A stretch of 64,000 bases of DNA, from contig NZ_CP016464.1 of NCBI RefSeq assembly GCF_001713455.1, positions 2,528,001-2,592,000 of the forward strand. The letters run 5' to 3'. Shown one piece after another: positions 1 to 64,000 of this stretch (the first letter of the stretch is position 1; every line of letters starts with the position of its first letter). The position numbers and the translations under genes are program-made. Below the pieces are notes generated by a model. The model worked only from the letters and a program-made list of their open reading frames with translations, was not told the origin of the DNA and ran no database searches. The DNA is from Bosea sp. RAC05 (GTDB taxonomy: Bacteria; Pseudomonadota; Alphaproteobacteria; Rhizobiales; Beijerinckiaceae).

Positions 1-737
1 CGATCAAGTCCGCCGGCCTTCTCAAGGCCGGCGTGCGCTGCGACCAGCCGCCCTATGGCTACAAGGACGAGACCGGCAAGTTCGCCGGGGTCGAGACCGA
101 CATGGCGATCCAGATCGCGACCTGGGCGTTCGGCTCGGCTGACAAGATCGAGCTCACCTGCGTCACCGCCGAGAACCGCATCCCGCAGCTCAACGGCAAG
201 AAGGTCGATCTGCTGATCGCAACGCTCGGTGTGACCCCCGAGCGTGCCCGCGTCGTGGATTTCTCCAAGCCCTATCGCTGGGGTGGCTCCGACATCCTCG
301 TGGCCAAGGACAGCCCGATCAAGAAGCTGGACGACGTCGCCGGCAAGATCGTCATCATGCTGAAGGGGTCGACCCAGGCGAAATGGTTCGAGGACACCAT
401 GCCGAAGGTCGACAATCTCAGGCTCAACACGGCCTCGGACGCCCTTCAGTCGCTCAAGCAGGGCCGCGGCGACGCCTATACCCATGATGCCGCGACGCTG
501 ATCGTGATCGCGTCGAAGGATCCGTCGCTGCGCCTCGTCGGCGAGCCCTTCGCGGTGTCGGATGCAGCCGTCGGCGTGCGCAAGAACGAGGCGGCCTGGC
601 TCGCCTATGTCGATGCCGCGCTCGACCGGATGAAGGCCGAAGGCCTCTACGCGAAATGGGTCGAGAAGTGGATTCCGGCTGACATCCGCCCCTTCTACAC
701 CGACGCCTTCACCAAGCCGAAGCCAACCGCGCGCTGA
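1..737 (+). CDS. Amino-acid ABC transporter substrate-binding protein, 5' end cut by window
   Basis: Periplasmic solute-binding protein of the polar amino-acid (family 3, HisJ/GlnH-like) type. It would capture an amino acid or analogue and deliver it to the two permeases that follow. The reading frame is open from base 3, and the GTG at 33 lies inside the conserved N-terminal lobe (reads ...KAG-V-RCDQPPYGY...), so the true start and signal peptide are upstream of the window. Visible family features are PPYGY near the start, the segment GVETDMA, the hinge segment LLIATLGVTPER, the second-lobe KGST segment and a C-terminal KW. It heads an operon with permeases at 810 and 1483 and the ATPase at 3734. 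A strong stem-loop follows the stop codon. The family is sure; the ligand is unknown. Confidence 0.9.
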   Translation, partial: IKSAGLLKAGVRCDQPPYGYKDETGKFAGVETDMAIQIATWAFGSADKIELTCVTAENRIPQLNGKKVDLLIATLGVTPERARVVDFSKPYRWGGSDILVAKDSPIKKLDDVAGKIVIMLKGSTQAKWFEDTMPKVDNLRLNTASDALQSLKQGRGDAYTHDAATLIVIASKDPSLRLVGEPFAVSDAAVGVRKNEAAWLAYVDAALDRMKAEGLYAKWVEKWIPADIRPFYTDAFTKPKPTAR

Positions 738-753
738 TCCGCGTCCTTCGTCG

Positions 754-779
754 GCCGGAGGCGGAAGACCGCCTCCGGC
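754..779 (+). other. Intercistronic stem-loop after the binding-protein gene
   Basis: A perfect inverted repeat with 11-bp arms (GCCGGAGGCGG / CCGCCTCCGGC) and a four-base AAGA loop lies 17 bases after the binding-protein stop and 30 bases before the first permease. There is no T-run, so it is more likely a transcript-stabilising hairpin or partial attenuator than a full terminator. Such a hairpin would give more binding protein than permease, a common arrangement in ABC importer operons. Confidence 0.6.
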
Positions 780-809
780 TCCTCCCTCGGGCCAGGGGCC
801 GGCGCGACC

Positions 810-1472
810 ATGGAATTCGACCTCGCTTACCTGGCGGCCCAGCGGCCGGCGCTGATGCGCGGCCTGTGGCTGACCATTCAGGTCAGTGCCCTGTCCATCG
901 GGCTGTCCATCGCGGTGGGGCTCTGCGGCGCGGCCATTCGCGTCCTGCAGGTGCCGGTGCTCGACAAGATCGTCGTGGCCTATGTGGAATTCATCCGCAA
1001 CACGCCGCTGCTCGCCCAGCTCTTCTTCATCTTCTACGGCTTGCCGGGGCTCGGCCTGAAGCTGTCCCTGTTCTGGTCGGGGGTCCTGAGCCTGACGCTC
1101 TGGGCCGGTGCCTACCAGATCGAGAACATTCGCGGCGGGCTCGAGACGGTCGGCAAGGGGTTGCGCGAGGCGGCCTTTTCGCTCGGTCTCTCGCCCTGGC
1201 GCTTCTTCCGGCTGATCGCCGCGCCGATGGCGGTCCGCGTCGGGCTGCCGTCGATGCTCAACACATCGATCTCGCTTCTCAAGAACTCCTCCTATCTCCA
1301 GGCGATCGGGCTCGCCGAGCTGACCTTCGTCGCGATCGACCGGATCTCGATGGACTTCCGCACGGTCGAGATGTTCGCGGCGATCTGCGTGATCTATCTC
1401 GCGCTCGTCCTCACGCTGTCCTTCTTCGCCAGCCGGCTCGAATACCGGCTGAACACCCCGTTCCGGACCTGA
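810..1472 (+). CDS. Amino-acid ABC transporter permease (HisM/GlnP family), first subunit
   Basis: Inner-membrane permease of 220 residues, the usual size for the polar amino-acid family. It has several hydrophobic segments, the N-terminal amphipathic GLWLTIQVSALS segment, the IRNTPLLAQLFF motif and the cytoplasmic EAA loop (GLREAAFSLGLSPW) that docks on the ATPase. It starts at an ATG 30 bases after a stem-loop and is followed after 10 bases by the second permease. The two permeases should form a heterodimer served by the ATPase at 3734. Substrate is not predictable from the permease. Confidence 0.93.
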   Translation: MEFDLAYLAAQRPALMRGLWLTIQVSALSIGLSIAVGLCGAAIRVLQVPVLDKIVVAYVEFIRNTPLLAQLFFIFYGLPGLGLKLSLFWSGVLSLTLWAGAYQIENIRGGLETVGKGLREAAFSLGLSPWRFFRLIAAPMAVRVGLPSMLNTSISLLKNSSYLQAIGLAELTFVAIDRISMDFRTVEMFAAICVIYLALVLTLSFFASRLEYRLNTPFRT

Positions 1473-1482
1473 GGGCGGGGCG

Positions 1483-2199
1483 ATGGACCTCCTGATCAAG
1501 AACCTGCCCTTCATCCTCCAGGGCATCGCCATGACGCTGTCGCTGGCGCTGGCGACGCTGTTCTTCTCGACCCTCATCGCCTTCGTGCTGGGCACGCTGG
1601 CGACCTTGCGCTTCGCCTGGCTTCGGATCGCGGTGAAGGTCTATGTCGAGCTGTTCCGCGACATCCCCCTGATCGTGAACATCTTCTTCGTGTTCTTCGT
1701 CGCGCCGCTCTTCGGCCTCGAGCTGTCGCCCTTCGCCGCGGTCACGGTCGGTCTTTCGCTCTGGGGCAGCGCCAACGGCACCGAGATCGTCCGGGCCGGA
1801 TTCAACGCCGTGCCCCGGCACCAGTGGCAGAGCGCGGCCGCGCTCGGCCTGAAAGGCTGGGAGGTCTACCTCTTCATCGCCGGCCCGCAGGCGCTGCGCT
1901 CGATCCTGCCGCCCTTCGTCGGCCTGCTGACACTGCTCGTGCAGGCGACGTCGCTGGGCGCGCTCGTGGGGGTGACCGAGTTCTTCAAGGTCGGCCAGAT
2001 CATCGTCGAGCGCACCACGATGATGGAGGGCTGGAATCCCGCCTTCACCGTCTATGGCGCGGTGCTGCTGATCTACTTCGTCATCTGCTCGACGCTGAGC
2101 TGGTTCGGCCGCTGGCTCGAACGACGCCTGAAGGCCGACCGGAGCCGCGTGGCGCCGGGCACGCCGGTCGTCGAGCAGCCCGTCACCCAGCTTCCCTGA
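1483..2199 (+). CDS. Amino-acid ABC transporter permease (HisQ/GlnP family), second subunit
   Basis: Second membrane subunit of the importer, 238 residues. It has the family ELFRDIPLIVNIFF motif and an EAA-type loop (HQWQSAAALGLKGW). The ATG at 1483 is preceded by GGGCGG and lies 10 bases after the previous stop, so coupled translation is likely. The C-terminus has an extra hydrophilic tail of about 20 residues. The next gene, a lyase-family enzyme, follows after 38 bases, so enzyme and importer genes are interleaved in one operon. Confidence 0.93.
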   Translation: MDLLIKNLPFILQGIAMTLSLALATLFFSTLIAFVLGTLATLRFAWLRIAVKVYVELFRDIPLIVNIFFVFFVAPLFGLELSPFAAVTVGLSLWGSANGTEIVRAGFNAVPRHQWQSAAALGLKGWEVYLFIAGPQALRSILPPFVGLLTLLVQATSLGALVGVTEFFKVGQIIVERTTMMEGWNPAFTVYGAVLLIYFVICSTLSWFGRWLERRLKADRSRVAPGTPVVEQPVTQLP

Positions 2200-2237
2200 C
2201 CCCCGACTGCATTCCTCGCCTCCCGAAGGACCTCGCC

Positions 2238-3737
2238 ATGGAATCCAAAGTCAGCCGTCGCCTGACCGAAAAGGTCGCCGAGGAGGTCTGCGATCACATC
2301 TATGCGCCGCGCCTCGCCCGCGATTTCAAGAGCGTCTTCGGGCATATGAGCGACCTCAACCAGGCCCATGTGCTCATGCTCGCGCGCTGCGGGCTGATCT
2401 CGCCGCAGGCGGCCAAGGCGCTGGCAGGAGGCCTGCTGCGGATGGAGGCGGAGGGCCCCGACGTCGTCGAACTCGACCCGCAGCGGGAGGATTCCTACTT
2501 CAACTACGAGGCCCATCTCATCAAGCTGATCGGCACCGATGCCGGCGGCCGCATGCACATCGCCCGCAGCCGCAACGATCTCAGCGCCGGGCTCGACCGC
2601 ATGCGGGCACGCGACCTGCTGCTCGATGCCAGCCAGGCGCTGCTCTCCGTCGAGGAGCACGCGCTCGACGGCGCCTTCCGCTTCCGCGAGGCGGTGATGC
2701 CGGGTTACACCCATCTCCAGCCGGCGCAGCCGGTGACCTATGGCTTCTTCCTGGCGGGCGTCGCGCAATCGCTGGAGCGCGATTTCGGCCGCCTCTCCGA
2801 TGCCTGGGCTCGCACGAATATCAGCCCGCTCGGCGCCGGCGCGCTGGCCGGCACGACCTTCGCCATCGACCGCCACGCGATCGCGACCTCGCTCGGCTTC
2901 GATGGCCTCGTCGAGAACACGCTCGATGCGGTGGCGACGCGCGATTTCGGCCTGGAGATCCTGAACGGTCTCTCGCAGATCGCGATCGGCTGGAGCCGCG
3001 TCGCGCAGGACTATCATGTGCTGGTCTCACACGAGTTCCAGACGGTCGAGTTCCCCGACCGCGTCACCGGCACCTCCAGCATCATGCCTCAGAAGAAGAA
3101 CCCCGTCGTTCTCGAACATCTCAAGGGCAAGGCGGGGCATCTGCTGGGCCTCTACGTCGCCTCGGCGACGGCGGTGAAGGGCACGCATTTCACCAACACG
3201 ATCGACGCCAACCGCGAGGGCATGCGCGGCGTCTGGGAGGCGGGCGAGGAGGTGCTGCGCTGCCTCTCGCTGTTCGATCTGATCATTGCGACGGGGCGGC
3301 CCAACGCCGCCCTGATGAAGCGCCGTGTGACGGAGGATTTCGCCTCGGCCACCGATCTCGCCGACGTCCTGGTCCGGGACGCCGATCTCTCCTTCCGCGA
3401 GGCCCATCACATCGTCGGCGCCGTTGTGCGCGCGGCGATGGATGCCGGGCTCGCCGCCGACGGCATCACCACGCAGATGGTCGATGATGCCGCCCGCGAC
3501 CAGCTCGGCCGGGCGATCGGGCTCGATGCCGATCTCGTCCGGCGCAGCCTCGATCCCACGGCCAGTGTCGCCAGCCGCACCCTGCCGGGCGGACCGGCTC
3601 CCGAGGCCGTGGCCCGCTCGGTCGAAGCCGCGCAGGCCCGGCTGGAAGCGCGGCACGCCGCGCTGGCCGACAAGCGCGGCCGCCTCCAGAAGGCGCGCGA
3701 GACGCTGAAGCGCGATCTGGCCGAGCTCGCCGCATGA
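2238..3737 (+). CDS. Argininosuccinate-lyase-fold enzyme (fumarase/aspartase superfamily)
   Basis: A 499-residue member of the argininosuccinate lyase/fumarase superfamily, which cleaves a C-N bond and releases fumarate. Visible motifs are RSRND at 110-114, GYTHLQPAQP with the general-acid Thr158-His159, and the signature loop SSIMPQKKNP with the expected catalytic Ser at 280/281. ATG 2238 was chosen over far-upstream in-frame starts because those fall inside the permease gene. It overlaps the ATPase gene by ATGA. Placement in an amino-acid importer operon with an FAD amine oxidase argues against housekeeping ArgH. Ethylenediaminedisuccinate lyase and related enzymes that cut N-substituted aspartates belong to this family and are a better model. 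Substrate is inferred, not shown. Confidence 0.82.
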   Translation: MESKVSRRLTEKVAEEVCDHIYAPRLARDFKSVFGHMSDLNQAHVLMLARCGLISPQAAKALAGGLLRMEAEGPDVVELDPQREDSYFNYEAHLIKLIGTDAGGRMHIARSRNDLSAGLDRMRARDLLLDASQALLSVEEHALDGAFRFREAVMPGYTHLQPAQPVTYGFFLAGVAQSLERDFGRLSDAWARTNISPLGAGALAGTTFAIDRHAIATSLGFDGLVENTLDAVATRDFGLEILNGLSQIAIGWSRVAQDYHVLVSHEFQTVEFPDRVTGTSSIMPQKKNPVVLEHLKGKAGHLLGLYVASATAVKGTHFTNTIDANREGMRGVWEAGEEVLRCLSLFDLIIATGRPNAALMKRRVTEDFASATDLADVLVRDADLSFREAHHIVGAVVRAAMDAGLAADGITTQMVDDAARDQLGRAIGLDADLVRRSLDPTASVASRTLPGGPAPEAVARSVEAAQARLEARHAALADKRGRLQKARETLKRDLAELAA

Positions 3738-4498
3738 GCGCAGAGCCCCTGATCAGCCTGCGCGGGATCGGCAAGCGCTTCGGCAGCCACCAGGCGCTGC
3801 GCGGCATCGATCTCGACGTCGCGCCCGGCAGCGTGCTCGTGCTGATCGGCCCCAGCGGTTCGGGCAAGAGCACGCTGATCCGCTGCATCAACGGGCTCGT
3901 CCGGCCCGACGAGGGCAGCCTGACGGTGGCCGGCAAGGCGGTCGACATCCACAAGGAGAGCGCCTGGCAGGTGCTTCGGACCGAGATCGGCATGGTCTTC
4001 CAGGATTATGCGCTGTTTCCGCATCTCACGGTCCTGCGCAACATGACCCTGACGCCGCAGCGCCGGCACAAGCTCCCGCGGGCCGAGGCCGAAGCGCAGG
4101 CGCGGGCGCTGCTGGCCAAGGTCGGCCTCGCCCACAAGGCGGACGATTACCCCTCCGCGCTGTCGGGCGGGCAGCAGCAGCGTGTCGCCATCGTGCGCGC
4201 CCTGGCCATGCAGCCCAAAGCCATCCTGTTCGACGAGCCGACCTCGGCGCTCGACCCGGAGACGATCACCGGCGTCCTCGACGTCATGCGCGCTCTCGCC
4301 CGGGAGGGCACGACCATGGTGGTCGTCACGCATGAGATGGGCTTCGCGCGCGAGGTCGCCGACCGCGTCGTCTTCATGGCCGACGGACAGATCGTCGAGC
4401 AGGGCCCGCCGGGGCCCTTCTTCGCGGCCCCCCGGCACGAGCGCACGCGCGCCTTCCTGTCCAATATCAGATCCTTCGGAGCGGCCGATCATGCCTGA
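3734..4498 (+). CDS. Amino-acid ABC transporter ATP-binding protein (GlnQ/HisP family)
   Basis: Cytoplasmic ATPase of the importer, 254 residues. Walker A is GPSGSGKST at 39-47, the Q-loop is VFQDYALFPHLT, the ABC signature is LSGGQQQR, Walker B is ILFDEPTSALDPE and the switch His is in VVTHEMGF. The start overlaps the lyase stop (ATGA) and its 3' end overlaps the next gene by 8 bases. It completes the importer with the permeases at 810 and 1483 and the binding protein at the window edge. Confidence 0.95.
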   Translation: MSAEPLISLRGIGKRFGSHQALRGIDLDVAPGSVLVLIGPSGSGKSTLIRCINGLVRPDEGSLTVAGKAVDIHKESAWQVLRTEIGMVFQDYALFPHLTVLRNMTLTPQRRHKLPRAEAEAQARALLAKVGLAHKADDYPSALSGGQQQRVAIVRALAMQPKAILFDEPTSALDPETITGVLDVMRALAREGTTMVVVTHEMGFAREVADRVVFMADGQIVEQGPPGPFFAAPRHERTRAFLSNIRSFGAADHA

Positions 4499-5816
4499 CG
4501 AAACCGCCGTTCTGGCGCCGAATTTCACCACCGATCCCTATTGGTGGGATGCCGCGCCCCCGGCGACGGCCCGCGAGGCGCTGCCGGAGACAACCGACGT
4601 TCTGGTGGTGGGCTCGGGCTATTGCGGGCTGTCGGCGGCGGCGGAACTGGCGCGCAACGGCGTCGACGTCACCGTCGTCGATGCCGAGGAACTCGGCGCC
4701 GGCGCCTCGACGCGCTCGGGCGGCATGGTCTCCAGCGGCCAGAAGCTCGTCATCGGCGGCGCGGTCAAGGGCGTCGATGCGGCGCGGATGGAGCGGCTGC
4801 TGGCGGATTCGATCTCGTCCTATGAGCATCTGAGGACGCTGATCGCCGAGAAGCAGCTCGATGCCGATCTCGGCGTCTTCGGGCGCTACTTCGGGGCGCA
4901 TGTCCCGCGCCATTACGACCGCCTGCGGCGGCATGGCGAACTCCTCGCCAGGCACACGGGCGTGACGGTTCACGAGATCCCGAAATCGCGCCAGCACGAG
5001 GTCACCCAGACGGATTTCTACCATGGCGGCATCGTCATCGACGAGTATGGCGGCCTGCATCCGGGCAAGTATCACCGCGCGCTGCGGCGCCTCGCCACCG
5101 AGAGCGGGGCGAGGTTGCGCTCGCATGCGCCGGTGCTGAAAGTCGGGCCGCTCACGAACGGTTTCCACAGCGTCGAGACCGGCCGTGGTACGATCCGGGC
5201 GCGAAACGTCTTCTTCGGCACCAATGGCTACACCGGCCAGGGCAATCCCGATCTGCGCAAGCGCATCGTCGGCGTGCGCAGCTACCAGATCGCGACCGAG
5301 CCGCTGCCGCCGGAGCTGATGGCGCAGATCAACCCCGGCCGCCGCATGATCACCGACTCCAAGCGCGAGCTGGTCTATTCGCGCCCCTCGCCGGACGGGA
5401 CGCGCGTGCTGTTCGGCTGCCGGCCGGGCCTGTTCGATCTGCCGGAGCGGGAGGCTGCGCCGCGCCTTCACGCGATGATGCTGAAGGTCTGGCCGCAACT
5501 CGCCGGCTACCGGGTGACCCATTGCTGGAGCGGCAAGGTCGGCATGACCGCCGACAAGATCGCCCATATGGGCCGCCGCGACGGCATCGACTTCGCTCTA
5601 GGCTGCAATGGCAACGGCGTCGCGCTGATGACCTATCTCGGGCACCAGTCGGCCCTGAAGCTGCTCGGGCACCAGAACCAGCCGAGCGCCTTCGACAGCC
5701 CGGCCTTTCCCGAGATTCCCGTGCCCTTCTATGACGGGCGGCCCTGGTTCCTGCCGATCGTCAGCGGCTGGTATCACCTCCAGGACGCGATCGATCGCCG
5801 CATGGCCCGGCTGTGA
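4491..5816 (+). CDS. FAD-dependent oxidoreductase, DadA/PuuB-like amine or amino-acid oxidase
   Basis: A 441-residue DAO-fold flavoenzyme. The N-terminus has the DPYWWD segment typical of the gamma-glutamylputrescine oxidase (PuuB) group. The dinucleotide-binding GSGYCG is at 41-46, followed by a beta strand ending in VVDAEELGAGAS-TRSGG, where FAD ribose and substrate contacts lie. Near the C-terminus, GCNGNGVALMTYLG is the second FAD-binding segment. It would oxidise a secondary amine or amino acid. The ATG at 4491 overlaps the ATPase gene by 8 bases. With the lyase upstream, it suggests a two-step route: C-N cleavage and oxidative deamination of an imported amino acid derivative. The order of steps is inference. 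Confidence 0.88.
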   Translation: MPDETAVLAPNFTTDPYWWDAAPPATAREALPETTDVLVVGSGYCGLSAAAELARNGVDVTVVDAEELGAGASTRSGGMVSSGQKLVIGGAVKGVDAARMERLLADSISSYEHLRTLIAEKQLDADLGVFGRYFGAHVPRHYDRLRRHGELLARHTGVTVHEIPKSRQHEVTQTDFYHGGIVIDEYGGLHPGKYHRALRRLATESGARLRSHAPVLKVGPLTNGFHSVETGRGTIRARNVFFGTNGYTGQGNPDLRKRIVGVRSYQIATEPLPPELMAQINPGRRMITDSKRELVYSRPSPDGTRVLFGCRPGLFDLPEREAAPRLHAMMLKVWPQLAGYRVTHCWSGKVGMTADKIAHMGRRDGIDFALGCNGNGVALMTYLGHQSALKLLGHQNQPSAFDSPAFPEIPVPFYDGRPWFLPIVSGWYHLQDAIDRRMARL

Positions 5817-5824
5817 GGGGCGGG

Positions 5825-6520
5825 ATGATGACGAAAGTCGCGATGATCTCCGGAGCCAGCCGCGGGATCGGGCGGGCGATCGCGGAGGAGCTGGGGCGTC
5901 AGGGCATCGCGCTCAGCCTCGCCATCCGCGATTCCGCCTTGGCGCCCGGAGAGGGGTTCGCACCGGCCGGGATGATGAGCTTCGCCTACCAGGCGACCGA
6001 TCCCGGCTCCGAACGAGCCTGGGTCGAGGCGACGATGGCGCACTTCGGCCGCATCGACATCCTCGTCAACGCGGCCGGCATCCTGCGCAACGTCTCGCTG
6101 GCGGACGGTACCGAGGAGGACCTCGACGCGATGCTCGCGGTCAATCTCAAGGCGCCGTTCCGGTTGATCCAGGCCGCGTTGCCGCTTCTGCGGGCGAGCG
6201 GGCAGGGCCGGGTGGTCAATGTCGCCTCCCTCTCCGGCAAGCGCGTGCGCAACGGCAATGCCGGCTACCAGATGAGCAAGTTCGCGATGGTGGCGCTGTC
6301 GCATGCGGTGCGGCAGGCGGCCTTCGCCGATGGCGTGCGCTCGCTCGCGCTCTGTCCGGGCTATGTCGCGACCGACATGACGGCGCAGGCGCCGGTGCCG
6401 CAGGAGGAGATGACGCGCCCCGAGGATCTGGCAAGGCTCGTCGCCCTGATCGTCCAACTGCCGAACACGGCCTCGATCTCCGAACTGGCCGTCAACTGCG
6501 CCTATGAGGCGATGTTCTAG
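5825..6520 (+). CDS. Short-chain dehydrogenase/reductase
   Basis: Classical SDR of about 231 residues. From the first Met, GASRGIG near 10-16 binds NAD(P), NAAG is present near 82, and the catalytic group is VNVASLSG with Ser, then Tyr148-x3-Lys152 (YQMSK). Two Met codons stand together at 5825 and 5828; an upstream GTG at 5813 is less likely because GAGGGGCGGG just before 5825 serves as ribosome-binding site. It is the last gene of the plus-strand operon and might reduce an aldehyde or ketone made by the upstream oxidase. Substrate is unknown. Confidence 0.88.
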   Translation: MMTKVAMISGASRGIGRAIAEELGRQGIALSLAIRDSALAPGEGFAPAGMMSFAYQATDPGSERAWVEATMAHFGRIDILVNAAGILRNVSLADGTEEDLDAMLAVNLKAPFRLIQAALPLLRASGQGRVVNVASLSGKRVRNGNAGYQMSKFAMVALSHAVRQAAFADGVRSLALCPGYVATDMTAQAPVPQEEMTRPEDLARLVALIVQLPNTASISELAVNCAYEAMF

Positions 6521-6608
6521 CCCGCGCCGAATTCGCTTCGTCCGTGACCCCGCGTCGGCGCGGCGCGCAACCAGCAGCACCGCGCCGGCACCTCCGGCCG
6601 AGCCGGCC

Positions 6609-6628
6609 CGGACGGGATCTCCCGTCCG
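6609..6628. terminator. Candidate bidirectional terminator hairpin between convergent genes
   Basis: A perfect inverted repeat with 9-bp arms (CGGACGGGA / TCCCGTCCG) around a two-base loop sits in the 181-base gap between the plus-strand SDR and the minus-strand hydrolase. Its position suits a shared terminator for converging transcripts, but no T-run follows on either strand. The rest of the gap holds nothing else recognisable. Confidence 0.35.
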
Positions 6629-6701
6629 ACGCTCGATCGGCCCTCGCCCAGGCGGCCGCCGCCGCGGTTTCGGCACGCCTCGCGATCATCGCCAGGCACG
6701 G

Positions 6702-8315
6702 TCACGCCATCGCGGCAACGACGGCATCGACATCCGTGACCACGCAGACATTCTGCAGCGCGTAATTGACCGAGGCCGCGTGCCATTCGGCGTTCATGGT
6801 CGAGCAGGCATCCTCCGGCACCAGCATGAAATAGCCCTTGTCGGCGCCGCTGCGCGCCGTGTGCTCGATCGACATGTTGGTCCAGGCGCCGGTGACGATG
6901 ACGACGTCGCGGCCCAGCGCCTTGAGCACGGTCTCCAGCCTCGTCCCCTCCCAGGCGCTCATGCGGCACTTCTCGACGACATGGTCGCCGGCCTGCGCCT
7001 CGAGCCCCGGCACGGGCGCGCAGCCCCAGGTCCCGCGCACCAGCGCCTTGGCGTCCGCCAGCCCCTCGAACAGTGGTGCGTTCATGGTGACGCCCGGCGC
7101 GCCGGGCTCGACCACGAACCAGACATGGATCACCGGGATGCCGCGGGCACGCGCCGCCTGCGCCAGACGGGCCGCATTGCCGATCGCGTTCTGCTGCCGG
7201 CAATGCTCCGGCGAACCGGACGACGCGAAGGCGCCGCCCTCCATCACGACGTCGTTCTGCATGTCCTGGATGATCAGTGCGCAACGCGCCGGGTCGAGCC
7301 GGTAGCCGGCCGCGGCCTTCTTCGCGCCGCTGGCGGCGACGGTCGCGGCGGGCTTGACGCCCGAGACCGGCTCGGCCTGGGAACTGCGGCCGCTCGGCCC
7401 GCCACCGGCCTTCATATAGGGCTCCATCCGCGGGCCGACCTTCGTCTCGACGGCATAGAGCGAATGCGTCGCGGTCAGGAACAGCGTGCGCCAGTCCGGC
7501 CCGCCCCAGCTCAGGTTGCCGACCAGTTCCGGCACGCGCAGCGTGCCGATCAGCTCGCCCTTGATGGTGTAGACCCAGACGCCGCCGGGTCCGCAGACCC
7601 AGAGGTTGCCCTGCGCGTCGCACTTCATGCCGTCGGGCACGCCTGGCTCGCTGGCCGAGACGATGCCGGAGGCGAAGATGCGCCCCGGTCCGAGCCGCCC
7701 GTCGGGCAGGATCGGGAAGACGCGGATGTTGTGCTGGACAGTGTCGTTGACGAAGAGCCGGTCTTCCGTCGGGCAGAAGCACAGGCCGTTGGGCTGGTCG
7801 AAGAGATAGCGGTCGACCAGGAGCTGCGGCTCGCCGCCGCCGGGCGGAATCCGATACACCCCCTGAAAGCCGAGCTGCCGGGGCCGCTCGACGCCGAAGA
7901 CGGGCATGCGGCCATACCAGGGATCGGAGAAGTAGATCGACCCGTCGGACTTCACCACGACGTCGTTGGGGCTGTTGAGTTCCTGCCCCTCGAAATGCGA
8001 GGCCAGCACCTCGCGCCGGCCGTCCGGCCGCTCGCGGATCAGCGACGAGGTCGCGTGCTCGCAGACGATCAGGTTGAGGTCGGCATCATAGGTCATGCCG
8101 TTGCATTTGTTCGCCGGCCGCCTGACCTCGCGCACGCCAGCCTTGTCCCAGCGACGGCGGACGTCGCCAGGCATGTCGGAGAACAGCAGATGCTGATCGC
8201 GCGGATGCCAGACCGGCCCTTCGCAGAATTCGAAGCCGGTGCCGAGCTGGCGCACCGGCGCCCAGAGATCGACGAGGTCGGCGAAGGCCGGGCGGACGGC
8301 GACGTGCGTGGTCAT
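6702..8315 (-). CDS. Fusion: SMP-30/gluconolactonase domain plus isochorismatase-fold domain with Ser at the nucleophile position
   Basis: A 537-residue two-domain protein. Residues 1-305 are an SMP-30/gluconolactonase beta-propeller with its metal ligands in place: Glu32 (CEGP), Asn117 (SPNDV) and Asp228 (GVPDGM). A Ser/Ala-rich linker at about 305-340 leads to an isochorismatase-like cysteine-hydrolase domain. There Asp351 (IIQDMQND) and Lys449 (VVEKC) of the usual triad are present, but the Cys of the TG-xx-T-xx-C motif is Ser482 (TGAWTNMSIEHT). It is the last gene of the long minus-strand run, 11 bases after the lactonase-like gene. A lactone-opening step followed by amide or ester hydrolysis in one polypeptide is inferred. 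The Cys-to-Ser change could mean altered chemistry or loss of activity. Confidence 0.88.
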   Translation of the reverse strand: MTTHVAVRPAFADLVDLWAPVRQLGTGFEFCEGPVWHPRDQHLLFSDMPGDVRRRWDKAGVREVRRPANKCNGMTYDADLNLIVCEHATSSLIRERPDGRREVLASHFEGQELNSPNDVVVKSDGSIYFSDPWYGRMPVFGVERPRQLGFQGVYRIPPGGGEPQLLVDRYLFDQPNGLCFCPTEDRLFVNDTVQHNIRVFPILPDGRLGPGRIFASGIVSASEPGVPDGMKCDAQGNLWVCGPGGVWVYTIKGELIGTLRVPELVGNLSWGGPDWRTLFLTATHSLYAVETKVGPRMEPYMKAGGGPSGRSSQAEPVSGVKPAATVAASGAKKAAAGYRLDPARCALIIQDMQNDVVMEGGAFASSGSPEHCRQQNAIGNAARLAQAARARGIPVIHVWFVVEPGAPGVTMNAPLFEGLADAKALVRGTWGCAPVPGLEAQAGDHVVEKCRMSAWEGTRLETVLKALGRDVVIVTGAWTNMSIEHTARSGADKGYFMLVPEDACSTMNAEWHAASVNYALQNVCVVTDVDAVVAAMA

Positions 8316-8326
8316 GGCGGCAGGCC

Positions 8327-9175
8327 TTACGCCGCAAACCAGTGGCGCGGCGGCAGCGACTGCACGACCGGGCCGGGAACCGCCATGTCCATCCGGCCGA
8401 CGACCTGACCGTGTGCGATCTTGGCCGGCTTGTCGTGGACCGGCAGCAGGAATTTGCCCGTCGAGAGCAGCTTCTTGATGGCCGCCTTTTCCTCGCGCTT
8501 GGAGACGCCGTGATTGCCGGTGGTGCGCGGCTCGTTGGCGCTGATCTCGTGGAAGGGCGTGACGATCTGGTCGTTGAAATCGTAGATCACGTCGCCGCAG
8601 ATGATGGCGCGCCCCTCGATCGTGTCGACATGGACATTCATCGAGCCCTCGGTATGGGCGCCGGCGGCCTCGAGATAGCAGCCGGGGAAGAGCTCGATCA
8701 TTCCCGACAGCTCCAGATCCTCGAAGCGCAGCGCATCGCGCGTGTGCAGCCGGTCGATCAGGTGCTTGATGTCGGGCGCCGGATATTGCGGATGCATCAG
8801 GCCCGAGACCGAGTATTCCAGTTCGCGCCGGTTGACGATCACCGTCGTGTTCATCGGGAAGAGCTCGTCCTTCCCGGCATGATCGATATGGAGATGGGTG
8901 TGCATCACGTAGCGCACATCGCCCATCCGCACGCCGTATTTGGCGAGCTGGTTCTCGATCATGTTCTCGTGGAACTGGAGCCCGCGCATGCCGAGCGTCT
9001 CCATGATCTGGTTGTGGCGGTAGCCCGTGTCGACCACCACCGGCCAGGGGCCGCCGAGGATCAGGAAGCCATAGGTCGGCACGCGCCGCGTGCGGCCGCA
9101 GTCGCGGCCGAGCACCAGGAAGCTCGATTCCAGCTCGATGTCGCCATAGTCGAGGATCTTGATTTCGAGCGCCAT
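8327..9175 (-). CDS. Metallo-beta-lactamase-fold hydrolase, N-acyl-homoserine-lactonase-like
   Basis: A 282-residue MBL-fold enzyme of the AttM/AiiA-like lactonase group. The zinc motif is H94-x-H96-x-D98-H99 (HLHIDHAG), with further ligands at His174 (AHTEGS), Asp195 (CGDV) and His247 (PVHD). The start is an ATG 12 bases after the amidohydrolase stop. The gene lies between ring-opening hydrolases and a molybdenum hydroxylase, so a catabolic lactone is a more likely substrate than a quorum-sensing signal. That is inferred from context; quorum quenching is not excluded. Confidence 0.87.
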   Translation of the reverse strand: MALEIKILDYGDIELESSFLVLGRDCGRTRRVPTYGFLILGGPWPVVVDTGYRHNQIMETLGMRGLQFHENMIENQLAKYGVRMGDVRYVMHTHLHIDHAGKDELFPMNTTVIVNRRELEYSVSGLMHPQYPAPDIKHLIDRLHTRDALRFEDLELSGMIELFPGCYLEAAGAHTEGSMNVHVDTIEGRAIICGDVIYDFNDQIVTPFHEISANEPRTTGNHGVSKREEKAAIKKLLSTGKFLLPVHDKPAKIAHGQVVGRMDMAVPGPVVQSLPPRHWFAA

Positions 9176-9187
9176 GGAGGTTCTCCG

Positions 9188-10072
9188 TCAGGGCTGGGCG
9201 AGGCGGTAGACCCGCCGCGCGGTGTGGCTGAAGACAGCGTCCGCCGCGCCTTCAGGCACGGCGGCGCGATGGGCGCCGATCAGCTCGGGATAGCTCGTCC
9301 AGAGCTTCTCGATCGGGAAGTTGGAGCCGAACAGGCAGCGCTCCGCGCCGAACAGCGCAAGCGTGTCCGCGACGACGAAGGCGATCTGCGCGGGATCGTT
9401 GCGGCGCTGGAATGTGCCGAGTCCCGAGAGCTTGCTGACGATGTTCGGCCGGGCGGCGAGGGCAGCCATGCCGTCGCGCCACTGCGCCACGCCGTCTGGC
9501 GAGACATCCTCGAGCATGCCGGCATGCTGGAGCACGAAGGTCACCTGCGGGCAGGCGGCGGCGAGTTCGGCCGCGCCTTCCATCTGCGGGGCGAAGACCT
9601 GCAGGTCGAAGCTGAAGCCGTAATCCGCCAGCCGGCCGACACTCGCCTGCAAGCGCGGGTCGCGGCAGAGATCGGCGCCGCTGGCGAAGCGATAGAGCGG
9701 GTTGTCATGCCAGTGCAGCTGCATCCGCACGCCGCGCACCCGCGGGTTCCGCGCCAGCGCATCGAGTTGCGGCCGGACGTCGTCTGCGAGCATGTCGGCA
9801 TAGGCGACGATGGCGATCGGGAAGCCGGCGTCGTCGGAGGCCTGCGACACGAAGGCGACCTCGTCGAGATGACGCGCCGGCGCCCAGTTCGCCTGGACAT
9901 AGACGGCTTGCGTCACCCCGCGGGGGCGACAATCCGCGAGGTACTCCGCAACCGGATAGTCACGCCGGATCGGCTCATAGGGGCCGAAGATGCGCGGCTG
10001 CATCGGGCCCAGCAGCCAGGGCAGATCGGCCTGGCGCCAGATATGGAAATGCGAGTCGACGATACCGGTCAT
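9188..10072 (-). CDS. TIM-barrel amidohydrolase (amidohydrolase 2 / 2-pyrone-dicarboxylate-lactonase type)
   Basis: A 294-residue protein of the amidohydrolase-2 family. The N-terminal metal motif is DSHFHIW, the QANW segment matches the first-half barrel strands, and the C-terminal GSNFPIEKL is the usual acid-bearing loop. Relatives hydrolyse lactones (2-pyrone-4,6-dicarboxylate, fuconolactone) or decarboxylate. It overlaps the VWA gene upstream by 4 bases (ATGA) and is followed by a metallo-beta-lactamase-fold lactonase, so both may act on products of the molybdenum hydroxylase coded further upstream. Confidence 0.85.
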   Translation of the reverse strand: MTGIVDSHFHIWRQADLPWLLGPMQPRIFGPYEPIRRDYPVAEYLADCRPRGVTQAVYVQANWAPARHLDEVAFVSQASDDAGFPIAIVAYADMLADDVRPQLDALARNPRVRGVRMQLHWHDNPLYRFASGADLCRDPRLQASVGRLADYGFSFDLQVFAPQMEGAAELAAACPQVTFVLQHAGMLEDVSPDGVAQWRDGMAALAARPNIVSKLSGLGTFQRRNDPAQIAFVVADTLALFGAERCLFGSNFPIEKLWTSYPELIGAHRAAVPEGAADAVFSHTARRVYRLAQP

Positions 10073-11181
10073 GCTGCGGCCGAGCCTCCGAGCGAGAGGA
10101 TGTGCCGGCAGATCCGCGCCGTGCTGCCGCCATGGCCGAGGCTGGCGAGCGCAGGCGCGATCAGGCGCAGCGCCTCGGTCTCGGGCCGGTAGCCGGGATC
10201 GGCGGCGAGCGGCGTCAGCCAGTCGATGCGATGGGCGCGGGCCGCCAGCCGCGCCACCGCCAACACGAGCGCGGCCGGGTCGCCGCGCTCCAGCCCGTCC
10301 GACAGCACGACGACGACAGCCCCGCGCGCATAGGACGCGAAGCGCGGCACGGCGAGGAAGGCCTGCAGCGCATCGCCGATGCGGGTGCCACCATCCCAGT
10401 CGGCGACGAGGCCCGCCGCCTCGGCAAGCGCCTGCTCGCGGCGCCGGCGGCGCAGCGCCCGCGTCACCCGCGTCAGCCGCGTGCCGAAGGTGAAGACCTC
10501 GACGCGCGGTGTCGCCTGCACGATCGCATGCGCCAAAGCGAGATTGGCGTCACTGCGCTGCTTCATCGAGCCGGAGACGTCGATCAGCAGCAGGATCGGC
10601 CGGGGGCGCGTGACGCGCCTGAGCTTCTTCAGGCTCATCACCTCGCCGTCATGCCGGATCGCGGCGCGCAGGCTTCGGGCGAGATCGACGCTTCCGCCCC
10701 GCCGGGCACCGCGATGGCGGTAGCCGCGGCGGCGGGGCAGGGCGGTCGGCAGCGCCCGGGCGAAGCGCCGCAGGGTCTCGCTCTCATCGAGCGGCTTGAG
10801 CGCCCGGACCGACAAGGCCTCCGCCCCCGTTGCGGCCTGACCGGTCTCGTTGACCTCCTCGCCGATCAGGATTTCGCGCGAGCCGGAATCCTCCTGCACC
10901 GCCATCTCCTCGTCGGGCGCGAAATCCTCGTCGCCGGGTTCCGCGATGGCGCCGAGGAAATGCAGGTCGAACAGCGCGTCGAACAGCGCGCGTTGCTCGG
11001 GATGGGGCGCGAGCGTCGCGACCGCCGCCTTGCGGATGTGCTCGATGCTGCGGGGCCCGAGCAGCTCGACCGCCATCAGGAAGCTCGTCGTCTGCTCGGG
11101 CGCGACCGAGAAGCCATGGCCGCGCAGGAGCGTCGGGAAGGCGACGAAGAGGCGTGCGGCGGCGGGGAGGGGGGCGATCAT
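10069..11181 (-). CDS. VWA-domain protein, CoxE-like molybdenum-hydroxylase assembly factor
   Basis: A 370-residue protein with a C-terminal von Willebrand A domain. The MIDAS motif DVSGS is at 201-205, preceded by a basic region (RRRGYRHRGARRGG) and an acidic stretch around residues 80-110. CoxE works with the MoxR-type ATPase CoxD in maturation of the CO dehydrogenase active site. Here the MoxR gene lies just upstream, separated by a 112-base gap that holds a palindromic repeat. The role in maturing the neighbouring molybdenum hydroxylase is inferred from this pairing. Confidence 0.88.
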   Translation of the reverse strand: MIAPLPAAARLFVAFPTLLRGHGFSVAPEQTTSFLMAVELLGPRSIEHIRKAAVATLAPHPEQRALFDALFDLHFLGAIAEPGDEDFAPDEEMAVQEDSGSREILIGEEVNETGQAATGAEALSVRALKPLDESETLRRFARALPTALPRRRGYRHRGARRGGSVDLARSLRAAIRHDGEVMSLKKLRRVTRPRPILLLIDVSGSMKQRSDANLALAHAIVQATPRVEVFTFGTRLTRVTRALRRRRREQALAEAAGLVADWDGGTRIGDALQAFLAVPRFASYARGAVVVVLSDGLERGDPAALVLAVARLAARAHRIDWLTPLAADPGYRPETEALRLIAPALASLGHGGSTARICRHILSLGGSAAA

Positions 11182-11194
11182 GAGGCGCCCCAGC

Positions 11195-11284
11195 CGTCAT
11201 TGCGAGGAGCGCCAGCGACGAAGCAATCCAGGGGGGCGTCGAGCGCGGCCGCTTCTGGATTGCTTCGCTGCGCTCGCAATGACG
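11195..11284. repeat. REP-like inverted repeat, copy 1
   Basis: A 90-base imperfect palindrome fills the gap between the MoxR and VWA genes. Its left arm begins CGTCATTGCGAG and ends GCAATCCAG; the right arm is the near-perfect reverse complement (CTGGATTGCTTCG ... CGCAATGACG). A second copy lies at 21095-21183 in the opposite orientation. Palindromes of this kind are scattered in intergenic regions of Hyphomicrobiales genomes. A transcript containing it would form a long hairpin that could shield the upstream mRNA. Confidence 0.88.
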
Positions 11285-11293
11285 ATTGGATGC

Positions 11294-12178
11294 TCATGCC
11301 GCCAGCCCCGGAATGATCAGTGGCAGGCGGGGGCGCAGATGGACGAAATCCTCCTCGTCCTTGATCGCGGCGCCCAGCGACCGGCGGAAGGCCTCCGGCC
11401 AGGGCGCGCCGGCCCGGGCGAGCGCGGTGGCGGCCTCGGCCCAGTCGACGGCCTCGGCCACGCCCGGTGGCTTGGCCAGCGGCTCCTGGCGCAAAAGCCC
11501 GATGGCATGGACGACGGCACGTGCTGTGCCCTCGGCGACGGCCGAGGAGCGCATCATGATGATCTGCGCCTCCCGCTCGGGCTCGGGATAGGCGATGTAG
11601 TGGTAGACGCAGCGGCGCCGCAGCGCCTCGTGCAGCTCCCGCGTCCGGTTCGAGGTCAGCACCACGACCGGCCGCTCGGCGGCGCGCAAGGTGCCGCGCT
11701 CGGGGATCGAGATCGAGAAATCGGAGAGGAATTCGAGCAGGAAGGCCTCGAATTCATGGTCCGACCGATCGATTTCGTCGATCAACAGCACGGTCGACTC
11801 CGGCCGCCGCAGCGCCGTCAGCATCGGCCGCTCGATCAGGAAATCGTCGCGGTAGATGTCGAGCGTTTCCCCTTCGCGGGCTTGCCTGATGGCCAGCATC
11901 TGGCGCGGATAGTTCCACTCGTAGAGCGCAGCCGACGCGTCGATGCCCTCGAAGCATTGCAGCCGGATCAACTGGCGCCCCAGGATGCCGGCGATCGCCT
12001 TGGCGGCTTCGGTCTTGCCGACGCCGGGCGCGCCCTCGAGCAGCAGCGGCTTGCCGAGCGCCAGCGCGAGATAGCCGGCGGTGGCGATGCCGTCATCGGC
12101 GAGATACATCGCGCCCGTCAGGGCCCGGGCGAGGTCCTCGGGGCTCGAGATGCCGGCGACGGTTGTCCTCAGCGCCAT
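11294..12178 (-). CDS. MoxR-family AAA+ ATPase, CoxD-like
   Basis: A 294-residue AAA+ protein. Walker A is GAPGVGKTE near 49-57, Walker B is LLIDEID near 131-137, and sensor segment VVLTSNRTRELHEA follows. MoxR ATPases paired with VWA proteins act as chaperones for metalloenzymes; CoxD helps insert sulfur and copper in CO dehydrogenase. It starts 4 bases after the Mo-subunit stop, so it is in the same operon as the hydroxylase and probably helps mature it. Confidence 0.9.
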   Translation of the reverse strand: MALRTTVAGISSPEDLARALTGAMYLADDGIATAGYLALALGKPLLLEGAPGVGKTEAAKAIAGILGRQLIRLQCFEGIDASAALYEWNYPRQMLAIRQAREGETLDIYRDDFLIERPMLTALRRPESTVLLIDEIDRSDHEFEAFLLEFLSDFSISIPERGTLRAAERPVVVLTSNRTRELHEALRRRCVYHYIAYPEPEREAQIIMMRSSAVAEGTARAVVHAIGLLRQEPLAKPPGVAEAVDWAEAATALARAGAPWPEAFRRSLGAAIKDEEDFVHLRPRLPLIIPGLAA

Positions 12179-12182
12179 GCAA

Positions 12183-13226
12183 TCACCGCCAGTTCACGGG
12201 GCCGCCGCGGCGCGGGCCGGGCTTGACCCCGCCATTGGCCTTCAAGCCGCGCAGGATCTTCTCGGGCGTGATCGGTAGCTCGTCGACGCGCACGCCGACG
12301 GCATTGTAGACGGCGTTGGCAATCGCCGGCAGGACCGGATTGGCGCACATCTCGCCGGGCCCCTTGCCGCCATAGGGCCCGTCCGGCGCCGGGCGCTCCA
12401 GCACCGTGACATGGTAGGGCGCGATCTCGCCCGGCCCCGGCATCAGGTATTCGTTGAAGTCGCGCGGGCCATGGGCGGTGTCGGGATAATAGGGCTCGGG
12501 CGTCTCGTAGAGCGCATGGCTCATGCCCATCCAGGCGCCGCCGACCAGCTGCTGCTCGACCATGCGCGGATTGATCACCCGGCCGAGCTCATAGGCGCTG
12601 GTCATCCTGAGCACCTCGACCTCGCCGGTCTCGTCGTCGACAGTGACGTCCGCCACCAGGCAGGCATGGGCGAAAGCGGTGTTGGGGTTCATCTCGCCGG
12701 TTTCGGCATCGACGGCCGAGAGCGGGATCAGAAAGATGCCGCGCCCGGCGATGGTCTTGCCCTGCTTGAACTGCGCCGCCTGGGCGGTCGCCTTGACCGT
12801 GATCGAGCGCGAGGGCGCGCCCCGGACATGGATGTTGCCGCGCCCGTCGGTGACGAGGTCGCCGGCATCGACCTCGAGCTCCTCGGCCGCAGCCTCCAGC
12901 AGAACGCCGCGCGCCTCGCGCGCCGCGACGATGATGGCGTTGCCCATGCGGTGCGTGCCGCGCGAGGCAAACGAGCCCATGTCATGGGGACCGGTGTCGC
13001 TATCGGCGGTGTCGACATAGACGTCCTCGACGGGCACGCCGAGCGTTTCCGCCGCGATCTGCCGCGAGACCTGCTTCATGCCCTGGCCGAGATCGATCGC
13101 CGAGAGCGCGACGGTGAACTTGCCGTCCGGATTCGAGTGGATCAGCGCCTGGCTCGGATCCCCGCCGAGATTCATCCCGATCGGGTAGTTCACCGACGCC
13201 ATGCCGCGACCTTCGTGACGGGCCAT
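12183..13226 (-). CDS. Molybdenum hydroxylase Mo-binding subunit, C-terminal part as separate protein
   Basis: A 347-residue protein matching the second half of xanthine-dehydrogenase-family large subunits. It has the molybdopterin-contact segment SAIDLGQGMK, the GSFASRGTHRMGNA segment and the C-terminal catalytic-glutamate motif GEMCANP (Glu near 292). The ATG at 13226 comes one base after the stop of the N-terminal-part gene (TGAGATG), so translation should be coupled. A longer start at 13271 would overlap that gene by 44 bases and adds a non-homologous leader. The protein must assemble with the product of 13228-15009 to make one active site. Confidence 0.87.
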   Translation of the reverse strand: MARHEGRGMASVNYPIGMNLGGDPSQALIHSNPDGKFTVALSAIDLGQGMKQVSRQIAAETLGVPVEDVYVDTADSDTGPHDMGSFASRGTHRMGNAIIVAAREARGVLLEAAAEELEVDAGDLVTDGRGNIHVRGAPSRSITVKATAQAAQFKQGKTIAGRGIFLIPLSAVDAETGEMNPNTAFAHACLVADVTVDDETGEVEVLRMTSAYELGRVINPRMVEQQLVGGAWMGMSHALYETPEPYYPDTAHGPRDFNEYLMPGPGEIAPYHVTVLERPAPDGPYGGKGPGEMCANPVLPAIANAVYNAVGVRVDELPITPEKILRGLKANGGVKPGPRRGGPVNWR

Positions 13227-13227
13227 C

Positions 13228-15009
13228 TCAGCGCCTCCTGCCGAAGACGGATGAGAAGCGCACCGCGCCATGCTGGGTCTGGGCCGGCGCGGCCGGAGCG
13301 GGCGCAGGCGAAGGCGGCGTCGGGGGCGGCTGATAGGGTGGCGGCTGCTGGCCAGATACCGGCTGGTAGGGAGAGGGGGCCTGCGGCGGCGGATAGGCCG
13401 GCTGCGCTGCGTAGGACGGTGGCACGGCCGTCGCCGGACGCGCCGGCTCGTAGCGCGGCACCTGCGTCGGCGCGGCGCGACCGTCGCGCGCGCCCTCCAT
13501 CACCGGCTGCTTGCTCAAGGCGATGCGGGAGGTGCCTGCCGGCAGGGTTTGCGTCGGGCCTGAGGTGCGGCTGTCGGGCCGGCCGATCTGGCCGCGTGCA
13601 TCGAGCACGGTGGCGGGGATCTGGGCGCGCTCGCCGGCGCCGCCGCCGGTCAGGGACGACTGGCGCTGCGCCTGCTCGGAGATGGGCCAGTTCGCCTTCC
13701 CGGCCGCGACCTGGACACATTCGATCAGCGCCGTGTTCGAGGCCTTGCGCCGATGCGGCTTCATGTCCCCGTCGCGATAGGCGTTGAGGATCCGGAACTC
13801 CATCGGGTCCATGCCGGCGGCTTCGGCGAGCCGGTCCATCTGGACCTCCAGCGCGAAATCGACCGCCGTGATGCCGAAGCCGCGCATGGCGGTGGACGGG
13901 CAGCGGTTGGTGTAGGCGACATGGACGTCGGAGGCGACGTTGGGAATCCAGTACGGTCCCGGCAGATGCGCGGTGCATTTGATCGCGGCATAGCTGGAGA
14001 GCCGCGTATAGGCGCCTGCATCGAAATAGCTGCGGATGGAGCGGGCCACGATGCGCCCGTCGCGCATCAGCCCGTCCTTGATGTAGATGCGCTCGGCCCC
14101 GCGCGGCGAGCCGTAGAGCATCTCCTCCTCGCGATCGAGCACGAAGCGGACCGGGCGCCCCGTCACCATCGCGCCCAGCACGGCCAGAGGTTCGGTCAGC
14201 GAGTCGACCTTGCCGCCGAAGCCACCGCCGACCGTGCCGCCGATGAAATGCAGGCGGTTCGACTCGACCGCGACGATCTTCGCGGTGGTGCCGAGCGCGA
14301 AGAACAGACCCTGCGCGCAGGAGTGCACCACGAAGCGGCCGTTCTGCTCGGGCGCCGCGATCGAGCCGTTGGTCTCCGTCGGCGCATGCTCGATCGGCGA
14401 CATCTGGTAGCGATGCTCCAGCACCATGTCGGCACCGGCAAAGGCGCGTTCGACATCGCCGAAGCGCAGCTTCTGGTGGTCGAAGCGCTCGTGATATTCG
14501 AAGTAATTGGCGGGATAGGTCTCGTTGACGACGGGCGCGCCGGGCTTCAGTGCCTCCTCGACATCGAAAACGGCGGGCATCGGCTCATAGTCGATGCGGA
14601 CGAGTTTCTTCGCGGCCAGCGCCTGCGCCTCGCTCTCGGCGATGATCGCGACGACCGGCTCGCCGACATAGTGCACCTTGTCGACCGCCAGCGAAGGCTC
14701 GTCGTCCTTGCCGAAGCCGATCAGGCTCAGCAGCGTGTTCTTGTTCACCGGCACGTCGGCGGCGCGCAGCACGCGCTTGACGCCCGGCGCGCGCGCCGCG
14801 GCCGAGACGTCGATCGAGCGGATGCGGGCGCTGGCGTGGGGGCTGCGCACCACCTTGAGATGCAGCAGGCCGTCGAAGCCATGATCGTCGAAATAGCGCG
14901 TCAGCCCGGTGACATGGCCGGGCATGTCCTGACGCTGGATGCCCTTGCCGACGACGTTGAGATTGTCGTCGCGCTCATCGGCAAAGAGGTCCTTGCGCAT
15001 TTCCAGCAT
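13228..15009 (-). CDS. Molybdenum hydroxylase Mo-binding subunit, N-terminal part with proline-rich tail
   Basis: A 593-residue protein whose residues 1 to about 450 match the first half of xanthine-dehydrogenase-family large subunits. It has KGIQRQDMPGHVTG, the GGTVGGGFGGK motif at 257-267 that contacts the Mo centre, and AMRGFG near 374. Homology stops near residue 450. A low-complexity tail follows, very rich in Pro, Ala, Gln and Tyr (PPYQPPP type), ending in FGRRR. The second half of the enzyme is coded by the next gene, one base downstream. Subunit order in the operon is SRPBCC pair, FAD, 2Fe-2S, Mo-N, Mo-C. Substrate is unknown; the active-site region is neither CO-dehydrogenase-like nor clearly of another known type. 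Confidence 0.87.
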   Translation of the reverse strand: MLEMRKDLFADERDDNLNVVGKGIQRQDMPGHVTGLTRYFDDHGFDGLLHLKVVRSPHASARIRSIDVSAAARAPGVKRVLRAADVPVNKNTLLSLIGFGKDDEPSLAVDKVHYVGEPVVAIIAESEAQALAAKKLVRIDYEPMPAVFDVEEALKPGAPVVNETYPANYFEYHERFDHQKLRFGDVERAFAGADMVLEHRYQMSPIEHAPTETNGSIAAPEQNGRFVVHSCAQGLFFALGTTAKIVAVESNRLHFIGGTVGGGFGGKVDSLTEPLAVLGAMVTGRPVRFVLDREEEMLYGSPRGAERIYIKDGLMRDGRIVARSIRSYFDAGAYTRLSSYAAIKCTAHLPGPYWIPNVASDVHVAYTNRCPSTAMRGFGITAVDFALEVQMDRLAEAAGMDPMEFRILNAYRDGDMKPHRRKASNTALIECVQVAAGKANWPISEQAQRQSSLTGGGAGERAQIPATVLDARGQIGRPDSRTSGPTQTLPAGTSRIALSKQPVMEGARDGRAAPTQVPRYEPARPATAVPPSYAAQPAYPPPQAPSPYQPVSGQQPPPYQPPPTPPSPAPAPAAPAQTQHGAVRFSSVFGRRR

Positions 15010-15020
15010 GTCGGACTCCC

Positions 15021-15503
15021 TCAGGCGCGGCGAAGGCCGGGCGAACCGGCTGCGGCGAGGATGGCGGCGACGATCGGTTCATAGCCGGTGCAGCGGCAGA
15101 TGTTGCCGCTGATGGCTTCGATGACCTCGTCGCGGGTGGGGGTGGGGTTCCGGTCGAGCAGGGCTCGCGCCGCCGTCAGCATGCCCGGCGTGCAGAACCC
15201 GCATTGCGCGGCGAAATGCTCCATGAACTGCACCTGCAGCGGGTGCAGATCGGGGCCATCAGCCATCCCCGACGCCGTCTCGACCTGCCGGCCCTCGCAG
15301 GCGACGGACAGCGTCAGGCAGGAGAGATGCGGCTCGCCGTCGATCAGCACAGTGCAGACGCCGCAGGCTCCCTGGCCGCAGCCATATTTCGGGGCGAAAT
15401 CGCCCAGGCTCCGGCGCAGCGTGTTGAGCAGCGTCTCGGGCGCATCGACGAAGGCGGCGCGGTCGGTGCCGTTGAGGCGGAACTGGACGGGGATCTTGGC
15501 CAT
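15021..15503 (-). CDS. Molybdenum hydroxylase 2Fe-2S subunit
   Basis: A 160-residue small subunit of the xanthine dehydrogenase/CoxS type. The plant-type cluster uses Cys42, 47, 50 and 62 (CGQGACGVC...SC); the second cluster uses Cys101, 104, 136 and 138 (CGFC...CRC). It passes electrons between the Mo centre and FAD. ATG 15503 was chosen because upstream in-frame residues lie inside the FAD-subunit gene and are unlike the family. The stop is 12 bases before the Mo-N gene. Confidence 0.95.
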   Translation of the reverse strand: MAKIPVQFRLNGTDRAAFVDAPETLLNTLRRSLGDFAPKYGCGQGACGVCTVLIDGEPHLSCLTLSVACEGRQVETASGMADGPDLHPLQVQFMEHFAAQCGFCTPGMLTAARALLDRNPTPTRDEVIEAISGNICRCTGYEPIVAAILAAAGSPGLRRA

Positions 15504-15513
15504 CGCGCGCTCC

Positions 15514-16335
15514 TCAGCGGGGCTCGCCGGCGAGCAGCCGGCCGAGATGGACGGGCAGCACCTCGCGGCGATACCACTCGCTGGCGATGGCGTCGGTCGC
15601 GGGACGGCAGCCTTCGAGCGCGGCCTGTTTGGCGGCGGCGATGGCCGCGGCATCGAGTGCCTTGCCCTCCAGCGCCCGCTCGACGCCTCGCGCGCGGATC
15701 GGTGTCGGCGCCATCGCGCCATAGGCCACCCGCGTCTGGCTCACCCGCCCGCCCGCCAGTGGCAGATGCGCGGCGATCGAGAGCACCGAAATCCCCTTGG
15801 GCTTCACCCGGCTGATCTTGCGGAAGTGGAAGTCGCCGGGGCTGGCCGGACGCGGGATCTGGATCGTGGCCACCAACGCCGTTCCCATCCTCTCCCGGGC
15901 GGACAGGAATTCCTCCAGCGGCGTCGCGCGCCCGCTGCCGAAACCCGACTGCACCACGACCTGGGCGTCGAGGGCGAGCAGTGCGACGGCGAAGTCGCCA
16001 TAGGGGGCGCTCGCGAAGAGGTTTCCGCCAACGCTGGCCATATTGCGCACGGCCGGGCCGCCGATGGCGCGGGCCGGCGCGTGGAGGAAGGCGAGTTCAC
16101 GCGTCGCCAAGATCTGCCCCATCGTGACACCCCCGCCCAGTTCGATCCGGCCGCCGCCAGCATCGATCCGCCGGAAGGCCGGGTCGGTGACGCGCAGCAG
16201 CGTGCCTTCCGTCAGCTTTCCCTCGTTGACATCGCGCATCACCAGCGTGCCGCCGCCGATCAGCACCGCCTGCCGGTCTCCGGACAGGATGCCGGCGGCC
16301 TCAGACAGGGTTGCGCAGCTTCTCACAGCGAGCAT
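15514..16335 (-). CDS. Molybdenum hydroxylase FAD-binding subunit
   Basis: A 273-residue medium subunit of the CoxM type. FAD-contact segments are VLIGGGTL and the motif ASVGGNLF with a following S-A-P-YGD, and the CO-dehydrogenase flavoprotein C-terminal domain follows. The ATG at 16335 is one base after the stop of the second SRPBCC gene; longer frames run into that gene. It would accept electrons from the 2Fe-2S subunit and pass them to an external acceptor. Confidence 0.92.
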   Translation of the reverse strand: MLAVRSCATLSEAAGILSGDRQAVLIGGGTLVMRDVNEGKLTEGTLLRVTDPAFRRIDAGGGRIELGGGVTMGQILATRELAFLHAPARAIGGPAVRNMASVGGNLFASAPYGDFAVALLALDAQVVVQSGFGSGRATPLEEFLSARERMGTALVATIQIPRPASPGDFHFRKISRVKPKGISVLSIAAHLPLAGGRVSQTRVAYGAMAPTPIRARGVERALEGKALDAAAIAAAKQAALEGCRPATDAIASEWYRREVLPVHLGRLLAGEPR

Positions 16336-16336
16336 G

Positions 16337-16789
16337 TCAGACCGCCTCCCGTGCGAGTTCGGGCAGGCGGCGCACCGCCTCGATGCCGTTGGTGTAGACC
16401 TCGTCGCCGACGATGCGGGCGAGTTCGGCCTCGCGGCCGCGCGGCGTGGTGAACCGGCTCTCCCAGTGCCAGAAGGCGCGGTTGCCATCGGTCACCGGCA
16501 GCAGCCGGACATGGGCGACGTAGTTGAAGAGCGGGATCGGCGTGTCGAGCAGGCAGTAGCTGAAGGTCATTTCGAGGTCCGAGAGCGTGAGGAGCTGCTC
16601 GCGCAATTCGCTGCCGTCCTGCAGCCAGAACCGGCGCACGCAGCCGATCCTGTCGGACGGGTGGCCGCGCTCGATTTCGCTACGGGCGACGATCGGGTGC
16701 CAGCGGTCATGGCCGTTGAAGTCGCGCAGCACCGACCAGAGCAGGTCGACCGGCGCGTCGATGATCGTGCTGCGGACGACGTGAGGCAT
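16337..16789 (-). CDS. SRPBCC-family protein (second of a tandem pair)
   Basis: A 150-residue START/Bet-v1-like protein. The start reads MPHVVRSTIIDAPVDLLW, and DFNGHDRWHPIV is the family's first helix-strand region. It resembles its upstream neighbour throughout (VGCxRxFxLxxGxxLREQLLxLSD), so the pair arose by duplication. SRPBCC proteins occur in cox-type operons (CoxG), where they are linked to membrane recruitment of the enzyme; others bind hydrophobic ligands. The gap to the FAD-subunit gene is one base. Confidence 0.85.
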   Translation of the reverse strand: MPHVVRSTIIDAPVDLLWSVLRDFNGHDRWHPIVARSEIERGHPSDRIGCVRRFWLQDGSELREQLLTLSDLEMTFSYCLLDTPIPLFNYVAHVRLLPVTDGNRAFWHWESRFTTPRGREAELARIVGDEVYTNGIEAVRRLPELAREAV

Positions 16790-16792
16790 GCC

Positions 16793-17230
16793 TCATCCCC
16801 CGAATGCGCGCTTGAGGGCGTCGAAACCGCCCTGGAAGACGTTGGTGCCGATGCCCTCGATCAACTCCGCCTCGCGCTCCGGCGCGCAGTCGAAATCGGC
16901 CGACCATTCGATGAAGGTGCGCTCCTGGTCGGTGATCGGCGTCAGCCGCAGCGTCGCGACGTAGTTCGTCAGCGGCATCGGCGAATCCAGGATCGAGTAG
17001 GTGCAGAACATGTCGTAGTCGGAGAGCCCGAGCAGCTGCTCGCGCAGCCGGTCGCCGCTGCGCAGCGAGAAGGCGCGGATGCAGCCGACCTTGTCGGCGG
17101 GCTCGCCATTCTCGATCCGGCTTTCGGCGATGCGCGGATGCCAGTTCGGCAGGCCGTTAAAATCGCGCACGCGGGCCCAGACCTTGGCGGCGGGGGCGGA
17201 GATGACGCTGGAGACGTAGACGCGGGCCAT
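16793..17230 (-). CDS. SRPBCC-family protein (first of a tandem pair)
   Basis: A 145-residue START-like protein, clear paralogue of the next gene, with ISAPAAKVWARVRDFNG at the start and matching VGCIRAF and REQLLGLSDYD segments. It lies 12 bases after the SPFH gene and 3 bases before its paralogue. Two SRPBCC copies between a membrane SPFH protein and a molybdenum hydroxylase suggest they might link the hydroxylase to the membrane as proposed for CoxG, or bind the substrate. This is inference from context. Confidence 0.85.
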   Translation of the reverse strand: MARVYVSSVISAPAAKVWARVRDFNGLPNWHPRIAESRIENGEPADKVGCIRAFSLRSGDRLREQLLGLSDYDMFCTYSILDSPMPLTNYVATLRLTPITDQERTFIEWSADFDCAPEREAELIEGIGTNVFQGGFDALKRAFGG

Positions 17231-17242
17231 GATGCTGCAGCC

Positions 17243-20155
17243 TCAGGAGGTCTTGCCGGGGCCGGCTTCGGGGGCAGGGCCCTCGCCGCCGGTCGTAGGC
17301 TCGCTCTTGGCATCGCCGCCGCCCTTCGGCCTGGCCGGCTGCGCATCCTTGGCGACGCGCTGCATGTCGGACGCTTCGCGCATCAGACCGCCCATCTTGG
17401 CGAGGTTGCCGCCCTCGATGCCGATCTCCTTCAGCACCTGGTCGATCATGGGCGCCTGGACGCGGTAGCGCAGTGCCGACTCGATGACCTCGTCGGTGGG
17501 CGAGCGCGCCGCACCGCCGGCCCCGCCCGAGCCGCCGCCACCGGCGAGTCCGTCGACATGGAGGATGCGGATGCCCTCGATCTTCTCCATCGGCTTGACG
17601 CTCTCGCGCACGATGCCCTCGATCTTGTCGAGCAGGCGGCGCCGGAACAGCCCGTAGCGGGCGCCGTCGCTGAGCACGTTTTCGGCCTCGTAGAGCAGCT
17701 TCTGGGCCTCGGCCTCGACGGCGCGGCGGACCTTGTCGGCGGCGGCGGCGATGTTGGATTCCTCCGCCGCCTTCTCGGCGAGCAGGACCTCGACGGTCTT
17801 GCGCCGTTTCGCACCTTCGCTCTCGCGGATCGTCTTGACCTGTTCCTCGGCCTCGACCGCCTTGGCGCGGGCGCTCTCGGCATTGGCCTGGGCGGCGGAT
17901 TCCTCAAGCGACTTGGTGTAGAGCGCGATCGCCTTGTCCATGGCGGCCGCCTCGACGTCGCGCTCCCTCGCGATCTCCAGCTTGCGCAGCTCGCGCTGGC
18001 GCCCGACCCGGGCCTCGTCGAGCCCGCGATCCGACGAGATGCGGGCGCGCTCGACCTCCTCGTTCGAGGCGATCTGCGCCTCCTGCAGCGCCTGAGTCCG
18101 GGCGATCTCGAGCTGCTCCAGCGCGCGCCGGCGCTCGATCCGGGCGGCCTCCAGCGCCTGTTCGCGGACGATGTCGACGGATTCGACCTGCTGCTTGGCG
18201 GCGATCTCGGCCTGGCGCAGCGCGCTGTCGGCGTCGGTGCGCTCGACCCTCTTGGCGGCGAGCACGATGGCGCGGTCTTCCTCCGCCACCTCGACCGCCT
18301 TCTTCTGGGCGATCTGCAGCATCTCGCGGGACTTCGCCGCGTCGATGCGCTCTTCGTCCAGACCGAGTTCCGTGGCGATGCGCCGGCGCTCGACGGTGTC
18401 GCGGCGCTTCAGCTCGGCGGTGTCGAGATCGGCGTTGCGGCGGATCTCCAGCTCCTTCGTGGCGAGTTCCGCCGCGATCCGTTCGGCAGCGACGACCTTC
18501 TCCTGGGCGATGCGCGCGGCTTCCGTCGCCTCGCGCGCGGCGATCTCGGCGGTGTCGATCGCCTGGTTGCGGGCGATCTCGAGATTGCGGACCTCCTCGT
18601 CGCGGCGGATGCGCTCGCTGGCGACGGTCCGCTCCTGGCTGATGCGCGCCTTCTCGACGCTCTCGCGCGCCGCGATCTCGGCCGCCTCGATCGTCTCGGT
18701 CTGCTCGATCTCGAGCAGGCGCTTGCGCTGCTCCAGCGCGATGCGCTCGGCCGTCAGCACGTTTTCCTGGGCGATGCGGGCCTTCTCGACCGCCTCGCGG
18801 GCTGCGATCTCGGCCTCGTCGAGGGCGCGGTTGCGCGCGATGCCGAGTGCGCGGACGCGCTCCTCCTGGCCGATGCGGGCGGTGTCGACCGCTTCGCGCG
18901 CGGCGATGTCCTCCTGGTCGAGCACGCGGGTGCGCTCGATCTCGCGGTTGCGGATCTCCTGCTCGCGGATGATGCGCTCGGCACTGATCGCGGTTTCCTG
19001 CAGGATGCGCGCCTTCTCGGTCGCCTCCCGTGCCGCGATCTCGGCGGCTTCAAGCGTCTGTGCGCGCTCGATTTCCTTCTGGCGGATGTCGCGCTCGGAG
19101 GCGATGCGGGCCGCGCTGATCGCCTGCTCATTGGCGATGCGGGCCTTCTCGATCAGCTCGCGCGAGCTGATCTCGGCCTCCTCGACGGCCTGCGTGCGCG
19201 CGATCTCCTGCTGGCGGATATCGCGCTCGGAGGCGATGCGCGCCTCGCTGATCGCGCGCTCGTTGGAGATGCGCGACTTCTCGATCTCCTCGCGGGAGAG
19301 GATCTGCGCCTGCTCGGCTTCCGTATCGCGGGCCGCGCGCTCGCGGGCGATTTCGGCCCGCTGCACGGCGCGCTTGATCTCGATCTCGCGCTGCTGCTCG
19401 AGCCGCGCTGCCTCGCTGTCGCGCTCGATGTCGAGCGCCTGGCGCTCCGCTTCGAGGTTGCGGGTGCGGATGCGGATCATCGAATCCTGCTCGATGTCGT
19501 TGCGCAGCTTCCGCTTGTCCTCGATCTCCTCGATGATCCGCGTCAGGCCGGCGGCGTCGAAGCGGTTGGAAGGGTTGAAATACTGCAGGTCGGTCTGGTC
19601 GAGGTCGGTGAGCGCCACCGATTCCAGCAGCAGGCCGTTCTGGTCGAGCGCCTCGGCCGCGGCCTCCTTGACGCGCTGGACATACATCCCGCGCTGCTCG
19701 TGCATCTCCTCCATCGTCATCTCGGAGGCGACGGTGCGCAGCGCCGAGATGAACTTGCCCGACAGCAGGGCGTGGAGCTGGTCGGGCTGGAGCGTGCGGC
19801 GGCCCAGCGTTGCGGCGGCAATCGAGACCGAATCCCGCTCCGGCTTCACCCGGACATAGAACTCTGCGTCGATGTCGACGCGCATCCGGTCGCGGGTGAT
19901 CAGCGCGTCGTTGCTGGCGCGCGTCACGGCGAGCTGCAGCACGTTCATGTTGACGGGCGTGACGTCGTGGATGATCGGCAGCACGAAGGCGCCGCCATTG
20001 ATTACCACCCGTTCGCCGAACAGGCCGGTGCGGACGAAGGACACCTCCTTCGACGAGCGCCGATACAGCCAGTTCACCAGATAGACGACAATGGCGATGA
20101 TGATCACCGCCACGATCAGCCAGAGGATCAGCGATCCGATCAGCTGTCCCGTCAT
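17243..20155 (-). CDS. Giant flotillin/SPFH-domain membrane protein with long repeat coiled coil
   Basis: A 970-residue protein, larger than ordinary flotillins or YqiK (about 430-700). Residues about 5-30 form one strongly hydrophobic helix (LILWLIVAVIIIAIVVYLV). An SPFH/Band-7 domain spans about 35-220 (GLFGERVVINGGAFVLP, then RMRVDIDAEFYVRV). Residues 241-738 are a very long Ala/Glu/Arg/Ile helix built from about eleven 44-residue repeats. A flotillin-type C-terminal region follows, with KTVEVLLAEKAAE and MIDQVLKEIG, and a Gly/Pro-rich tail. It probably oligomerises at the inner membrane as a scaffold. It lies 28 bases after the TIM-barrel gene and 12 bases before the SRPBCC pair, so it is in the hydroxylase operon. 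Its role there is not known. Confidence 0.9.
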   Translation of the reverse strand: MTGQLIGSLILWLIVAVIIIAIVVYLVNWLYRRSSKEVSFVRTGLFGERVVINGGAFVLPIIHDVTPVNMNVLQLAVTRASNDALITRDRMRVDIDAEFYVRVKPERDSVSIAAATLGRRTLQPDQLHALLSGKFISALRTVASEMTMEEMHEQRGMYVQRVKEAAAEALDQNGLLLESVALTDLDQTDLQYFNPSNRFDAAGLTRIIEEIEDKRKLRNDIEQDSMIRIRTRNLEAERQALDIERDSEAARLEQQREIEIKRAVQRAEIARERAARDTEAEQAQILSREEIEKSRISNERAISEARIASERDIRQQEIARTQAVEEAEISSRELIEKARIANEQAISAARIASERDIRQKEIERAQTLEAAEIAAREATEKARILQETAISAERIIREQEIRNREIERTRVLDQEDIAAREAVDTARIGQEERVRALGIARNRALDEAEIAAREAVEKARIAQENVLTAERIALEQRKRLLEIEQTETIEAAEIAARESVEKARISQERTVASERIRRDEEVRNLEIARNQAIDTAEIAAREATEAARIAQEKVVAAERIAAELATKELEIRRNADLDTAELKRRDTVERRRIATELGLDEERIDAAKSREMLQIAQKKAVEVAEEDRAIVLAAKRVERTDADSALRQAEIAAKQQVESVDIVREQALEAARIERRRALEQLEIARTQALQEAQIASNEEVERARISSDRGLDEARVGRQRELRKLEIARERDVEAAAMDKAIALYTKSLEESAAQANAESARAKAVEAEEQVKTIRESEGAKRRKTVEVLLAEKAAEESNIAAAADKVRRAVEAEAQKLLYEAENVLSDGARYGLFRRRLLDKIEGIVRESVKPMEKIEGIRILHVDGLAGGGGSGGAGGAARSPTDEVIESALRYRVQAPMIDQVLKEIGIEGGNLAKMGGLMREASDMQRVAKDAQPARPKGGGDAKSEPTTGGEGPAPEAGPGKTS
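17942..19435 (-). repeat. Coding repeat array: eleven degenerate 132-base units (44 residues)
   Basis: The SPFH protein's coiled coil is made of units starting IAARE(A/S)xEKARI and ending ExAE. Units begin at residues 241, 285, 329, 373, 417, 450, 494, 538, 582, 651 and 695. All are 44 residues except the fifth, which is 33. A 25-residue spacer lies at 626-650. Both 44 and 33 are multiples of 11, which fits a hendecad (11-residue) coiled coil in which the short unit keeps phase. The DNA units have diverged. Confidence 0.85.
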
Positions 20156-20183
20156 GTCCTCATCCTCCCACCCGTGGCCCGGG

Positions 20184-21059
20184 TCATTTCGCCTTGCCCG
20201 CCTTGCCGGCGGGCTTTTTGTTCGTGAGATCGCGCCCGATGCGCTTGAAGGCGCGCGTCTGGTCGCGGATCGCGACCTCGACCGGCAGCCGCTCCATCGA
20301 GGAGGCGCCGTAGAAGCCGTGGCAGTGCTTGGTGTGCTTCATGATGAAGTCGGCATCCGCCGGCTCGGCGACCGGGCCGCCATGCACGAGGATGAGCGCG
20401 TCCTTCTTCACCGCGAGGGCAGCGGCAGCCCAGGCGTCGACCAGCGCCGGGCAGTCTGCGAGCTTGAGCGCCGTCTCGGCGCCGATCGCCCCGCCGGTCG
20501 TCAGCCCGAGATGGCAGACGATGATGTCGGCGCCCGCTGTCGCCATGGCGCGCGCATCGGCCTCGCAGAAGACGTAAGGCGTCGTCAGCAGGCCCTTGGC
20601 GTTGGCGAGACGGATCATCTCGACCTCGAGACCGTAGCCCATGCCGGTCTCTTCGAGGTTCTTGCGGAAGACGCCGTCGATCAGCCCGACGGTCGGGAAG
20701 TTCTGCACCCCGGCGAAGCCGATCCGCGCGACCTCGTCGAGGAAGACGTCCATCCGCCGGAACGGGTCGGTGCCGCAGACGCCGGCGATCACGGGGGTGG
20801 TCTTCACCACGGGCAGCACCTCGGCCGCCATCTCCATGACGATGGCATTGGCGTCGCCATAGGGCATCATGCCTGACAGCGAGCCGCGGCCGGCCATGCG
20901 GTACCGGCCGGAATTGTAGATGACGATGAGGTCGATCCCGCCGGCCTCTTCGCATTTGGCCGATAGCCCGGTGCCGGCGCCGCCGCCGACGATCGGCTCG
21001 CCGGCCTTCACCATCGCCCGGAAGCGCTTCAGCAGGGCCGTCTTGTCGAGGGCGGTCAT
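20184..21059 (-). CDS. TIM-barrel protein, phosphoenolpyruvate-hydrolase-like (partner half of Tm-1-like proteins)
   Basis: A 291-residue TIM-barrel protein of the PEP-mutase/hydrolase-like family that commonly sits beside UPF0261 genes. Features are [18 protein letters not shown] at the start, [25 protein letters not shown] and a C-terminal [13 protein letters not shown]. The ATG at 21059 was chosen because upstream codons run into the palindromic repeat. In tomato Tm-1 a UPF0261-like domain is followed by a TIM-barrel domain of this kind; here the UPF0261-like part is at the end of the previous gene. The C-terminus is Lys/Ala-rich. Reaction is unknown. Confidence 0.82.
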
Positions 21060-21094
21060 GGGCGGTCCTCGAAGTCGAAGCCGCCGCCGAACGC

Positions 21095-21183
21095 CGTCAT
21101 TGCGAGCGCAGCGAAGCAATCCAGGAGGAGGTAGGGCGCTGCCGCCCCTGGATTGCTTCGTCGCTGCGCTCCTCGCAATGACG
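21095..21183. repeat. REP-like inverted repeat, copy 2 (opposite orientation)
   Basis: An 89-base palindrome between the TIM-barrel gene and the LivF-fusion gene. Its left arm is identical to the reverse complement of the right arm of the copy at 11195-11284, and its right arm matches that copy's left arm except for one base. The two copies are therefore the same element in inverted orientation about 10 kb apart. The central 30 bases between the arms differ. Confidence 0.88.
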
Positions 21184-21204
21184 GTGAGGCGATCATCGTC
21201 GAGT

Positions 21205-23454
21205 TCATGCCCTGCCTCCACTTGCCCGCTCGCGCCGGCGCCCGGCGTGCAGGGCCCTGAACTCCCGCACCAAAGCGGCGGCGAAGGCCGGGTCGTTGAT
21301 GTGATGCGGGCAGCGGATCAGCTGCCGCGTCGGCGTCTGCCGCACGGTCTGCTCCAGCGCCTGGAACAGGGCGGCGTCGGCGGCGGGATCGTGGAAAGGC
21401 TGGCCGGGCGCATCGAGCGCCGACACGCCGCGCTCGGGCAGGAGGAAGCGCACCGGCCCCTCCATCAGGTTCAGCCGCTCGCCGATCCAGCGCCCCATCC
21501 GGGCGTTCTCCTCGGCGGTCGTGCGCATCAGCGTGATCTGCGGATTGTGCGGATAGAGATTGCGACCCCGGTACCGCTCCGGAACCGTCTCGGGGGCGAA
21601 GAAATTGACCATGTCGAGCGCGCCGACCGAGCCGACATAGGGAATGCGCGTGCGGATGATCGCCCCGAAGCGGTCTTCCGTCGCCGGCAGGAAGCCGCCC
21701 ATCATCATGTCGCAGATTTCGGTGGTGGAGACGTCGATGACGGCCCCGACCAGCCCGGACTCGACCAGCTTCTCCAGCGCCCGCCCGCCCGTGCCGGTGG
21801 CGTGGAAGACGAGCGGCTCCCAGTCGGCCTCCAGCAGCCGCGAGACCTGCTGCACGCAGGGCGTGGTGACACCAAACATGGTGAGGCCGACGAGCGGCTT
21901 CTCGGGCTCGGCGCGCCGCGTCGTCGCCGGTCTGGTCAATTCGGCCAGCCGCGCCTTGGCCATGGCGGCCATCGCCCGCGCCCCGTTTCCGAGCACGAGC
22001 CGCGAGACCCGGTTGATCCCCTGCACATCGGTGACGGCATGCATCATGGTGATGTCGGCGGCGCCGACATAAGCCGCGACATCGCCCGACGCCATGGTCG
22101 AGATCATCAGCTTCGGCAGCCCGATCGGCAGGGCCTGCATGGCGGGCGTCACCATGGCGGTCGCCCCCGAGCCGCCGGCCGAGATCACGCCGAGAACGCC
22201 CTGCTGGCGCGGGAGCCAGGCCTTGAACGCCTCCGTCATCGCCGCCACGGCCGCGCCGCGGTCACCCGACGCGATGCCGGCCGAGCCGCGCGGATGGGCG
22301 AGCGCGATCTCCTGCGGGCTGACGTCGCCGCCGGCACTGCGGCCCGAGGTCGAGATATCGACGAGCCGTGCCCGTACCCCGTCCGCCTGGACGAGATCGC
22401 GGATGAAGCGCAGTTCCTCGCCCTTGGTGTCGAGCGTGCCGACGACGACGACATGCGGCTCGCCGCTGCCCGAGGGCGCATGGCGCCGGCCGTCCGCGAC
22501 CCGGGTGCCGTCGCGCGTCGCCAGCGTCGGGCGCGAGATCGTCCGTGCCTGCGCCTCGATCCGCGCCGCCGGGACGGGCTGCGACCAGCGCGTCGGGATC
22601 ACCGGATTGGCGTTGTAGACCCGCATCGGGCCGCTCGGCGGGGCAGGGGCGCGGGCCGCCCCGCTCTCGGACGACTCCGCTGTGTCGGGCGCGCTGTCGG
22701 TTTCGTCGTGGCTGTGCCGGCCGACGCCGAGCAGGCGCTGCTGCAGGTCGCGATCGCCGGCCAGAGTCGCGGAGGCGATGATGCGGTTGATCCGGCCATT
22801 GACCATGATGGCGACCGGGTCCGACATCTCGGTGGCGACGCCGATGTTCTGCTCGATGACGAGGATCGCGACGTCGCCCTGCTCGGCGAGGCGCACCAGC
22901 ATCTCCTCGACATGGGCGACGATGACGGGCGCGAGCCCTTCCGTCGGCTCGTCCATGATCAGCAGGCGGGGATTCATCAGCAGGGCGCGGCTGATCGCCA
23001 GCATCTGCTGCTCGCCGCCCGAGAGCTGGGCGCCGCCATTGTTGCGGCGCTCCGCCAGCCGCGGGAAGGCCTCGTAGATCCGCTCCGGCGTCCAGGCCCC
23101 GCGCTTGGAGCGCTGCATCAGCCGCAGATGCTCGTCGACCGTGAGCGAGCGCCAGAGCCGGCGCCCCTGCGGCACATAGCCGATGCCGAGCCGCGCGATC
23201 TCGGCCGGGCTGCGCCCCGCGATCTCCTCGCCGAAGAAGCGGATCGAGCCCGAGCTGACCGGCACCAGCCCCATGATCGCCTTGCACATGGTCGTCTTGC
23301 CCATGCCGTTGCGGCCGACCACCGAGAGCACGCCGCTCTGGAGCGTGAGGTCGACGCCCTGAAGCGCATGGGAGCGCCCATAGAAGACGTTGAGGCCGGC
23401 GATCTGCAGGATCGGCACGCCGACGCCGGGCGGGGCCTTGAGGCGCTCAGCCAT
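21205..23454 (-). CDS. Fusion: LivF-type ABC ATPase plus Tm-1-like/UPF0261 domain
   Basis: A 749-residue protein. Residues 1-245 are a branched-chain amino-acid-type ATPase (LivF): Walker [10 protein letters not shown] near 47-55, signature LSGGEQQ at 144-150, Walker [14 protein letters not shown], then IEQN. Residues about 246-331 are a polar, Pro/Ser/Ala-rich linker with a His pair. Residues 333-735 are a complete Tm-1-like ATP-binding (UPF0261) domain, beginning [13 protein letters not shown] and including [11 protein letters not shown] and MFGVTTPCV. It overlaps LivG by 8 bases upstream. The TIM-barrel partner gene follows after a 145-base gap with a palindromic repeat. The ATPase half should pair with LivG to energise LivHM; why the other domain is attached is unknown. 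Confidence 0.9.
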
Positions 23455-24250
23455 GCCCGCCTCCGCCGTGACCGCCGCCGAGATAGAGTTCCTGGACTTC
23501 CGGGTCGCTCTCGATCTCCTGCGGCGCGCCTTCCTTGAAGATGCGGCCGTTGTGCATCATCGTCACGCTCTCGACGACGCGCAGCGCCACGTCCATGTCG
23601 TGCTCGATGATGATGTAGCCGATGTGGCTCGGCAGCGAGGTCAGGATGTGGACGAGGTCGCGCCGCTCGGTCGGCGACAGCCCCGCCGCCGGCTCGTCGA
23701 ACAGGATGAAGCGCGGCGCGCCCGACAAGGCGAGCGCGATCTCGAGCTGGCGCTGCTGGCCATAGGCGAGCTCGCCGACCAGCCTGTCCTTGACGGCCGA
23801 GAGATGCACCGCCTCGACCAGCGTCTCGGCTGCATGGACCAGCGCGTCGTCCCGGCGCGGGCGCAGCAGCGAGAACCGGTTCCGCGAGACGCCCCGGCAG
23901 GCGAGATAGACGTTGTCGAGCACCGAAAGCCCGGTGAACAGCGACGAGATCTGGTAGGTCCGGCGCAGGCCCCGCCTGATCCGCTCCTGCGGCGGAAAGG
24001 CGGTGACGTCCTCGCCGAAGAAGCGGATCACGCCCGAACTCGGCGCGAAATCGCCGGTGACGCAGTTGAACAGCGTCGTCTTTCCCGCCCCGTTCGAGCC
24101 CAGCACGGCGCGCCGCTCGCCGGGCTTCACCGAGAGCGTGATGTCGGTCAGCGCCGCCAGCGCGCCAAATAGCCGCGAGACCCCGCGCAGTTCGAGCGCA
24201 TTGGCGGAGCCCGCCGCCGTCAGCCGCTCGCGGGAGACGACCGCGCTCAT
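23447..24250 (-). CDS. livG: Branched-chain amino-acid-type ABC transporter ATP-binding protein LivG
   Basis: A 267-residue ATPase of the LivG group. Walker A is LGSNGAGKTT, the Q-loop region is RRTYQISSLF, the signature is atypical (LAYGQQRQLE instead of LSGGQQ, as is common in LivG-like proteins), Walker B is FILFDEPAAGLSP and the switch is IIEHDMD. The ATG at 24250 overlaps the LivM stop by 4 bases and the gene overlaps the LivF fusion by 8. A Gly/His-rich tail ([10 protein letters not shown]) at the C-terminus is unusual. Confidence 0.93.
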   Translation of the reverse strand: MSAVVSRERLTAAGSANALELRGVSRLFGALAALTDITLSVKPGERRAVLGSNGAGKTTLFNCVTGDFAPSSGVIRFFGEDVTAFPPQERIRRGLRRTYQISSLFTGLSVLDNVYLACRGVSRNRFSLLRPRRDDALVHAAETLVEAVHLSAVKDRLVGELAYGQQRQLEIALALSGAPRFILFDEPAAGLSPTERRDLVHILTSLPSHIGYIIIEHDMDVALRVVESVTMMHNGRIFKEGAPQEIESDPEVQELYLGGGHGGGGHG

Positions 24251-25332
24251 GGCGCGCCTCCGCCGGATCCCATCTGGCTGTCGCGGGCGTCGCGGCCACG
24301 GCGATAGCGCTCGCGCAGCCGCTGGAAGATGCCGATCAGCCCGTCGGGCGAGAACAGCACGATCACGAGGAAGCCGAGCCCGATCAGCAGCTGGTAGCGC
24401 CGCCCGTCGAGGCCGACACCCTCGAGCACGTCGAGCGCGAAGGTGCGCAGCAGCACATAGACGAGCGCGCCGATGAAGGGGCCGATCGGGCGGCTCAGGC
24501 CGCCGACCACCGCGATGATCAGCATGTCGACGACGGGCCCGACGCCGGCCGTGCCGGGCGAGATCTGGCGCTGGTACCAGACCAGCAGCACCCCGGCGCA
24601 AGCCGCGATCAGCGAGGCGAAGGTATAGGCGGCGATGCGGTGTGCGACGACGTCGAAGCCGAGCGCCGCCATGCGGCGGGGGTTGTCGCGCGTGCCCTGC
24701 AAGGCGAGCCCGAAGGGCGCCCGCGAGACATAGATCACCACGCCATAGGCCAGCGCCGCACAGGCCAGCGTCAGGTAGTAGAAGGGCAGGCTCTGGCCCC
24801 AGTCGATGCCGAGGAAGACCGGCGGCAGGATGCCGTTGAAGCCACTGAAGCCGTTGAAGATCGTGTAGTTCTGCAGCGTCAGGTAATAGAAGGCCGAGGC
24901 GATCGCGAGCGTGATCATGATCGTGTAGATGCCCTCGGTGCGCACCGAGAGCGCCCCGCTCAGCGTGCCGAACAGCGTCGCGACCAGGATCGCGACCGGC
25001 ACCGCCGTCCACCACGGCCAGTTCAGGCTGATCTGGGTGATGGCGCTGCCGCCGAGGATCGCCACGAGATAGCCGGCAAAGCCCGCCACCGTCATCTGGA
25101 TCAGGCTGACGATGCCGCCATAGCCGGCCAGGAACATCAGGCTGAGCGCAACCATGCCCAGGATCATCGCATAGGCGATGATCTGGACGAGCCAGAACGG
25201 GCTGGCGATGGCGGGCATGGCGAGCAACAGGGCGGCCACGATCCAGAAGGCGGTGCCCCGCCGGGCAACCCAGTCCCCGAAGCCCTCCTGGGGACGGGCG
25301 CGCTGCTCCAGATCGAGGTCGGCGATGGCCAT
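24247..25332 (-). CDS. livM: Branched-chain amino-acid-type ABC transporter permease LivM
   Basis: A 361-residue inner-membrane permease with about ten hydrophobic segments. It has the LivM motif LAGYGGIVSLIQMTVAG near the start, GRRYQLLIGLGFLVIVLFSPDGLIG near the end and the ATPase-docking loop around GTRDNPRRMAALGF. The ATG at 25332 starts 2 bases after the LivH stop; longer frames lie inside livH. It forms the membrane pore with LivH. Confidence 0.92.
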   Translation of the reverse strand: MAIADLDLEQRARPQEGFGDWVARRGTAFWIVAALLLAMPAIASPFWLVQIIAYAMILGMVALSLMFLAGYGGIVSLIQMTVAGFAGYLVAILGGSAITQISLNWPWWTAVPVAILVATLFGTLSGALSVRTEGIYTIMITLAIASAFYYLTLQNYTIFNGFSGFNGILPPVFLGIDWGQSLPFYYLTLACAALAYGVVIYVSRAPFGLALQGTRDNPRRMAALGFDVVAHRIAAYTFASLIAACAGVLLVWYQRQISPGTAGVGPVVDMLIIAVVGGLSRPIGPFIGALVYVLLRTFALDVLEGVGLDGRRYQLLIGLGFLVIVLFSPDGLIGIFQRLRERYRRGRDARDSQMGSGGGAP

Positions 25333-25334
25333 CG

Positions 25335-26345
25335 TCAGCGCCTCGCCGCCAGGCCTTCGGGCCTGATCGCCAGCACCGCGACCATGATCAGGAAGGTCAG
25401 CATCACCGCATAGGTCGGCATGTAGACCGAGCCGAACTGCTCGGCGAGGCCGACGATCAGCGCCCCTACCGCCGCGCCCGGGATCGAGCCCATGCCGCCG
25501 ACGATGACGACGACGAGCGAGGACAGCAGGATGCGCGTATCCTCGCCCGGCTGCAGCGACTGGAAGGTGCCGCCGACGACGCCGGCGAGGCCCGCGAGCC
25601 CGGCCCCGAAAGCGAAGACCATGACGAAGACGAGCTGCACGCGCACGCCGGTCGCCGACAGCATGTCGCGATCGTCCACCCCGGCGCGCACGAGCATGCC
25701 GACCCGCGTGCGGTTGAGCGCCAGCCACATCAGCACGCCGACGACGATCGCCCCGATCAGGATGGCGATGCGCACCAGCGGGTAGGTCATCATCACCGCC
25801 TCGCCATTGCTGCGCAGCGCGACCGCCAAGGGCAGCGTCACCGGCCCCGAGAGCCAGTCCGGCGCCGTGACCTGGAAGGTGTCGCCGCCATAGCTCCACA
25901 ACAGCAGGTCGGCGAAGATGATCGAGAGCCCGATGGTGACGAGCGTCTGGCGGAGGTCCTGGCCCTCCATCCAGCGAAAGAGCAGCACCTGCATGAGGAT
26001 GCCAGCCAGCGCCACGACGAGGAAGGCGACCAGCAGCGCCATCAGCCAGGAGCCGGTCCATTCGCCGACGCTGTAGCCGACATAGCCGCCGAACAGATAC
26101 AGCGAGCCGTGCGCGAGGTTGACGTTGCGCATCAGCCCGAAGATCAGCGTGAACCCGCTGGCGACCAGGAAATACAGCGCCCCCAGCGTGATGCCGTTGA
26201 ACAGCGCGCTCAGGAAGACGCGCTTGCGCCCGAACATCGCCTCCATCCCCGGCGTCCAGATCGAAAAGACGAGCCAGGCCAGGACGGCGAGCGCCAGCAG
26301 GATGATCAGCGACCAGATCGGGCGGCGGGCGACGAAGTCAGACAT
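25335..26345 (-). CDS. livH: Branched-chain amino-acid-type ABC transporter permease LivH
   Basis: A 336-residue permease. LivH-type landmarks are GITLGALYFLVASGFTLIFGLM and NLAHGSLYLFGGY near residues 45-90, and the loop RVGMLVRAGVDDRDMLSATGV that faces the ATPases. An N-terminal helix of about 20 residues precedes the core. The ATG at 26345 overlaps the AraC regulator's stop by 8 bases, so importer and regulator are translated from one message. Confidence 0.92.
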   Translation of the reverse strand: MSDFVARRPIWSLIILLALAVLAWLVFSIWTPGMEAMFGRKRVFLSALFNGITLGALYFLVASGFTLIFGLMRNVNLAHGSLYLFGGYVGYSVGEWTGSWLMALLVAFLVVALAGILMQVLLFRWMEGQDLRQTLVTIGLSIIFADLLLWSYGGDTFQVTAPDWLSGPVTLPLAVALRSNGEAVMMTYPLVRIAILIGAIVVGVLMWLALNRTRVGMLVRAGVDDRDMLSATGVRVQLVFVMVFAFGAGLAGLAGVVGGTFQSLQPGEDTRILLSSLVVVIVGGMGSIPGAAVGALIVGLAEQFGSVYMPTYAVMLTFLIMVAVLAIRPEGLAARR

Positions 26346-27210
26346 GGCAGGCCCGCAGCGATGGGCCGGACAGGAGCGGCGGCTGGCCGACACGGCGCAG
26401 GACCCGGCGATAATCGCGCGGCGCCATGCCCATATGGGCGGTGAAGAAGCGGGTGAAGACGCTCTGGCAGGAGAAGCCGAGCGTCTGGCTGATCTGCGTC
26501 ACCGGATCGCCCGAGAGCACGAGGCGATCGAGCGCGGCGTCGAGCCGGACGGTGTTGGCGAAGACGGTCGGGGTGACGCCGACCTGCTCGCGGAAGAGCT
26601 TGAAGAAATGCGCCCGCGACAGCCCGGCCTCCCGGGCGACACGGGCGAGCGCGCCCTCATGGGCGGGATGGGCCTCGATCAGGCGCTGCGCCCGTGCCAC
26701 CCGCCGATCGAGCACGCTTTCCGGCGCGACATGCAGCAGGGCGGAGGCGAGGTCCTGGCCGATCGGCTCGCTCGAGGCCTGGGCCAGGGCCATCAGCACG
26801 GGCGCCAAATTGAGGTCGCGATGCGCCGACAGCAGCATTTCGACCGCCTCGTCACGCCAGGAGGCGAGTTCGCGGGTGATCACCAGCTCGGACGCCGGGA
26901 AGGCCAGCGCACCGGGCGGCGTCATGGTCTGGGCCGCGAGCCATTCGGGCTTGAGATAGACGACGAGGAAGAGGCCGAGCGCGCCCGCCCGTTCCGGCTG
27001 GAAGTTGTGCGGCTCCCACGGGTTGATCGCCACCCCCATGAAGGGGTCGACCAGCGTGGCGCGGCCATTCACGGTCACGATCCCGCGCGACCCTTCGAGG
27101 AAGAAGATCAGATGGGCCTCGCGGTGGGCGTGCAGCACCAGCGGGCGGTCGAGATCGTAGATCGCGACGCGGCCGAAGGGGCCGTGGCAGACCGCAACTG
27201 CGCGACTCAT
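26338..27210 (-). CDS. AraC-family transcriptional regulator
   Basis: A 290-residue regulator with an N-terminal cupin-like sensing domain (LHAHREAHLIFFLEG near the start, NPWEPHNFQ) and a C-terminal double helix-turn-helix (LARVAREAGLSRAHFFKLFREQVGVTP, then ISQTLGFSCQSVFTRFF). The start at 27210 gives MSRAVAVCHG; an in-frame ATG at 27261 adds 17 residues and cannot be excluded. The gene sits between the binding protein and livH and overlaps livH by 8 bases. It probably controls its own importer operon in response to the imported compound. Confidence 0.9.
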   Translation of the reverse strand: MSRAVAVCHGPFGRVAIYDLDRPLVLHAHREAHLIFFLEGSRGIVTVNGRATLVDPFMGVAINPWEPHNFQPERAGALGLFLVVYLKPEWLAAQTMTPPGALAFPASELVITRELASWRDEAVEMLLSAHRDLNLAPVLMALAQASSEPIGQDLASALLHVAPESVLDRRVARAQRLIEAHPAHEGALARVAREAGLSRAHFFKLFREQVGVTPTVFANTVRLDAALDRLVLSGDPVTQISQTLGFSCQSVFTRFFTAHMGMAPRDYRRVLRRVGQPPLLSGPSLRACHV

Positions 27211-27357
27211 GATGCCTCGCGAAAGTAGGTCCGACGCAGGAAGCTGGGCCTCGTCAGGCAAGCCACCGGCTTGGCACCGCGAGATCCGCTCGCAGGCGCC
27301 GGGAGTCGGGACGTGACGGAAGCGGAGGGGGCACGCAGGGCGCGCGTCCCCTCCATC

Positions 27358-27373
27358 GGGCGCTCGTGCGCCC
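27358..27373 (-). terminator. Stem-loop at the 3' end of the binding-protein gene
   Basis: An inverted repeat with 6-bp arms (GGGCGC / GCGCCC) and a four-base loop starts at the last base of the binding-protein stop codon, read on the minus strand. There is no T-run. It may stabilise the binding-protein message or partly end transcription before the AraC gene. The rest of the 162-base gap shows no other signal. Confidence 0.35.
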
Positions 27374-28620
27374 TATTTCTTGCATTCCGGATTGGTCCGG
27401 GACGGCAGGCCGATCGCCTTGAACGCCTCCAGCGGGAGGCCCAGCGTCTGCGTCACGTCCGGCACGGCGCGCACGAACTTGTTGGTCAGATCGCCATTGG
27501 GCAGCTCAGCGACCTCGGTGATGAAGGTCGTGGCGATCGCCTGCCGGTTGTCGTCGAGCCGGATCTTGCCGTTGGGCGCATTCAATTCGACCTTGGCGAG
27601 TTCGGCGCGCAGCTTGGCCCCGCCATCCGAGAGGTCGCCCTTGACCTTGTCCATCGCGATCGAGAGCGCCATCACGGCGTTGTAGTAGTTGGTCGCGAAG
27701 AGCGAGGGGCTGGCGAAGCGCTTGTCGGCCGGGAAGGCGTCCTGATAGGTCTTCACCCAGGTCTTCCAGCGCGGATCGTCCCAGGCGTCCGCGACGCCGC
27801 CCGACGAGGGCGTGCCGACGAGCAGGCGCTTGGCGGCGCCCTTCGACGACAGCACGGTCTGGTCGACCATGATCGAGCCGCCGATGAACTTCGCCTTGCC
27901 GCCGGTCTGGCTGTACTGGTTCAGGAAGTTGACCGCGTCGCCGCCGCCGAGACCGAGAAAGACGGCATCGACATTGTCGGGGATGTTGGCGATCACCGAA
28001 CCGAAGTCCTTGGTGCCGAGCGGAACCCACTGGCGCTGGACGATCTCGCCGCCTGCGCGGCAATAGCCGATCGCGAAGCCGAAGACCTGCGTGTAGGGGA
28101 AGGAGTAGTCCTCGGCGATCACCGAGATCTTCTTGTAGCCCTTGTCCTTCAGCACGTATTCGCCGAGACCGGCCATCCACATCGCGCCGTCGCTGTTGAA
28201 GCGGAAGAAGTTCGGCGAGGGATTGACGAAGGTCGTCTCGAGCGCGCCCGACGAGCCGTTGACCATGACGAGGTTCGGCACCGTCTTGCTGTAGTCGCGC
28301 ATGGCGATGCCTTCGGAGCCGGAGAGCGGCCCGATGATCAGCTGCACCTTGTCCTGCTCGACCAGCTTGCGGGCCGCGCGCAGCGCGGAATCCGGGCTGG
28401 CGTCGGTGGCCGTGATGATGAACTCGAATTCGCGCCCGGCCATCTTGTTGCCGAGTTCCTTGGCCGCGATCTGGACGCCGCGGACGCCGTCTTCACCGCC
28501 GGACGTCAGAGGGCCCGACAGCGTCGCCATCACACCGATCTTGAGTTTTTCCTGGGCATGCGCGGCCGGTGCAGCCGCGACGAAACAGGCCGCGATGGCG
28601 GCCGCAAGCGTCTTGCGCAT
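27373..28620 (-). CDS. ABC transporter substrate-binding protein, LivJ/LivK-like (family 4)
   Basis: A 415-residue periplasmic binding protein. The N-terminal Sec signal peptide is MRKTLAAAIAACFVAAAPAAHAQ with cleavage expected after AHA. The mature part starts EKLKIGVMATLSGPLTSGGED, which is the typical ligand-pocket segment, and continues with a type-I fold ending PECKK. The ATG at 28620 was chosen because it begins the signal peptide; upstream frame residues are Arg-rich and non-homologous. It should feed LivHMG and the LivF fusion. Family members bind branched amino acids, amides, urea or aromatic acids, so the ligand is open. Confidence 0.93.
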   Translation of the reverse strand: MRKTLAAAIAACFVAAAPAAHAQEKLKIGVMATLSGPLTSGGEDGVRGVQIAAKELGNKMAGREFEFIITATDASPDSALRAARKLVEQDKVQLIIGPLSGSEGIAMRDYSKTVPNLVMVNGSSGALETTFVNPSPNFFRFNSDGAMWMAGLGEYVLKDKGYKKISVIAEDYSFPYTQVFGFAIGYCRAGGEIVQRQWVPLGTKDFGSVIANIPDNVDAVFLGLGGGDAVNFLNQYSQTGGKAKFIGGSIMVDQTVLSSKGAAKRLLVGTPSSGGVADAWDDPRWKTWVKTYQDAFPADKRFASPSLFATNYYNAVMALSIAMDKVKGDLSDGGAKLRAELAKVELNAPNGKIRLDDNRQAIATTFITEVAELPNGDLTNKFVRAVPDVTQTLGLPLEAFKAIGLPSRTNPECKK

Positions 28621-28652
28621 CGTAGTCCTCCCTGCGTGCTGGCCGCGCCGAA

Positions 28653-28689
28653 GGTTCTGACGGCGAAGCCGGTGGCGGCTTTTGGAACC
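28653..28689 (-). promoter_or_regulatory. Possible structured 5' leader of the LivJ-like gene
   Basis: In the 267-base gap upstream of the binding-protein gene a two-part hairpin can form: outer arms GGTTC / GAACC and inner arms AAGCCG / CGGCTT. It lies about 33 bases from the start codon. The gap probably holds a promoter, since it is the largest gap within the 40-kb run, but no convincing -35/-10 pair is visible. Confidence 0.25.
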
Positions 28690-28887
28690 GCTCTGAGGAC
28701 ACGGTAACATAGCGCCTGACGCTGCCAAGACCGCGGATATTGCGCTGGGTCTGCTTTTTGGGCGGCCGTCGAAACGGGATGCGCGCGGCTTGGAACGCAT
28801 CCCGACCTGACCTGGCGGCGGCCCCGCGCCGCCGCTGTCGGCCGCCGCGGGAACCGTTCTGGCGGCGGGCGTGGTGTCGCGCGACCG

Positions 28888-29751
28888 TCAGCGCCCCTCG
28901 GACGAGCCGGAGGAGGCCGCGCGCGCCGCCGCGAGGGTTTCGAGCGTCGCCAGGATGGTTGCGAGATCCTCGACGTCGCCATATTTCGCGTCGATGTCGA
29001 ACAAAGCGGCGTCATGGGGGCCGGGATGGCGGTCCCCGACGCATTCGCGCGCGACGATCGGGCGGAAGCCGTATTGCAGCGCGTCGACCGCGGTGGCCCG
29101 CACGCAGCCGGAGGTCGAGCATCCCACGAGGATGACCGTGTCGATGCCCTGCGCCGTCAGCGTCGGCGCCAGCGCCGTGCCGAAGAAGCTGCTCGGATAG
29201 GCCTTCTCGAAGACGATCTCGTCGGAAAGCGGGGCGACCGCGGGGTCGAACTCCGCCAGCGGCTCGCCGCGCACCATGGCGCGCAGCGCCGGCACCTTCT
29301 GCACGAAGAGCCCGCCGTCGCGCCCGGAGGGATGGTAGATGGGCCGCGTGTGCAGGACCGGCACGCCGAGCCTGCGCGCCTGGGCGAAGAGGGCCCGCGT
29401 CTGCGCCACCGCCCCGACCACGCCCTCGGCATAGAAGGGCGCGCCGGGCGTCGTGTAGGAGCGCACGAAGTCGATCGCGATCACGGCCGGGTGCCGGCCG
29501 AAGCCGAGCCGGTTGTTGAAGACGCCGCGGTAGTTCTCCGCCGCACTCTCCCGAGGCGAGACCCCTGAGGGCGCGAAGGCCTGCGGGCCATAGGCCGGCT
29601 CGTCCTGCTTGCGCTCCACCGAAGCGCGCAGGGGCAGGGTCGAGGGCTGGCGCTGCGCCAGGGCGAGCCAGCGGTCGAGATGCTCGGGCGCGAGCCTGTC
29701 GAAGCCGCGGCTGGCGGCGAGTGCCGCGATGCTCTCGCGCGTCCAGGTCAT
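28888..29751 (-). CDS. AtzG-like domain fused to isochorismatase-fold cysteine hydrolase
   Basis: A 287-residue protein. Residues about 90-287 are an isochorismatase-like cysteine hydrolase of the N-carbamoylsarcosine-amidase type with a complete triad: Asp94 (AIDFVRSY), Lys183 (FEKAYPSSF) and Cys216 (CSTSGCV). Residues 1-55 are not part of that fold. They match the two small AtzG-like proteins in this window: a helical start (SIAALAASRGF), L-P-x-x-x-L spacing and the ending QDEPAY. AtzG-like proteins bind AtzE-type amidases, and the amidase gene at 29748 overlaps this one by 4 bases. The hydrolase call is firm; the AtzG-like domain call is by eye. Confidence 0.85.
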   Translation of the reverse strand: MTWTRESIAALAASRGFDRLAPEHLDRWLALAQRQPSTLPLRASVERKQDEPAYGPQAFAPSGVSPRESAAENYRGVFNNRLGFGRHPAVIAIDFVRSYTTPGAPFYAEGVVGAVAQTRALFAQARRLGVPVLHTRPIYHPSGRDGGLFVQKVPALRAMVRGEPLAEFDPAVAPLSDEIVFEKAYPSSFFGTALAPTLTAQGIDTVILVGCSTSGCVRATAVDALQYGFRPIVARECVGDRHPGPHDAALFDIDAKYGDVEDLATILATLETLAAARAASSGSSEGR

Positions 29752-31142
29752 CGTGCCGTCTCCGTCATCGCGCGCTGCGCCCGCCAGGGCGTGCGGTCCT
29801 CGTAAGCCGCGGCGAGCGCGAGGATATCGCTCTCGCTATGGCGGCGGCCGACGATCTGCCAGCACAGCGGCAACCCGGCCGGCGTGAAGCCGATGCACTG
29901 CATCAGGGCGGGATGGTCGGAGAGGTTGAACGGCGTCAGCAGCGTCTGCGTGGTGAAATCCGTCATTTCCGGCTCGACGCCGAGCCGCGGCGCGACATGC
30001 AGCGGGCCATAGGTGACGAGCGCGTCGTAGCGCTGGATCAGCGCATCGATCTGCGCCGCGATCTGGCCGCGCCGCCTCTGGGCGGCGATGTAGTCGACGG
30101 CCGAGGCCAGCGACCCCGCCATCAGCTTGTCGCGCAGCGCGAAGCCGAGCTCGCCCGGTCGCTCGCGCAGCTCCTTCTCGTGGATCGCCGCCGATTCCGG
30201 CGGGCCGATCAGCCGGGTCACGGCGTAGCAATCCGCCGCGCTGACGGGCAGGGCGACGGTCTCGAGGATCGCGCCCTCGGCCTCCAGCAGGGCGACCGCG
30301 TCGGCGAAGGCGGCGGCCAGCGGTGAGTCCGGCGGGGGCATCCCGGGGCCGGGATCGGACACGACCGCGATCCGCAGTCCGGCGAGGCCCGGGCGGCCCG
30401 GCACCGTCGGGCCCTTGCCGGTGAGTTCGCCAAAGATCAGCGCCGCATCGCGCGCGGTCCAGGCGAAGATCCCCGGTTTGTCCAGCGTGTAGCAATTGGG
30501 CAGGATGCCCGAGCGGTCGAGCACGTCGGAGGTGGCGATCAGGCCGAGCGTGCCCGTCGCGGCCGCCGGCAGGCGCACCGAGCCGGTGGTGTCGGAGCCG
30601 AGCGCAAACAGCGTGGTCCCCGCCGCGACGCTCGTACCGGCACCGGTGCTGGAGCCGCCGGCGAAGCGTTCCGTGTCCCAGGGATTGCGGGCGGTCGGGA
30701 AGGGCAGGTCGAAATACTCGCCGCCATTGCCGGTGCCGAACTCCCAGGTGTTGAGCTTGCCGAGCAGGATCGCGCCGGCCGCGCGCAGCCTGGCGACGAG
30801 CGCCGCATCCTGCGTCGGCACATGGTCGAGCCTGACGCGGGAGCCCGCGGTCGCGGGCAGCCCGGCGGCGTCGTAATTGTCCTTCACCGCATAGGGGATG
30901 CCGTGCAGCGGCCCGCGCCGCCGGCCGGCTCGGATCTCCGCTTCCGCCTCGCGGGCAGCGGCGCGAGCCTGCTCGGCCGCGACATGAATGAAGCTGTGGA
31001 TTGCCCCGTCCACTGCTGCGATGCGCGCGAGGCAGGCCTCGACGAGATCGACCGGTGAGAGCGTGCCGGCGGCGATGCGCTCCGACGCCTCGCAGACGCT
31101 CAACTGCCAGAGCGGGCGATCGATGACCACGCCGTCAGACAT
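29748..31142 (-). CDS. Amidase-signature hydrolase (GatA/AtzE family)
   Basis: A 464-residue amidase-signature enzyme with the Ser-cisSer-Lys triad: Lys87 (AVKDN), the GGSS segment with Ser164/165, and nucleophile Ser188 (DTTGS). The second Gly of the usual TGGS is Thr. The ATG at 31142 overlaps the preceding cysteine-hydrolase gene by 8 bases, and the 3' end overlaps the AtzG-like/cysteine-hydrolase fusion by 4. It resembles the amidase at 34715-36154 (shared WEFGTGNGG-type segment) more than the pair at 31838 and 33163. Substrate is unknown. Confidence 0.92.
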   Translation of the reverse strand: MSDGVVIDRPLWQLSVCEASERIAAGTLSPVDLVEACLARIAAVDGAIHSFIHVAAEQARAAAREAEAEIRAGRRRGPLHGIPYAVKDNYDAAGLPATAGSRVRLDHVPTQDAALVARLRAAGAILLGKLNTWEFGTGNGGEYFDLPFPTARNPWDTERFAGGSSTGAGTSVAAGTTLFALGSDTTGSVRLPAAATGTLGLIATSDVLDRSGILPNCYTLDKPGIFAWTARDAALIFGELTGKGPTVPGRPGLAGLRIAVVSDPGPGMPPPDSPLAAAFADAVALLEAEGAILETVALPVSAADCYAVTRLIGPPESAAIHEKELRERPGELGFALRDKLMAGSLASAVDYIAAQRRRGQIAAQIDALIQRYDALVTYGPLHVAPRLGVEPEMTDFTTQTLLTPFNLSDHPALMQCIGFTPAGLPLCWQIVGRRHSESDILALAAAYEDRTPWRAQRAMTETAR

Positions 31143-31809
31143 CGTTGCGCGCCAGATGGGCGAGCACGGCATCGAGCGGCTCGACATCGCCGAACTTCGC
31201 GTCGATGTCGAACAGATTCCAGGCGACGGCGCCGGCGATCCGGTCGCCCACCGCCTCGCGCACCACGATCGGGCGGAAGCCCTCGGCGATCGCGTCCTCG
31301 GTCGAGTGCCGGACGCAGGCCGAGGCCGTGACGCCGGTCAGGATCACCGTGTCGACGCCCATGCCCTTGAGCAGGCTCGACAGGTTGGTGCCGTGGAAGG
31401 CGCTCGCCCGCTTCTTCAGGATGACGAACTCGCCCTCGCGCGGGGCGAGTTCGGCGTCGATCTCCGCCTCCCAGCTGCCGGTCTTCATCGCCTCGATCGG
31501 CACCTTGCGCGACCACAGCCCCATGTCACTGTGCGGGCCGGCGGTCACGTCATAGGCCGTGGTGGTGAAGATGATCGGCAGGCCTTTGGCGCGGCAGGCG
31601 TCGAGCAGCGCCCGGTTGGCGGGAATGACGCTGTCCATGCCGCCGCAGGTGAAGGGGCTGCCCGGCCGCGTCCAGCCATTGGCCATGTCGATGACGACGA
31701 GTGCCGGCGCCTGGCCCCAGCCGACGCGGCGCTCGAAGCCGCGCTGCGCATAGAAGGCGGAATTCTCCGCGAAGATCGATCGCAGGCTCTGGTCCAGCAC
31801 GTCGCTCAT
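31135..31809 (-). CDS. Isochorismatase-fold cysteine hydrolase, N-carbamoylsarcosine-amidase-like
   Basis: A 224-residue hydrolase. The triad is Asp41 (VVIDMANGW), Lys133 (LKKRASAF) and Cys165 (TGVTASACVR). The segment DMANGWTRPGSPF places it with N-carbamoylsarcosine amidohydrolase and related ureide/amide hydrolases. Biuret and triuret hydrolases use the same fold. It lies between two amidases, 28 bases after one and overlapping the next by 8. It would release ammonia, perhaps with CO2, from a carbamoyl or amide compound. Exact substrate is unknown. Confidence 0.9.
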   Translation of the reverse strand: MSDVLDQSLRSIFAENSAFYAQRGFERRVGWGQAPALVVIDMANGWTRPGSPFTCGGMDSVIPANRALLDACRAKGLPIIFTTTAYDVTAGPHSDMGLWSRKVPIEAMKTGSWEAEIDAELAPREGEFVILKKRASAFHGTNLSSLLKGMGVDTVILTGVTASACVRHSTEDAIAEGFRPIVVREAVGDRIAGAVAWNLFDIDAKFGDVEPLDAVLAHLARNDV

Positions 31810-31837
31810 GGCGGCTTTCCTCTCGCGGTCGGGGGGC

Positions 31838-33148
31838 TCAGGCTTCGGGGCGGTATTGCGGCGTTTCGAGATCGATCACCGGCGCCAGGACCTCGCCCAT
31901 CGCGAGCAGCCGCGCATCGTCGAAGCGCGGCGCCACGATCTGCACGCCGACGGGCAGGCCGATCGGCCCGGTCGTGCAGGGAATGCCGAGGCAGGGGACG
32001 TGCAGCAGCGTCCACATCGCGTTGAAGACATGGTCGCCGGTGTTGTAGCTGCCCTCGGGCGCCTCGCCGGGCGCGGCCGGGGTCAGCACCACGTCGAAAT
32101 CAGCATAGAGCGCTTCAAAAGCGCGCCGGCATTCCGCAGCGAGGTCATAGGCGGCGATCAGCTGGGCCGGCGTGATGCCGAGCTTGTTCTCGGCGCGGTC
32201 GCGAAAATCCTGGTGCAGCCGGTCGCCGAATTCGAGCGCCGCATCGAGGAAGGAGGCGCGGCCCTCGCCCATCATGATCGTGTGCTGGGCGTCGAATAGG
32301 CCGCCGAACGGCTCGGGCAGCGTCAGTTCGGTCACCGTCACCCCGGCCTGCCGGAGCCGGTCGCAGGCGAGGTCGAACGCCTTTTCGCCCGCGGGCTCGA
32401 TCTTGCCCCAATAGGGCGTGCGGCAGGCCGCCACCTTGAGTGTGGTGAGGTCGGGCGTCGTGAGTGCACCGACATCATGCAGGCGGAAGGCGGAGGCGAC
32501 GAGCGAGAGATCCGCGACGCTGCGGCCATACCAGCCGATCGTGTCGAGCATGTTGGAATACTGCTTGGCGCCCTCGCGGCTGACCGAGCCCCAGGTCGGT
32601 TTCAGCCCGTAGATGCCGTTGAAGGAGGCGGGGCGGATATGCGAGCCGCCGGTCTGGGTGCCGAAGGCGAGCGGCACCTGCCGGTCGCCGACCGCCGCGC
32701 CCGAGCCGGAGGAGGAGCCGCCGGGCGTATGGGCGAGGTTCTTCGGGTTGCGCGTCGCCGCCCGCCGGCCGCCGGCCGCGAACTCCACCGTGTCGGTCTT
32801 GCCGAGGATGACCGCACCGGAGAGCCGCGCCACGCCGACGCAGGCTGCGTCCCGTGACGGCCTGTGGCCCTGGAACACCGGCGAGTTGTAGGTCGTCGGC
32901 ATGTCGGCGGTGTCGATCATGTCCTTCACGCCGAAGGGGAGCCCGTGCAGCGGGCCCTTGACCGGATGCTTGTCGACCTCGCGGGCGGCCGCGATCGCCT
33001 TGGCCTTGTCGAGATGGAGCCAGGCCTTGACCTGCGGGTCGCGGGCCTCGATCCGGGCGATGCAGGAGCGGATCAGGGTCTCGCTGGTCAGCTTGCCGTC
33101 GCGGATCTGCGCGGCGGCCTCGGCTGCGGTCAGAAAACAGGGTTCCAT
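31838..33148 (-). CDS. Amidase-signature hydrolase
   Basis: A 436-residue amidase-signature enzyme. Lys75 is in FGVKD, the cis-Ser lies in GGSSSGSG at 143-150, and the nucleophile is Ser169 (GTQTGGSHIRP). It is a close paralogue of the next gene (both begin EPCFLTAA and share HGLPFGVKD and TTYNSP), so the pair arose by tandem duplication. The gap between them is 14 bases. This copy has no AtzG-like gene directly attached and might share the one at 34488. Confidence 0.92.
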   Translation of the reverse strand: MEPCFLTAAEAAAQIRDGKLTSETLIRSCIARIEARDPQVKAWLHLDKAKAIAAAREVDKHPVKGPLHGLPFGVKDMIDTADMPTTYNSPVFQGHRPSRDAACVGVARLSGAVILGKTDTVEFAAGGRRAATRNPKNLAHTPGGSSSGSGAAVGDRQVPLAFGTQTGGSHIRPASFNGIYGLKPTWGSVSREGAKQYSNMLDTIGWYGRSVADLSLVASAFRLHDVGALTTPDLTTLKVAACRTPYWGKIEPAGEKAFDLACDRLRQAGVTVTELTLPEPFGGLFDAQHTIMMGEGRASFLDAALEFGDRLHQDFRDRAENKLGITPAQLIAAYDLAAECRRAFEALYADFDVVLTPAAPGEAPEGSYNTGDHVFNAMWTLLHVPCLGIPCTTGPIGLPVGVQIVAPRFDDARLLAMGEVLAPVIDLETPQYRPEA

Positions 33149-33162
33149 GGGCTCGGGCTTTC

Positions 33163-34491
33163 TCAGGCGGCGGAGAGGAGGCGGGTGCGCTCTTCGGCAC
33201 CCGTGTCGATGACGGATTGGAGCGCCTGCGCGATCCCGAGCAGCCGCGCATCGGACAGGCGCGGGCCGACGAGCTGGACGCCGACCGGCAGGCCGAGCCC
33301 GCCCAGGATGGCGGGGATGGCGACGCAGGGCGTGTGCAGCAGCGTCCAGAGGCCGTTGAAGATCCAGTTGCCGACGTTCTGGAGGCCCTTCGGCGCCTCG
33401 CCGGTCGAGGCCGGCGCCAGCACGGCGTCATAGCCCGCGGCGATGGCGTCGAACTCTTTGCGGCAGATGTCGGACAGATCGAACGCCTCGACGAGCCGTT
33501 TCGGCGTTACACCGCGCCCGTTCTCGACCGTCAGCCGCAATTCCGGATGGAGCTTGTCGCCATGGCGCAGATATTCGTCATGCAGCGCGACGCGCCCCTC
33601 GCCATACATGATCATCGTATGGGCCTCGGCGAGATCGCCGAAATGGGCGGGGAGGACGATCTCCTCCACGACCGCGCCGGCCTTGCGCAGCCGCTCGACC
33701 GCCGCGGCCATCGCTTGTTTCGCGCCGTCCTCGGCCTGGGCCCAGAACGGGGTCTCGCAAGAGCCGATGCGCAGGCCCTTCACGTCGGGAACGGCGATGG
33801 CCCCGGTTCCCTCGAGCCTGAATGCCTGCGCGGCCAGGACCAGATCCTCGACGCTGCGGCCATACCAGCCGACCGTGTCGAGAATGGCCGAGATCATGTG
33901 CACCCCCTCGCGGCTGACGGTGCCCCAACTGGGTTTCAGCGCGTAGATGCCGTTGAAGGAGGCCGGCCGGATATGCGAGCCGGCGGTCTGGGTGCCGAAG
34001 GCGAAGGGCACCTGAAAATCCCCGACCGCCGCGCCCGAGCCCGAGGAGGAGCCGCCCGGCGTATGGGCCGCGTTGTAGGGGTTGGTGCTGGCGGCGCGGC
34101 GCGAATTGAAGGCGAACTCGACCGTGTCGGTCTTGCCGAGGATGACCGCGCCCGCCTGGCGCACGATCCCGACGCAGGCCGCGTCGCGCGTCGGGCGGTG
34201 GCCCTGCCACGCCGGCGAATTATAGGTCGTCGGCAGGTCCGCCGTGTCCATGATGTCCTTCACGCCGAAGGGCAGGCCGTGCAGCGGCCCCATGGACGGG
34301 CGCTTGTCGATCTCGCGCGCCTGGGCGATGGCGTGGGCGCGATCGACATGGAGCCAGGCCTTGACCACCGGGTCGCGCGCCTCGATCCGCTCGAGGCAGG
34401 AGCGGATCAGCGCCTCGCTGGTGAGCCGGCCCGTCTTGATCGCCTCGGCGGCCTGGGCCGCCGTCAGGAAGCAGGGTTCGGTTCCCGTCAC
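33163..34491 (-). CDS. Amidase-signature hydrolase, AtzE-like, GTG start overlapping its AtzG-like partner
   Basis: A 442-residue amidase. Lys78 is in FGVKD, cis-Ser in GGSSSGSG near 147-154, nucleophile Ser172 (GTQTAGSHIRP). The start is a GTG at 34491 that overlaps the stop of the upstream AtzG-like gene as GTGA, so translation is coupled. The first residues VTGTEPCFLTAAQAA align with the start of the paralogue at 31838-33148, which supports this start. AtzE needs AtzG to fold and act, so the pair should form a GatCA-like complex. Confidence 0.9.
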   Translation of the reverse strand: MTGTEPCFLTAAQAAEAIKTGRLTSEALIRSCLERIEARDPVVKAWLHVDRAHAIAQAREIDKRPSMGPLHGLPFGVKDIMDTADLPTTYNSPAWQGHRPTRDAACVGIVRQAGAVILGKTDTVEFAFNSRRAASTNPYNAAHTPGGSSSGSGAAVGDFQVPFAFGTQTAGSHIRPASFNGIYALKPSWGTVSREGVHMISAILDTVGWYGRSVEDLVLAAQAFRLEGTGAIAVPDVKGLRIGSCETPFWAQAEDGAKQAMAAAVERLRKAGAVVEEIVLPAHFGDLAEAHTMIMYGEGRVALHDEYLRHGDKLHPELRLTVENGRGVTPKRLVEAFDLSDICRKEFDAIAAGYDAVLAPASTGEAPKGLQNVGNWIFNGLWTLLHTPCVAIPAILGGLGLPVGVQLVGPRLSDARLLGIAQALQSVIDTGAEERTRLLSAA

Positions 34492-34697
34492 GGTGCGGCC
34501 CGCCGCGGCGTCACGGTGAAGAGATGGGCGGGTTCGTCCTCCTCGGAGGGCATGCGTCGGACGCCGAGCCCGGCTTCGCGCACGGTCTTCGCCAGCTCGG
34601 CGAGCCGCGCGAACTGGGCTTCTGGCAAGCCGTTGAGCCCATGCCGCTCGGCATAGAGCCTGATCTCGTCGAGGCTGGTGGTCTGGATGTCGGACAT
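34488..34697 (-). CDS. AtzG-like small protein (DUF4089), amidase partner
   Basis: A 69-residue protein with the AtzG-like pattern: an amphipathic helix (LDEIRLYAERHGL), a second helix (AQFARLAELAKTV), then an acidic DEPAHLF near the C-terminus. AtzG is a GatC-like subunit needed by the amidase AtzE. The overlap with the following amidase (GTGA) gives strong context support. A second copy is at 44789, and a third seems fused to the cysteine hydrolase at 28888. Confidence 0.78.
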   Translation of the reverse strand: MSDIQTTSLDEIRLYAERHGLNGLPEAQFARLAELAKTVREAGLGVRRMPSEEDEPAHLFTVTPRRAAP

Positions 34698-34714
34698 CGT
34701 CGTTCCTCGATGGG

Positions 34715-36154
34715 TCAGAGCGCGGGGCGGCGCGCGCGCCAGGGCGTCGCGGATTCATAGGCCTGGGCGACCTGCAGCACGGTCGCCTCGTCGAAGAAGC
34801 GGCCGACGATCTGGGCGTTGAGCGGCACGCCGCCGGCATCGTAGCCGGTGCAGAGCGACAGCGCCGGGTGGCCGGTGACGTTGAACACCGAGGTCGCGGT
34901 GTCGGTGGTGAAGGGGGTGATCGTCTCCGGCTCGTCGAAGCGCGGCGCGACATGGAAGGCGCCCGCGATCAAAAGCGCGTCGCAGGAGGCCATCAGCGCA
35001 TCAGTCGCCGCCGTCAGCGTGCGCCGCAGCCGCGTCGCGGCGAGATAGTCCGCGGCGCGGACGGTGAAGCCCGCCATCATCTTCTCGCGCAGGGCCTGGC
35101 CCATCAGCGCGCTGCGCTCGAGGAAGTCCTTCTCGTGGATCGAGTATGACTCCGCCCAGTTGATGACCTTGGTCACGCTGCGGTACTCGGCCAGCGGCGC
35201 CGGCAGCCGGACCTCGCGGATGATCGCGCCCTGCGCCTCCAGCAGTGCGGCCGCCTCGTCCATCGCCTGCGCATTGGCGGCGTCGAGCGCCTCGCCACCC
35301 GGTCCGAGATCGCGGACATAGCCGATGACCAGCCCCTTCACGCCGGCATGCAGCGCCTTGCGGTAGTCGGGGACGGGCATGTCGGCGCTGGAGGGGTCCT
35401 CCGCGTCGTACCCCGCGATCGCCTGCATCACGATGGCGTTGTCCTCGATCGTCCAGGTCAGCGGGCCGGTATGGTCGAGCGTCCAGCAATTGGGCAGGCA
35501 ATGCGCCCGGCTGACCCGGCCGAAGGTCGCCTTGAGGCCCTGCAGCCCGCAGGCGGCGGCCGGCAGGCGGATCGAGCCGCCGGTGTCGGATCCGAGCGAG
35601 AACATCGCCAGCCCCGCTGGAACCGAGGCTCCCGCGCCGGTCGAGGAACCGCCGGTAAAGCGTTCCAGATCCCAGGGATTGCGTGCCACCGGGAAGGGCA
35701 GGTCGTGATAGACCCCGCCATTGCCGGTGCCGTATTCCCAGGTGTTGAGCTTGCCGAGCAGGATCGCGCCGGCCGCCTCCAGCCGGGCCACCGCCGTCGA
35801 CGTCGTCGTCGAGACATGGTCCAGCATCAGCCGCGAGCCGCCGGTCGTCGGCAGGCCGGCGACGTAGTAATTGTCCTTCACCGCGAAGGGGATGCCATGC
35901 AGCGCACCCTTCCAGCGCCCGGCCGCGATCTCGGCCTCGGCGATGCGGGCGGCGGCGAGTGCGCGCTCGGCCGTCACGGTGATGTAGCAATGCAGGGTCG
36001 CGTCGAGCGCGGCGATGCGGGCGAGGAAGGCCTCGACCAGCGTCACCGGCGAAAGCTGCCCGCTGCCGATCAGGCGCGAGGCCTCGGTGACGGTGAGATA
36101 GTGCAGCGGGGTGCTGTCGGTCGCGAAGCTGGCGGCGGGGCTCGGCTTGTTCAT
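34715..36154 (-). CDS. Amidase-signature hydrolase
   Basis: A 479-residue amidase. Lys93 (AVKDN), GGSSTGAG with Ser170/171, and nucleophile Ser194 (DTGGSIR) form the triad. It resembles the amidase at 29748 (shared HGIPxAVKDNY, KLNTWExGTGNGG). The ATG at 36154 is 11 bases after the AbrB-type gene; the stop is 17 bases before the AtzG-like gene. An N-terminal stretch of about 15 polar residues precedes the conserved part. Confidence 0.92.
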   Translation of the reverse strand: MNKPSPAASFATDSTPLHYLTVTEASRLIGSGQLSPVTLVEAFLARIAALDATLHCYITVTAERALAAARIAEAEIAAGRWKGALHGIPFAVKDNYYVAGLPTTGGSRLMLDHVSTTTSTAVARLEAAGAILLGKLNTWEYGTGNGGVYHDLPFPVARNPWDLERFTGGSSTGAGASVPAGLAMFSLGSDTGGSIRLPAAACGLQGLKATFGRVSRAHCLPNCWTLDHTGPLTWTIEDNAIVMQAIAGYDAEDPSSADMPVPDYRKALHAGVKGLVIGYVRDLGPGGEALDAANAQAMDEAAALLEAQGAIIREVRLPAPLAEYRSVTKVINWAESYSIHEKDFLERSALMGQALREKMMAGFTVRAADYLAATRLRRTLTAATDALMASCDALLIAGAFHVAPRFDEPETITPFTTDTATSVFNVTGHPALSLCTGYDAGGVPLNAQIVGRFFDEATVLQVAQAYESATPWRARRPAL

Positions 36155-36165
36155 GGCGGCACCTC

Positions 36166-37251
36166 TCATTCGGCCGGGACGCGCCTTGCGTCCTCGGCCG
36201 GCATTGCGGGAAAGACACCGGCCGCCCGCAGCAGCCGGAAGACGTGAGGCGAGGACAGGATCACCAGGAAGATCCGGACGAGGTGGAAGGCGACGATGAT
36301 CGGCACATCGAGGTGCAGGACCTTGGCGGTGATGCACATCTCGGTGACGCCGCCGGGCGAAGTCGCCAGGATCATGTTGGCCGGCGAGATTCCGGTGAGA
36401 TGCGCCACCAGCAGGCCGACGCTGGCGCAACCGGCCATCAGCACCGCGAGATTGAGCAGGGCAGCGGGGATGAAGCGGCGCATGCTGGCGAGCAGCGCGC
36501 GCTGGAACTGCGAGCCGATCTGCGCTCCGACCAGCACCTGCCCCGCGGCCGAGAGCCAGGGCGGGATCGAGGACAGGTTTGCCTCGAACAGGCCCAGCAG
36601 GCAGCCCACCGCCATCGGCCCGAGCAGCCAGGCGTTGCGGAAGCGCAAAGCCGCCAGCAGCGCCGAGAAGCCGAGCGAGAAGGCCAGCGTCGCCAGCAGG
36701 CCGGGGGCGGAGGCCGGCAGTACGCCATGGACATTGGTGCTGCTGCCGCCGGCGCCCAGCAGCGTCAGCGCGCTCGGGATCACGATGGTCACGCTGACGA
36801 CGCGCAGCAGCTGCGTCACCGCGATCGGCAGTGGTTGCCCGCCGAAACGCTCGCCGATCAGGCTCATCTCGGCGACCCCACCGGGCACGCTGCAGAAGAA
36901 GGCGGTGGCGTGGTCGATGCGCGCCGTGCGGGCGAGCAGGAAGGAGGCTGCCGCACCGACGACCAGCGTGATCGCGCTGGCGGCGATGATCACCGGCAGG
37001 TGCGACAGCACCATGCCTGCCGCCTCCGGCGTGAAATAGAGACCGAGCGCCGTGCCCAGCACCAGCATGCCGGCGATGCGACCGACCGGCGTGCCCGCGA
37101 CCGGCAGGCCGCAGAAGGTCGCCAGCCCGCTGAACACGATCGGCCCGATCATCCAGGGCAGGGGCGTCCCGAGCGCATTGAAGACGGCGCCGCCGAGGGC
37201 ACCGATCGCGAGGCCGAGCGCGATGCGCCCGAGATGGCCGGGTGAGATCAT
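36166..37251 (-). CDS. AbrB-family integral membrane protein (putative ammonia monooxygenase family)
   Basis: A 361-residue membrane protein with about ten hydrophobic segments in two repeated halves. Each half has the family signature: PGGVAEMSLIGERFG near the middle and SPGGVTEMCITAKVL near the end. The family, sometimes mislabelled ammonia monooxygenase or AbrB regulator, is thought to be transporters or regulators of efflux. It is not the DNA-binding AbrB. It lies between the peptide importer ATPases and the amidases (11 bases from each), so transport of a substrate or product such as an amide or carboxylate is a reasonable guess. Confidence 0.85.
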   Translation of the reverse strand: MISPGHLGRIALGLAIGALGGAVFNALGTPLPWMIGPIVFSGLATFCGLPVAGTPVGRIAGMLVLGTALGLYFTPEAAGMVLSHLPVIIAASAITLVVGAAASFLLARTARIDHATAFFCSVPGGVAEMSLIGERFGGQPLPIAVTQLLRVVSVTIVIPSALTLLGAGGSSTNVHGVLPASAPGLLATLAFSLGFSALLAALRFRNAWLLGPMAVGCLLGLFEANLSSIPPWLSAAGQVLVGAQIGSQFQRALLASMRRFIPAALLNLAVLMAGCASVGLLVAHLTGISPANMILATSPGGVTEMCITAKVLHLDVPIIVAFHLVRIFLVILSSPHVFRLLRAAGVFPAMPAEDARRVPAE

Positions 37252-37262
37252 CGTCGCGCCGC

Positions 37263-38330
37263 TCAGCTCGCCTTCAGGAGGGGGGCCTGCAGCAGCGGCG
37301 CCTGGGCGAAGCCCGGGCCGGGGCCGTATTGCAGGCAGCGCGCCCTCTGGCCGCCCTCGAGCGCGATCAGCTCAGGCTGGAGGGAAAGGCAGGGCTCGCG
37401 GGCGGCCGAGCAGCGCGGCGCGAAGGGGCAGCCGGCGGGAAGATCGGTGAGATCGGGCGGCGAGCCGGGGATCGGGTCGAGCGTCGCGCCGCGCATGTCG
37501 GCATGGATCGTCGAGTTCATCAGCCCCTGGGTGTAGGGGTGGCGCGGCGCATCCATCACCTGCTCGACCGAGCCGGTCTCGACGAATTGGCCGGCATACA
37601 TCACGGCAATCTTGTCGGCGACTTCGCAGGCGACGCCGAGGTCGTGGGTGACGAAGATCGTCGCCATGCCGAGCTCGCGCTGGAGTTCGCGCAGCAGCAG
37701 CAGGATCTGGATCTGCACGGTGGCGTCGAGCGCCGTCGTCGGCTCGTCGGCGAGCAGGAGCTTGGGCTTGCAGGCGAGCGCGAGCGCGATCATGCCGCGC
37801 TGGCGCAAGCCGCCCGACAATTCGTGCGGATAGGCGGCGAGCCGGCGCTTCGCCGAGGGCACCTGGACGAGTTCGAGCAGTTCCAGTGCCCGAGCGTTGG
37901 CGGACCGGAACGAAATGCCCTCGTGATAGACCAGCGTTTCGGCGATCTGTTCGCCGATGGTGAAGACCGGGTCGAGCGCCGTCATAGGCTCCTGGAAGAT
38001 CATCGAGATCAGGCCGCCGCGGATCCGGCGAAGCTGATTCTCGCCGAGCGCGAGCACGTCCGTGCCGTCGACGGTGATGCGCCCGCCGATCCGGGCCGTC
38101 GGCGGAAACAGCCGCATCAGCGCCCGCAGCGTGACGCTCTTGCCCGAGCCGGATTCACCGAGCACGCACATCGACGAGCCGCGATCGAGCGTGAAGGAGA
38201 CGCCGTTGACGACGGCGATGTCGAGATCGCGTCCGGTGAACCGGACGGTGAGATCTTCGACCTCGACCAGAGGGGTACGGGTGGGGACCGCAGTCGGCGC
38301 GGCCGTGGCAAGGGGGGAGGTTGGGGTCAA
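37263..38330 (-). CDS. Peptide-type ABC transporter ATP-binding protein (DppD/OppD family)
   Basis: A 355-residue ATPase. It has [10 protein letters not shown] (Walker A), [12 protein letters not shown] (Q-loop), [14 protein letters not shown] (signature), [12 protein letters not shown] (Walker B) and VTHDLG. The C-terminal oligopeptide-type domain has a Cys-rich segment ([14 protein letters not shown]) that in this family binds an Fe-S cluster. It overlaps the DppF-type gene by 4 bases and works with it at the permeases at 39438 and 40349. Confidence 0.93.
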
Positions 38331-39427
38331 TGCACCGCTCCCTCGCTTGGCGCCGCGCTATGGCCGGAGCCCGGGCGGTGCGCGTGACAGGCGACCGGAT
38401 GCGTCTCGCCGCCCTTGAGGCTGCCCAGAAGCGGTACCGTCTCCGAACAGACCGGCTCGGCGATCGGGCAGCGGGTCCGGAAGCGGCAGCCGCTGGGCGG
38501 GTTGATCGGGTTGGGCGGGTCGCCCGACAAGGGCGGCTTGCTCATCCGCCGGCGCGGATCCATCGACGGGCGCGAGGAGAGCAGGGCGCGGGTGTAGGGA
38601 TGTTTGGGCGCGCGATAGATCTCGTCGACCGGGCCGACCTCGACCGCCTTGCCGAGATACATCACCAGCACGCGGTCGCTCATGTACTGGATCACGTTGA
38701 GGTCGTGCGAGATGAAGATGTAGGTCAGCTCGAGATTGCGCTTCAGCTCCTGCAACAGGTTGAGCACCTGCGCCTCGACCGACTTGTCGAGCGCCGAGAC
38801 GGCCTCGTCGAGGATCAGCAGCCGCGGCCCCATGGTCAGCGCGCGGGCGATGTTGACGCGCTGCCGCTGGCCGCCGGAGAGCTCGTGCGGATAGCGCTGG
38901 GCGAACATGTCCGGCGTCAGCCCGACCATGCGCAGCATGCTGGCGGCGCGGGTCTTGGCGTCCTTGACCGCGGTGCCCTGCGCGATCAGGCCGAAGGCGA
39001 TCGAATCCTCGATCGTCATGCGCGGGTTCAGCGACGAATAGGAGTCCTGGAAAACCATCTGCATCTGCCGGCGCAGGTCGCGCACCGAGAGTCCGCGCAG
39101 CGCCCCGACCGCCTCGCCGTCGAAGATGATCTCGCCGGCATCGGGCACCATCAGATGCATCAGCAGCCGCGCCGTCGTCGACTTGCCGCAGCCGGACTCG
39201 CCGACGATGCCGAGCGTCTCGCCCTTGTCGACGACGAGATCGACGCCGTCGACCGCCTGCACCCAGGCCTGGGCCCGGCCGAGCAGCCCGCCGCGGATGG
39301 GAAAGTGCTTCTTCAGCCCCTCGACGATGAGGAGCGGCTGGGCGGGCCCGCCGCGGTCGCGCGGGTCCGGATCGCTGGGAACCGCGGTCATGGCGGCCCC
39401 ACGCGGGGAGGTGGGAACGGCGCTCAT
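38327..39427 (-). CDS. Peptide-type ABC transporter ATP-binding protein (DppF/OppF family)
   Basis: A 366-residue ATPase. Walker A is GESGCGKST, the Q-loop is FQDSYSSLNPRM, the signature is LSGGQRQR, and Walker B reads LLILDEAVSALD, with Ala where Pro is usual. The C-terminal domain has the Cys group (C-x5-C-x6-C). The ATG at 39427 follows GAGGT and is 10 bases from the permease stop; an alternative Met is 12 codons downstream. It pairs with the DppD-type ATPase. Confidence 0.92.
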   Translation of the reverse strand: MSAVPTSPRGAAMTAVPSDPDPRDRGGPAQPLLIVEGLKKHFPIRGGLLGRAQAWVQAVDGVDLVVDKGETLGIVGESGCGKSTTARLLMHLMVPDAGEIIFDGEAVGALRGLSVRDLRRQMQMVFQDSYSSLNPRMTIEDSIAFGLIAQGTAVKDAKTRAASMLRMVGLTPDMFAQRYPHELSGGQRQRVNIARALTMGPRLLILDEAVSALDKSVEAQVLNLLQELKRNLELTYIFISHDLNVIQYMSDRVLVMYLGKAVEVGPVDEIYRAPKHPYTRALLSSRPSMDPRRRMSKPPLSGDPPNPINPPSGCRFRTRCPIAEPVCSETVPLLGSLKGGETHPVACHAHRPGSGHSAAPSEGAVH

Positions 39428-39437
39428 CGCGGGGACC

Positions 39438-40337
39438 TCACTGCTTGACGTCCATGGCGCTGCGCAGGCCATCGCTCATCAGGTTGAAACACATCGAGGT
39501 GATGAAGATCATCGCGCCGGGGATGATCGCGTTGAGCGGAGCGACGTAGATCGCCTGGCGCAGCGTGTTCAGCATCAGCCCCCATTCCGGCTCGGGCGGC
39601 GTGATGCCGAGGCCGAGGAAGGACAGCCCCGAGGCGAGCACGATCGAGACGCTGATCAGGCTGGAGGCGTAGCTCAGGATCGGCCCGGTGACGTTGGGCA
39701 CGACATGGGCGGTGACGATGCGCCAGTTCGCGGCGCCGGTCGCGCGCGCGGCCTCGACGAAGTCCTGAGCCCGCATCTGCGTTGCGACACTTTCGGCGAC
39801 GCGGGCGATGGGCGGGATGAAGACCAGCGTCAGCGACAGGATCGTGTTGCCGATGCCCGCGCCCAGCACGCCGGAGATCGCGACCGCCAGCAGCACGGAC
39901 GGGAAGGCGTAGAAGACATCGATCACCCGCATGATCAGCATGTTGACGGCGCCGCCGACATAGCCGGCGATCACCCCCAGCGCCCCGCCGATCAGCGTCG
40001 CCAGCAGGACGGGCGTGAAGCCGGTGAAGAGCGAGAGCCGGCCGCCATAGATCAGCCGCGAGAGCAGGTCGCGCCCGAGCTCGTCGGTGCCGAGCCAGTG
40101 GCGCGCATCGCCGGGCGCGATCAGCCGCCGCGCCATGCTGGTGCGGTAGGGGTCGTGCGGGGCGATCAGCGGCGCGAAGATCGCCGCCAGGATGATCAGC
40201 ATCAGCACGCCAAAGCAGATCATCGTGAAGCGGTCCTGCAGCAGGCGGCGCAGCACGTTGCGCCAGAAACTGCGGGTGGCCGGGCGCTTGCCCTTGAGCG
40301 GGGCGGTGCCGGCGACGGCGATGGCGGGCTGCGACAT
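39438..40337 (-). CDS. Peptide-type ABC transporter permease (DppC family)
   Basis: A 299-residue inner-membrane permease. The N-terminal region has HWLGTDELGRDLLSRLIYGGR, the hallmark of DppC-type subunits, and the EAA loop EAARATGAANWRIVTAHVVPN docks with the ATPases. The C-terminal GLSFLGLGITPPEPEWG is also typical. It starts 11 bases after DppB and belongs to the importer fed by the twin binding proteins upstream. Confidence 0.93.
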   Translation of the reverse strand: MSQPAIAVAGTAPLKGKRPATRSFWRNVLRRLLQDRFTMICFGVLMLIILAAIFAPLIAPHDPYRTSMARRLIAPGDARHWLGTDELGRDLLSRLIYGGRLSLFTGFTPVLLATLIGGALGVIAGYVGGAVNMLIMRVIDVFYAFPSVLLAVAISGVLGAGIGNTILSLTLVFIPPIARVAESVATQMRAQDFVEAARATGAANWRIVTAHVVPNVTGPILSYASSLISVSIVLASGLSFLGLGITPPEPEWGLMLNTLRQAIYVAPLNAIIPGAMIFITSMCFNLMSDGLRSAMDVKQ

Positions 40338-40348
40338 GGCTTGTCCCC

Positions 40349-41302
40349 TCAGGCGCGCTTGATGCGCGGGTCGACCGCGGTCTGCAGGATGTCGACGAGC
40401 AGGTTGATCAGGACGAAGAACATCGCCAGCACGAGGATCGTGCCCTGCAGCATCGGCAGGTCGCGGGTGAAGATGGCGTTGTTCAGGAGGAAGCCGGTGC
40501 CCGGCCAGGAGAACACCGTCTCGACCAGGATGGAGCCGCCGAGCAGCTGCGCGAGCTGCAGCCCCATCACCGCCAGCACGGCCGGCAGCGCGTTCTTGAC
40601 GACATGGACGAAGACGCGCCGCCCGGGCAGGCCCTTGGCGTAGAGCGTCTGCATGTAGTCCTGCTTGCGCACCTCGGCGACGGTGCCGCGCACCGAGCGG
40701 GCGATGATGCCGGCGGGAATGACCGAGAGCGTCAGGGCAGGCAGGATCAGGTATTGCAGGCTGTCCCAGCCGAAGCCGAAGGAGCCCGACCCGCCTTCGC
40801 CCATGCCGGTGGCGGGCAGCAGGTTGAGGTTGACCGCGAAGACCACGATCAGGACCATGCCGAGCCAGTAATGCGGGATCGACACGCCGGTGATCGAGAC
40901 GGCGGTGACGGCGCGGTCGGTCGGCGTGCCCGCGACATAGCCGGAGACGACTCCGAAGGCGCAGCCGAGCAGGAAGCCGAAGGTCACCGCCGCGGCCGCC
41001 AGCGTCAGCGTGTTGGCGATCGCCGGCAGCACCTCGGAGAGCACCGGCCGCCGCGTCATGATCGAGGTGCCGAAATCCCCGGTCACGACATGGCCGAGCC
41101 ATTTCAGATACTGCACCGGCAGCGGCCGGTCGAAGCCATAGGCGGTGCGGATCTGCGCGATCATCTCCGGCGAGGCGCCTTCCGGGATGATCGCGCTCAG
41201 CGGGTCGCCCGGCGCCAGATGGATCAGCGCGAAGCACACCAGCGAGACGCCGATCGCGATCGGGACCGTGTAGAGAATGCGCCGCAGCACATAGATGAAC
41301 AT
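40349..41302 (-). CDS. Peptide-type ABC transporter permease (DppB family)
   Basis: A 317-residue inner-membrane permease starting MFIYVLRRILYTVPIAIGVSL, the standard DppB N-terminal helix. The periplasmic loop (LAPGDPLSAIIPEGASPE) and the EAA-type loop (VRKQDYMQTLYAKGLPGRRV) are present. It lies 57 bases after the second binding-protein gene. With DppC it forms the pore. Confidence 0.93.
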   Translation of the reverse strand: MFIYVLRRILYTVPIAIGVSLVCFALIHLAPGDPLSAIIPEGASPEMIAQIRTAYGFDRPLPVQYLKWLGHVVTGDFGTSIMTRRPVLSEVLPAIANTLTLAAAAVTFGFLLGCAFGVVSGYVAGTPTDRAVTAVSITGVSIPHYWLGMVLIVVFAVNLNLLPATGMGEGGSGSFGFGWDSLQYLILPALTLSVIPAGIIARSVRGTVAEVRKQDYMQTLYAKGLPGRRVFVHVVKNALPAVLAVMGLQLAQLLGGSILVETVFSWPGTGFLLNNAIFTRDLPMLQGTILVLAMFFVLINLLVDILQTAVDPRIKRA

Positions 41303-41359
41303 CGCCGAACTCCTCTGGACCTGTGGGGCGGCGGCAGCCGGGCCGCCGCACGGGGTCGG

Positions 41360-42988
41360 CTATTCGACGGTGACGGGCGTCAGGTCCTGGAACCAGCTCT
41401 GGGCCTGGACGAAGCCCTTGACGTTGGGCCGCAGCGCGCGCGGGTTGAGGTCGTGCACCGCCCAGATCCACATGTGGTCGGCGAGGATGACCTCGTGCAG
41501 CTCGGCCAGGAGCTTGTCCTGCTCCTTGGTGTCGAAGGTCTCCTTGGCCTTGCGGGCGAGGATGTCGGCCTTCTCGTTCTTGTAGCCGCCCCAGTTGAAG
41601 CCGAAGGGCACCGGCATGAAGGACGCGGCCGTGCCGATCAGCCCGATATCCGGATCCCAATAGGCGAAGGAGTTGTTGACGCCGTGCCGGCCCTTGTTCT
41701 CGGGCGCGAAGGCTCCGAGACGGCGGCGCGTCCGCAGCGCCTCCCAGTCGAGCACCTCGAACTCCATGTCGATGCCGACATCTCTGAAGTTCTCCTTGAT
41801 GAACTCGTTCATTGGCAGCGGCTGCATCTGGCCGGAGCCCGAGGGCGAGATGATCACCTTGACCTTGACCGGCTTGTCGGGCCCGTAGCCGGCTTCCTTC
41901 AGCAGCTTCTTCGCGGCTTCGGGGTCGTAGCGCAGCGGCTCGGCCGGCTTGCCGTACCAGGGGTGACCCGGGTCGATATGGCCCTTGGCGGCGATCGCCA
42001 TGCCGCCGAGCAGCTTGACCAGCCCGTCCCGGTCGATCGCGAGATTGGCCGCCTTGCGGACGCGGATGTCCTTGAACGGCGAATCCTCGAGATGGGAGAG
42101 CTGGTAGGGCCAGTTGTGCGGATAGACATTGGTGATGATCTGCATCTTCTGCTGGCGCAGCCGCGGGATCACGTCGGGCGGCGGCGCCTCGACGAAATCG
42201 ACCTGGCCCGAGAGCAGCGCCGCCGAGCGCGTGTTGGCGTCGGGCATCGGCAGCAGGATCAGCCGCTCCGACTTGGGAATGCGGGCCTTGTCCCAATGGT
42301 TGGTGTTGCGCACCAGTTCGGCCCGCTCGCGCGGCTTGAACGACTCGATCATCCAGGGGCCGGTGCCCGAGGGCTTCTCGGCGAACTTGCCCCAGTCCTT
42401 GCCGACCTCCTCCCAGCGCGCCGGGCTCGACATGAAGAGATTGGCGAGCGCATAGGGCAGGACCGCGTCGACCGTCTTGGTGGTGATCTCGACGGTGTAG
42501 GTGTCGATCTTGCGCCAGCTCGCCAGCGTGCCGGACCAGAGCGAGCCCTGCGCGGCCTGGGCGGGATCGAACTCCGGCGTGTCCTTGCGCAGCAGCTTGT
42601 TGAAGTTGAACACCACGGCATCGGCCGTGAACTCCGAGCCGTCGTGGAATTTGGCGCCCTGGCGCAGCTTGAAGGTCCAGACCTTCTTGTCCGCCTCGCC
42701 GACGCTCCAGCTCTCCGCCAGCGCCGGGATGATGACCGGCGGCTTGTCGGAGCGCGACAGATCCCAGCGCGTCAGCCCGTCATAGGCGGTGATGCCCATG
42801 AAGCGGATGCCCTCGCCGCCCTGGCTGGGCTGACCGGTGGTGAGGGGGATGTCGGCGGCGGTCATCGCGACACGCAGCGTGCCCGGCTTGCCCTGCGCCC
42901 AGACCGACGGGGACACGCCGGTCATCAGGACGAGGCAGGAGGCGGCGAGAACCGATCGCGCCAGCGTGCGGCGCTTGAGGGAGATCAT
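41360..42988 (-). CDS. Peptide-type ABC transporter substrate-binding protein, twin 2
   Basis: A 542-residue family-5 binding protein. The signal peptide of about 31 residues (MISLKRRTLARSVLAASC...SVWAQ) has only a weak twin-Arg element, so Sec export is likely. The mature start GTLRVAMTAADIPLTTGQPSQGG is shared almost exactly with its upstream twin. The family signature KLRQGAKFHDGSEFTADAV is present. It lies 57 bases before the DppB gene. The ligand is probably a peptide-like, opine-like or amide compound. Confidence 0.92.
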   Translation of the reverse strand: MISLKRRTLARSVLAASCLVLMTGVSPSVWAQGKPGTLRVAMTAADIPLTTGQPSQGGEGIRFMGITAYDGLTRWDLSRSDKPPVIIPALAESWSVGEADKKVWTFKLRQGAKFHDGSEFTADAVVFNFNKLLRKDTPEFDPAQAAQGSLWSGTLASWRKIDTYTVEITTKTVDAVLPYALANLFMSSPARWEEVGKDWGKFAEKPSGTGPWMIESFKPRERAELVRNTNHWDKARIPKSERLILLPMPDANTRSAALLSGQVDFVEAPPPDVIPRLRQQKMQIITNVYPHNWPYQLSHLEDSPFKDIRVRKAANLAIDRDGLVKLLGGMAIAAKGHIDPGHPWYGKPAEPLRYDPEAAKKLLKEAGYGPDKPVKVKVIISPSGSGQMQPLPMNEFIKENFRDVGIDMEFEVLDWEALRTRRRLGAFAPENKGRHGVNNSFAYWDPDIGLIGTAASFMPVPFGFNWGGYKNEKADILARKAKETFDTKEQDKLLAELHEVILADHMWIWAVHDLNPRALRPNVKGFVQAQSWFQDLTPVTVE

Positions 42989-43056
42989 GGCGGGATCCTT
43001 CCGAAAGACTGGGGAGGGGCGCTTGCCGCGCGCCAAAAGGGGGAAGGCCTCTGCGC

Positions 43057-44682
43057 TTACTCGACCGAGACCGGCGTCAGGTCCTGGAACCAGCTCTGGG
43101 CCTGGACGAAGCCCTTGACGTTGGGCCGCATGGCGCGCGGGTTGAGGTCGTGGACGACCCAGATCCACATCGCCTCGTCGACGAGGCGGGTGTGCAGCTC
43201 GCCGAGGATCTTGTTCTGCTCGGCCGCGTCGAAGGTCGCCTTGGCCTTGAGCGCCAGTTCGTCGGCCTTGGCGTCCTTGTAGTCGCCCCAGTTGAACCCG
43301 ACGGGGACGCGGGCGAAGGAACCGGCCGCCGCGATCAGGCCGATATCGGGGTCCCAATAGGCCCAGGAGTTGTTGATGCCGTGCCGGCCCTTGTTCTCGG
43401 GGGCGTCGGCGCCGAGGCGGCGGCGGGTGCGCAGCGCCTCCCAGTCCATCACCTCGAACTCCATGTCGATGCCGACATCCTTGAAGTTCTCCTTGATGAA
43501 CTCGTTCATCGGGAGCGGCTGCATCTGCCCCGAGCCCGAAGGCGAGATGATCATCTTGACCTTGACGGGCTTGTCGGGGCCGTAGCCGGCCTCCTTCAGC
43601 AGCGCCTTGGCCTGAGCGGGGTCGTATCTGATCTGGAAGTTCGGCTTGCCGAACCAGGGGTGCTTGTCGTCCACCATGCCCTTGGCCGGCACGGCCAGCC
43701 CGCCCAGCATCTTGACGATGCCCTCGCGGTCGATCGCGAGATTGGCCGCCTTGCGGATGCGGATGTCCTTGAACGGCGAGTCGTCCAGGAAGGAGAGCTG
43801 GTAGGGCCAGATGTGGGGATACAGATTGGTGACGATCTGCATCTTCTGCTGCTTGAGCCGCGACACCGAGTCCGGCGGCGGCGCCTCGATCCAGTCGACC
43901 TGGCCCGAGAGCAGGGCGGCAACGCGGGTGTTGGCATCGGGCATCGGCAGCAGGATCAGCCGCGCCGACTTGGTGATGCGGGTCTTGTCCCAGTGGTCGG
44001 CATAGCGGACGAGCTCGGCGCGCTCGCGCGGCTTGAAGGATTCCAGCATCCAGGGGCCGGTCCCCGACGGCTTCTCGGCGAATTTGCTCCAGTCCTTGCC
44101 GAGCTCCTCCCAGCGCTTGGGGCTGGACATGAACAGGCTGGCGAGATTGTAGGGCAGGACGGCGTCGACCCGCTTGGTGGTGATCTCGACCGTCCAGTCG
44201 TCGATCTTCCGCCAGCTCGCGATCGGGGCGAAATAGGAGGCAGCCTGGTTCGCCTGGCTCTGGTCGAACTGCGGCGACTCCTTGTTCATCAGCTTGTCGA
44301 AGTTCCACACCACCGCGTCGGCGTTGAACTCCGAGCCGTCATGGAACTTGACGCCCTTGCGCAGGGTGAAGGTCCAGATCTTCTGATCGGCCGGGTTGAC
44401 CACCCAGCTCTCCGCGAGGCCGGGAACGATCTGCGCGGCCTTGTCGGATTTGGAGAGGTCCCAGCGCGTCAGCCCGTCATAGAGCGTGATGCCCATGAAG
44501 CGGATGCCTTCGCCGCCCTGGCTCGGCTGGCCGGTGGTCAGGGGAATGTCGCCGGCGGTCATCGCGACACGCAGCACCCCCGGCCTGCTTTGCGCGCGGG
44601 CGGGTTCGGGCAGGGCGGTCAGCAGGCCGAGTGCCGCCAGCGAGGCCGCCGACGAGAGCCGCAGGAACGAACGTCTGGTCAT
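43057..44682 (-). CDS. Peptide-type ABC transporter substrate-binding protein, twin 1
   Basis: A 541-residue family-5 binding protein, near-duplicate of the next gene over its whole length, including a C-terminus ending FQDLTPVSVE versus FQDLTPVTVE. Its signal peptide begins MTRRSFLRLSSAASLAALGLL; the RRSFLRL element fits a Tat signal, unlike the twin. It lies 106 bases after the AtzG-like gene and 68 before its twin. Both presumably serve the single DppBCDF set. Confidence 0.92.
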   Translation of the reverse strand: MTRRSFLRLSSAASLAALGLLTALPEPARAQSRPGVLRVAMTAGDIPLTTGQPSQGGEGIRFMGITLYDGLTRWDLSKSDKAAQIVPGLAESWVVNPADQKIWTFTLRKGVKFHDGSEFNADAVVWNFDKLMNKESPQFDQSQANQAASYFAPIASWRKIDDWTVEITTKRVDAVLPYNLASLFMSSPKRWEELGKDWSKFAEKPSGTGPWMLESFKPRERAELVRYADHWDKTRITKSARLILLPMPDANTRVAALLSGQVDWIEAPPPDSVSRLKQQKMQIVTNLYPHIWPYQLSFLDDSPFKDIRIRKAANLAIDREGIVKMLGGLAVPAKGMVDDKHPWFGKPNFQIRYDPAQAKALLKEAGYGPDKPVKVKMIISPSGSGQMQPLPMNEFIKENFKDVGIDMEFEVMDWEALRTRRRLGADAPENKGRHGINNSWAYWDPDIGLIAAAGSFARVPVGFNWGDYKDAKADELALKAKATFDAAEQNKILGELHTRLVDEAMWIWVVHDLNPRAMRPNVKGFVQAQSWFQDLTPVSVE

Positions 44683-44788
44683 GAACGAAACCCTTCCCGT
44701 GTTCGGTCAGTGCATCCTCGGTGTTCGCTCCCGGTGACCGGCGGCCTTGATGGCCGCTCTCGCTGGTGTCGCGCGATCGCTGCGTGGA

Positions 44789-45016
44789 TCACGCGCCGTC
44801 GGACGGCATGAATTTCCGCGGGTCGAAGACATGGGCGGGCTCGTCGGCCCGGTCGCGGCCACGACGCAGCCGCATCAGCATCGGCTCGACATTGCCGTAG
44901 GCGACCACCAGCTCCTCGAAGAGGTCGGGCGGCAGCTCAAGCCCGGCCTGGCGCGCCATCACCGCGATGTCGTCGCGGCTGGCGGGGGCGGGCGGCACGG
45001 TCTTGGTCGCGGTCAT
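44789..45016 (-). CDS. AtzG-like small protein (DUF4089), amidase partner
   Basis: A 75-residue protein with the AtzG-like pattern: a helix (RDDIAVMARQAGL), a second helix (PPDLFEELVVAYGNV), a basic linker and the ending DEPAHVFDPRKF. It lies 12 bases downstream of the amidase gene at 45029, so here the order is amidase then AtzG-like, the reverse of the pair at 34488. It likely forms a GatCA-like complex with that amidase. Confidence 0.8.
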   Translation of the reverse strand: MTATKTVPPAPASRDDIAVMARQAGLELPPDLFEELVVAYGNVEPMLMRLRRGRDRADEPAHVFDPRKFMPSDGA

Positions 45017-45028
45017 GGGGCTCTCCCG

Positions 45029-46447
45029 TCAGGCGAGGTCGGGTGTGGCGAGATGCCAGTCGGTGGCGCGCTGATAGGCGTCGCCGGCGCGCAGCACCGT
45101 CGCCTCGTCGAAGGGGCGCCCGCCGAACTGGAGCGACAGCGGCAACCCGCCGGCCGAGAAACCGCAGGGCACGTTCAGCGCGGGCATTCCGGTGAGACTG
45201 AACGGCATCGTGACGAGCTGGCGCTTCTTGAAGAAGTCGACGCCCTCGGGATCGGCGGGGTCGGCCGGAGCGAGCCAGCCGGCGGTGACGAAGAGGTCGA
45301 AGCGGCCGAAATGCGCCATCATCCGGCTGGCGAGTTCGGCCCGCCAGCGCATCGCCTGGACATAGTCCTCGGCCCGCACCAGCCCGCCGGCCATGACGCG
45401 GCTGCGCAGCAGCTTGCCGAAATCCTGCGGCCGCGTGCGCATGTCCTTCTCGTGGACGCTGAACAGCTCAGCGATCGAGATCGTGGTCTTCGCGTCGACA
45501 TAGTCGCGCAGCGGATCGAGCGTGACCGGCTCGACGATCGCCCCGAGGTCGCGCAGCACCGCCACCGCCGCATCCACGGCGGCGACGACCTCATCGGTCG
45601 CGTCCGCCTCGTACCAGTGCCGCACGAGCCCGATCCGCAGGCCCTTGATCGAGCCGGTCAGCGCGGCGAGATAGTCCGGCACCGGTTCGTCGATCGAACC
45701 CGGGTCGCGCGGGTCGTAGCCGGCGCAGGCCCCGAGCATGATCGCGCAGTCCTCGGCCGTGCGGGTCATCGGCCCGCAATGGTCGAGCGAATAGGTGTTG
45801 GGGTGGACGCCGCGCCGGCTGATGCGGCCATAGGTCGGCTTCAGCCCGGTGATGCCGCACATCGCGGCGGGCCAGCGCACCGAGCCGCCGGTGTCGGTGC
45901 CGATCGCGGCCGGAACGAAACGGGCGCCGACGGCCGCCCCCGAGCCGGACGAGGAGCCGCCCGGGAGGTAGTCGCGGTTCCACGGATTGCGCGCCGGCGG
46001 CCAGGGCAGGTCCCAGGACGGGCCGCCGATGGCGAACTCGAAGGTCGCGGTCTTGCCGATCAGGATGCCGCCCGCCGCCTCGAGCTTGCTGGCGACGGTC
46101 GCGCTCTCAGTCGGGAAGCGATCGACGAAGATTCTCGAATGCGAGGAGGACAGGACGCCGGCGGTGTCGACATTGTCCTTCAGCGCGAAGGGAATGCCGT
46201 GGAACGGTCCGCGATCGATCCCCTCCGCCAGTTCCCGCGCCGCGGTCTTCGCCTGCGCCAGCGCCGTCTCGGCGCAGACCGTGATGAAGCTGTTGAGACG
46301 CCCGTCATAGCGGGCGATCCGGTCGAGGCAGGTCTGGGTCAGCACGACGGGGGAGAGGTCGCCGGAGCGCATCATCCGTCCCAGTTCGAGAACGCTGAGA
46401 TCCACCAGATCCGTGGTCGCGACCGGCTCAGCTTCGATGACGGACAT
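45029..46447 (-). CDS. Amidase-signature hydrolase, AtzE-like; first gene of the 40-kb minus-strand run
   Basis: A 472-residue amidase. Lys90 (ALKDN), GGSSSGSG with Ser165/166 and nucleophile Ser189 (DTGGSVR) complete the triad. The ATG at 46447 follows a strong ribosome-binding site (GAAGGAGAAGCGC). A longer frame from 46546 is rejected because it passes through the operator palindrome and has no homology. The start lies 24 bases from the palindrome ATTGCATGCAAT, so expression is probably controlled by a GntR-type repressor, possibly the one divergently coded at 46926. Confidence 0.92.
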   Translation of the reverse strand: MSVIEAEPVATTDLVDLSVLELGRMMRSGDLSPVVLTQTCLDRIARYDGRLNSFITVCAETALAQAKTAARELAEGIDRGPFHGIPFALKDNVDTAGVLSSSHSRIFVDRFPTESATVASKLEAAGGILIGKTATFEFAIGGPSWDLPWPPARNPWNRDYLPGGSSSGSGAAVGARFVPAAIGTDTGGSVRWPAAMCGITGLKPTYGRISRRGVHPNTYSLDHCGPMTRTAEDCAIMLGACAGYDPRDPGSIDEPVPDYLAALTGSIKGLRIGLVRHWYEADATDEVVAAVDAAVAVLRDLGAIVEPVTLDPLRDYVDAKTTISIAELFSVHEKDMRTRPQDFGKLLRSRVMAGGLVRAEDYVQAMRWRAELASRMMAHFGRFDLFVTAGWLAPADPADPEGVDFFKKRQLVTMPFSLTGMPALNVPCGFSAGGLPLSLQFGGRPFDEATVLRAGDAYQRATDWHLATPDLA

Positions 46448-46471
46448 GCGCTTCTCCTTCGATCTGCCGGT

Positions 46472-46483
46472 ATTGCATGCAAT
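46472..46483. promoter_or_regulatory. Palindromic operator candidate ATTGCATGCAAT
   Basis: A perfect 12-bp palindrome 24 bases upstream of the amidase start codon. Two similar sites with core TGCATGCA lie upstream of the genes at 47827 and 55752. Its position just before the ribosome-binding site suits repression. The likely ligand is a GntR/FCD-type regulator, with the one at 46926 as first candidate. Confidence 0.6.
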
Positions 46484-46846
46484 GTAGGCGTCGATCGGGA
46501 GGCCGGTTCGCCCCCGTTGCCTGTCTCTCAGCAAGCCACATGCCAACCGATCCAGCGGTCTGTGGGCCCGATGCTGGATCTGGATTTCGCCTCGGAGGAT
46601 CCGGATAAGAATCTGTATTTATTCGATTTAATCCTTGTATATCTCGTTCGCGGAGCCTGTGGCTCCGGTCCCGGCGCGGTTTCGATCGCATGGGCGGCCG
46701 ACAAATCCCGGTTGACGCGACACTGTGCTCAATCCAGAGCCAGCGAAGCGATCCGCAGATGGGCAGGGCTTGGTGAGCGGCGCCGAATATCGTAACAAGA
46801 TAAACATCTTAGAGGATGACTTCTTCGTTTTCGATTTTTGCATAAA

Positions 46847-46856
46847 TTGTGTACAA
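46847..46856 (+). promoter_or_regulatory. Imperfect palindrome TTGTGTACAA upstream of the GntR gene
   Basis: The sequence TTGT-GT-ACAA has inverted TTGT/ACAA arms and lies about 70 bases before the GntR start, next to TAAATT. Arms of this type are common in sites for FCD-group GntR regulators, so it might serve autoregulation. It differs from the TGCATGCA sites nearby. Confidence 0.35.
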
Positions 46857-46925
46857 AGAGCAGCGATCCGGAGTTGGCCTGGTTTGGTAGGCCCGAATTG
46901 CACAAGACGGAGGGCAGAGGGCGAG

Positions 46926-47636
46926 ATGGTCACACGAGCGGAATCGGTCACCCGGCGCCTGCGCGAGGCGGTTCTCGGTGGCGCCTATATGCCGGGCGGG
47001 CGGCTGAACGAGATGGCGCTGGCGGAGGCCATGCAGGTGTCGCGCACGCCGGTGCGGGCGGCGCTGGGCGCGCTCTTCGCCGAGGGTCTGCTCGATTACG
47101 AGCCCAATTGCGGCTATGTCGTCCGCCGCCTCTCGCTCGACGAGGCCGTCCACATCTACACGGTCCGGGCGACGCTCGAGGGGCTGGCCGCACGTCTGGC
47201 GGCCGAGATCGGGCTGGCCGATGCCGCGCGCCAGCGCTTTCGCGAGACGCTCGACGAAATGGAGCGGCTGGTCGCCGGCGACAGCTGGGGCGATGCCGAG
47301 CAGCAGCGTTGGGGCGACCTCAACATCGCCTTCCACGGCCAGATCATCGCAGCCTCCGGCAATGGCTACCTCGCCAATTCGATTCAGCGGACGCGCACCC
47401 TGCCGCTGCTGACCGAATCCGGCGTCCGGACCTTCCTCGCCGAACGCGCCGTGGTCTGGTGGGATCGCGCGGCCTATCGCCGCTCGCAGGACGATCACCT
47501 CGACCTGGGCGAGGCCATCCTGGCCCGGCAGGGCGGGCGAGCCGAGGCGGTGATGCGCGAGCATGTCGAACGCGCCGGCCGGCTGATCGGGCGCAAGCTC
47601 GCCAACCGCTCCGAGGCGGCGCTCGCGCTGTCATGA
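46926..47636 (+). CDS. GntR-family transcriptional regulator (FCD type)
   Basis: A 236-residue regulator. The N-terminal winged helix-turn-helix has LREAVLGGAYMPGGRLNEMALAEAMQVSRTPVR-type features, and the C-terminal FCD domain has metal-binding His candidates in the NIAFHGQI and REHVERAG segments. The ATG at 46926 follows GAGGGCGAG; upstream frame is AT-rich non-coding sequence. It is divergent from the 40-kb run and upstream of a cytosine-deaminase-like gene. It is the most likely protein for the TGCATGCA sites. The effector is unknown. Confidence 0.92.
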   Translation: MVTRAESVTRRLREAVLGGAYMPGGRLNEMALAEAMQVSRTPVRAALGALFAEGLLDYEPNCGYVVRRLSLDEAVHIYTVRATLEGLAARLAAEIGLADAARQRFRETLDEMERLVAGDSWGDAEQQRWGDLNIAFHGQIIAASGNGYLANSIQRTRTLPLLTESGVRTFLAERAVVWWDRAAYRRSQDDHLDLGEAILARQGGRAEAVMREHVERAGRLIGRKLANRSEAALALS

Positions 47637-47756
47637 GCCTTGCAGGAGAGCCTTGTCTGGGCAGGGCGTCCTCGCATGAACGGTCAGATCGATCCCGCCA
47701 TCCTGGGCATCGGCCGCGTGGTTGCCTCGGCCGGATGCATGCCATAGCTAGGATGA

Positions 47757-47768
47757 ACTGCATGCAAT
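47757..47768. promoter_or_regulatory. Palindromic operator candidate ACTGCATGCAAT
   Basis: One mismatch from a perfect 12-bp palindrome and sharing the TGCATGCA core with sites at 46472 and 55815. It lies 58 bases before the cytosine-deaminase-like start. The preceding bases (ATAG...GATGA) resemble those at the 55815 site. A partial copy, ATGCATG, is nearby at about 47735. Confidence 0.55.
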
Positions 47769-47826
47769 CGAGCGCTCGGCCGCGGGGCCAGGCGCCGGTT
47801 TGGACCTGATCCAGCGCGAGGTCACG

Positions 47827-49029
47827 ATGGCGACGACGGCTTCCCTGCTCCTGCGCGATGTCCGCCCCTATGCCGGGGCGGCGACCGACATCCTGATCGA
47901 GAACGGCCGCATCGCCCGGATCGCGACCGGGATCGAGGCGCCCGGCGTCCCGGTGGAGGAGGGACGCGGCGAGATCGTCGTGCCCGGCCTCGTCGAGGCG
48001 CACACCCATCTCGACAAGAACCTGCTCGGCCTGCCCTGGTATGTGAACCAGGTCGGCCCGAACCTGCTCGACAAGATCGACAACGAGCGGATGAACAAGA
48101 AGCGGCTCGACATCGAGCCCGCCCGGCAGTCGGCCCGACAGGCGGTGCGGGCCTCGGTCTGCGGCGCGACCCAGATCCGCAGCCATGTCGACGTCGATAC
48201 CGAGCATGGGTTGTGGGGCATCGAGGGCGTGATGGCGACCCGCGATGCCTGGCGCGACATCGTCGACATCGAGCTGGTCGCCTTTCCGCAATCGGGCCTG
48301 CTGCGCCGCCCGGGCACGCTCGAGATCATGGACGCGGCCATGAAGGCCGGCTGCGAGGTCGTCGGCGGGCTCGATCCCTGCGGCATCGACCGCGACCCCA
48401 AGGGCCATCTCGACGCGATCTTCGGGCTCTGCCAGCGCTATGGGAAGCCGCTCGACATCCACCTGCACGAGCCCGGGGAAATGGGCGCGTTTTCGCTCGA
48501 CCTGATCATCGAGCGGACGCGGGTGCTGGGCATGCAGGGCAAGGTCGCGATCAGCCACGCCTTCTGCCTGGGCACGCCGGATCCGGCGCTTGTGGATCCC
48601 CTCATCGAGGCGATCGCCGAACTCGATATCGCCATCGTCACCACGGCACCGGCGAGCCGCCCGGTTCCCGCCGTCAAGCGCATGCTCGCCGCCGGCATCC
48701 GCATCGCCGCCGGCTCGGACGGCATCCGCGACACCTGGAACCCCTACGGCAATGGCGACATGCTGGAGCGCGCCGTGCTCGTCGGCCTGCGCAACAATCT
48801 CCGCCGTGACGACGAGGTCCGGCTCGCGCTCGACACCTGCACCGTCGAGGGCGCGAAGCTGATGGAGGTCGCCGATTACGGGCTGGCCGAGGGCTGCGCC
48901 GCCGACCTGCTGATCCTGCCCGGCGAGACGCTGGCCGAGGCGGTCGTCAACCGCTCGCCGAACCGCCGCGTCCTGAAGCGCGGCCGCATCGTCGCCCGCG
49001 ACGGGGTGCCGCTGCGCCCGGCGCCCTGA
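47827..49029 (+). CDS. Amidohydrolase-superfamily protein, cytosine-deaminase-like
   Basis: A 400-residue metal-dependent hydrolase. The first metal motif is H59-x-H61 (EAHTHLDKNLLG), followed by HLHE, SHAF and GSDGIRDTWNPYGNGD, all as in the cytosine deaminase (CodA) group. The ATG at 47827 follows GCGAGG; an in-frame TTG at 47800 is weaker. The product would deaminate or hydrolyse a cyclic C-N bond in a pyrimidine-like or related ring. It converges with the minus-strand amidohydrolase with only 9 bases between stops. Substrate is unknown. Confidence 0.88.
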   Translation: MATTASLLLRDVRPYAGAATDILIENGRIARIATGIEAPGVPVEEGRGEIVVPGLVEAHTHLDKNLLGLPWYVNQVGPNLLDKIDNERMNKKRLDIEPARQSARQAVRASVCGATQIRSHVDVDTEHGLWGIEGVMATRDAWRDIVDIELVAFPQSGLLRRPGTLEIMDAAMKAGCEVVGGLDPCGIDRDPKGHLDAIFGLCQRYGKPLDIHLHEPGEMGAFSLDLIIERTRVLGMQGKVAISHAFCLGTPDPALVDPLIEAIAELDIAIVTTAPASRPVPAVKRMLAAGIRIAAGSDGIRDTWNPYGNGDMLERAVLVGLRNNLRRDDEVRLALDTCTVEGAKLMEVADYGLAEGCAADLLILPGETLAEAVVNRSPNRRVLKRGRIVARDGVPLRPAP

Positions 49030-49038
49030 GGCCGAAGC

Positions 49039-50523
49039 TCAGTTCTTCTTGAGCCCCGACAGGCTGCGCGCCTCGACCTGGTCCATGGCGCGCACCTGGC
49101 CCCAGAAGCTCGCCGGCGTTTCCAGCAGAGGCCGGTATCCGCAGTAATCGAGCATCCATTCCGTCTGGGCCTGCGCCGTGTCGAGCACCGCATCCTCGTT
49201 GACGAACATCGCCTTGCGGCCGCGCAGCGCGATCCGGCCATCGACGATGACGGTGTCGACGTCGTTGCCATTGGCGAAGTAGACCAGCCGGAACAGCGGC
49301 ATGTTGGCCGGGTAGAGATGCGGCCGGCGCCAGTCGAGCAGCACGACGTCGGCCTTCTTGCCGACCTCCAGCGAGCCGATCTCGTCGGCCATGCCGAGCG
49401 CCCGCGCGGCATCCACCGTGCACATCTCCAGCACCCGTCCCGGCGGCAGCCAGCTCGGATCGTGGTGGAAGGTGCGGTGGTAATGCATGCATTGCTGCAT
49501 GTGCCGGAACATGTCGCCCGAGCGGTCCGGCGCTGTGGCATCCGAGCCAAGGCAGACATTGGCGCCGGCCTCCAGCAGCTCGGTGACCGGGCAGCGCGCC
49601 AGGATCGAGGCGACGGCGGACGGATTATGGACGATATGCGTGCCGGTATCGGCGACGATCGCGATCTCCTCGTCCGTCAGCGCGGTCGAGTGCGAGAGCA
49701 GCGCATGGGGCCCGAGAATGCCGAGCTCCCTGGCATAGGCGACGCTGCCCCTGGTGTGCCCGTCCTGGGTGAAGACGAGCCCGGCCTCCCTGGCGAAATC
49801 GGACATGCGGCGGCCCTGCGCACGCGCATCCGCCAGATCCGACGCGCTGAGCCCGGCCTCGTGCTCGGCCCGCAGCGTCGGCGTGATCAGCGCGATGTTG
49901 AGCCGCTTGCCGAGCCGGCCATGCTGCGTCTCGACCAGCGATTGGCAGGTCGCGAACATGTCCTCGAAGGTCGTGGCATGCTCCTTGGCCTCGCCGTTCT
50001 CGAAGCGCGCATAGGTCCGCGGGAAGGGCGGGCGCGTGGCGCCGACCGCCAGCACCGAGCGCGTGCCGACCTCGGCGACGCCGTCGAGATGCGCCTCGCC
50101 ATAAACAGGCTCGTCGCAGCGCATGATCGTGTCGCCGCCGCCGAGCAGCGCGACCGCGGTCGTCACCCCGAAGCGCAGCCGCTCCAGCGCCGCGAGCTGC
50201 GCCTCCGCGCGCCACCATTCCGGCGTCGAGGCGACGGTGTAGACCCTGTGGCAGACCTCGTACCATTCGTCGCTGCGCCCGCCGCCCATGGTCTTGATCA
50301 GGCCGTGGCCGGCATGGGTGTGCGCGTCGATCAGACCCGGCATCACGATCTTGCCGGCGGCGTCGATGACGGTGGCGGCATCGCCATGGCTGATCGCGAG
50401 TTCGGCGCTGGTGCCGACGGCGACGATGCGGTCGCCTTTGATCGCGACGGCGCCGTCCTCGATGACGCGGCGGGTGCCGTCCATCGTCACGACGACGCCG
50501 TGCTGGATCAGGATGTCGGTCAT
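49039..50523 (-). CDS. Amidohydrolase-superfamily deaminase (TrzA/AtzA-like)
   Basis: A 494-residue enzyme of the ATZ/TRZ deaminase-dechlorinase group. Metal ligands are H68-x-H70 (DAHTHAGHG), the His of FTQDGHT, the His of LLSHST and the Asp of GSDATAPDRS. The ATG at 50523 begins MTDILIQHGVVV, the usual short beta-sandwich. It is paralogous to the gene at 55855-57252 (shared AGHGL, RPPFP and DGHRDGS/DGHTRGS segments). It is the last gene of the second importer run, 46 bases after the fused ATPase. Group members deaminate purines, pterins, triazines or S-adenosylhomocysteine. Confidence 0.88.
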   Translation of the reverse strand: MTDILIQHGVVVTMDGTRRVIEDGAVAIKGDRIVAVGTSAELAISHGDAATVIDAAGKIVMPGLIDAHTHAGHGLIKTMGGGRSDEWYEVCHRVYTVASTPEWWRAEAQLAALERLRFGVTTAVALLGGGDTIMRCDEPVYGEAHLDGVAEVGTRSVLAVGATRPPFPRTYARFENGEAKEHATTFEDMFATCQSLVETQHGRLGKRLNIALITPTLRAEHEAGLSASDLADARAQGRRMSDFAREAGLVFTQDGHTRGSVAYARELGILGPHALLSHSTALTDEEIAIVADTGTHIVHNPSAVASILARCPVTELLEAGANVCLGSDATAPDRSGDMFRHMQQCMHYHRTFHHDPSWLPPGRVLEMCTVDAARALGMADEIGSLEVGKKADVVLLDWRRPHLYPANMPLFRLVYFANGNDVDTVIVDGRIALRGRKAMFVNEDAVLDTAQAQTEWMLDYCGYRPLLETPASFWGQVRAMDQVEARSLSGLKKN

Positions 50524-50569
50524 GGTCGTCTCCTCGGGCCCTATGTGTTCTGTTCGGTGAAGCCGGCCG

Positions 50570-52285
50570 TCAGGCTTCACCGCGAATGCGCTCGAGTGTC
50601 GGCACGAGCGAGAGCAATTGCCGGGTGTAATCGGCCTGGGGCGCCGTGAAGAGCGTCTCGGCCGCCGCCATCTCGACGATCCGGCCCGCGCGCATCACCG
50701 CGACCCGGTCACACATCTGGCGGATCACCGCGAGGTCGTGGCTGATCAGCAGCAGGGTCAGACCGGTCACGTCGCGCAGATCCTTGAGCAGGTTGAGGAT
50801 CTGCGCCTGGACGGAGACGTCGAGCGAGGAGGTCGGTTCGTCGCAGACGATCAGTCGCGGCCTCGCCCCCAGCGCCCGCGCGATCGAGAGCCGCTGGCGC
50901 TGGCCGCCGGAGAAGGCATGCGGGAAGCGCTGCGCGGCTTCCGCTGGCAGGCCGACGGCCTCGATCAGCAGGCCGACATCGGCCTCGGCCTCGGCCCGTG
51001 TCCGCGCCAGCTCGTAGAACAGGATCGGCTCCGCCAGGATGCGGCCGACCCGCATCCGCGCGTTCAGCGAGGAATAGGGGTCCTGGAAGATCATCTGGAT
51101 CGCGCGCCGGGCCTTGCCCTTGCGCGGCGCCGCCTCCGCGCCGGCGATCACCTGGCCGTCGAAGCGGATGGTGCCGCCGGTCGGCGCCCGCAGGCCCGCC
51201 ACCACATTGGCGATCGTGGTCTTGCCGCATCCGGATTCGCCGACGAGGCCGAAGACCTCGCCCTGACGGATTTCGAAGCTCACCCCGTCGACGGCCCGGA
51301 AGGCGCGGGCGCCACGGCCGGCGAGGAAGCCCGCCCCGTAATCGACGCTCAGGTTGTCGACGCTGAGCAGGGGCACGTCGCGACCCGACGACGGGTCCCC
51401 GACGGCCAGGGCCTTCGCCCGCAGCTGGTCTCGCGCGGCGCCGGCCTCGGTCTGGTTCGCCCCGTCGAGCATCGGAAAGCGGTCGAGCCGGATATCGATG
51501 CGCGGCACGGCGCCGATCAGCGCCTTCGCATAGTCCGCCTGGGGATGGCGCAGGACCTGCGCCACCGGCCCGCTCTCGACGATGTGGCCGCGATGCATGA
51601 TCGTCACCGTGTCGGCGATCTGCGCGACGACGCCCATATTGTGGGTGACGAGCAGGATGCCGATGCCGCGCTGATCTGCGAGGCCACGCAGCAGGTCGAG
51701 GATCTGCGCCTGGATCGAGACGTCGAGCGCGGTCGTCGGCTCGTCGGCCACAAGCAGCCGGGGCTCGCAGGCCAGCGCGCAGGCGATGACGACGCGCTGC
51801 CGCTGCCCGCCGGAGAGCTGGTGCGGATAGGCCGACAGCCGCCGCTCGGGCTCGGGAATGCCGACCGCCTTGAGCAGCTCGAGCGCGCGCGTCCGCGCCG
51901 CGGCCCGGTCGAGCGGCAGATGCGCCCGCAGCGTCTCGACGATCTGGCTCTCGATCGTGAAGAGCGGGTTCAGGCTCGTCATCGGGTCCTGGAACACCGC
52001 GCCGATGTCGCGCCCGAGCCGTACCGCGCCGGGCTTCTGCGGGTCGAAGGGTTGGCCGTCGAGCGCGATCGTGCCCGAGGCGATCCGGCCGGGCTTTTCG
52101 AGCAGGCCGAGCACCGCATTGCCGATCGTCGTCTTGCCCGCGCCGGATTCACCCACCAGCGCATGGACCTCGCCCGGCGCGATCGAGAGCGTGGCGCCCT
52201 CGACGGCCGTCAGCACGCCGCCATCGGCCAGCGGGTATTCGATCCGCAGCCGGTCGATGGCGAGGATGGGGGCTACCGCGCTCAT
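50570..52285 (-). CDS. Fused peptide-type ABC ATPase (DppD-DppF in one chain)
   Basis: A 571-residue protein holding two complete ATPase domains. The first has [27 protein letters not shown] and [12 protein letters not shown]; the second has [27 protein letters not shown] and [13 protein letters not shown] linker of about 50 residues near 275-330 joins them. This GsiA-like layout differs from the separate DppD and DppF of the first importer. The ATG at 52285 overlaps the permease stop by 4 bases. Confidence 0.93.
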
Positions 52286-53184
52286 CCGCGCCCCCGCAGC
52301 TTCGGGTTGAACAGGTCGCGCAGCCAGTCGCCGACGATGTTGACGCCGAGCACCAGCAGCACCAGCAGCAGCGCCGGAAACAGCGCGATCCACCAGACGC
52401 CGGAGAAGACGAACTCGTTGCCGATGCGGATCAGCGTGCCGAGCGAGGGATAGGTCGGCGGCATGCCGACGCCGAGGAAGGAGAGGGTGGCTTCCGTCAG
52501 CACGGCGGCGGCGAGGTTGATCGTCGCGATCACCAGCACCGGCCCCATCACATTGGGCAGGATGTGCCGCAGCATGATCTGCCGGGAGGGCAGGCCGATC
52601 ACCTTGACCGCGCGGACATAGTCGCGCGCGCTCTCGACCATGGTCGCAGCCCGCACGGTGCGCGCATACTGCACCCATTCATGGATCGCGATCGCCCCGA
52701 TCAGGATGAAGGGCGCCCATTCGGCCGAACTCGCCGCGGGAAACAGCATCCGCGCCACCCCGGCGACGAGCAGGGCGAGGAGGATGGTCGGGAAGCTCAG
52801 GATGATGTCGCCGAAGCGCATGATCGCGGCATCGACCCAGCCGCCGAAATAGCCCGCGATCAGGCCGAGCCCGACGCCGACCACCGCCGCCACCATCACC
52901 GCGCCGCCGCCGATCAGGATCGAGACCCGCGCGCCGTAGAGCATGGCGGAAAGCAGGTCGCGGCCCTGGTTGTCGGTGCCGAGCAGGAAGCGCGGATCGC
53001 CATCGGGCGAGAAGCGCGGCGGCAGCTCCGCGTCGATCAGGTTGAAGCTGGTCAGATCGGTCGGATCGAACGGCGCGATCACCGGTGCCAGGGCGGCCGC
53101 CGCCACGATGACGACGGCCATCAGCCCGGCGAGCCAGACCGAAAGCGGCACGCGCCGCAGCCGCCTGGAGAGGGAAGCCGCCAC
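52282..53184 (-). CDS. Peptide-type ABC transporter permease (DppC family), GTG start
   Basis: A 300-residue permease. It has FLLGTDNQGRDLLSAMLYGAR, the loop ESARDYVRAVKVIGLPSRQIMLRHILPN and LSFLGVGMPPTYPSLG. The start is a GTG at 53184, two bases after the DppB stop; no ATG is available before the conserved helix. The 3' end overlaps the fused ATPase by 4 bases. Confidence 0.92.
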   Translation of the reverse strand: MAASLSRRLRRVPLSVWLAGLMAVVIVAAAALAPVIAPFDPTDLTSFNLIDAELPPRFSPDGDPRFLLGTDNQGRDLLSAMLYGARVSILIGGGAVMVAAVVGVGLGLIAGYFGGWVDAAIMRFGDIILSFPTILLALLVAGVARMLFPAASSAEWAPFILIGAIAIHEWVQYARTVRAATMVESARDYVRAVKVIGLPSRQIMLRHILPNVMGPVLVIATINLAAAVLTEATLSFLGVGMPPTYPSLGTLIRIGNEFVFSGVWWIALFPALLLVLLVLGVNIVGDWLRDLFNPKLRGRG

Positions 53185-53186
53185 GG

Positions 53187-54155
53187 TCAGGCCCTCACGC
53201 GTAGGCGCGGATCGACCAGCGCATAGAGCAGGTCGACGGCGGTGTTGATCAACACGAAGAGCAGCCCGACGAAGAGCAGATAGGCCGCCATCACCGGCAC
53301 GTCCGAGAAGCTGACCGCCTGGATGAAGAGCAACCCCATGCCCGGCCACTGGAAGACGGTCTCGGTGACGATGGCGAAGGCGATCAGCGAGCCGATCTGC
53401 AGGCCGGTCACGGTGATCACCGGCATCAGCGCATTGCGCAGCGCCAGCGTGAAATGGATGTGCCGGGCCGACAGGCCGCGCGCCCGGGCGAAGCGGATAT
53501 AGTCGCTGGAGAGCACGTCGATCAGCTCCGAGCGGACGAGCCGCATGATCAGCGTCAGCTGGTAGAGCGCCAGCGTGATCGAGGGCAGGGTCAGCGCCTT
53601 GAGCCCGCTCAGCGTCAGCAGGCCGGTCGACCACGGGCCGATCTGCACCGTCTCGCCCCGGCCGAAGGAGGGCAACAGGCCGAGCGTCACCGCGAAGGTC
53701 AGGATCAGCACGATTCCCGTCACGAAGGTCGGCGTCGAAATGCCGATCAGCGACACCGCCTGGACCAGCCGTGCCGCAACCCCGTCCGGCTTCAGCGCAC
53801 AGAGCACGCCGAGCGGGATGCCGAGCGCCAGCGACAGCAGCGTCGCGACGAGAACCAGTTCGAGCGTCGCCGGCAGCCGCTCCGCGATCAGGGTCGCCAC
53901 GGGGCGCTGGTTGCGGAAACTGATGCCGAAGTCGCCGCGCACGATCCGGCTCAGGAAGCCCGCGAACTGCACGACGACCGGCCGGTCGAGCCCGAGCTGC
54001 TCGCGCAGCTCGGCCTTTTCGGCGATCGTCGCATTCTCCCGCGAGAGGGCCGCGACAGGGTCCCCGACGAAGCGGAACATCCCGAAGGACACCGCCGAGA
54101 CCGCGAGCATGACGAGCGCGGCCTGGCCGAGGCGGGCGAGAAGCAGGCGCAGCAT
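53187..54155 (-). CDS. Peptide-type ABC transporter permease (DppB family)
   Basis: A 322-residue permease starting MLRLLLARLGQAALVMLAVS. It has the periplasmic loop RFVGDPVAALSRE, the LRSELIDVLSSDYIRFARARGLSARHI loop that faces the ATPases and NALMPVITVTGLQIG. It lies 28 bases after the binding-protein gene and 2 bases before the DppC-type gene. Confidence 0.93.
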   Translation of the reverse strand: MLRLLLARLGQAALVMLAVSAVSFGMFRFVGDPVAALSRENATIAEKAELREQLGLDRPVVVQFAGFLSRIVRGDFGISFRNQRPVATLIAERLPATLELVLVATLLSLALGIPLGVLCALKPDGVAARLVQAVSLIGISTPTFVTGIVLILTFAVTLGLLPSFGRGETVQIGPWSTGLLTLSGLKALTLPSITLALYQLTLIMRLVRSELIDVLSSDYIRFARARGLSARHIHFTLALRNALMPVITVTGLQIGSLIAFAIVTETVFQWPGMGLLFIQAVSFSDVPVMAAYLLFVGLLFVLINTAVDLLYALVDPRLRVRA

Positions 54156-54183
54156 CAGTCTGGGGACCGTCCGGTCGCTGGCG

Positions 54184-55752
54184 TCACTTCACCTGAGCGA
54201 ACCAGAGGCGGACATACTCGTCCGGGAACTGCGGTACATCGAGGCCCTGGCGCGAGGCCCAGGCGACCGGCTGCAGATGCAGGGGGATATAGGCGATGGT
54301 GTCCTTGGCGACCTTGAGCGCCTGGACCATCATCGCGCGCCGCTTGGGCTCGTCGAGCTCGACCGCCGCCTCCCGCGTCAGCCGCTCGATCTCGGGGTTG
54401 GTGTAGCCCATCGGGTTCGAGCCGCCGAAACCGTCCTTCGGCGCGGTCAGCAGGGCCGAGAGCACGCTGAACCCGTCCATCGGCGGCAGGGTCGCCCAGC
54501 CCAGCATGAAGGAGTCGAACTCGCCGCGGTCCTGCTTCGGGAAATAGGTGGCGCGCGATTCCGTCTTCACATCGGTCTGCACGCCGATGCGGCTCCACAT
54601 CGCGGCGACCGCGACGCAGATGGCCTCGTCGTTGATGTAGCGGTCGTTGGGGCAGTTCAGCCCGAGCTTGAAGCCGTTGGGATAGCCGGCTTCAGCGAGC
54701 AGCGCCTTGGCCTTGTCGGCGCTGTAGCCGGGCAGCGTGTCGTTAGCCTTGTCGTAGCCCGGCACCGGCGGCGCCACGAGCGTGCCGGTGTTCTGGGACT
54801 TGCCGCGCATGACGCGCTTCTGGATCGCGTCGAGGTCGATGCCCTGCCAGAGCGCCTGCCTGACCTTGAGGTCCTTGAGCGGGTTCTTCTCGCCCGGCAT
54901 CGACTTGAGTTCGTCGCGCTGGCTCAGGCCGAGGAAGATCAGCCGCAGCGAGGGCTCCTCGATCACCTTGAAGGCGCTGTTGGCGCCGATCCGGGCGAGA
55001 TCCTGCAGCGGGGCCGGGGCGATCAGGTCGAGTTCACCCGACAGCAGCGCGGCCACCCGGGTGGCGTCCGATTTGATCGGCTTGAATTCGATGCGCGTGA
55101 TGTTGTGCTCGGGCTTGTCCCACCAGTCCGGGTTCACGACCATGTTCGTGCCGGCGTCCGGCTTGAACGACTCCAGCTTGAACGGGCCCGTGCCGATGGC
55201 GGTAGTGGAGGCGGCGGTGCTGACGCCGGTGGCGATGTTGCCGGGCTTGAGCGAGCCCGTCTGCTCCATCCACTCCTTGTCCATGATGTAGATGCCGGCG
55301 AGATCGTTCAGCAGCAGCGGGTAGGGGCCCTTGGTGACGAGATCGACGGTGAAGTCGTCGACCTTCTCGGCCCGGATGACCTGCGAGAGGTTGCCGCGGG
55401 CGCGGGCGCCGGGGTCGAGCAGGCGGGTCACGGAGGCGACGACGTCGTCGGCGGTGAAGGCGTTGCCATTGTGGAACTTCACGCCCTTGCGCAGCTCGAA
55501 GCGCCAGGTGTCGGGCTTGACCGTCTTCCAGCTCGTCGCCAGCGCCGGCTCGAGCTGCATCGTCCGCCCGCGGCGCACCAGCGGGTCGAAGACGTGGTGG
55601 AGCATCGAAGTGGTGAAGCTCTCGGTCTGGGCGAAGGGATCGAGCGTCGCGATGTCGGTCGGTGCCGACCAGCGCACAGTCTTTGCCTCCGCGGCCGTCG
55701 AGATCAGGGCGGCGGCCGAGACGGCGGCCAAAAGCATGGCGATGCGGTTCAT
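54184..55752 (-). CDS. Peptide-type ABC transporter substrate-binding protein
   Basis: A 522-residue family-5 binding protein. The Sec signal peptide is MNRIAMLLAAVSAAALISTAAEAK with cleavage after AEA. The family signature FELRKGVKFHNGNAFTADDVV is present, and the mature start is KTVRWSAPTDIATLDPF. The ATG at 55752 was chosen because it begins the signal peptide. It belongs with DppB, DppC and the fused ATPase downstream. A TGCATGCA palindrome lies 62 bases upstream. It is not close to the twin binding proteins at 41360 and 43057. Confidence 0.92.
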   Translation of the reverse strand: MNRIAMLLAAVSAAALISTAAEAKTVRWSAPTDIATLDPFAQTESFTTSMLHHVFDPLVRRGRTMQLEPALATSWKTVKPDTWRFELRKGVKFHNGNAFTADDVVASVTRLLDPGARARGNLSQVIRAEKVDDFTVDLVTKGPYPLLLNDLAGIYIMDKEWMEQTGSLKPGNIATGVSTAASTTAIGTGPFKLESFKPDAGTNMVVNPDWWDKPEHNITRIEFKPIKSDATRVAALLSGELDLIAPAPLQDLARIGANSAFKVIEEPSLRLIFLGLSQRDELKSMPGEKNPLKDLKVRQALWQGIDLDAIQKRVMRGKSQNTGTLVAPPVPGYDKANDTLPGYSADKAKALLAEAGYPNGFKLGLNCPNDRYINDEAICVAVAAMWSRIGVQTDVKTESRATYFPKQDRGEFDSFMLGWATLPPMDGFSVLSALLTAPKDGFGGSNPMGYTNPEIERLTREAAVELDEPKRRAMMVQALKVAKDTIAYIPLHLQPVAWASRQGLDVPQFPDEYVRLWFAQVK

Positions 55753-55814
55753 GACGACACCCCTCTGTGTTCGAGCCGCATCGCGACCCCCTTTGTATGC
55801 GTCATCATAGGTGA

Positions 55815-55826
55815 ACTGCATGCAGT
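55815..55826. promoter_or_regulatory. Palindromic operator candidate ACTGCATGCAGT
   Basis: A perfect 12-bp palindrome 62 bases upstream of the binding-protein gene at 54184-55752, in the 102-base gap after the amidohydrolase at 55855. It shares GAACTGCATGCA with the site at 47757. It is the third member of a set that brackets both importer runs and the deaminase gene. Confidence 0.6.
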
Positions 55827-55854
55827 CTCGTCAACGGGTTTGTGAGCCGCCGTG

Positions 55855-57252
55855 TCAGAGCCCTGCCCGTTCTTTCATCAGGCGGTAGGCGCGCTCGGCC
55901 CGGTCCAGAACCGCGCCGGCCTCGAGGGCGCTCGGGCGTCCGTTCTCGGCCAGCACGCGCCCTGCGACCATGACCAGCGAGACGTCCGCGGCGTTGGCGA
56001 AGAAGACGAGCCGGTGCACGGGCAGGTCGCGCGGCTGCAGATGCGCGCCGCGGCGCGAGACCGCCACGAGATCGGCGAGCTTGCCAGGCTCGATCGAACC
56101 CAGTTCGTGGTCGAGGCCGAGCGCCTTCGCGCCGCCGAGGGTCGCCATCTCGAGGATCGTCCAGGCGTCGATCGCGGACGGGTCCTTCCAGCGGATCGCC
56201 TGGTGCCGATGGCCCATGAACATCGTCCGGAACATGTCGAGCGAACGGTCCGGCGCCGGCCCGTCCGTGCCCAGCCCGACGCGCAACCCCTCCGCCAGCA
56301 GGCGCGGGGCGGGGCAGTAGCCGAACACCGCCATCAGCGAACTCGGCGTGTAGGCCGCGCCCGCACCGCGCTCGACGAAGGTGGCGATATCGGCCTCGGT
56401 CAGGTCGATGCAATGCGCCAGGACCGAGCGCCGGTCGAACAGCCCGAACGTTTCGGCCATGAAGGCCACCGACCCGTCGCGATGCCCGTCCTGGATGAAG
56501 CGGCTGCCGCTGCCCTGCGCAAGGGCCCAGGCGGCGGCCGTGGTCTCGCGCAGGGCGGCCTGGAGCGGGCCATCGGCCACCGCGAACTCGGCTTCGCCGA
56601 TCACGGGGGCGGACACGGCGATGTCGATCAGCCCCTGGCCGGCGCCGCGCCAGCGGCCGGCGAGCGTCCCGATCGCCGCGATCTGGTCGGAGAGGGACAT
56701 CGAGCGCTCGACGGCCCGGCCATCGGCCCAGGCGCGCCGGGGCTTGGGAAAGGGCGGGCGGTCGACGCCGAGGACGAGGATCTCGCGCAGGCCGCTTGCC
56801 TCGATCTCGCGCAGATGGGCCTCCGCGCAGGCGGTGTCCTCCGTGCGCATCACGTTGTCGCCGCCGCCGAAGAACGGCACGGCCAGCGTCGTGCCGCCGA
56901 GTGTCCGCTCCAGGGCTTGCAGCGCCGCATCCGCCGCCCAGAACTCGGCATCGGCGTGGCGGGCATAGACATCGCCCACCGTTTCCATCCAGGCGTCGAC
57001 GTCGCCGCCCAGATTCTTGGTCAGCCCGTGGCCGGCATGGAGATGGAGGTCGATCAGCCCGGGGATCAGGGCCGCGCCGTCGAGATCGATCCGGCGCGCA
57101 GCCGGCGTCTCGCCCTCGGGCCAGGCACCGGCCGCGACGGTCGCGATCCGGCCCGCCTCGACCACGACATGCCCCGGATCGAGGATCTGGCGCCGACCAT
57201 CGAGCGGGATCACCGTCGCATTGCCGAGGATCGTCCGCGTCGCCTCCGTCAT
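55855..57252 (-). CDS. Amidohydrolase-superfamily deaminase, paralogue of 49039
   Basis: A 465-residue ATZ/TRZ-type enzyme. Metal ligands are H70-x-H72 (DLHLHAGHG), His in IQDGHRDGS, His in LAHCID and Asp in GTDGPAPDRS. It shares RPPFP and several other segments with the gene at 49039. Its ATG overlaps the stop of the preceding amidohydrolase by 4 bases. It ends just before the gap holding the palindrome at 55815. Substrate is unknown. Confidence 0.87.
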   Translation of the reverse strand: MTEATRTILGNATVIPLDGRRQILDPGHVVVEAGRIATVAAGAWPEGETPAARRIDLDGAALIPGLIDLHLHAGHGLTKNLGGDVDAWMETVGDVYARHADAEFWAADAALQALERTLGGTTLAVPFFGGGDNVMRTEDTACAEAHLREIEASGLREILVLGVDRPPFPKPRRAWADGRAVERSMSLSDQIAAIGTLAGRWRGAGQGLIDIAVSAPVIGEAEFAVADGPLQAALRETTAAAWALAQGSGSRFIQDGHRDGSVAFMAETFGLFDRRSVLAHCIDLTEADIATFVERGAGAAYTPSSLMAVFGYCPAPRLLAEGLRVGLGTDGPAPDRSLDMFRTMFMGHRHQAIRWKDPSAIDAWTILEMATLGGAKALGLDHELGSIEPGKLADLVAVSRRGAHLQPRDLPVHRLVFFANAADVSLVMVAGRVLAENGRPSALEAGAVLDRAERAYRLMKERAGL

Positions 57253-58739
57253 GGCGCGCGCCGCAGCGGATAGGTCGGCGTGAAGATCTCCGAGACGGGC
57301 GGATGACCGAAGGTCCGGTCGGGATAGCGGGCGATCAGCCCGTCGAACTGCGCCTGCGCCTGCCGGTGGGCCGCAGCCGCATCGAAGCCGGGCAGGATTC
57401 GGCCCTCCATCACGAGGCGCCCGTCGACGATGACATCGGTGACGTCCCGCCCGCAGGAGGACTGCATCAGCGTCTGGATCGGATCGATGACCTGGCCGAT
57501 GCCGTCATGGCCGAAATCGATCGCGATGAGATCGGCCCGCGCGCCCGGCATCAACCGTCCGAGATCCGGCCGGCCGAGCGCATCGGCCCCGATCCAGGTC
57601 GCGGCGTCGAACATCTCGGCGCTGCTCGGCCGCGAGACCGAGCGCGCCATCACCCGCCCGAGCATCAGGCCGACCTGCATGTTGAGGATCATGTCCGGCG
57701 GCCAGGTGTCGGTGCCCAGCCCGATCCGCAGCCCCCGTTCGCGCAGATCGGAGAGATGGTCGAGCGCCGCGCCATTGCGGGCCATCACCACCGGGCAGTG
57801 GACAACCGTGGCGTCGGCCTCGAGCAGGGTCGCCAGATCGCGCTCGCGCGTCGAGACGCCGTCGAAGGCCGGGAAATCGGTGAAATGCGGCAGCAGCACC
57901 CGCGGGCCGAGCAGGCCGAGCGAAGCCAGCCAGCCGGTTGGCGAGAGGCCATGGCGTTTCGCCACCTCGTCGACCTCGAAGCGCGACTGATGGCAGTGCA
58001 GGCGCAATGGCACGTCGAGCGCGCGGGCGGCCTCGGCGGTGCGGCGCAGCAGCTCCGGCGTGCAGCCCTCGATCCGGTCCGGCGCCAGCATGGTTCGCAC
58101 GAGCCCGCCGGCCCGGCCCTCCATGTCGCGGCAGAAGCGGACGGCCTCGTCGAGCCCCGCCAGCCCGCGCGCCTCGTCGATCAGCAGGCTGACCGTGCCG
58201 GCCTCGTCGACGATGGTATGGCCGCTGCGATAGGCCGGTCCGAGATAGACGCGGAGGCCGAGCTCCTCGGCGGCCTGTGCGGCGGCGGCGAACTCGCCAT
58301 AGGTCTCGCCCCATTGCCGATAGAACAGCGAGGCGATCGGCAGGGCCGTGGTGACGCCGTTGCGCAGCAGCTGCGCGAAGGCATAGCGCTTCTGGAAGGC
58401 CAGTTCGTCGGGCGAGTACATCTCGTAGGGGCCGCGCGCGACGTAGCTCTGCGGCCAGACGCGGCCCTTGCGCCAGGACGGCGTGTTGTCGAGGCTGAGG
58501 ACGGCGGTGTCGAGGTCGCTGACCGCATCGAGATCGACGAAGCCCGGCGCGATCAGCGCGTCGGGACGATCGATCCGCCGCGCCACCTCGCCGGGAAAGG
58601 CGTGGCCGACGAAGACGATCGCGCCGTCCTCGAACACCACCTCGCCGCGCTCGATCAGAAGGTGGCGCCCGTCCTGGTGGCCGACGACCCAGCGCCCGCT
58701 GACCAGTGTCCGTCCCGCGTCCCGACGCCCGAGGCTCAT
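57249..58739 (-). CDS. Amidohydrolase-superfamily protein lacking the usual HxH metal motif
   Basis: A 496-residue protein of the ATZ/TRZ group. Where family members have PGFVDxHxH, this one reads PGFVDLDAVSDLD (65-77), so both His are missing and Asp residues take their place. Later ligands remain: LHCHQS, LLPHFTD and GTDTWPPD. It may bind metal differently, or use one metal through the remaining ligands, or be inactive. ATG 58739 starts inside an ATGA overlap with a small upstream ORF; a longer frame upstream is Arg/His-rich and non-homologous. The 3' end overlaps the next amidohydrolase by 4 bases. Confidence 0.83.
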   Translation of the reverse strand: MSLGRRDAGRTLVSGRWVVGHQDGRHLLIERGEVVFEDGAIVFVGHAFPGEVARRIDRPDALIAPGFVDLDAVSDLDTAVLSLDNTPSWRKGRVWPQSYVARGPYEMYSPDELAFQKRYAFAQLLRNGVTTALPIASLFYRQWGETYGEFAAAAQAAEELGLRVYLGPAYRSGHTIVDEAGTVSLLIDEARGLAGLDEAVRFCRDMEGRAGGLVRTMLAPDRIEGCTPELLRRTAEAARALDVPLRLHCHQSRFEVDEVAKRHGLSPTGWLASLGLLGPRVLLPHFTDFPAFDGVSTRERDLATLLEADATVVHCPVVMARNGAALDHLSDLRERGLRIGLGTDTWPPDMILNMQVGLMLGRVMARSVSRPSSAEMFDAATWIGADALGRPDLGRLMPGARADLIAIDFGHDGIGQVIDPIQTLMQSSCGRDVTDVIVDGRLVMEGRILPGFDAAAAHRQAQAQFDGLIARYPDRTFGHPPVSEIFTPTYPLRRAP

Positions 58740-58888
58740 ACCGATGCTCCCGCGACGCAGGCGCCGCCCTTGACCAGGATCCGATGCTGCAGCGGCGCGA
58801 TGAGGCCCGTCCTCATGATGAAACCGTCCGTGCTGCTGGCGTTGATGGTGGTGAAGACCGGGCGCTTCGGGCCGTCGGGTGGGGACAC
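58736..58888 (-). CDS. Small ORF of 50 residues, possible first gene of the amidohydrolase run
   Basis: A GTG-started frame encodes about 50 residues (starts MSPPDGPKRPVFT, ends GGACVAGASV) and its TGA overlaps the next gene's ATG as ATGA. No known family was recognised. The exact overlap is the main support. The frame stays open upstream to about 58935 without a better start. It could be a real small protein, or a leader peptide that couples translation, or chance. Confidence 0.4.
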   Translation of the reverse strand: MSPPDGPKRPVFTTINASSTDGFIMRTGLIAPLQHRILVKGGACVAGASV

Positions 58889-59014
58889 GTCGCGCTCTTC
58901 GGCTGTGGGTCTCTGCCGGCATTGAACAGCCGGCGCGCCACTGTGGCAATGCGCCCGCGCAGTCCGGCCCTACGGGTGGGGCCCCGGACGCAACGTCTTG
59001 CCAGCCCCGCAGAA

Positions 59015-59028
59015 ATTGGTAAACCAAT
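59015..59028. promoter_or_regulatory. GntR operator candidate ATTGGT-N2-ACCAAT (site 1)
   Basis: A perfect inverted repeat with 6-bp arms and a two-base spacer (AA), 12 bases before the earliest start of the GntR gene at 59041. The same arms and spacing recur at 59756. Arms TGGT/ACCA are typical for FadR-type GntR proteins. It probably mediates autoregulation. Confidence 0.75.
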
Positions 59029-59040
59029 CGGGGCGCCTCC

Positions 59041-59748
59041 ATGGGCGATCCCGCCGCGCGCGACTGGAACACGATGAGCACGACCACAGGACACGCCCAG
59101 CGGGTTCGCGATTTCATCACCGATGGGATCCGCGCGGGCGTCTACGGGGCCAGGAGCAAGCTGCCGACCGAGCGGGCGCTGGCGGCGCAGCTCGCCGTGC
59201 CGCGCTCGGCCGTCCGGGACGCGCTCGCCGTGCTGGAAAGCGGCGGCGCCGTCACGCGGATCATCGGCAGCGGCACCTATGTCCGCGCGGCCGCGAGCGG
59301 GCCGCCGCCCGCAGAGCCTTCGCCGCCTTCGGCGAGCCCGGCCGAGATCATGGAGGCACGCCTGCTGGTCGAGCCCCGTCTCGCCGAGCTTGCCGCGATC
59401 AACGCCGATCAGGATGATTTCGCGCGCTTCGACGACTGCATTCGCCAGGGCGATGCGGCCGATGATTTCGAGGCCTTCGAGCATTGGGACGCGGCCCTCC
59501 ACCAGGCGATTGCGCGTTCGACCCATAACCGCCTCGTGATCGAGCTCTATGCGATGATCACCCGCGCGCGCGATCTCACCGCCTGGGGCGAGCTCAAGCG
59601 CCGCAGCCTCAGCGCCGAGCGGCGCGACCATTACCGGCGCGAGCATCACGCCATCGTCGCGGCACTGAAGGCGCGGGATGCCGCCGCGGCCGAGACCGCG
59701 CTGCTCGGCCACCTCGAACGCGTGCGCAGCAACCTGCTGGGGCGCTGA
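59041..59748 (+). CDS. GntR-family transcriptional regulator (FadR/FCD type)
   Basis: A regulator of up to 235 residues. The N-terminal winged helix-turn-helix has SKLPTERALAAQLAVPRSAVRDALAVLESGG, typical of the FadR group; the C-terminal FCD domain has HWDAALHQAIA and HHAIVAALKARD. Two starts are possible: ATG 59041 (used here) and ATG 59074, which would move the operator further upstream. Matching operators lie before it and between it and the FAH gene, so it likely represses itself and the hydroxylase operon. Confidence 0.9.
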   Translation: MGDPAARDWNTMSTTTGHAQRVRDFITDGIRAGVYGARSKLPTERALAAQLAVPRSAVRDALAVLESGGAVTRIIGSGTYVRAAASGPPPAEPSPPSASPAEIMEARLLVEPRLAELAAINADQDDFARFDDCIRQGDAADDFEAFEHWDAALHQAIARSTHNRLVIELYAMITRARDLTAWGELKRRSLSAERRDHYRREHHAIVAALKARDAAAAETALLGHLERVRSNLLGR

Positions 59749-59755
59749 GACCTAA

Positions 59756-59769
59756 ATTGGTTGACCAAT
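59756..59769. promoter_or_regulatory. GntR operator candidate ATTGGT-N2-ACCAAT (site 2) with nearby half-site
   Basis: The same perfect 6-bp arms with two-base spacer (TG), located 8 bases after the GntR stop and about 105 bases before the FAH start. A further copy of the left part, ATTGGTTGAC, lies at 59797-59806. The two sites suggest cooperative binding over the promoter of the FAH-TctC-hydroxylase operon. The gap from 59749 to 59873 also holds the promoter, which is not clearly visible. Confidence 0.75.
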
Positions 59770-59873
59770 AGAGCCAATGTGACGCAATTTTGCCTGATTG
59801 GTTGACAGCTTGCCGAGGCCTGCTCTAGCTCTGGGGCATCGCGCCACCTCGGCGCCAGCATCGGGCCGGCCTC

Positions 59874-60761
59874 ATGAAACTCGCCATCTTCAGTCAGGGC
59901 ACCAGCGGGGCTGCCAGGGGCCGCCTCGGCGTCATCCTCGGTGACCACATCGCCGACCTGTCGGGTGTCGACGGCGCCCCGGAGACGATGGCGGCCTGCT
60001 GCGCGCTGGGCGCCGGGGCCGTCGATCGGTTGACCCATCTGGCCGGGGCGGCGCCGAAGCTGCCGCTCGCCGCGGTGACGCTGCATGCGCCGTTTCCGCG
60101 CCCGGCGCGCAATGTCTTCTGCGTCGGCAAGAACTATCACGAGCATGCCAAGGAGTTCGCCCAGAGCGGCTTCGACGCCAGCACCAAGGATGTCGTGCCC
60201 GAGGCGCCGGTGGTCTTCACCAAGCCGCCCTCGGCGGTGATCGGTCCGGGCCAGACGATTCCCGGCCATCTCGATCCGACGAAGTCCGTCGATTACGAGG
60301 GCGAGCTCGCCGTGGTGATCGGCCAGGGCGGGCGCGGCATCGCCACCGCCGACGCGCTCGGCCATGTCTTCGGCTACACCATCGTCAACGACGTCACCTC
60401 GCGCCAGCTCCAGCACAAGCACCGCCAATGGGTGCTCGGCAAGGGCATCGACGGCTTCTGCCCGATGGGCCCGGCCGTGCTGACCGCCGACGAGGTGCCC
60501 GATCCGCGCACGCTGCGCCTGCGCACCTGGGTCAATGGCGAGCTACGCCAGGACGCGACGGTGTCCGACCTGATCTTCGACATCCCGACGCTGATCAGCA
60601 CGATCTCGGCCTACATCACGCTGGAGCCCGGCGACATCATCGCCACCGGCACGCCCGTCGGCGTCGGCATCGGCTTCAACCCGCCGAAGTTCCTCGCGGC
60701 CGGCGATGTCGTGCGCATCGAGATCGACGGGATCGGCGTGCTCGAAAACCCGGTCGGCTGA
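59874..60761 (+). CDS. Fumarylacetoacetate-hydrolase-family protein
   Basis: A 295-residue FAH-fold protein. Metal ligands are Glu142 and Glu144 (DYEGELAVVIG) and Asp173 (VNDVTSRQ); Lys190 (GKGIDGFCPMGP) and TGTPVGVG complete the site. The N-terminal region of about 75 residues is the usual small domain, and VGKNYHEHAKEF is conserved. FAH proteins hydrolyse acylpyruvates, hydrate 2-oxo-4-enoates or decarboxylate. It is the first gene of the operon behind two GntR operators, so it may act late in the pathway that begins with the molybdenum hydroxylase. Confidence 0.9.
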   Translation: MKLAIFSQGTSGAARGRLGVILGDHIADLSGVDGAPETMAACCALGAGAVDRLTHLAGAAPKLPLAAVTLHAPFPRPARNVFCVGKNYHEHAKEFAQSGFDASTKDVVPEAPVVFTKPPSAVIGPGQTIPGHLDPTKSVDYEGELAVVIGQGGRGIATADALGHVFGYTIVNDVTSRQLQHKHRQWVLGKGIDGFCPMGPAVLTADEVPDPRTLRLRTWVNGELRQDATVSDLIFDIPTLISTISAYITLEPGDIIATGTPVGVGIGFNPPKFLAAGDVVRIEIDGIGVLENPVG

Positions 60762-60830
60762 ACACCCGTTCGGCCAACGACCAAACCATAAGGAAGCCGC
60801 GCCAAAGCGGCCCATCAGGAGGAGGAAACG

Positions 60831-61799
60831 ATGCGTCGGATCAAGGTTCTCTGTCTCGCCGCCCTGGCGTCGGCCGCGCTCGCGACCTCCGCCATGGCCC
60901 AGGCCTATCCCAGCCGCGGCGTCCGGGTGATCGTGCCCTTCGGCGCGGGCGGCCCGGCCGACATCTATGCCAGGGCCGTCGGCCAGCAGCTGCAGGAGGC
61001 GCTGAAGCAGCCCTTCACCATCGAGAACAAGCCGGGTGCGGGTGCCGTCATCGGCACCACCGAGGCCGCGCGCGCCGCGCCCGACGGCTACACCCTGTTG
61101 ATGATGTCCAACACGCACACCGCCAACGAGACGCTGATCCCGAGCAAGGGCTACAATCTCACCAAGGATCTGGTCCCGGTCGCGCCCGTCAACGAGGCCG
61201 ATCTGGTGATCGTGGTCAATCCGGCGGTCGAGGCGAAGACGCTGCAGGAGTTCATCGCGCTCGCCAAGACCAAGCCGAAGCAGCTCAACTACGCCTCCTC
61301 GGGCGTCGGCACGCCCTATCACCTGGCCGGCGAGAGCTTCAAGGCGCTGAGCGGCACCGACATCGTGCATGTGCCCCATCGCGGCAGCGGCGAGGCGCGC
61401 TCCAACGTCATCGGTGGCCATGTCCAGATGATGATCGACTCAGTCACCACCATGGCGCCGAGCATCGCGGCCGGCCAGGTGAGGGCGCTCGCCACGACAG
61501 GCGCCACCCGCTCGGCGCTGCTGCCGGATGTGCCCACCGCCGCCGAGGCCGGGCTGAAGGATTATGAGGCGACGATCTGGCTCGGCTTTATGGCCCCGGC
61601 CGGCACGCCGCAGCCGATCGTCGATCTGCTGAACGCCGAGATCCGCAAGGCGCAGGCGCGGCCCGATGTGAAGGCGGCCTGGGCCAAGCAGGGCACGGCC
61701 GGCATGGACATGAGCCCGGCGCAGTTCGGCGACTTCATCAAGGCCGACATCGCCAAATGGGCCAAGATCATCGAGACCGCGAACATCAAGGTGAACTGA
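60831..61799 (+). CDS. TctC/Bug-family solute-binding protein
   Basis: A 322-residue periplasmic binding protein of the tripartite tricarboxylate transporter (Bug) family. The signal peptide is MRRIKVLCLAALASAALATSAMAQ; the mature start YPSRGVRVIVPFGAGGPADIYAR and IENKPGAGAVIGTTEAA are family hallmarks. The ribosome-binding site CAGGAGGAGGAA is strong. No TctA/TctB membrane partner is in the window, as is common for Bug proteins. The ligand is probably the carboxylated substrate of the adjacent hydroxylase, by inference. Confidence 0.93.
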   Translation: MRRIKVLCLAALASAALATSAMAQAYPSRGVRVIVPFGAGGPADIYARAVGQQLQEALKQPFTIENKPGAGAVIGTTEAARAAPDGYTLLMMSNTHTANETLIPSKGYNLTKDLVPVAPVNEADLVIVVNPAVEAKTLQEFIALAKTKPKQLNYASSGVGTPYHLAGESFKALSGTDIVHVPHRGSGEARSNVIGGHVQMMIDSVTTMAPSIAAGQVRALATTGATRSALLPDVPTAAEAGLKDYEATIWLGFMAPAGTPQPIVDLLNAEIRKAQARPDVKAAWAKQGTAGMDMSPAQFGDFIKADIAKWAKIIETANIKVN

Positions 61800-61803
61800 G
61801 GCG

Positions 61804-62283
61804 ATGGAGGCCGGCACGCGCCTGACCGTCAACGGCACGGGCCGGACGCTGGCCTCGGCGCCCGACACGATGCTGCTCGACGTCCTGCGCGGCGAGCTCG
61901 GCCTCAAGGCGGCGCGATTCGGCTGCGGCGAGGGCCTCTGCGGCTCTTGCCGCGTCCTCGTCGACGGGCACGCCGTCGCCTCCTGCAACACGCCGCTCTG
62001 GTCGGTCGCGGGGCGCGAGGTCACGACGCCGGAGGGGCTGGGCACGGCGGATGCGCCCCATCCCGTGCAGGCGGCGCTGATCGCCGAGCAGGCGGCGCAA
62101 TGCGGCTACTGCATCTCCGGCATCGTCGTCAGCGCCGCGGCCCTGCTGGCGCACACGCCCGATCCCGACGATGCGGCGATCCGGGCCGCGCTCGACCCCA
62201 ATCTCTGCCGCTGCGGCGCGCATAACCGCATCCTGCGCGCCGTCCGTCGCGCCGCTGCCGCGATGAGGGATCGCGCGGCATGA
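61804..62283 (+). CDS. Molybdenum hydroxylase 2Fe-2S subunit (NicA/IorA-like)
   Basis: A 159-residue subunit. The first cluster uses Cys41, 46, 49 and 61 (CGEGLCGSC...SC) and the second Cys100, 103, 135 and 137 (CGYC...CRC). The ATG is 4 bases after the TctC stop and its own stop overlaps the next start as ATGA. Together with the permuted Mo subunit that follows, it matches two-subunit enzymes such as nicotinate dehydrogenase NicAB and isoquinoline 1-oxidoreductase IorAB. Confidence 0.93.
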   Translation: MEAGTRLTVNGTGRTLASAPDTMLLDVLRGELGLKAARFGCGEGLCGSCRVLVDGHAVASCNTPLWSVAGREVTTPEGLGTADAPHPVQAALIAEQAAQCGYCISGIVVSAAALLAHTPDPDDAAIRAALDPNLCRCGAHNRILRAVRRAAAAMRDRAA

Positions 62284-64000
62284 GCGCCGCGACCCTCCTT
62301 CCCGCAGGGCTGCGGGTGACGCCGCGGCTCGACCGCTGGCTTTCGATCTCGCCCGAGGGGCATGTCACGCTCTCGCCCGGCAAGGTCGAGATCGGCCAGG
62401 GCATTCTCACCGCGCTCGCCCAGATCTGCGCCGACGAACTCGACATCGCCATCGAGCGCGTGCGCCTGCGGCCGGCCAACACCGCGACGAGCCCCAATGA
62501 GGGCGTCACCTCCGGTAGCCTCTCGGTCTCCGATTGCGGCCTCTCGGTTCGGCTCGCGGCAGCCCAGACGCGCGGGCTCTTCCTTGCGGAAGCCGCGCGA
62601 CTGTTGTCGGTGCCGCAGGAGGCGCTATCGGTCGAGGACGGCGCCATTACCGGGCCCGGCAATCTCGCCACCAGCTATTGGGAACTGGCCGGACAGGTCT
62701 CGCTCGCCTGTTCTGCCGATCCTGCGGTGCAGGCGAAAGCGCCCGGCGCGCGCACCCTGGCGGGCCGCCCGGTCCCGCGCATCGACCTTGCCGGCAAGGT
62801 CTTCGGCACGCGGCCCTTCATCCACGATCTCGACGAACCCGGCCTGCTCCATGGCCGCGTCCTGCGCCCGCCGCGCCCCGGCGCGACGCTGGAGAGCCTG
62901 GACGAGGCGGCGCCGGCCGGCCTCGACGGGCTGGTCGCTTGGGTGCGGGACGGCAGCTTTATCGGCCTCGTCTGCGAGAGCGAGGTCCAGGCCGAGGCCG
63001 CCCTCGGCCGCCTCGCCACGGCGGCGCGCTGGACCGGTGGTTTCGAGCTGCCGGACCAGCACGATCTCTGCGCCTGGCTGCAAACCGAGCCGGCGGAGGC
63101 GTCCATCGTCGATCTCCGCGAGGGCCCGGCGCCATCGCCTGCGACCCGCCGGCTGGTGCGCCGCTACCTCAAGCCCTATCTCGCCCATGCCTCGATCGGC
63201 CCCTCCTGCGCGATCGCCACCTGGGCGGAGGATGGCCTTCGCGTCGTCACCCACAGCCAGGGCGTCTTCAACCTGCGGGCGGATCTCGCGCTCGTCTTCG
63301 GCCTGCCGGAGGACGCGATCGTCGTCGGCCATGCCGAGGGCGCCGGCTGCTACGGCCACAACGGCGCCGACGATGCCGCGCTCGACGCCGCGCTGCTGGC
63401 GCGCGCCGTGCCCGGCCGCCCGGTGCGCCTGCGCTGGTCGCGCGCCGACGAGTTGGCGCGCTCGCCCTTCGGGGCCGCGATGGCGATCGAGATCGCCGCC
63501 GAGGTCGGGGACGACGGCCGCATCGCGGGCTGGAGCCACGAGATCTGGAGCAACGGCTATGTCGCACGGCCCGGCCGCGCCGGTAGCCCGGCCCTGCTGG
63601 CGAGCTTCGATCTCGAAAAGCCGTTCCCGCTCTACATCTCGCAGGATCCGCCGCTGGCGGGTGGCGGCGGAGCCCAGCGCAATGCCGTGCCGCTCTACGA
63701 TTTCCCCTCCTGGCGCATCGCCAAGAACCGCCTGCTGACCATGCCGTTGCGGACGTCCTCGATGCGCGCGCTCGGCGCCTTCGGCAATGTCTTCGCCATC
63801 GAATCGATGATGGACGAGCTCGCCCATGAGCAAGGCGAGGACCCGCTCGCCTTCCGCCTGCGCCATCTCGGCGACGCGCGGGCGCGCACCGTGCTGGAGC
63901 GCGCCGCCGCGATGGCGGATGGGGGCGGACCCGTCCTGGAGGGCAGGGGGCGTGGACTCGCCTTCGCGCGCTACAAGAACACCGGCGCCTATTGCGCCGT
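62280..64000 (+). CDS. Molybdenum hydroxylase Mo-binding subunit (NicB/IorB-like), 3' end cut by window
   Basis: The frame opens at ATG 62280 (ATGA overlap with the 2Fe-2S gene) and stays open to the last base, giving at least 573 residues. The N-terminus reads RLDRWLSISPEGHVTLSPGKVEIGQGILTALAQICADELD, which in ordinary Mo subunits lies in the second half. This order is the NicB/IorB type, where the IGQG segment comes first. VFGTRPFIHDLDEPGLLHGRVLRPP starts the usual first-half domain. The QGVF and AEGAGCYGHNGADD segments and MRALGAFGN are Mo-pterin regions. The catalytic Glu and any cytochrome c domains lie beyond the window. Substrate is likely an N-heteroaromatic ring. Confidence 0.88.
   Translation, partial: MSAATLLPAGLRVTPRLDRWLSISPEGHVTLSPGKVEIGQGILTALAQICADELDIAIERVRLRPANTATSPNEGVTSGSLSVSDCGLSVRLAAAQTRGLFLAEAARLLSVPQEALSVEDGAITGPGNLATSYWELAGQVSLACSADPAVQAKAPGARTLAGRPVPRIDLAGKVFGTRPFIHDLDEPGLLHGRVLRPPRPGATLESLDEAAPAGLDGLVAWVRDGSFIGLVCESEVQAEAALGRLATAARWTGGFELPDQHDLCAWLQTEPAEASIVDLREGPAPSPATRRLVRRYLKPYLAHASIGPSCAIATWAEDGLRVVTHSQGVFNLRADLALVFGLPEDAIVVGHAEGAGCYGHNGADDAALDAALLARAVPGRPVRLRWSRADELARSPFGAAMAIEIAAEVGDDGRIAGWSHEIWSNGYVARPGRAGSPALLASFDLEKPFPLYISQDPPLAGGGGAQRNAVPLYDFPSWRIAKNRLLTMPLRTSSMRALGAFGNVFAIESMMDELAHEQGEDPLAFRLRHLGDARARTVLERAAAMADGGGPVLEGRGRGLAFARYKNTGAYCA

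Follow-up and report, generated by a model that had tools for sequence, protein, structure and literature searches.

The window analyzed here, a 64,000-nucleotide stretch of the Bosea sp. RAC05 genome (contig NZ_CP016464.1, positions 2,528,001 to 2,592,000), carries on its reverse strand an operon for an importer of the HAAT (LivFGHMK-type) family together with catabolic genes (Table 1). This single operon encodes a Peripla_BP_6 protein along with a pair of BPD_transp_2 permeases and a pair of ABC ATPases, and one of the ATPases, LivF, is joined in one reading frame to a UPF0261/Tm-1-like domain. The coordinates and domains of this fusion had been given correctly in the initial annotation, with all Pfam matches lying above their cut-offs. 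The same annotation had assigned the following gene to a TIM-barrel partner, which was borne out by a PEP_hydrolase match covering positions 2–267 of the 267 in the PF09370 profile; this protein is referred to below as TBST. To that description we add the flotillin gene of the operon, its pair of SRPBCC genes, and its catabolic genes. The operon probably ends at the gene for the SMP-30::isochorismatase fusion. The amidase and isochorismatase genes upstream (28888–31187) were set aside as parts of the system because, among the flanks of the best 80 of 407 fused loci, an amidase match was found in 1/80 and an isochorismatase match in 0/80.

Table 1. Genes and features of the operon in the window; positions are counted from the first nucleotide of the window.
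Feature	Position	Strand	Basis and remarks
SMP-30::isochorismatase fusion	8315-6702	-	Pfam
Metallo-beta-lactamase-fold protein	9175-8327	-	Pfam
Amidohydro_2 protein	10072-9188	-	Pfam
CoxE-like VWA protein	11181-10069	-	Pfam
MoxR-like AAA ATPase	12178-11294	-	Pfam; name MoxR from Yoonia record
Mo-hydroxylase genes overall	12183..16338	-	Pfam
Mo-hydroxylase large subunit, split in two genes	15009-13228 and 13271-12183	-	Pfam
Mo-hydroxylase 2Fe-2S subunit	about 15503-15021	-	Pfam
Mo-hydroxylase FAD subunit	16338 to 15514	-	Pfam
SRPBCC (Polyketide_cyc2) gene 2	16789-16337	-	PF10604 67.6 bits
SRPBCC (Polyketide_cyc2) gene 1	17230-16793	-	PF10604 98.6 bits
Flotillin (Band_7 + Flot), 970 aa, 44-residue-period repeats	17243..20155	-	PF01145 65.5 bits, PF15975 117.8 bits
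TBST/PEP_hydrolase TIM-barrel partner, 291 aa	20184..21059	-	PF09370 428.8 bits; PDB 2p10 E=6.6e-116
LivF-type ABC ATPase::UPF0261/Tm-1-like fusion, 749 aa	21205..23454	-	Pfam; single frame in relatives; model
Tether DNA (residues 246-332), with invariant R289 W290 in PTRWS motif	22459..22719	-	37/37 sequences; mostly pLDDT under 50
LivG ATPase	23447..24250	-	PF00005, PF12399; 8 bp overlap with fusion; start chosen by eye
LivM permease	24247..25332	-	PF02653; start chosen by eye
LivH permease	25335..26345	-	PF02653; start chosen by eye
AraC-type regulator	26338..27261	-	PF12833, PF00165
Periplasmic substrate-binding protein (SBP)	27373..28800	-	PF13458 198.5 bits

The genome contains one UPF0261 match, one TBST match, and two Flot matches. 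Both the Band_7/SPFH and the Flot domains were matched in the flotillin of the operon, whose gene includes arrays of a 132-bp (44-residue) tandem repeat. Several minor features of the operon were also recorded. The gap between the fusion and the TBST gene (21204–21060) contains inverted repeats (21094–21184); the 16-bp core of this repeat is matched exactly at 20 sites genome-wide, compared with 0 for the reversed control, and the gap element is therefore a dispersed repeat. The large subunit of the Mo-hydroxylase is split into a MoCoBD_1 part with a proline-rich tail and an overlapping MoCoBD_2 part, an arrangement reminiscent of nicotinate dehydrogenase. In the last gene, an SMP-30/gluconolactonase domain is joined to an isochorismatase-type hydrolase in one protein.

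The fused protein consists of an ATPase (residues about 14–243), a tether (about 246–332), and the domains UPF0261_N (333–502, 196.7 bits) and UPF0261_C (519–735, 300.8 bits; cut-off 27 for both). The ABC_tran match (94.2 bits) spans residues 31–171. The assignment of the C-terminal part to UPF0261 was further supported by the NF002673 model (595.6 against a cut-off of 520). The Walker A, Q-loop, signature, and Walker B residues of the fused LivF were kept in 36–37 of the 37 sequences compared, so that the catalytic ATPase motifs of a HAAT importer are present. The fused LivF is like E. coli LivF and UrtE in its ATPase fold, its motifs, and its partners LivG, LivM, LivH, and the SBP; unlike them, it scored below both NCBIfam equivalog cut-offs (143.9 of 441 bits for LivF and 221.7 of 285.8 bits for UrtE), and the substrate should therefore not be taken as leucine or urea. 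In a structure model of the fusion, two units are folded and the tether is predicted to be disordered; the pTM of 0.52 leaves the relative placement of the folded parts open.

The fusion was then followed in other genomes. The best 80 of 407 loci (from named genomes of Bosea, Bradyrhizobium, Methylobacterium MAGs, and others) were taken as the close set, and counts on them therefore describe close relatives. The initial annotation had raised the possibility of a stop or frameshift at the linker; none was seen, as 79 of these best 80 of 407 loci have one frame of 734–778 aa, and the remaining locus (L057) is cut by a contig end. In the sampled genomes of the family, class, and phylum, UPF0261 was present in 39/199, 50/385, and 38/398, respectively, and frames of at least 600 aa, which were taken as fused, were found in 22/39, 19/50, and 14/38 of these. 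When each genome was counted once, 50 of 119 UPF0261-bearing genomes had a long fused frame; this status rests on frame length, with 32 of the 50 checked in frame, and two of the 119 match only below the family cut-off. Among 56 short loci obtained from the three genome searches, the genes were fused in one open frame in 32 and separate in 24. An assembly artefact (a frameshift or a missed stop) was rejected on the basis of the 79/80 single frames and the 32 in-frame short loci. Thus, the fusion is confirmed to be no assembly accident, and many soil bacteria carry the fused importer ATPase. A tblastn search also located it on Shinella, Yoonia, and Variovorax plasmids. The Yoonia and Variovorax records, in which flotillin and SRPBCC genes come next, name the protein “ABC transporter permease,” and the fusion is therefore hidden in these two annotations.

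Comparison of the flanks demonstrated a constant gene company. Flanking genes were counted at 90 fused and 35 separate loci; 11/101 fused and 4/39 separate loci had too little flank and were omitted. In the Pfam survey of neighbor genes, 139 of 173 were submitted; gene calls there came from a simple script based on GC frame, and this script made errors at some of the window's genes as well. At 90/90 fused and 0/35 separate loci, a flotillin gene lay no more than 9 kb away on the same strand, although the fusion arose once (see below), so the flotillin may have joined once and the 90/90 do not represent 90 events. The 90 loci include all 19 fused loci of the diverse set. In the same flank counts, TBST was near 88/90 fused and 28/35 separate loci, and LivG, LivM, LivH, and the SBP accompanied the fusion at 90, 89, 89, and 89 of the 90 fused loci. 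Each cassette had one LivF on that strand, the fused one, which is the sole LivF seen in the operon. Among the close loci (best 80 of 407), the fused LivF was followed by TBST in 80/80, and 54/80 had exactly the order SBP-AraC-LivH-LivM-LivG-LivF::UPF0261-TBST-flotillin-SRPBCC-SRPBCC-FAD-FeS-MoxLn-MoxLc-MoxR-VWA. Most other close loci showed this order with fewer genes seen or with additional Liv matches; one had the SBP on the opposite strand and one had an additional amidase. The conserved order, the flank counts, and the control windows described below led us to reject the idea of chance neighbors.

The constant module consists of the SBP, LivHMG, LivF::UPF0261, TBST, flotillin, and two SRPBCC genes, and the downstream catabolic genes are variable. 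The gene for the Mo-hydroxylase FAD subunit was detected in 6/19 diverse fused loci, and in 6/6 of the diverse loci having the Mo-hydroxylase genes these were followed by MoxR, VWA, and amidohydrolase genes. Locus L138 has instead a fusion of SRPBCC with alcohol dehydrogenase, FAH, an alpha/beta hydrolase, and an amidohydrolase, and L137 has the same SRPBCC::alcohol-dehydrogenase fusion with an amidohydrolase. In these two cassettes, which are without the AraC/Mo-hydroxylase part, it is the second SRPBCC that is joined to a zinc-type alcohol dehydrogenase (L138:7024-8493 and L137:7658-9109). As exceptions, loci L154 and L155 carry the fusion with no TBST close to it, each genome having a single TBST that adjoins a separate UPF0261 gene; in L139, TBST lies upstream of the fusion, and neither LivH nor LivM was detected. 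The script-called flotillin frames ranged from 571 to 1476 aa across the diverse fused loci. Extra copies were observed in L163, in the order UPF0261-TBST-UPF0261, and also in L171, where the fused cassette has near it a second and distant set, TBST-UPF0261-TBST.

The segment between the ATPase and UPF0261 measured 77–117 residues in 36/37 sequences and 210 in one containing unread bases. In the model, pLDDT was under 50 at residues 244–278, 282–285, 287–290, and 304–330, so the tether is predicted to be disordered, and its mean majority-residue fraction was 0.41 vs. 0.78 for LivF and 0.72 and 0.77 for the two UPF0261 domains. Within it, however, R289 and W290 were invariant in 37/37 sequences, as well as in 36/36 rows of the alignment used for folding. 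The linker had been described as a low-complexity one; it is indeed disordered and fast-diverging, but the invariant pair means that it is not merely low-complexity. A conserved Arg-Trp pair within a fast-changing disordered stretch resembles a docking motif, and we infer that it may act as one. A six-frame search for P[TN]RW[STNG] in the window and in loci L022–L101 and L137 upward gave 134 matches, 100 of them within the fusion tethers. The remaining 34 were judged by eye to be chance frames, and for the sequences searched the possibility that the motif is common to other proteins was rejected. Most separate UPF0261 proteins as listed begin near the domain; in a few the listed start lies farther out, and the script’s choice of the farthest start codon may explain this.

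A phylogenetic tree of 81 UPF0261 domains (39 fused), from which 63 of the 80 fused loci of the close set were omitted, required two changes, a gain and then a loss. The latter concerns L189, a separate UPF0261 nested in the fused clade (support 100/99), of which 39/40 rows retained the fusion. The sequences thus indicate that the fusion originated once and was later lost once. In L158, L168 (which is among the loci omitted from the flank counts), and a plasmid of Thermomicrobium roseum, the genes are ordered LivH-LivM-SBP-LivG-LivF-UPF0261-TBST, with LivF and UPF0261 as unfused neighbors. On a quick LivF tree (SH-aLRT only; 69 of the 80 close loci and matches under 500 bases or with stops omitted), the LivFs of these three joined the fused LivFs at 99, and the fused ones were grouped at 93. 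The LivF-UPF0261-TBST operon therefore predates the fusion, because the unfused genes in the same order have the LivFs closest to the fused ones.

These ancestral-type loci bear on an explanation that we consider unlikely, though not negligible, namely that the fusion is an accident of overlapping neighbors, either harmless or fixing a 1:1 ratio, and that UPF0261-TBST is an enzyme of the same pathway with no need of tethering. As called, the LivF and UPF0261 genes of L158 and L168 overlap by 4 and 10 bases, and LivF ends without a tether; one indel could therefore fuse them. The mostly unconserved tether and the loss of the fusion in the L189 lineage agree with such an accident. However, the near-complete retention of the fusion in its clade, the invariant Arg-Trp pair, and the constant presence of flotillin wherever flanks allow argue against it.

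Separate UPF0261 genes were compared with 80 control strand-windows from 40 stretches, which were taken from 20 of the genomes that have separate loci. Within 5.5 kb and on the same strand, TBST was found at 32/39 separate loci vs. 0/80 controls and SRPBCC at 13/39 vs. 0/80. A Liv- or sugar-type permease was near 13/39 separate loci vs. 2/80 controls (Fisher p = 6e-6, uncorrected for relatedness), and five of these 13 loci form one clade; a query-type ATPase was near 11/39 vs. 10/80. The pair therefore does co-occur with importers, both here and in the Liv operons, the opposite of the outcome that the initial annotation had named as refuting its proposal. That proposal, in which the Tm-1-like pair acts as an enzyme on the imported compound while held at the transporter, gains support from the sole LivF of the operon, its intact ATPase motifs, the unfused Liv operons of the same order, and the permease enrichment. 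On the other side, a permease within 5.5 kb was undetected at 26/39 separate loci. The occurrence next to two unrelated importer types suggests that the pair would work on imported compounds and not on Liv transporters as such.

In PMC5028733, UPF0261 and TBST are described as co-evolving, widespread in bacteria, and taken up by plants as the fused protein Tm-1L, and this combination of co-evolution and fusion therefore suggests a joint enzyme. The order of UPF0261 followed by TBST at the window matches that of plant Tm-1L as given in the same paper, as had been noted earlier. The UPF0261 part of the window protein aligns end to end with the Tm-1 structures 3wrw/3wry (E=1.2e-94 for 3wry). The plant protein differs in that UPF0261 and TBST form one polypeptide, whereas the window has them in two genes and joins UPF0261 to an importer ATPase. 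Tomato Tm-1 blocks a plant virus. A defense role of the bacterial proteins by analogy draws on this homology only, and seems hardly credible for genes of an operon that serves import and catabolism and also encodes an AraC regulator, a Mo-hydroxylase, and hydrolases. ATP binding is known for Tm-1, and by analogy with it, together with database names, UPF0261 may use ATP.

Two bacterial operons were used for comparison. The T. roseum plasmid resembles the window in having two permeases, an SBP, two ATPases, a Tm-1-like protein, and a PEP hydrolase; it differs in that LivF and UPF0261 are two genes and no flotillin is present among the annotated neighbors. In Rhizobium sp. CCGE531, UPF0261 and PEP hydrolase also adjoin an ABC importer, but this is annotated as a carbohydrate-type importer with UgpC, and all genes are separate. 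Among the open-licence PMC papers listed by our literature search, we saw none that dealt with the fusion or with the cassette and none that gave a reaction for UPF0261/TBST; passages from PMC2364660, PMC6867892, PMC8508112, PMC8963296, and PMC10995168 offered no mechanism.

The C-terminal domains of MalK and MetN switch their ATPases. UPF0261, which lies at the C-terminus of an ABC ATPase, might likewise be a regulatory domain that responds to a ligand or nucleotide in the cytoplasm by switching LivF. We regard this as improbable, since the tether is long and predicted to be disordered, which differs from the tight coupling of a regulatory domain, the adjacent gene still encodes TBST, the UPF0261 motifs of the fused proteins are the same as those of the separate ones, and the pair occurs near sugar-type importers as separate proteins.

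The gene neighborhood suggests instead that the imported compound is processed right at the gate. Since the fused protein is the sole LivF seen in the operon, the motor should carry UPF0261 if the transporter works. We give about even chances to a HAAT importer whose LivF would carry, on a flexible tether of about 90 residues, the UPF0261 half of a UPF0261-TBST enzyme; judged from the sequences, what the importer bears at its cytoplasmic mouth is most likely the first enzyme of a catabolic route. In such a system, LivG and LivF would drive the LivHM channel, and the UPF0261 domain would recruit the separately encoded TBST barrel. Acting jointly at the cytoplasmic mouth, UPF0261 and TBST would use ATP to perform the first step on the imported compound. 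Flotillin could keep the assembly in a membrane patch, perhaps via the Arg-Trp motif, the SRPBCC proteins might bind or carry an intermediate, and exchangeable oxidoreductases and hydrolases (here the Mo-hydroxylase and lactonase-like proteins) would complete the breakdown.

More tentatively, the cassette may be a portable uptake-and-activation unit, with a tethered first enzyme, a dedicated flotillin patch engaged via the Arg-Trp pair, and interchangeable downstream pathways, a possibility to which we give less than even weight. If true, this unit would represent a membrane-patch metabolon that forms part of an importer in bacteria, and the imported substrate would open the reaction of the Tm-1/UPF0261-TBST family. 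The cassette also offers a natural test of flotillin organizing metabolism around a bacterial transporter. The fusion to an importer subunit ties the UPF0261/TBST family to a transported small molecule; growth or uptake screens on one operon could therefore find the substrate.

The lactonase-like and amidohydrolase genes downstream are only a hint that the substrate is a cyclic ester or amide. One fused cassette (L201) is carried by a plasmid of Variovorax paradoxus VAI-C, a strain known for growth on acyl-homoserine lactones, and the Yoonia cassette includes a gene named as an N-acyl homoserine lactonase family protein; taken together, these are a correlation only. In the T. roseum plasmid (L197), the unfused operon continues with a GntR regulator and a cyclase-family protein, as well as two genes named as PEP/pyruvate-binding and PEP-utilizing enzymes, which may give a hint of the chemistry.
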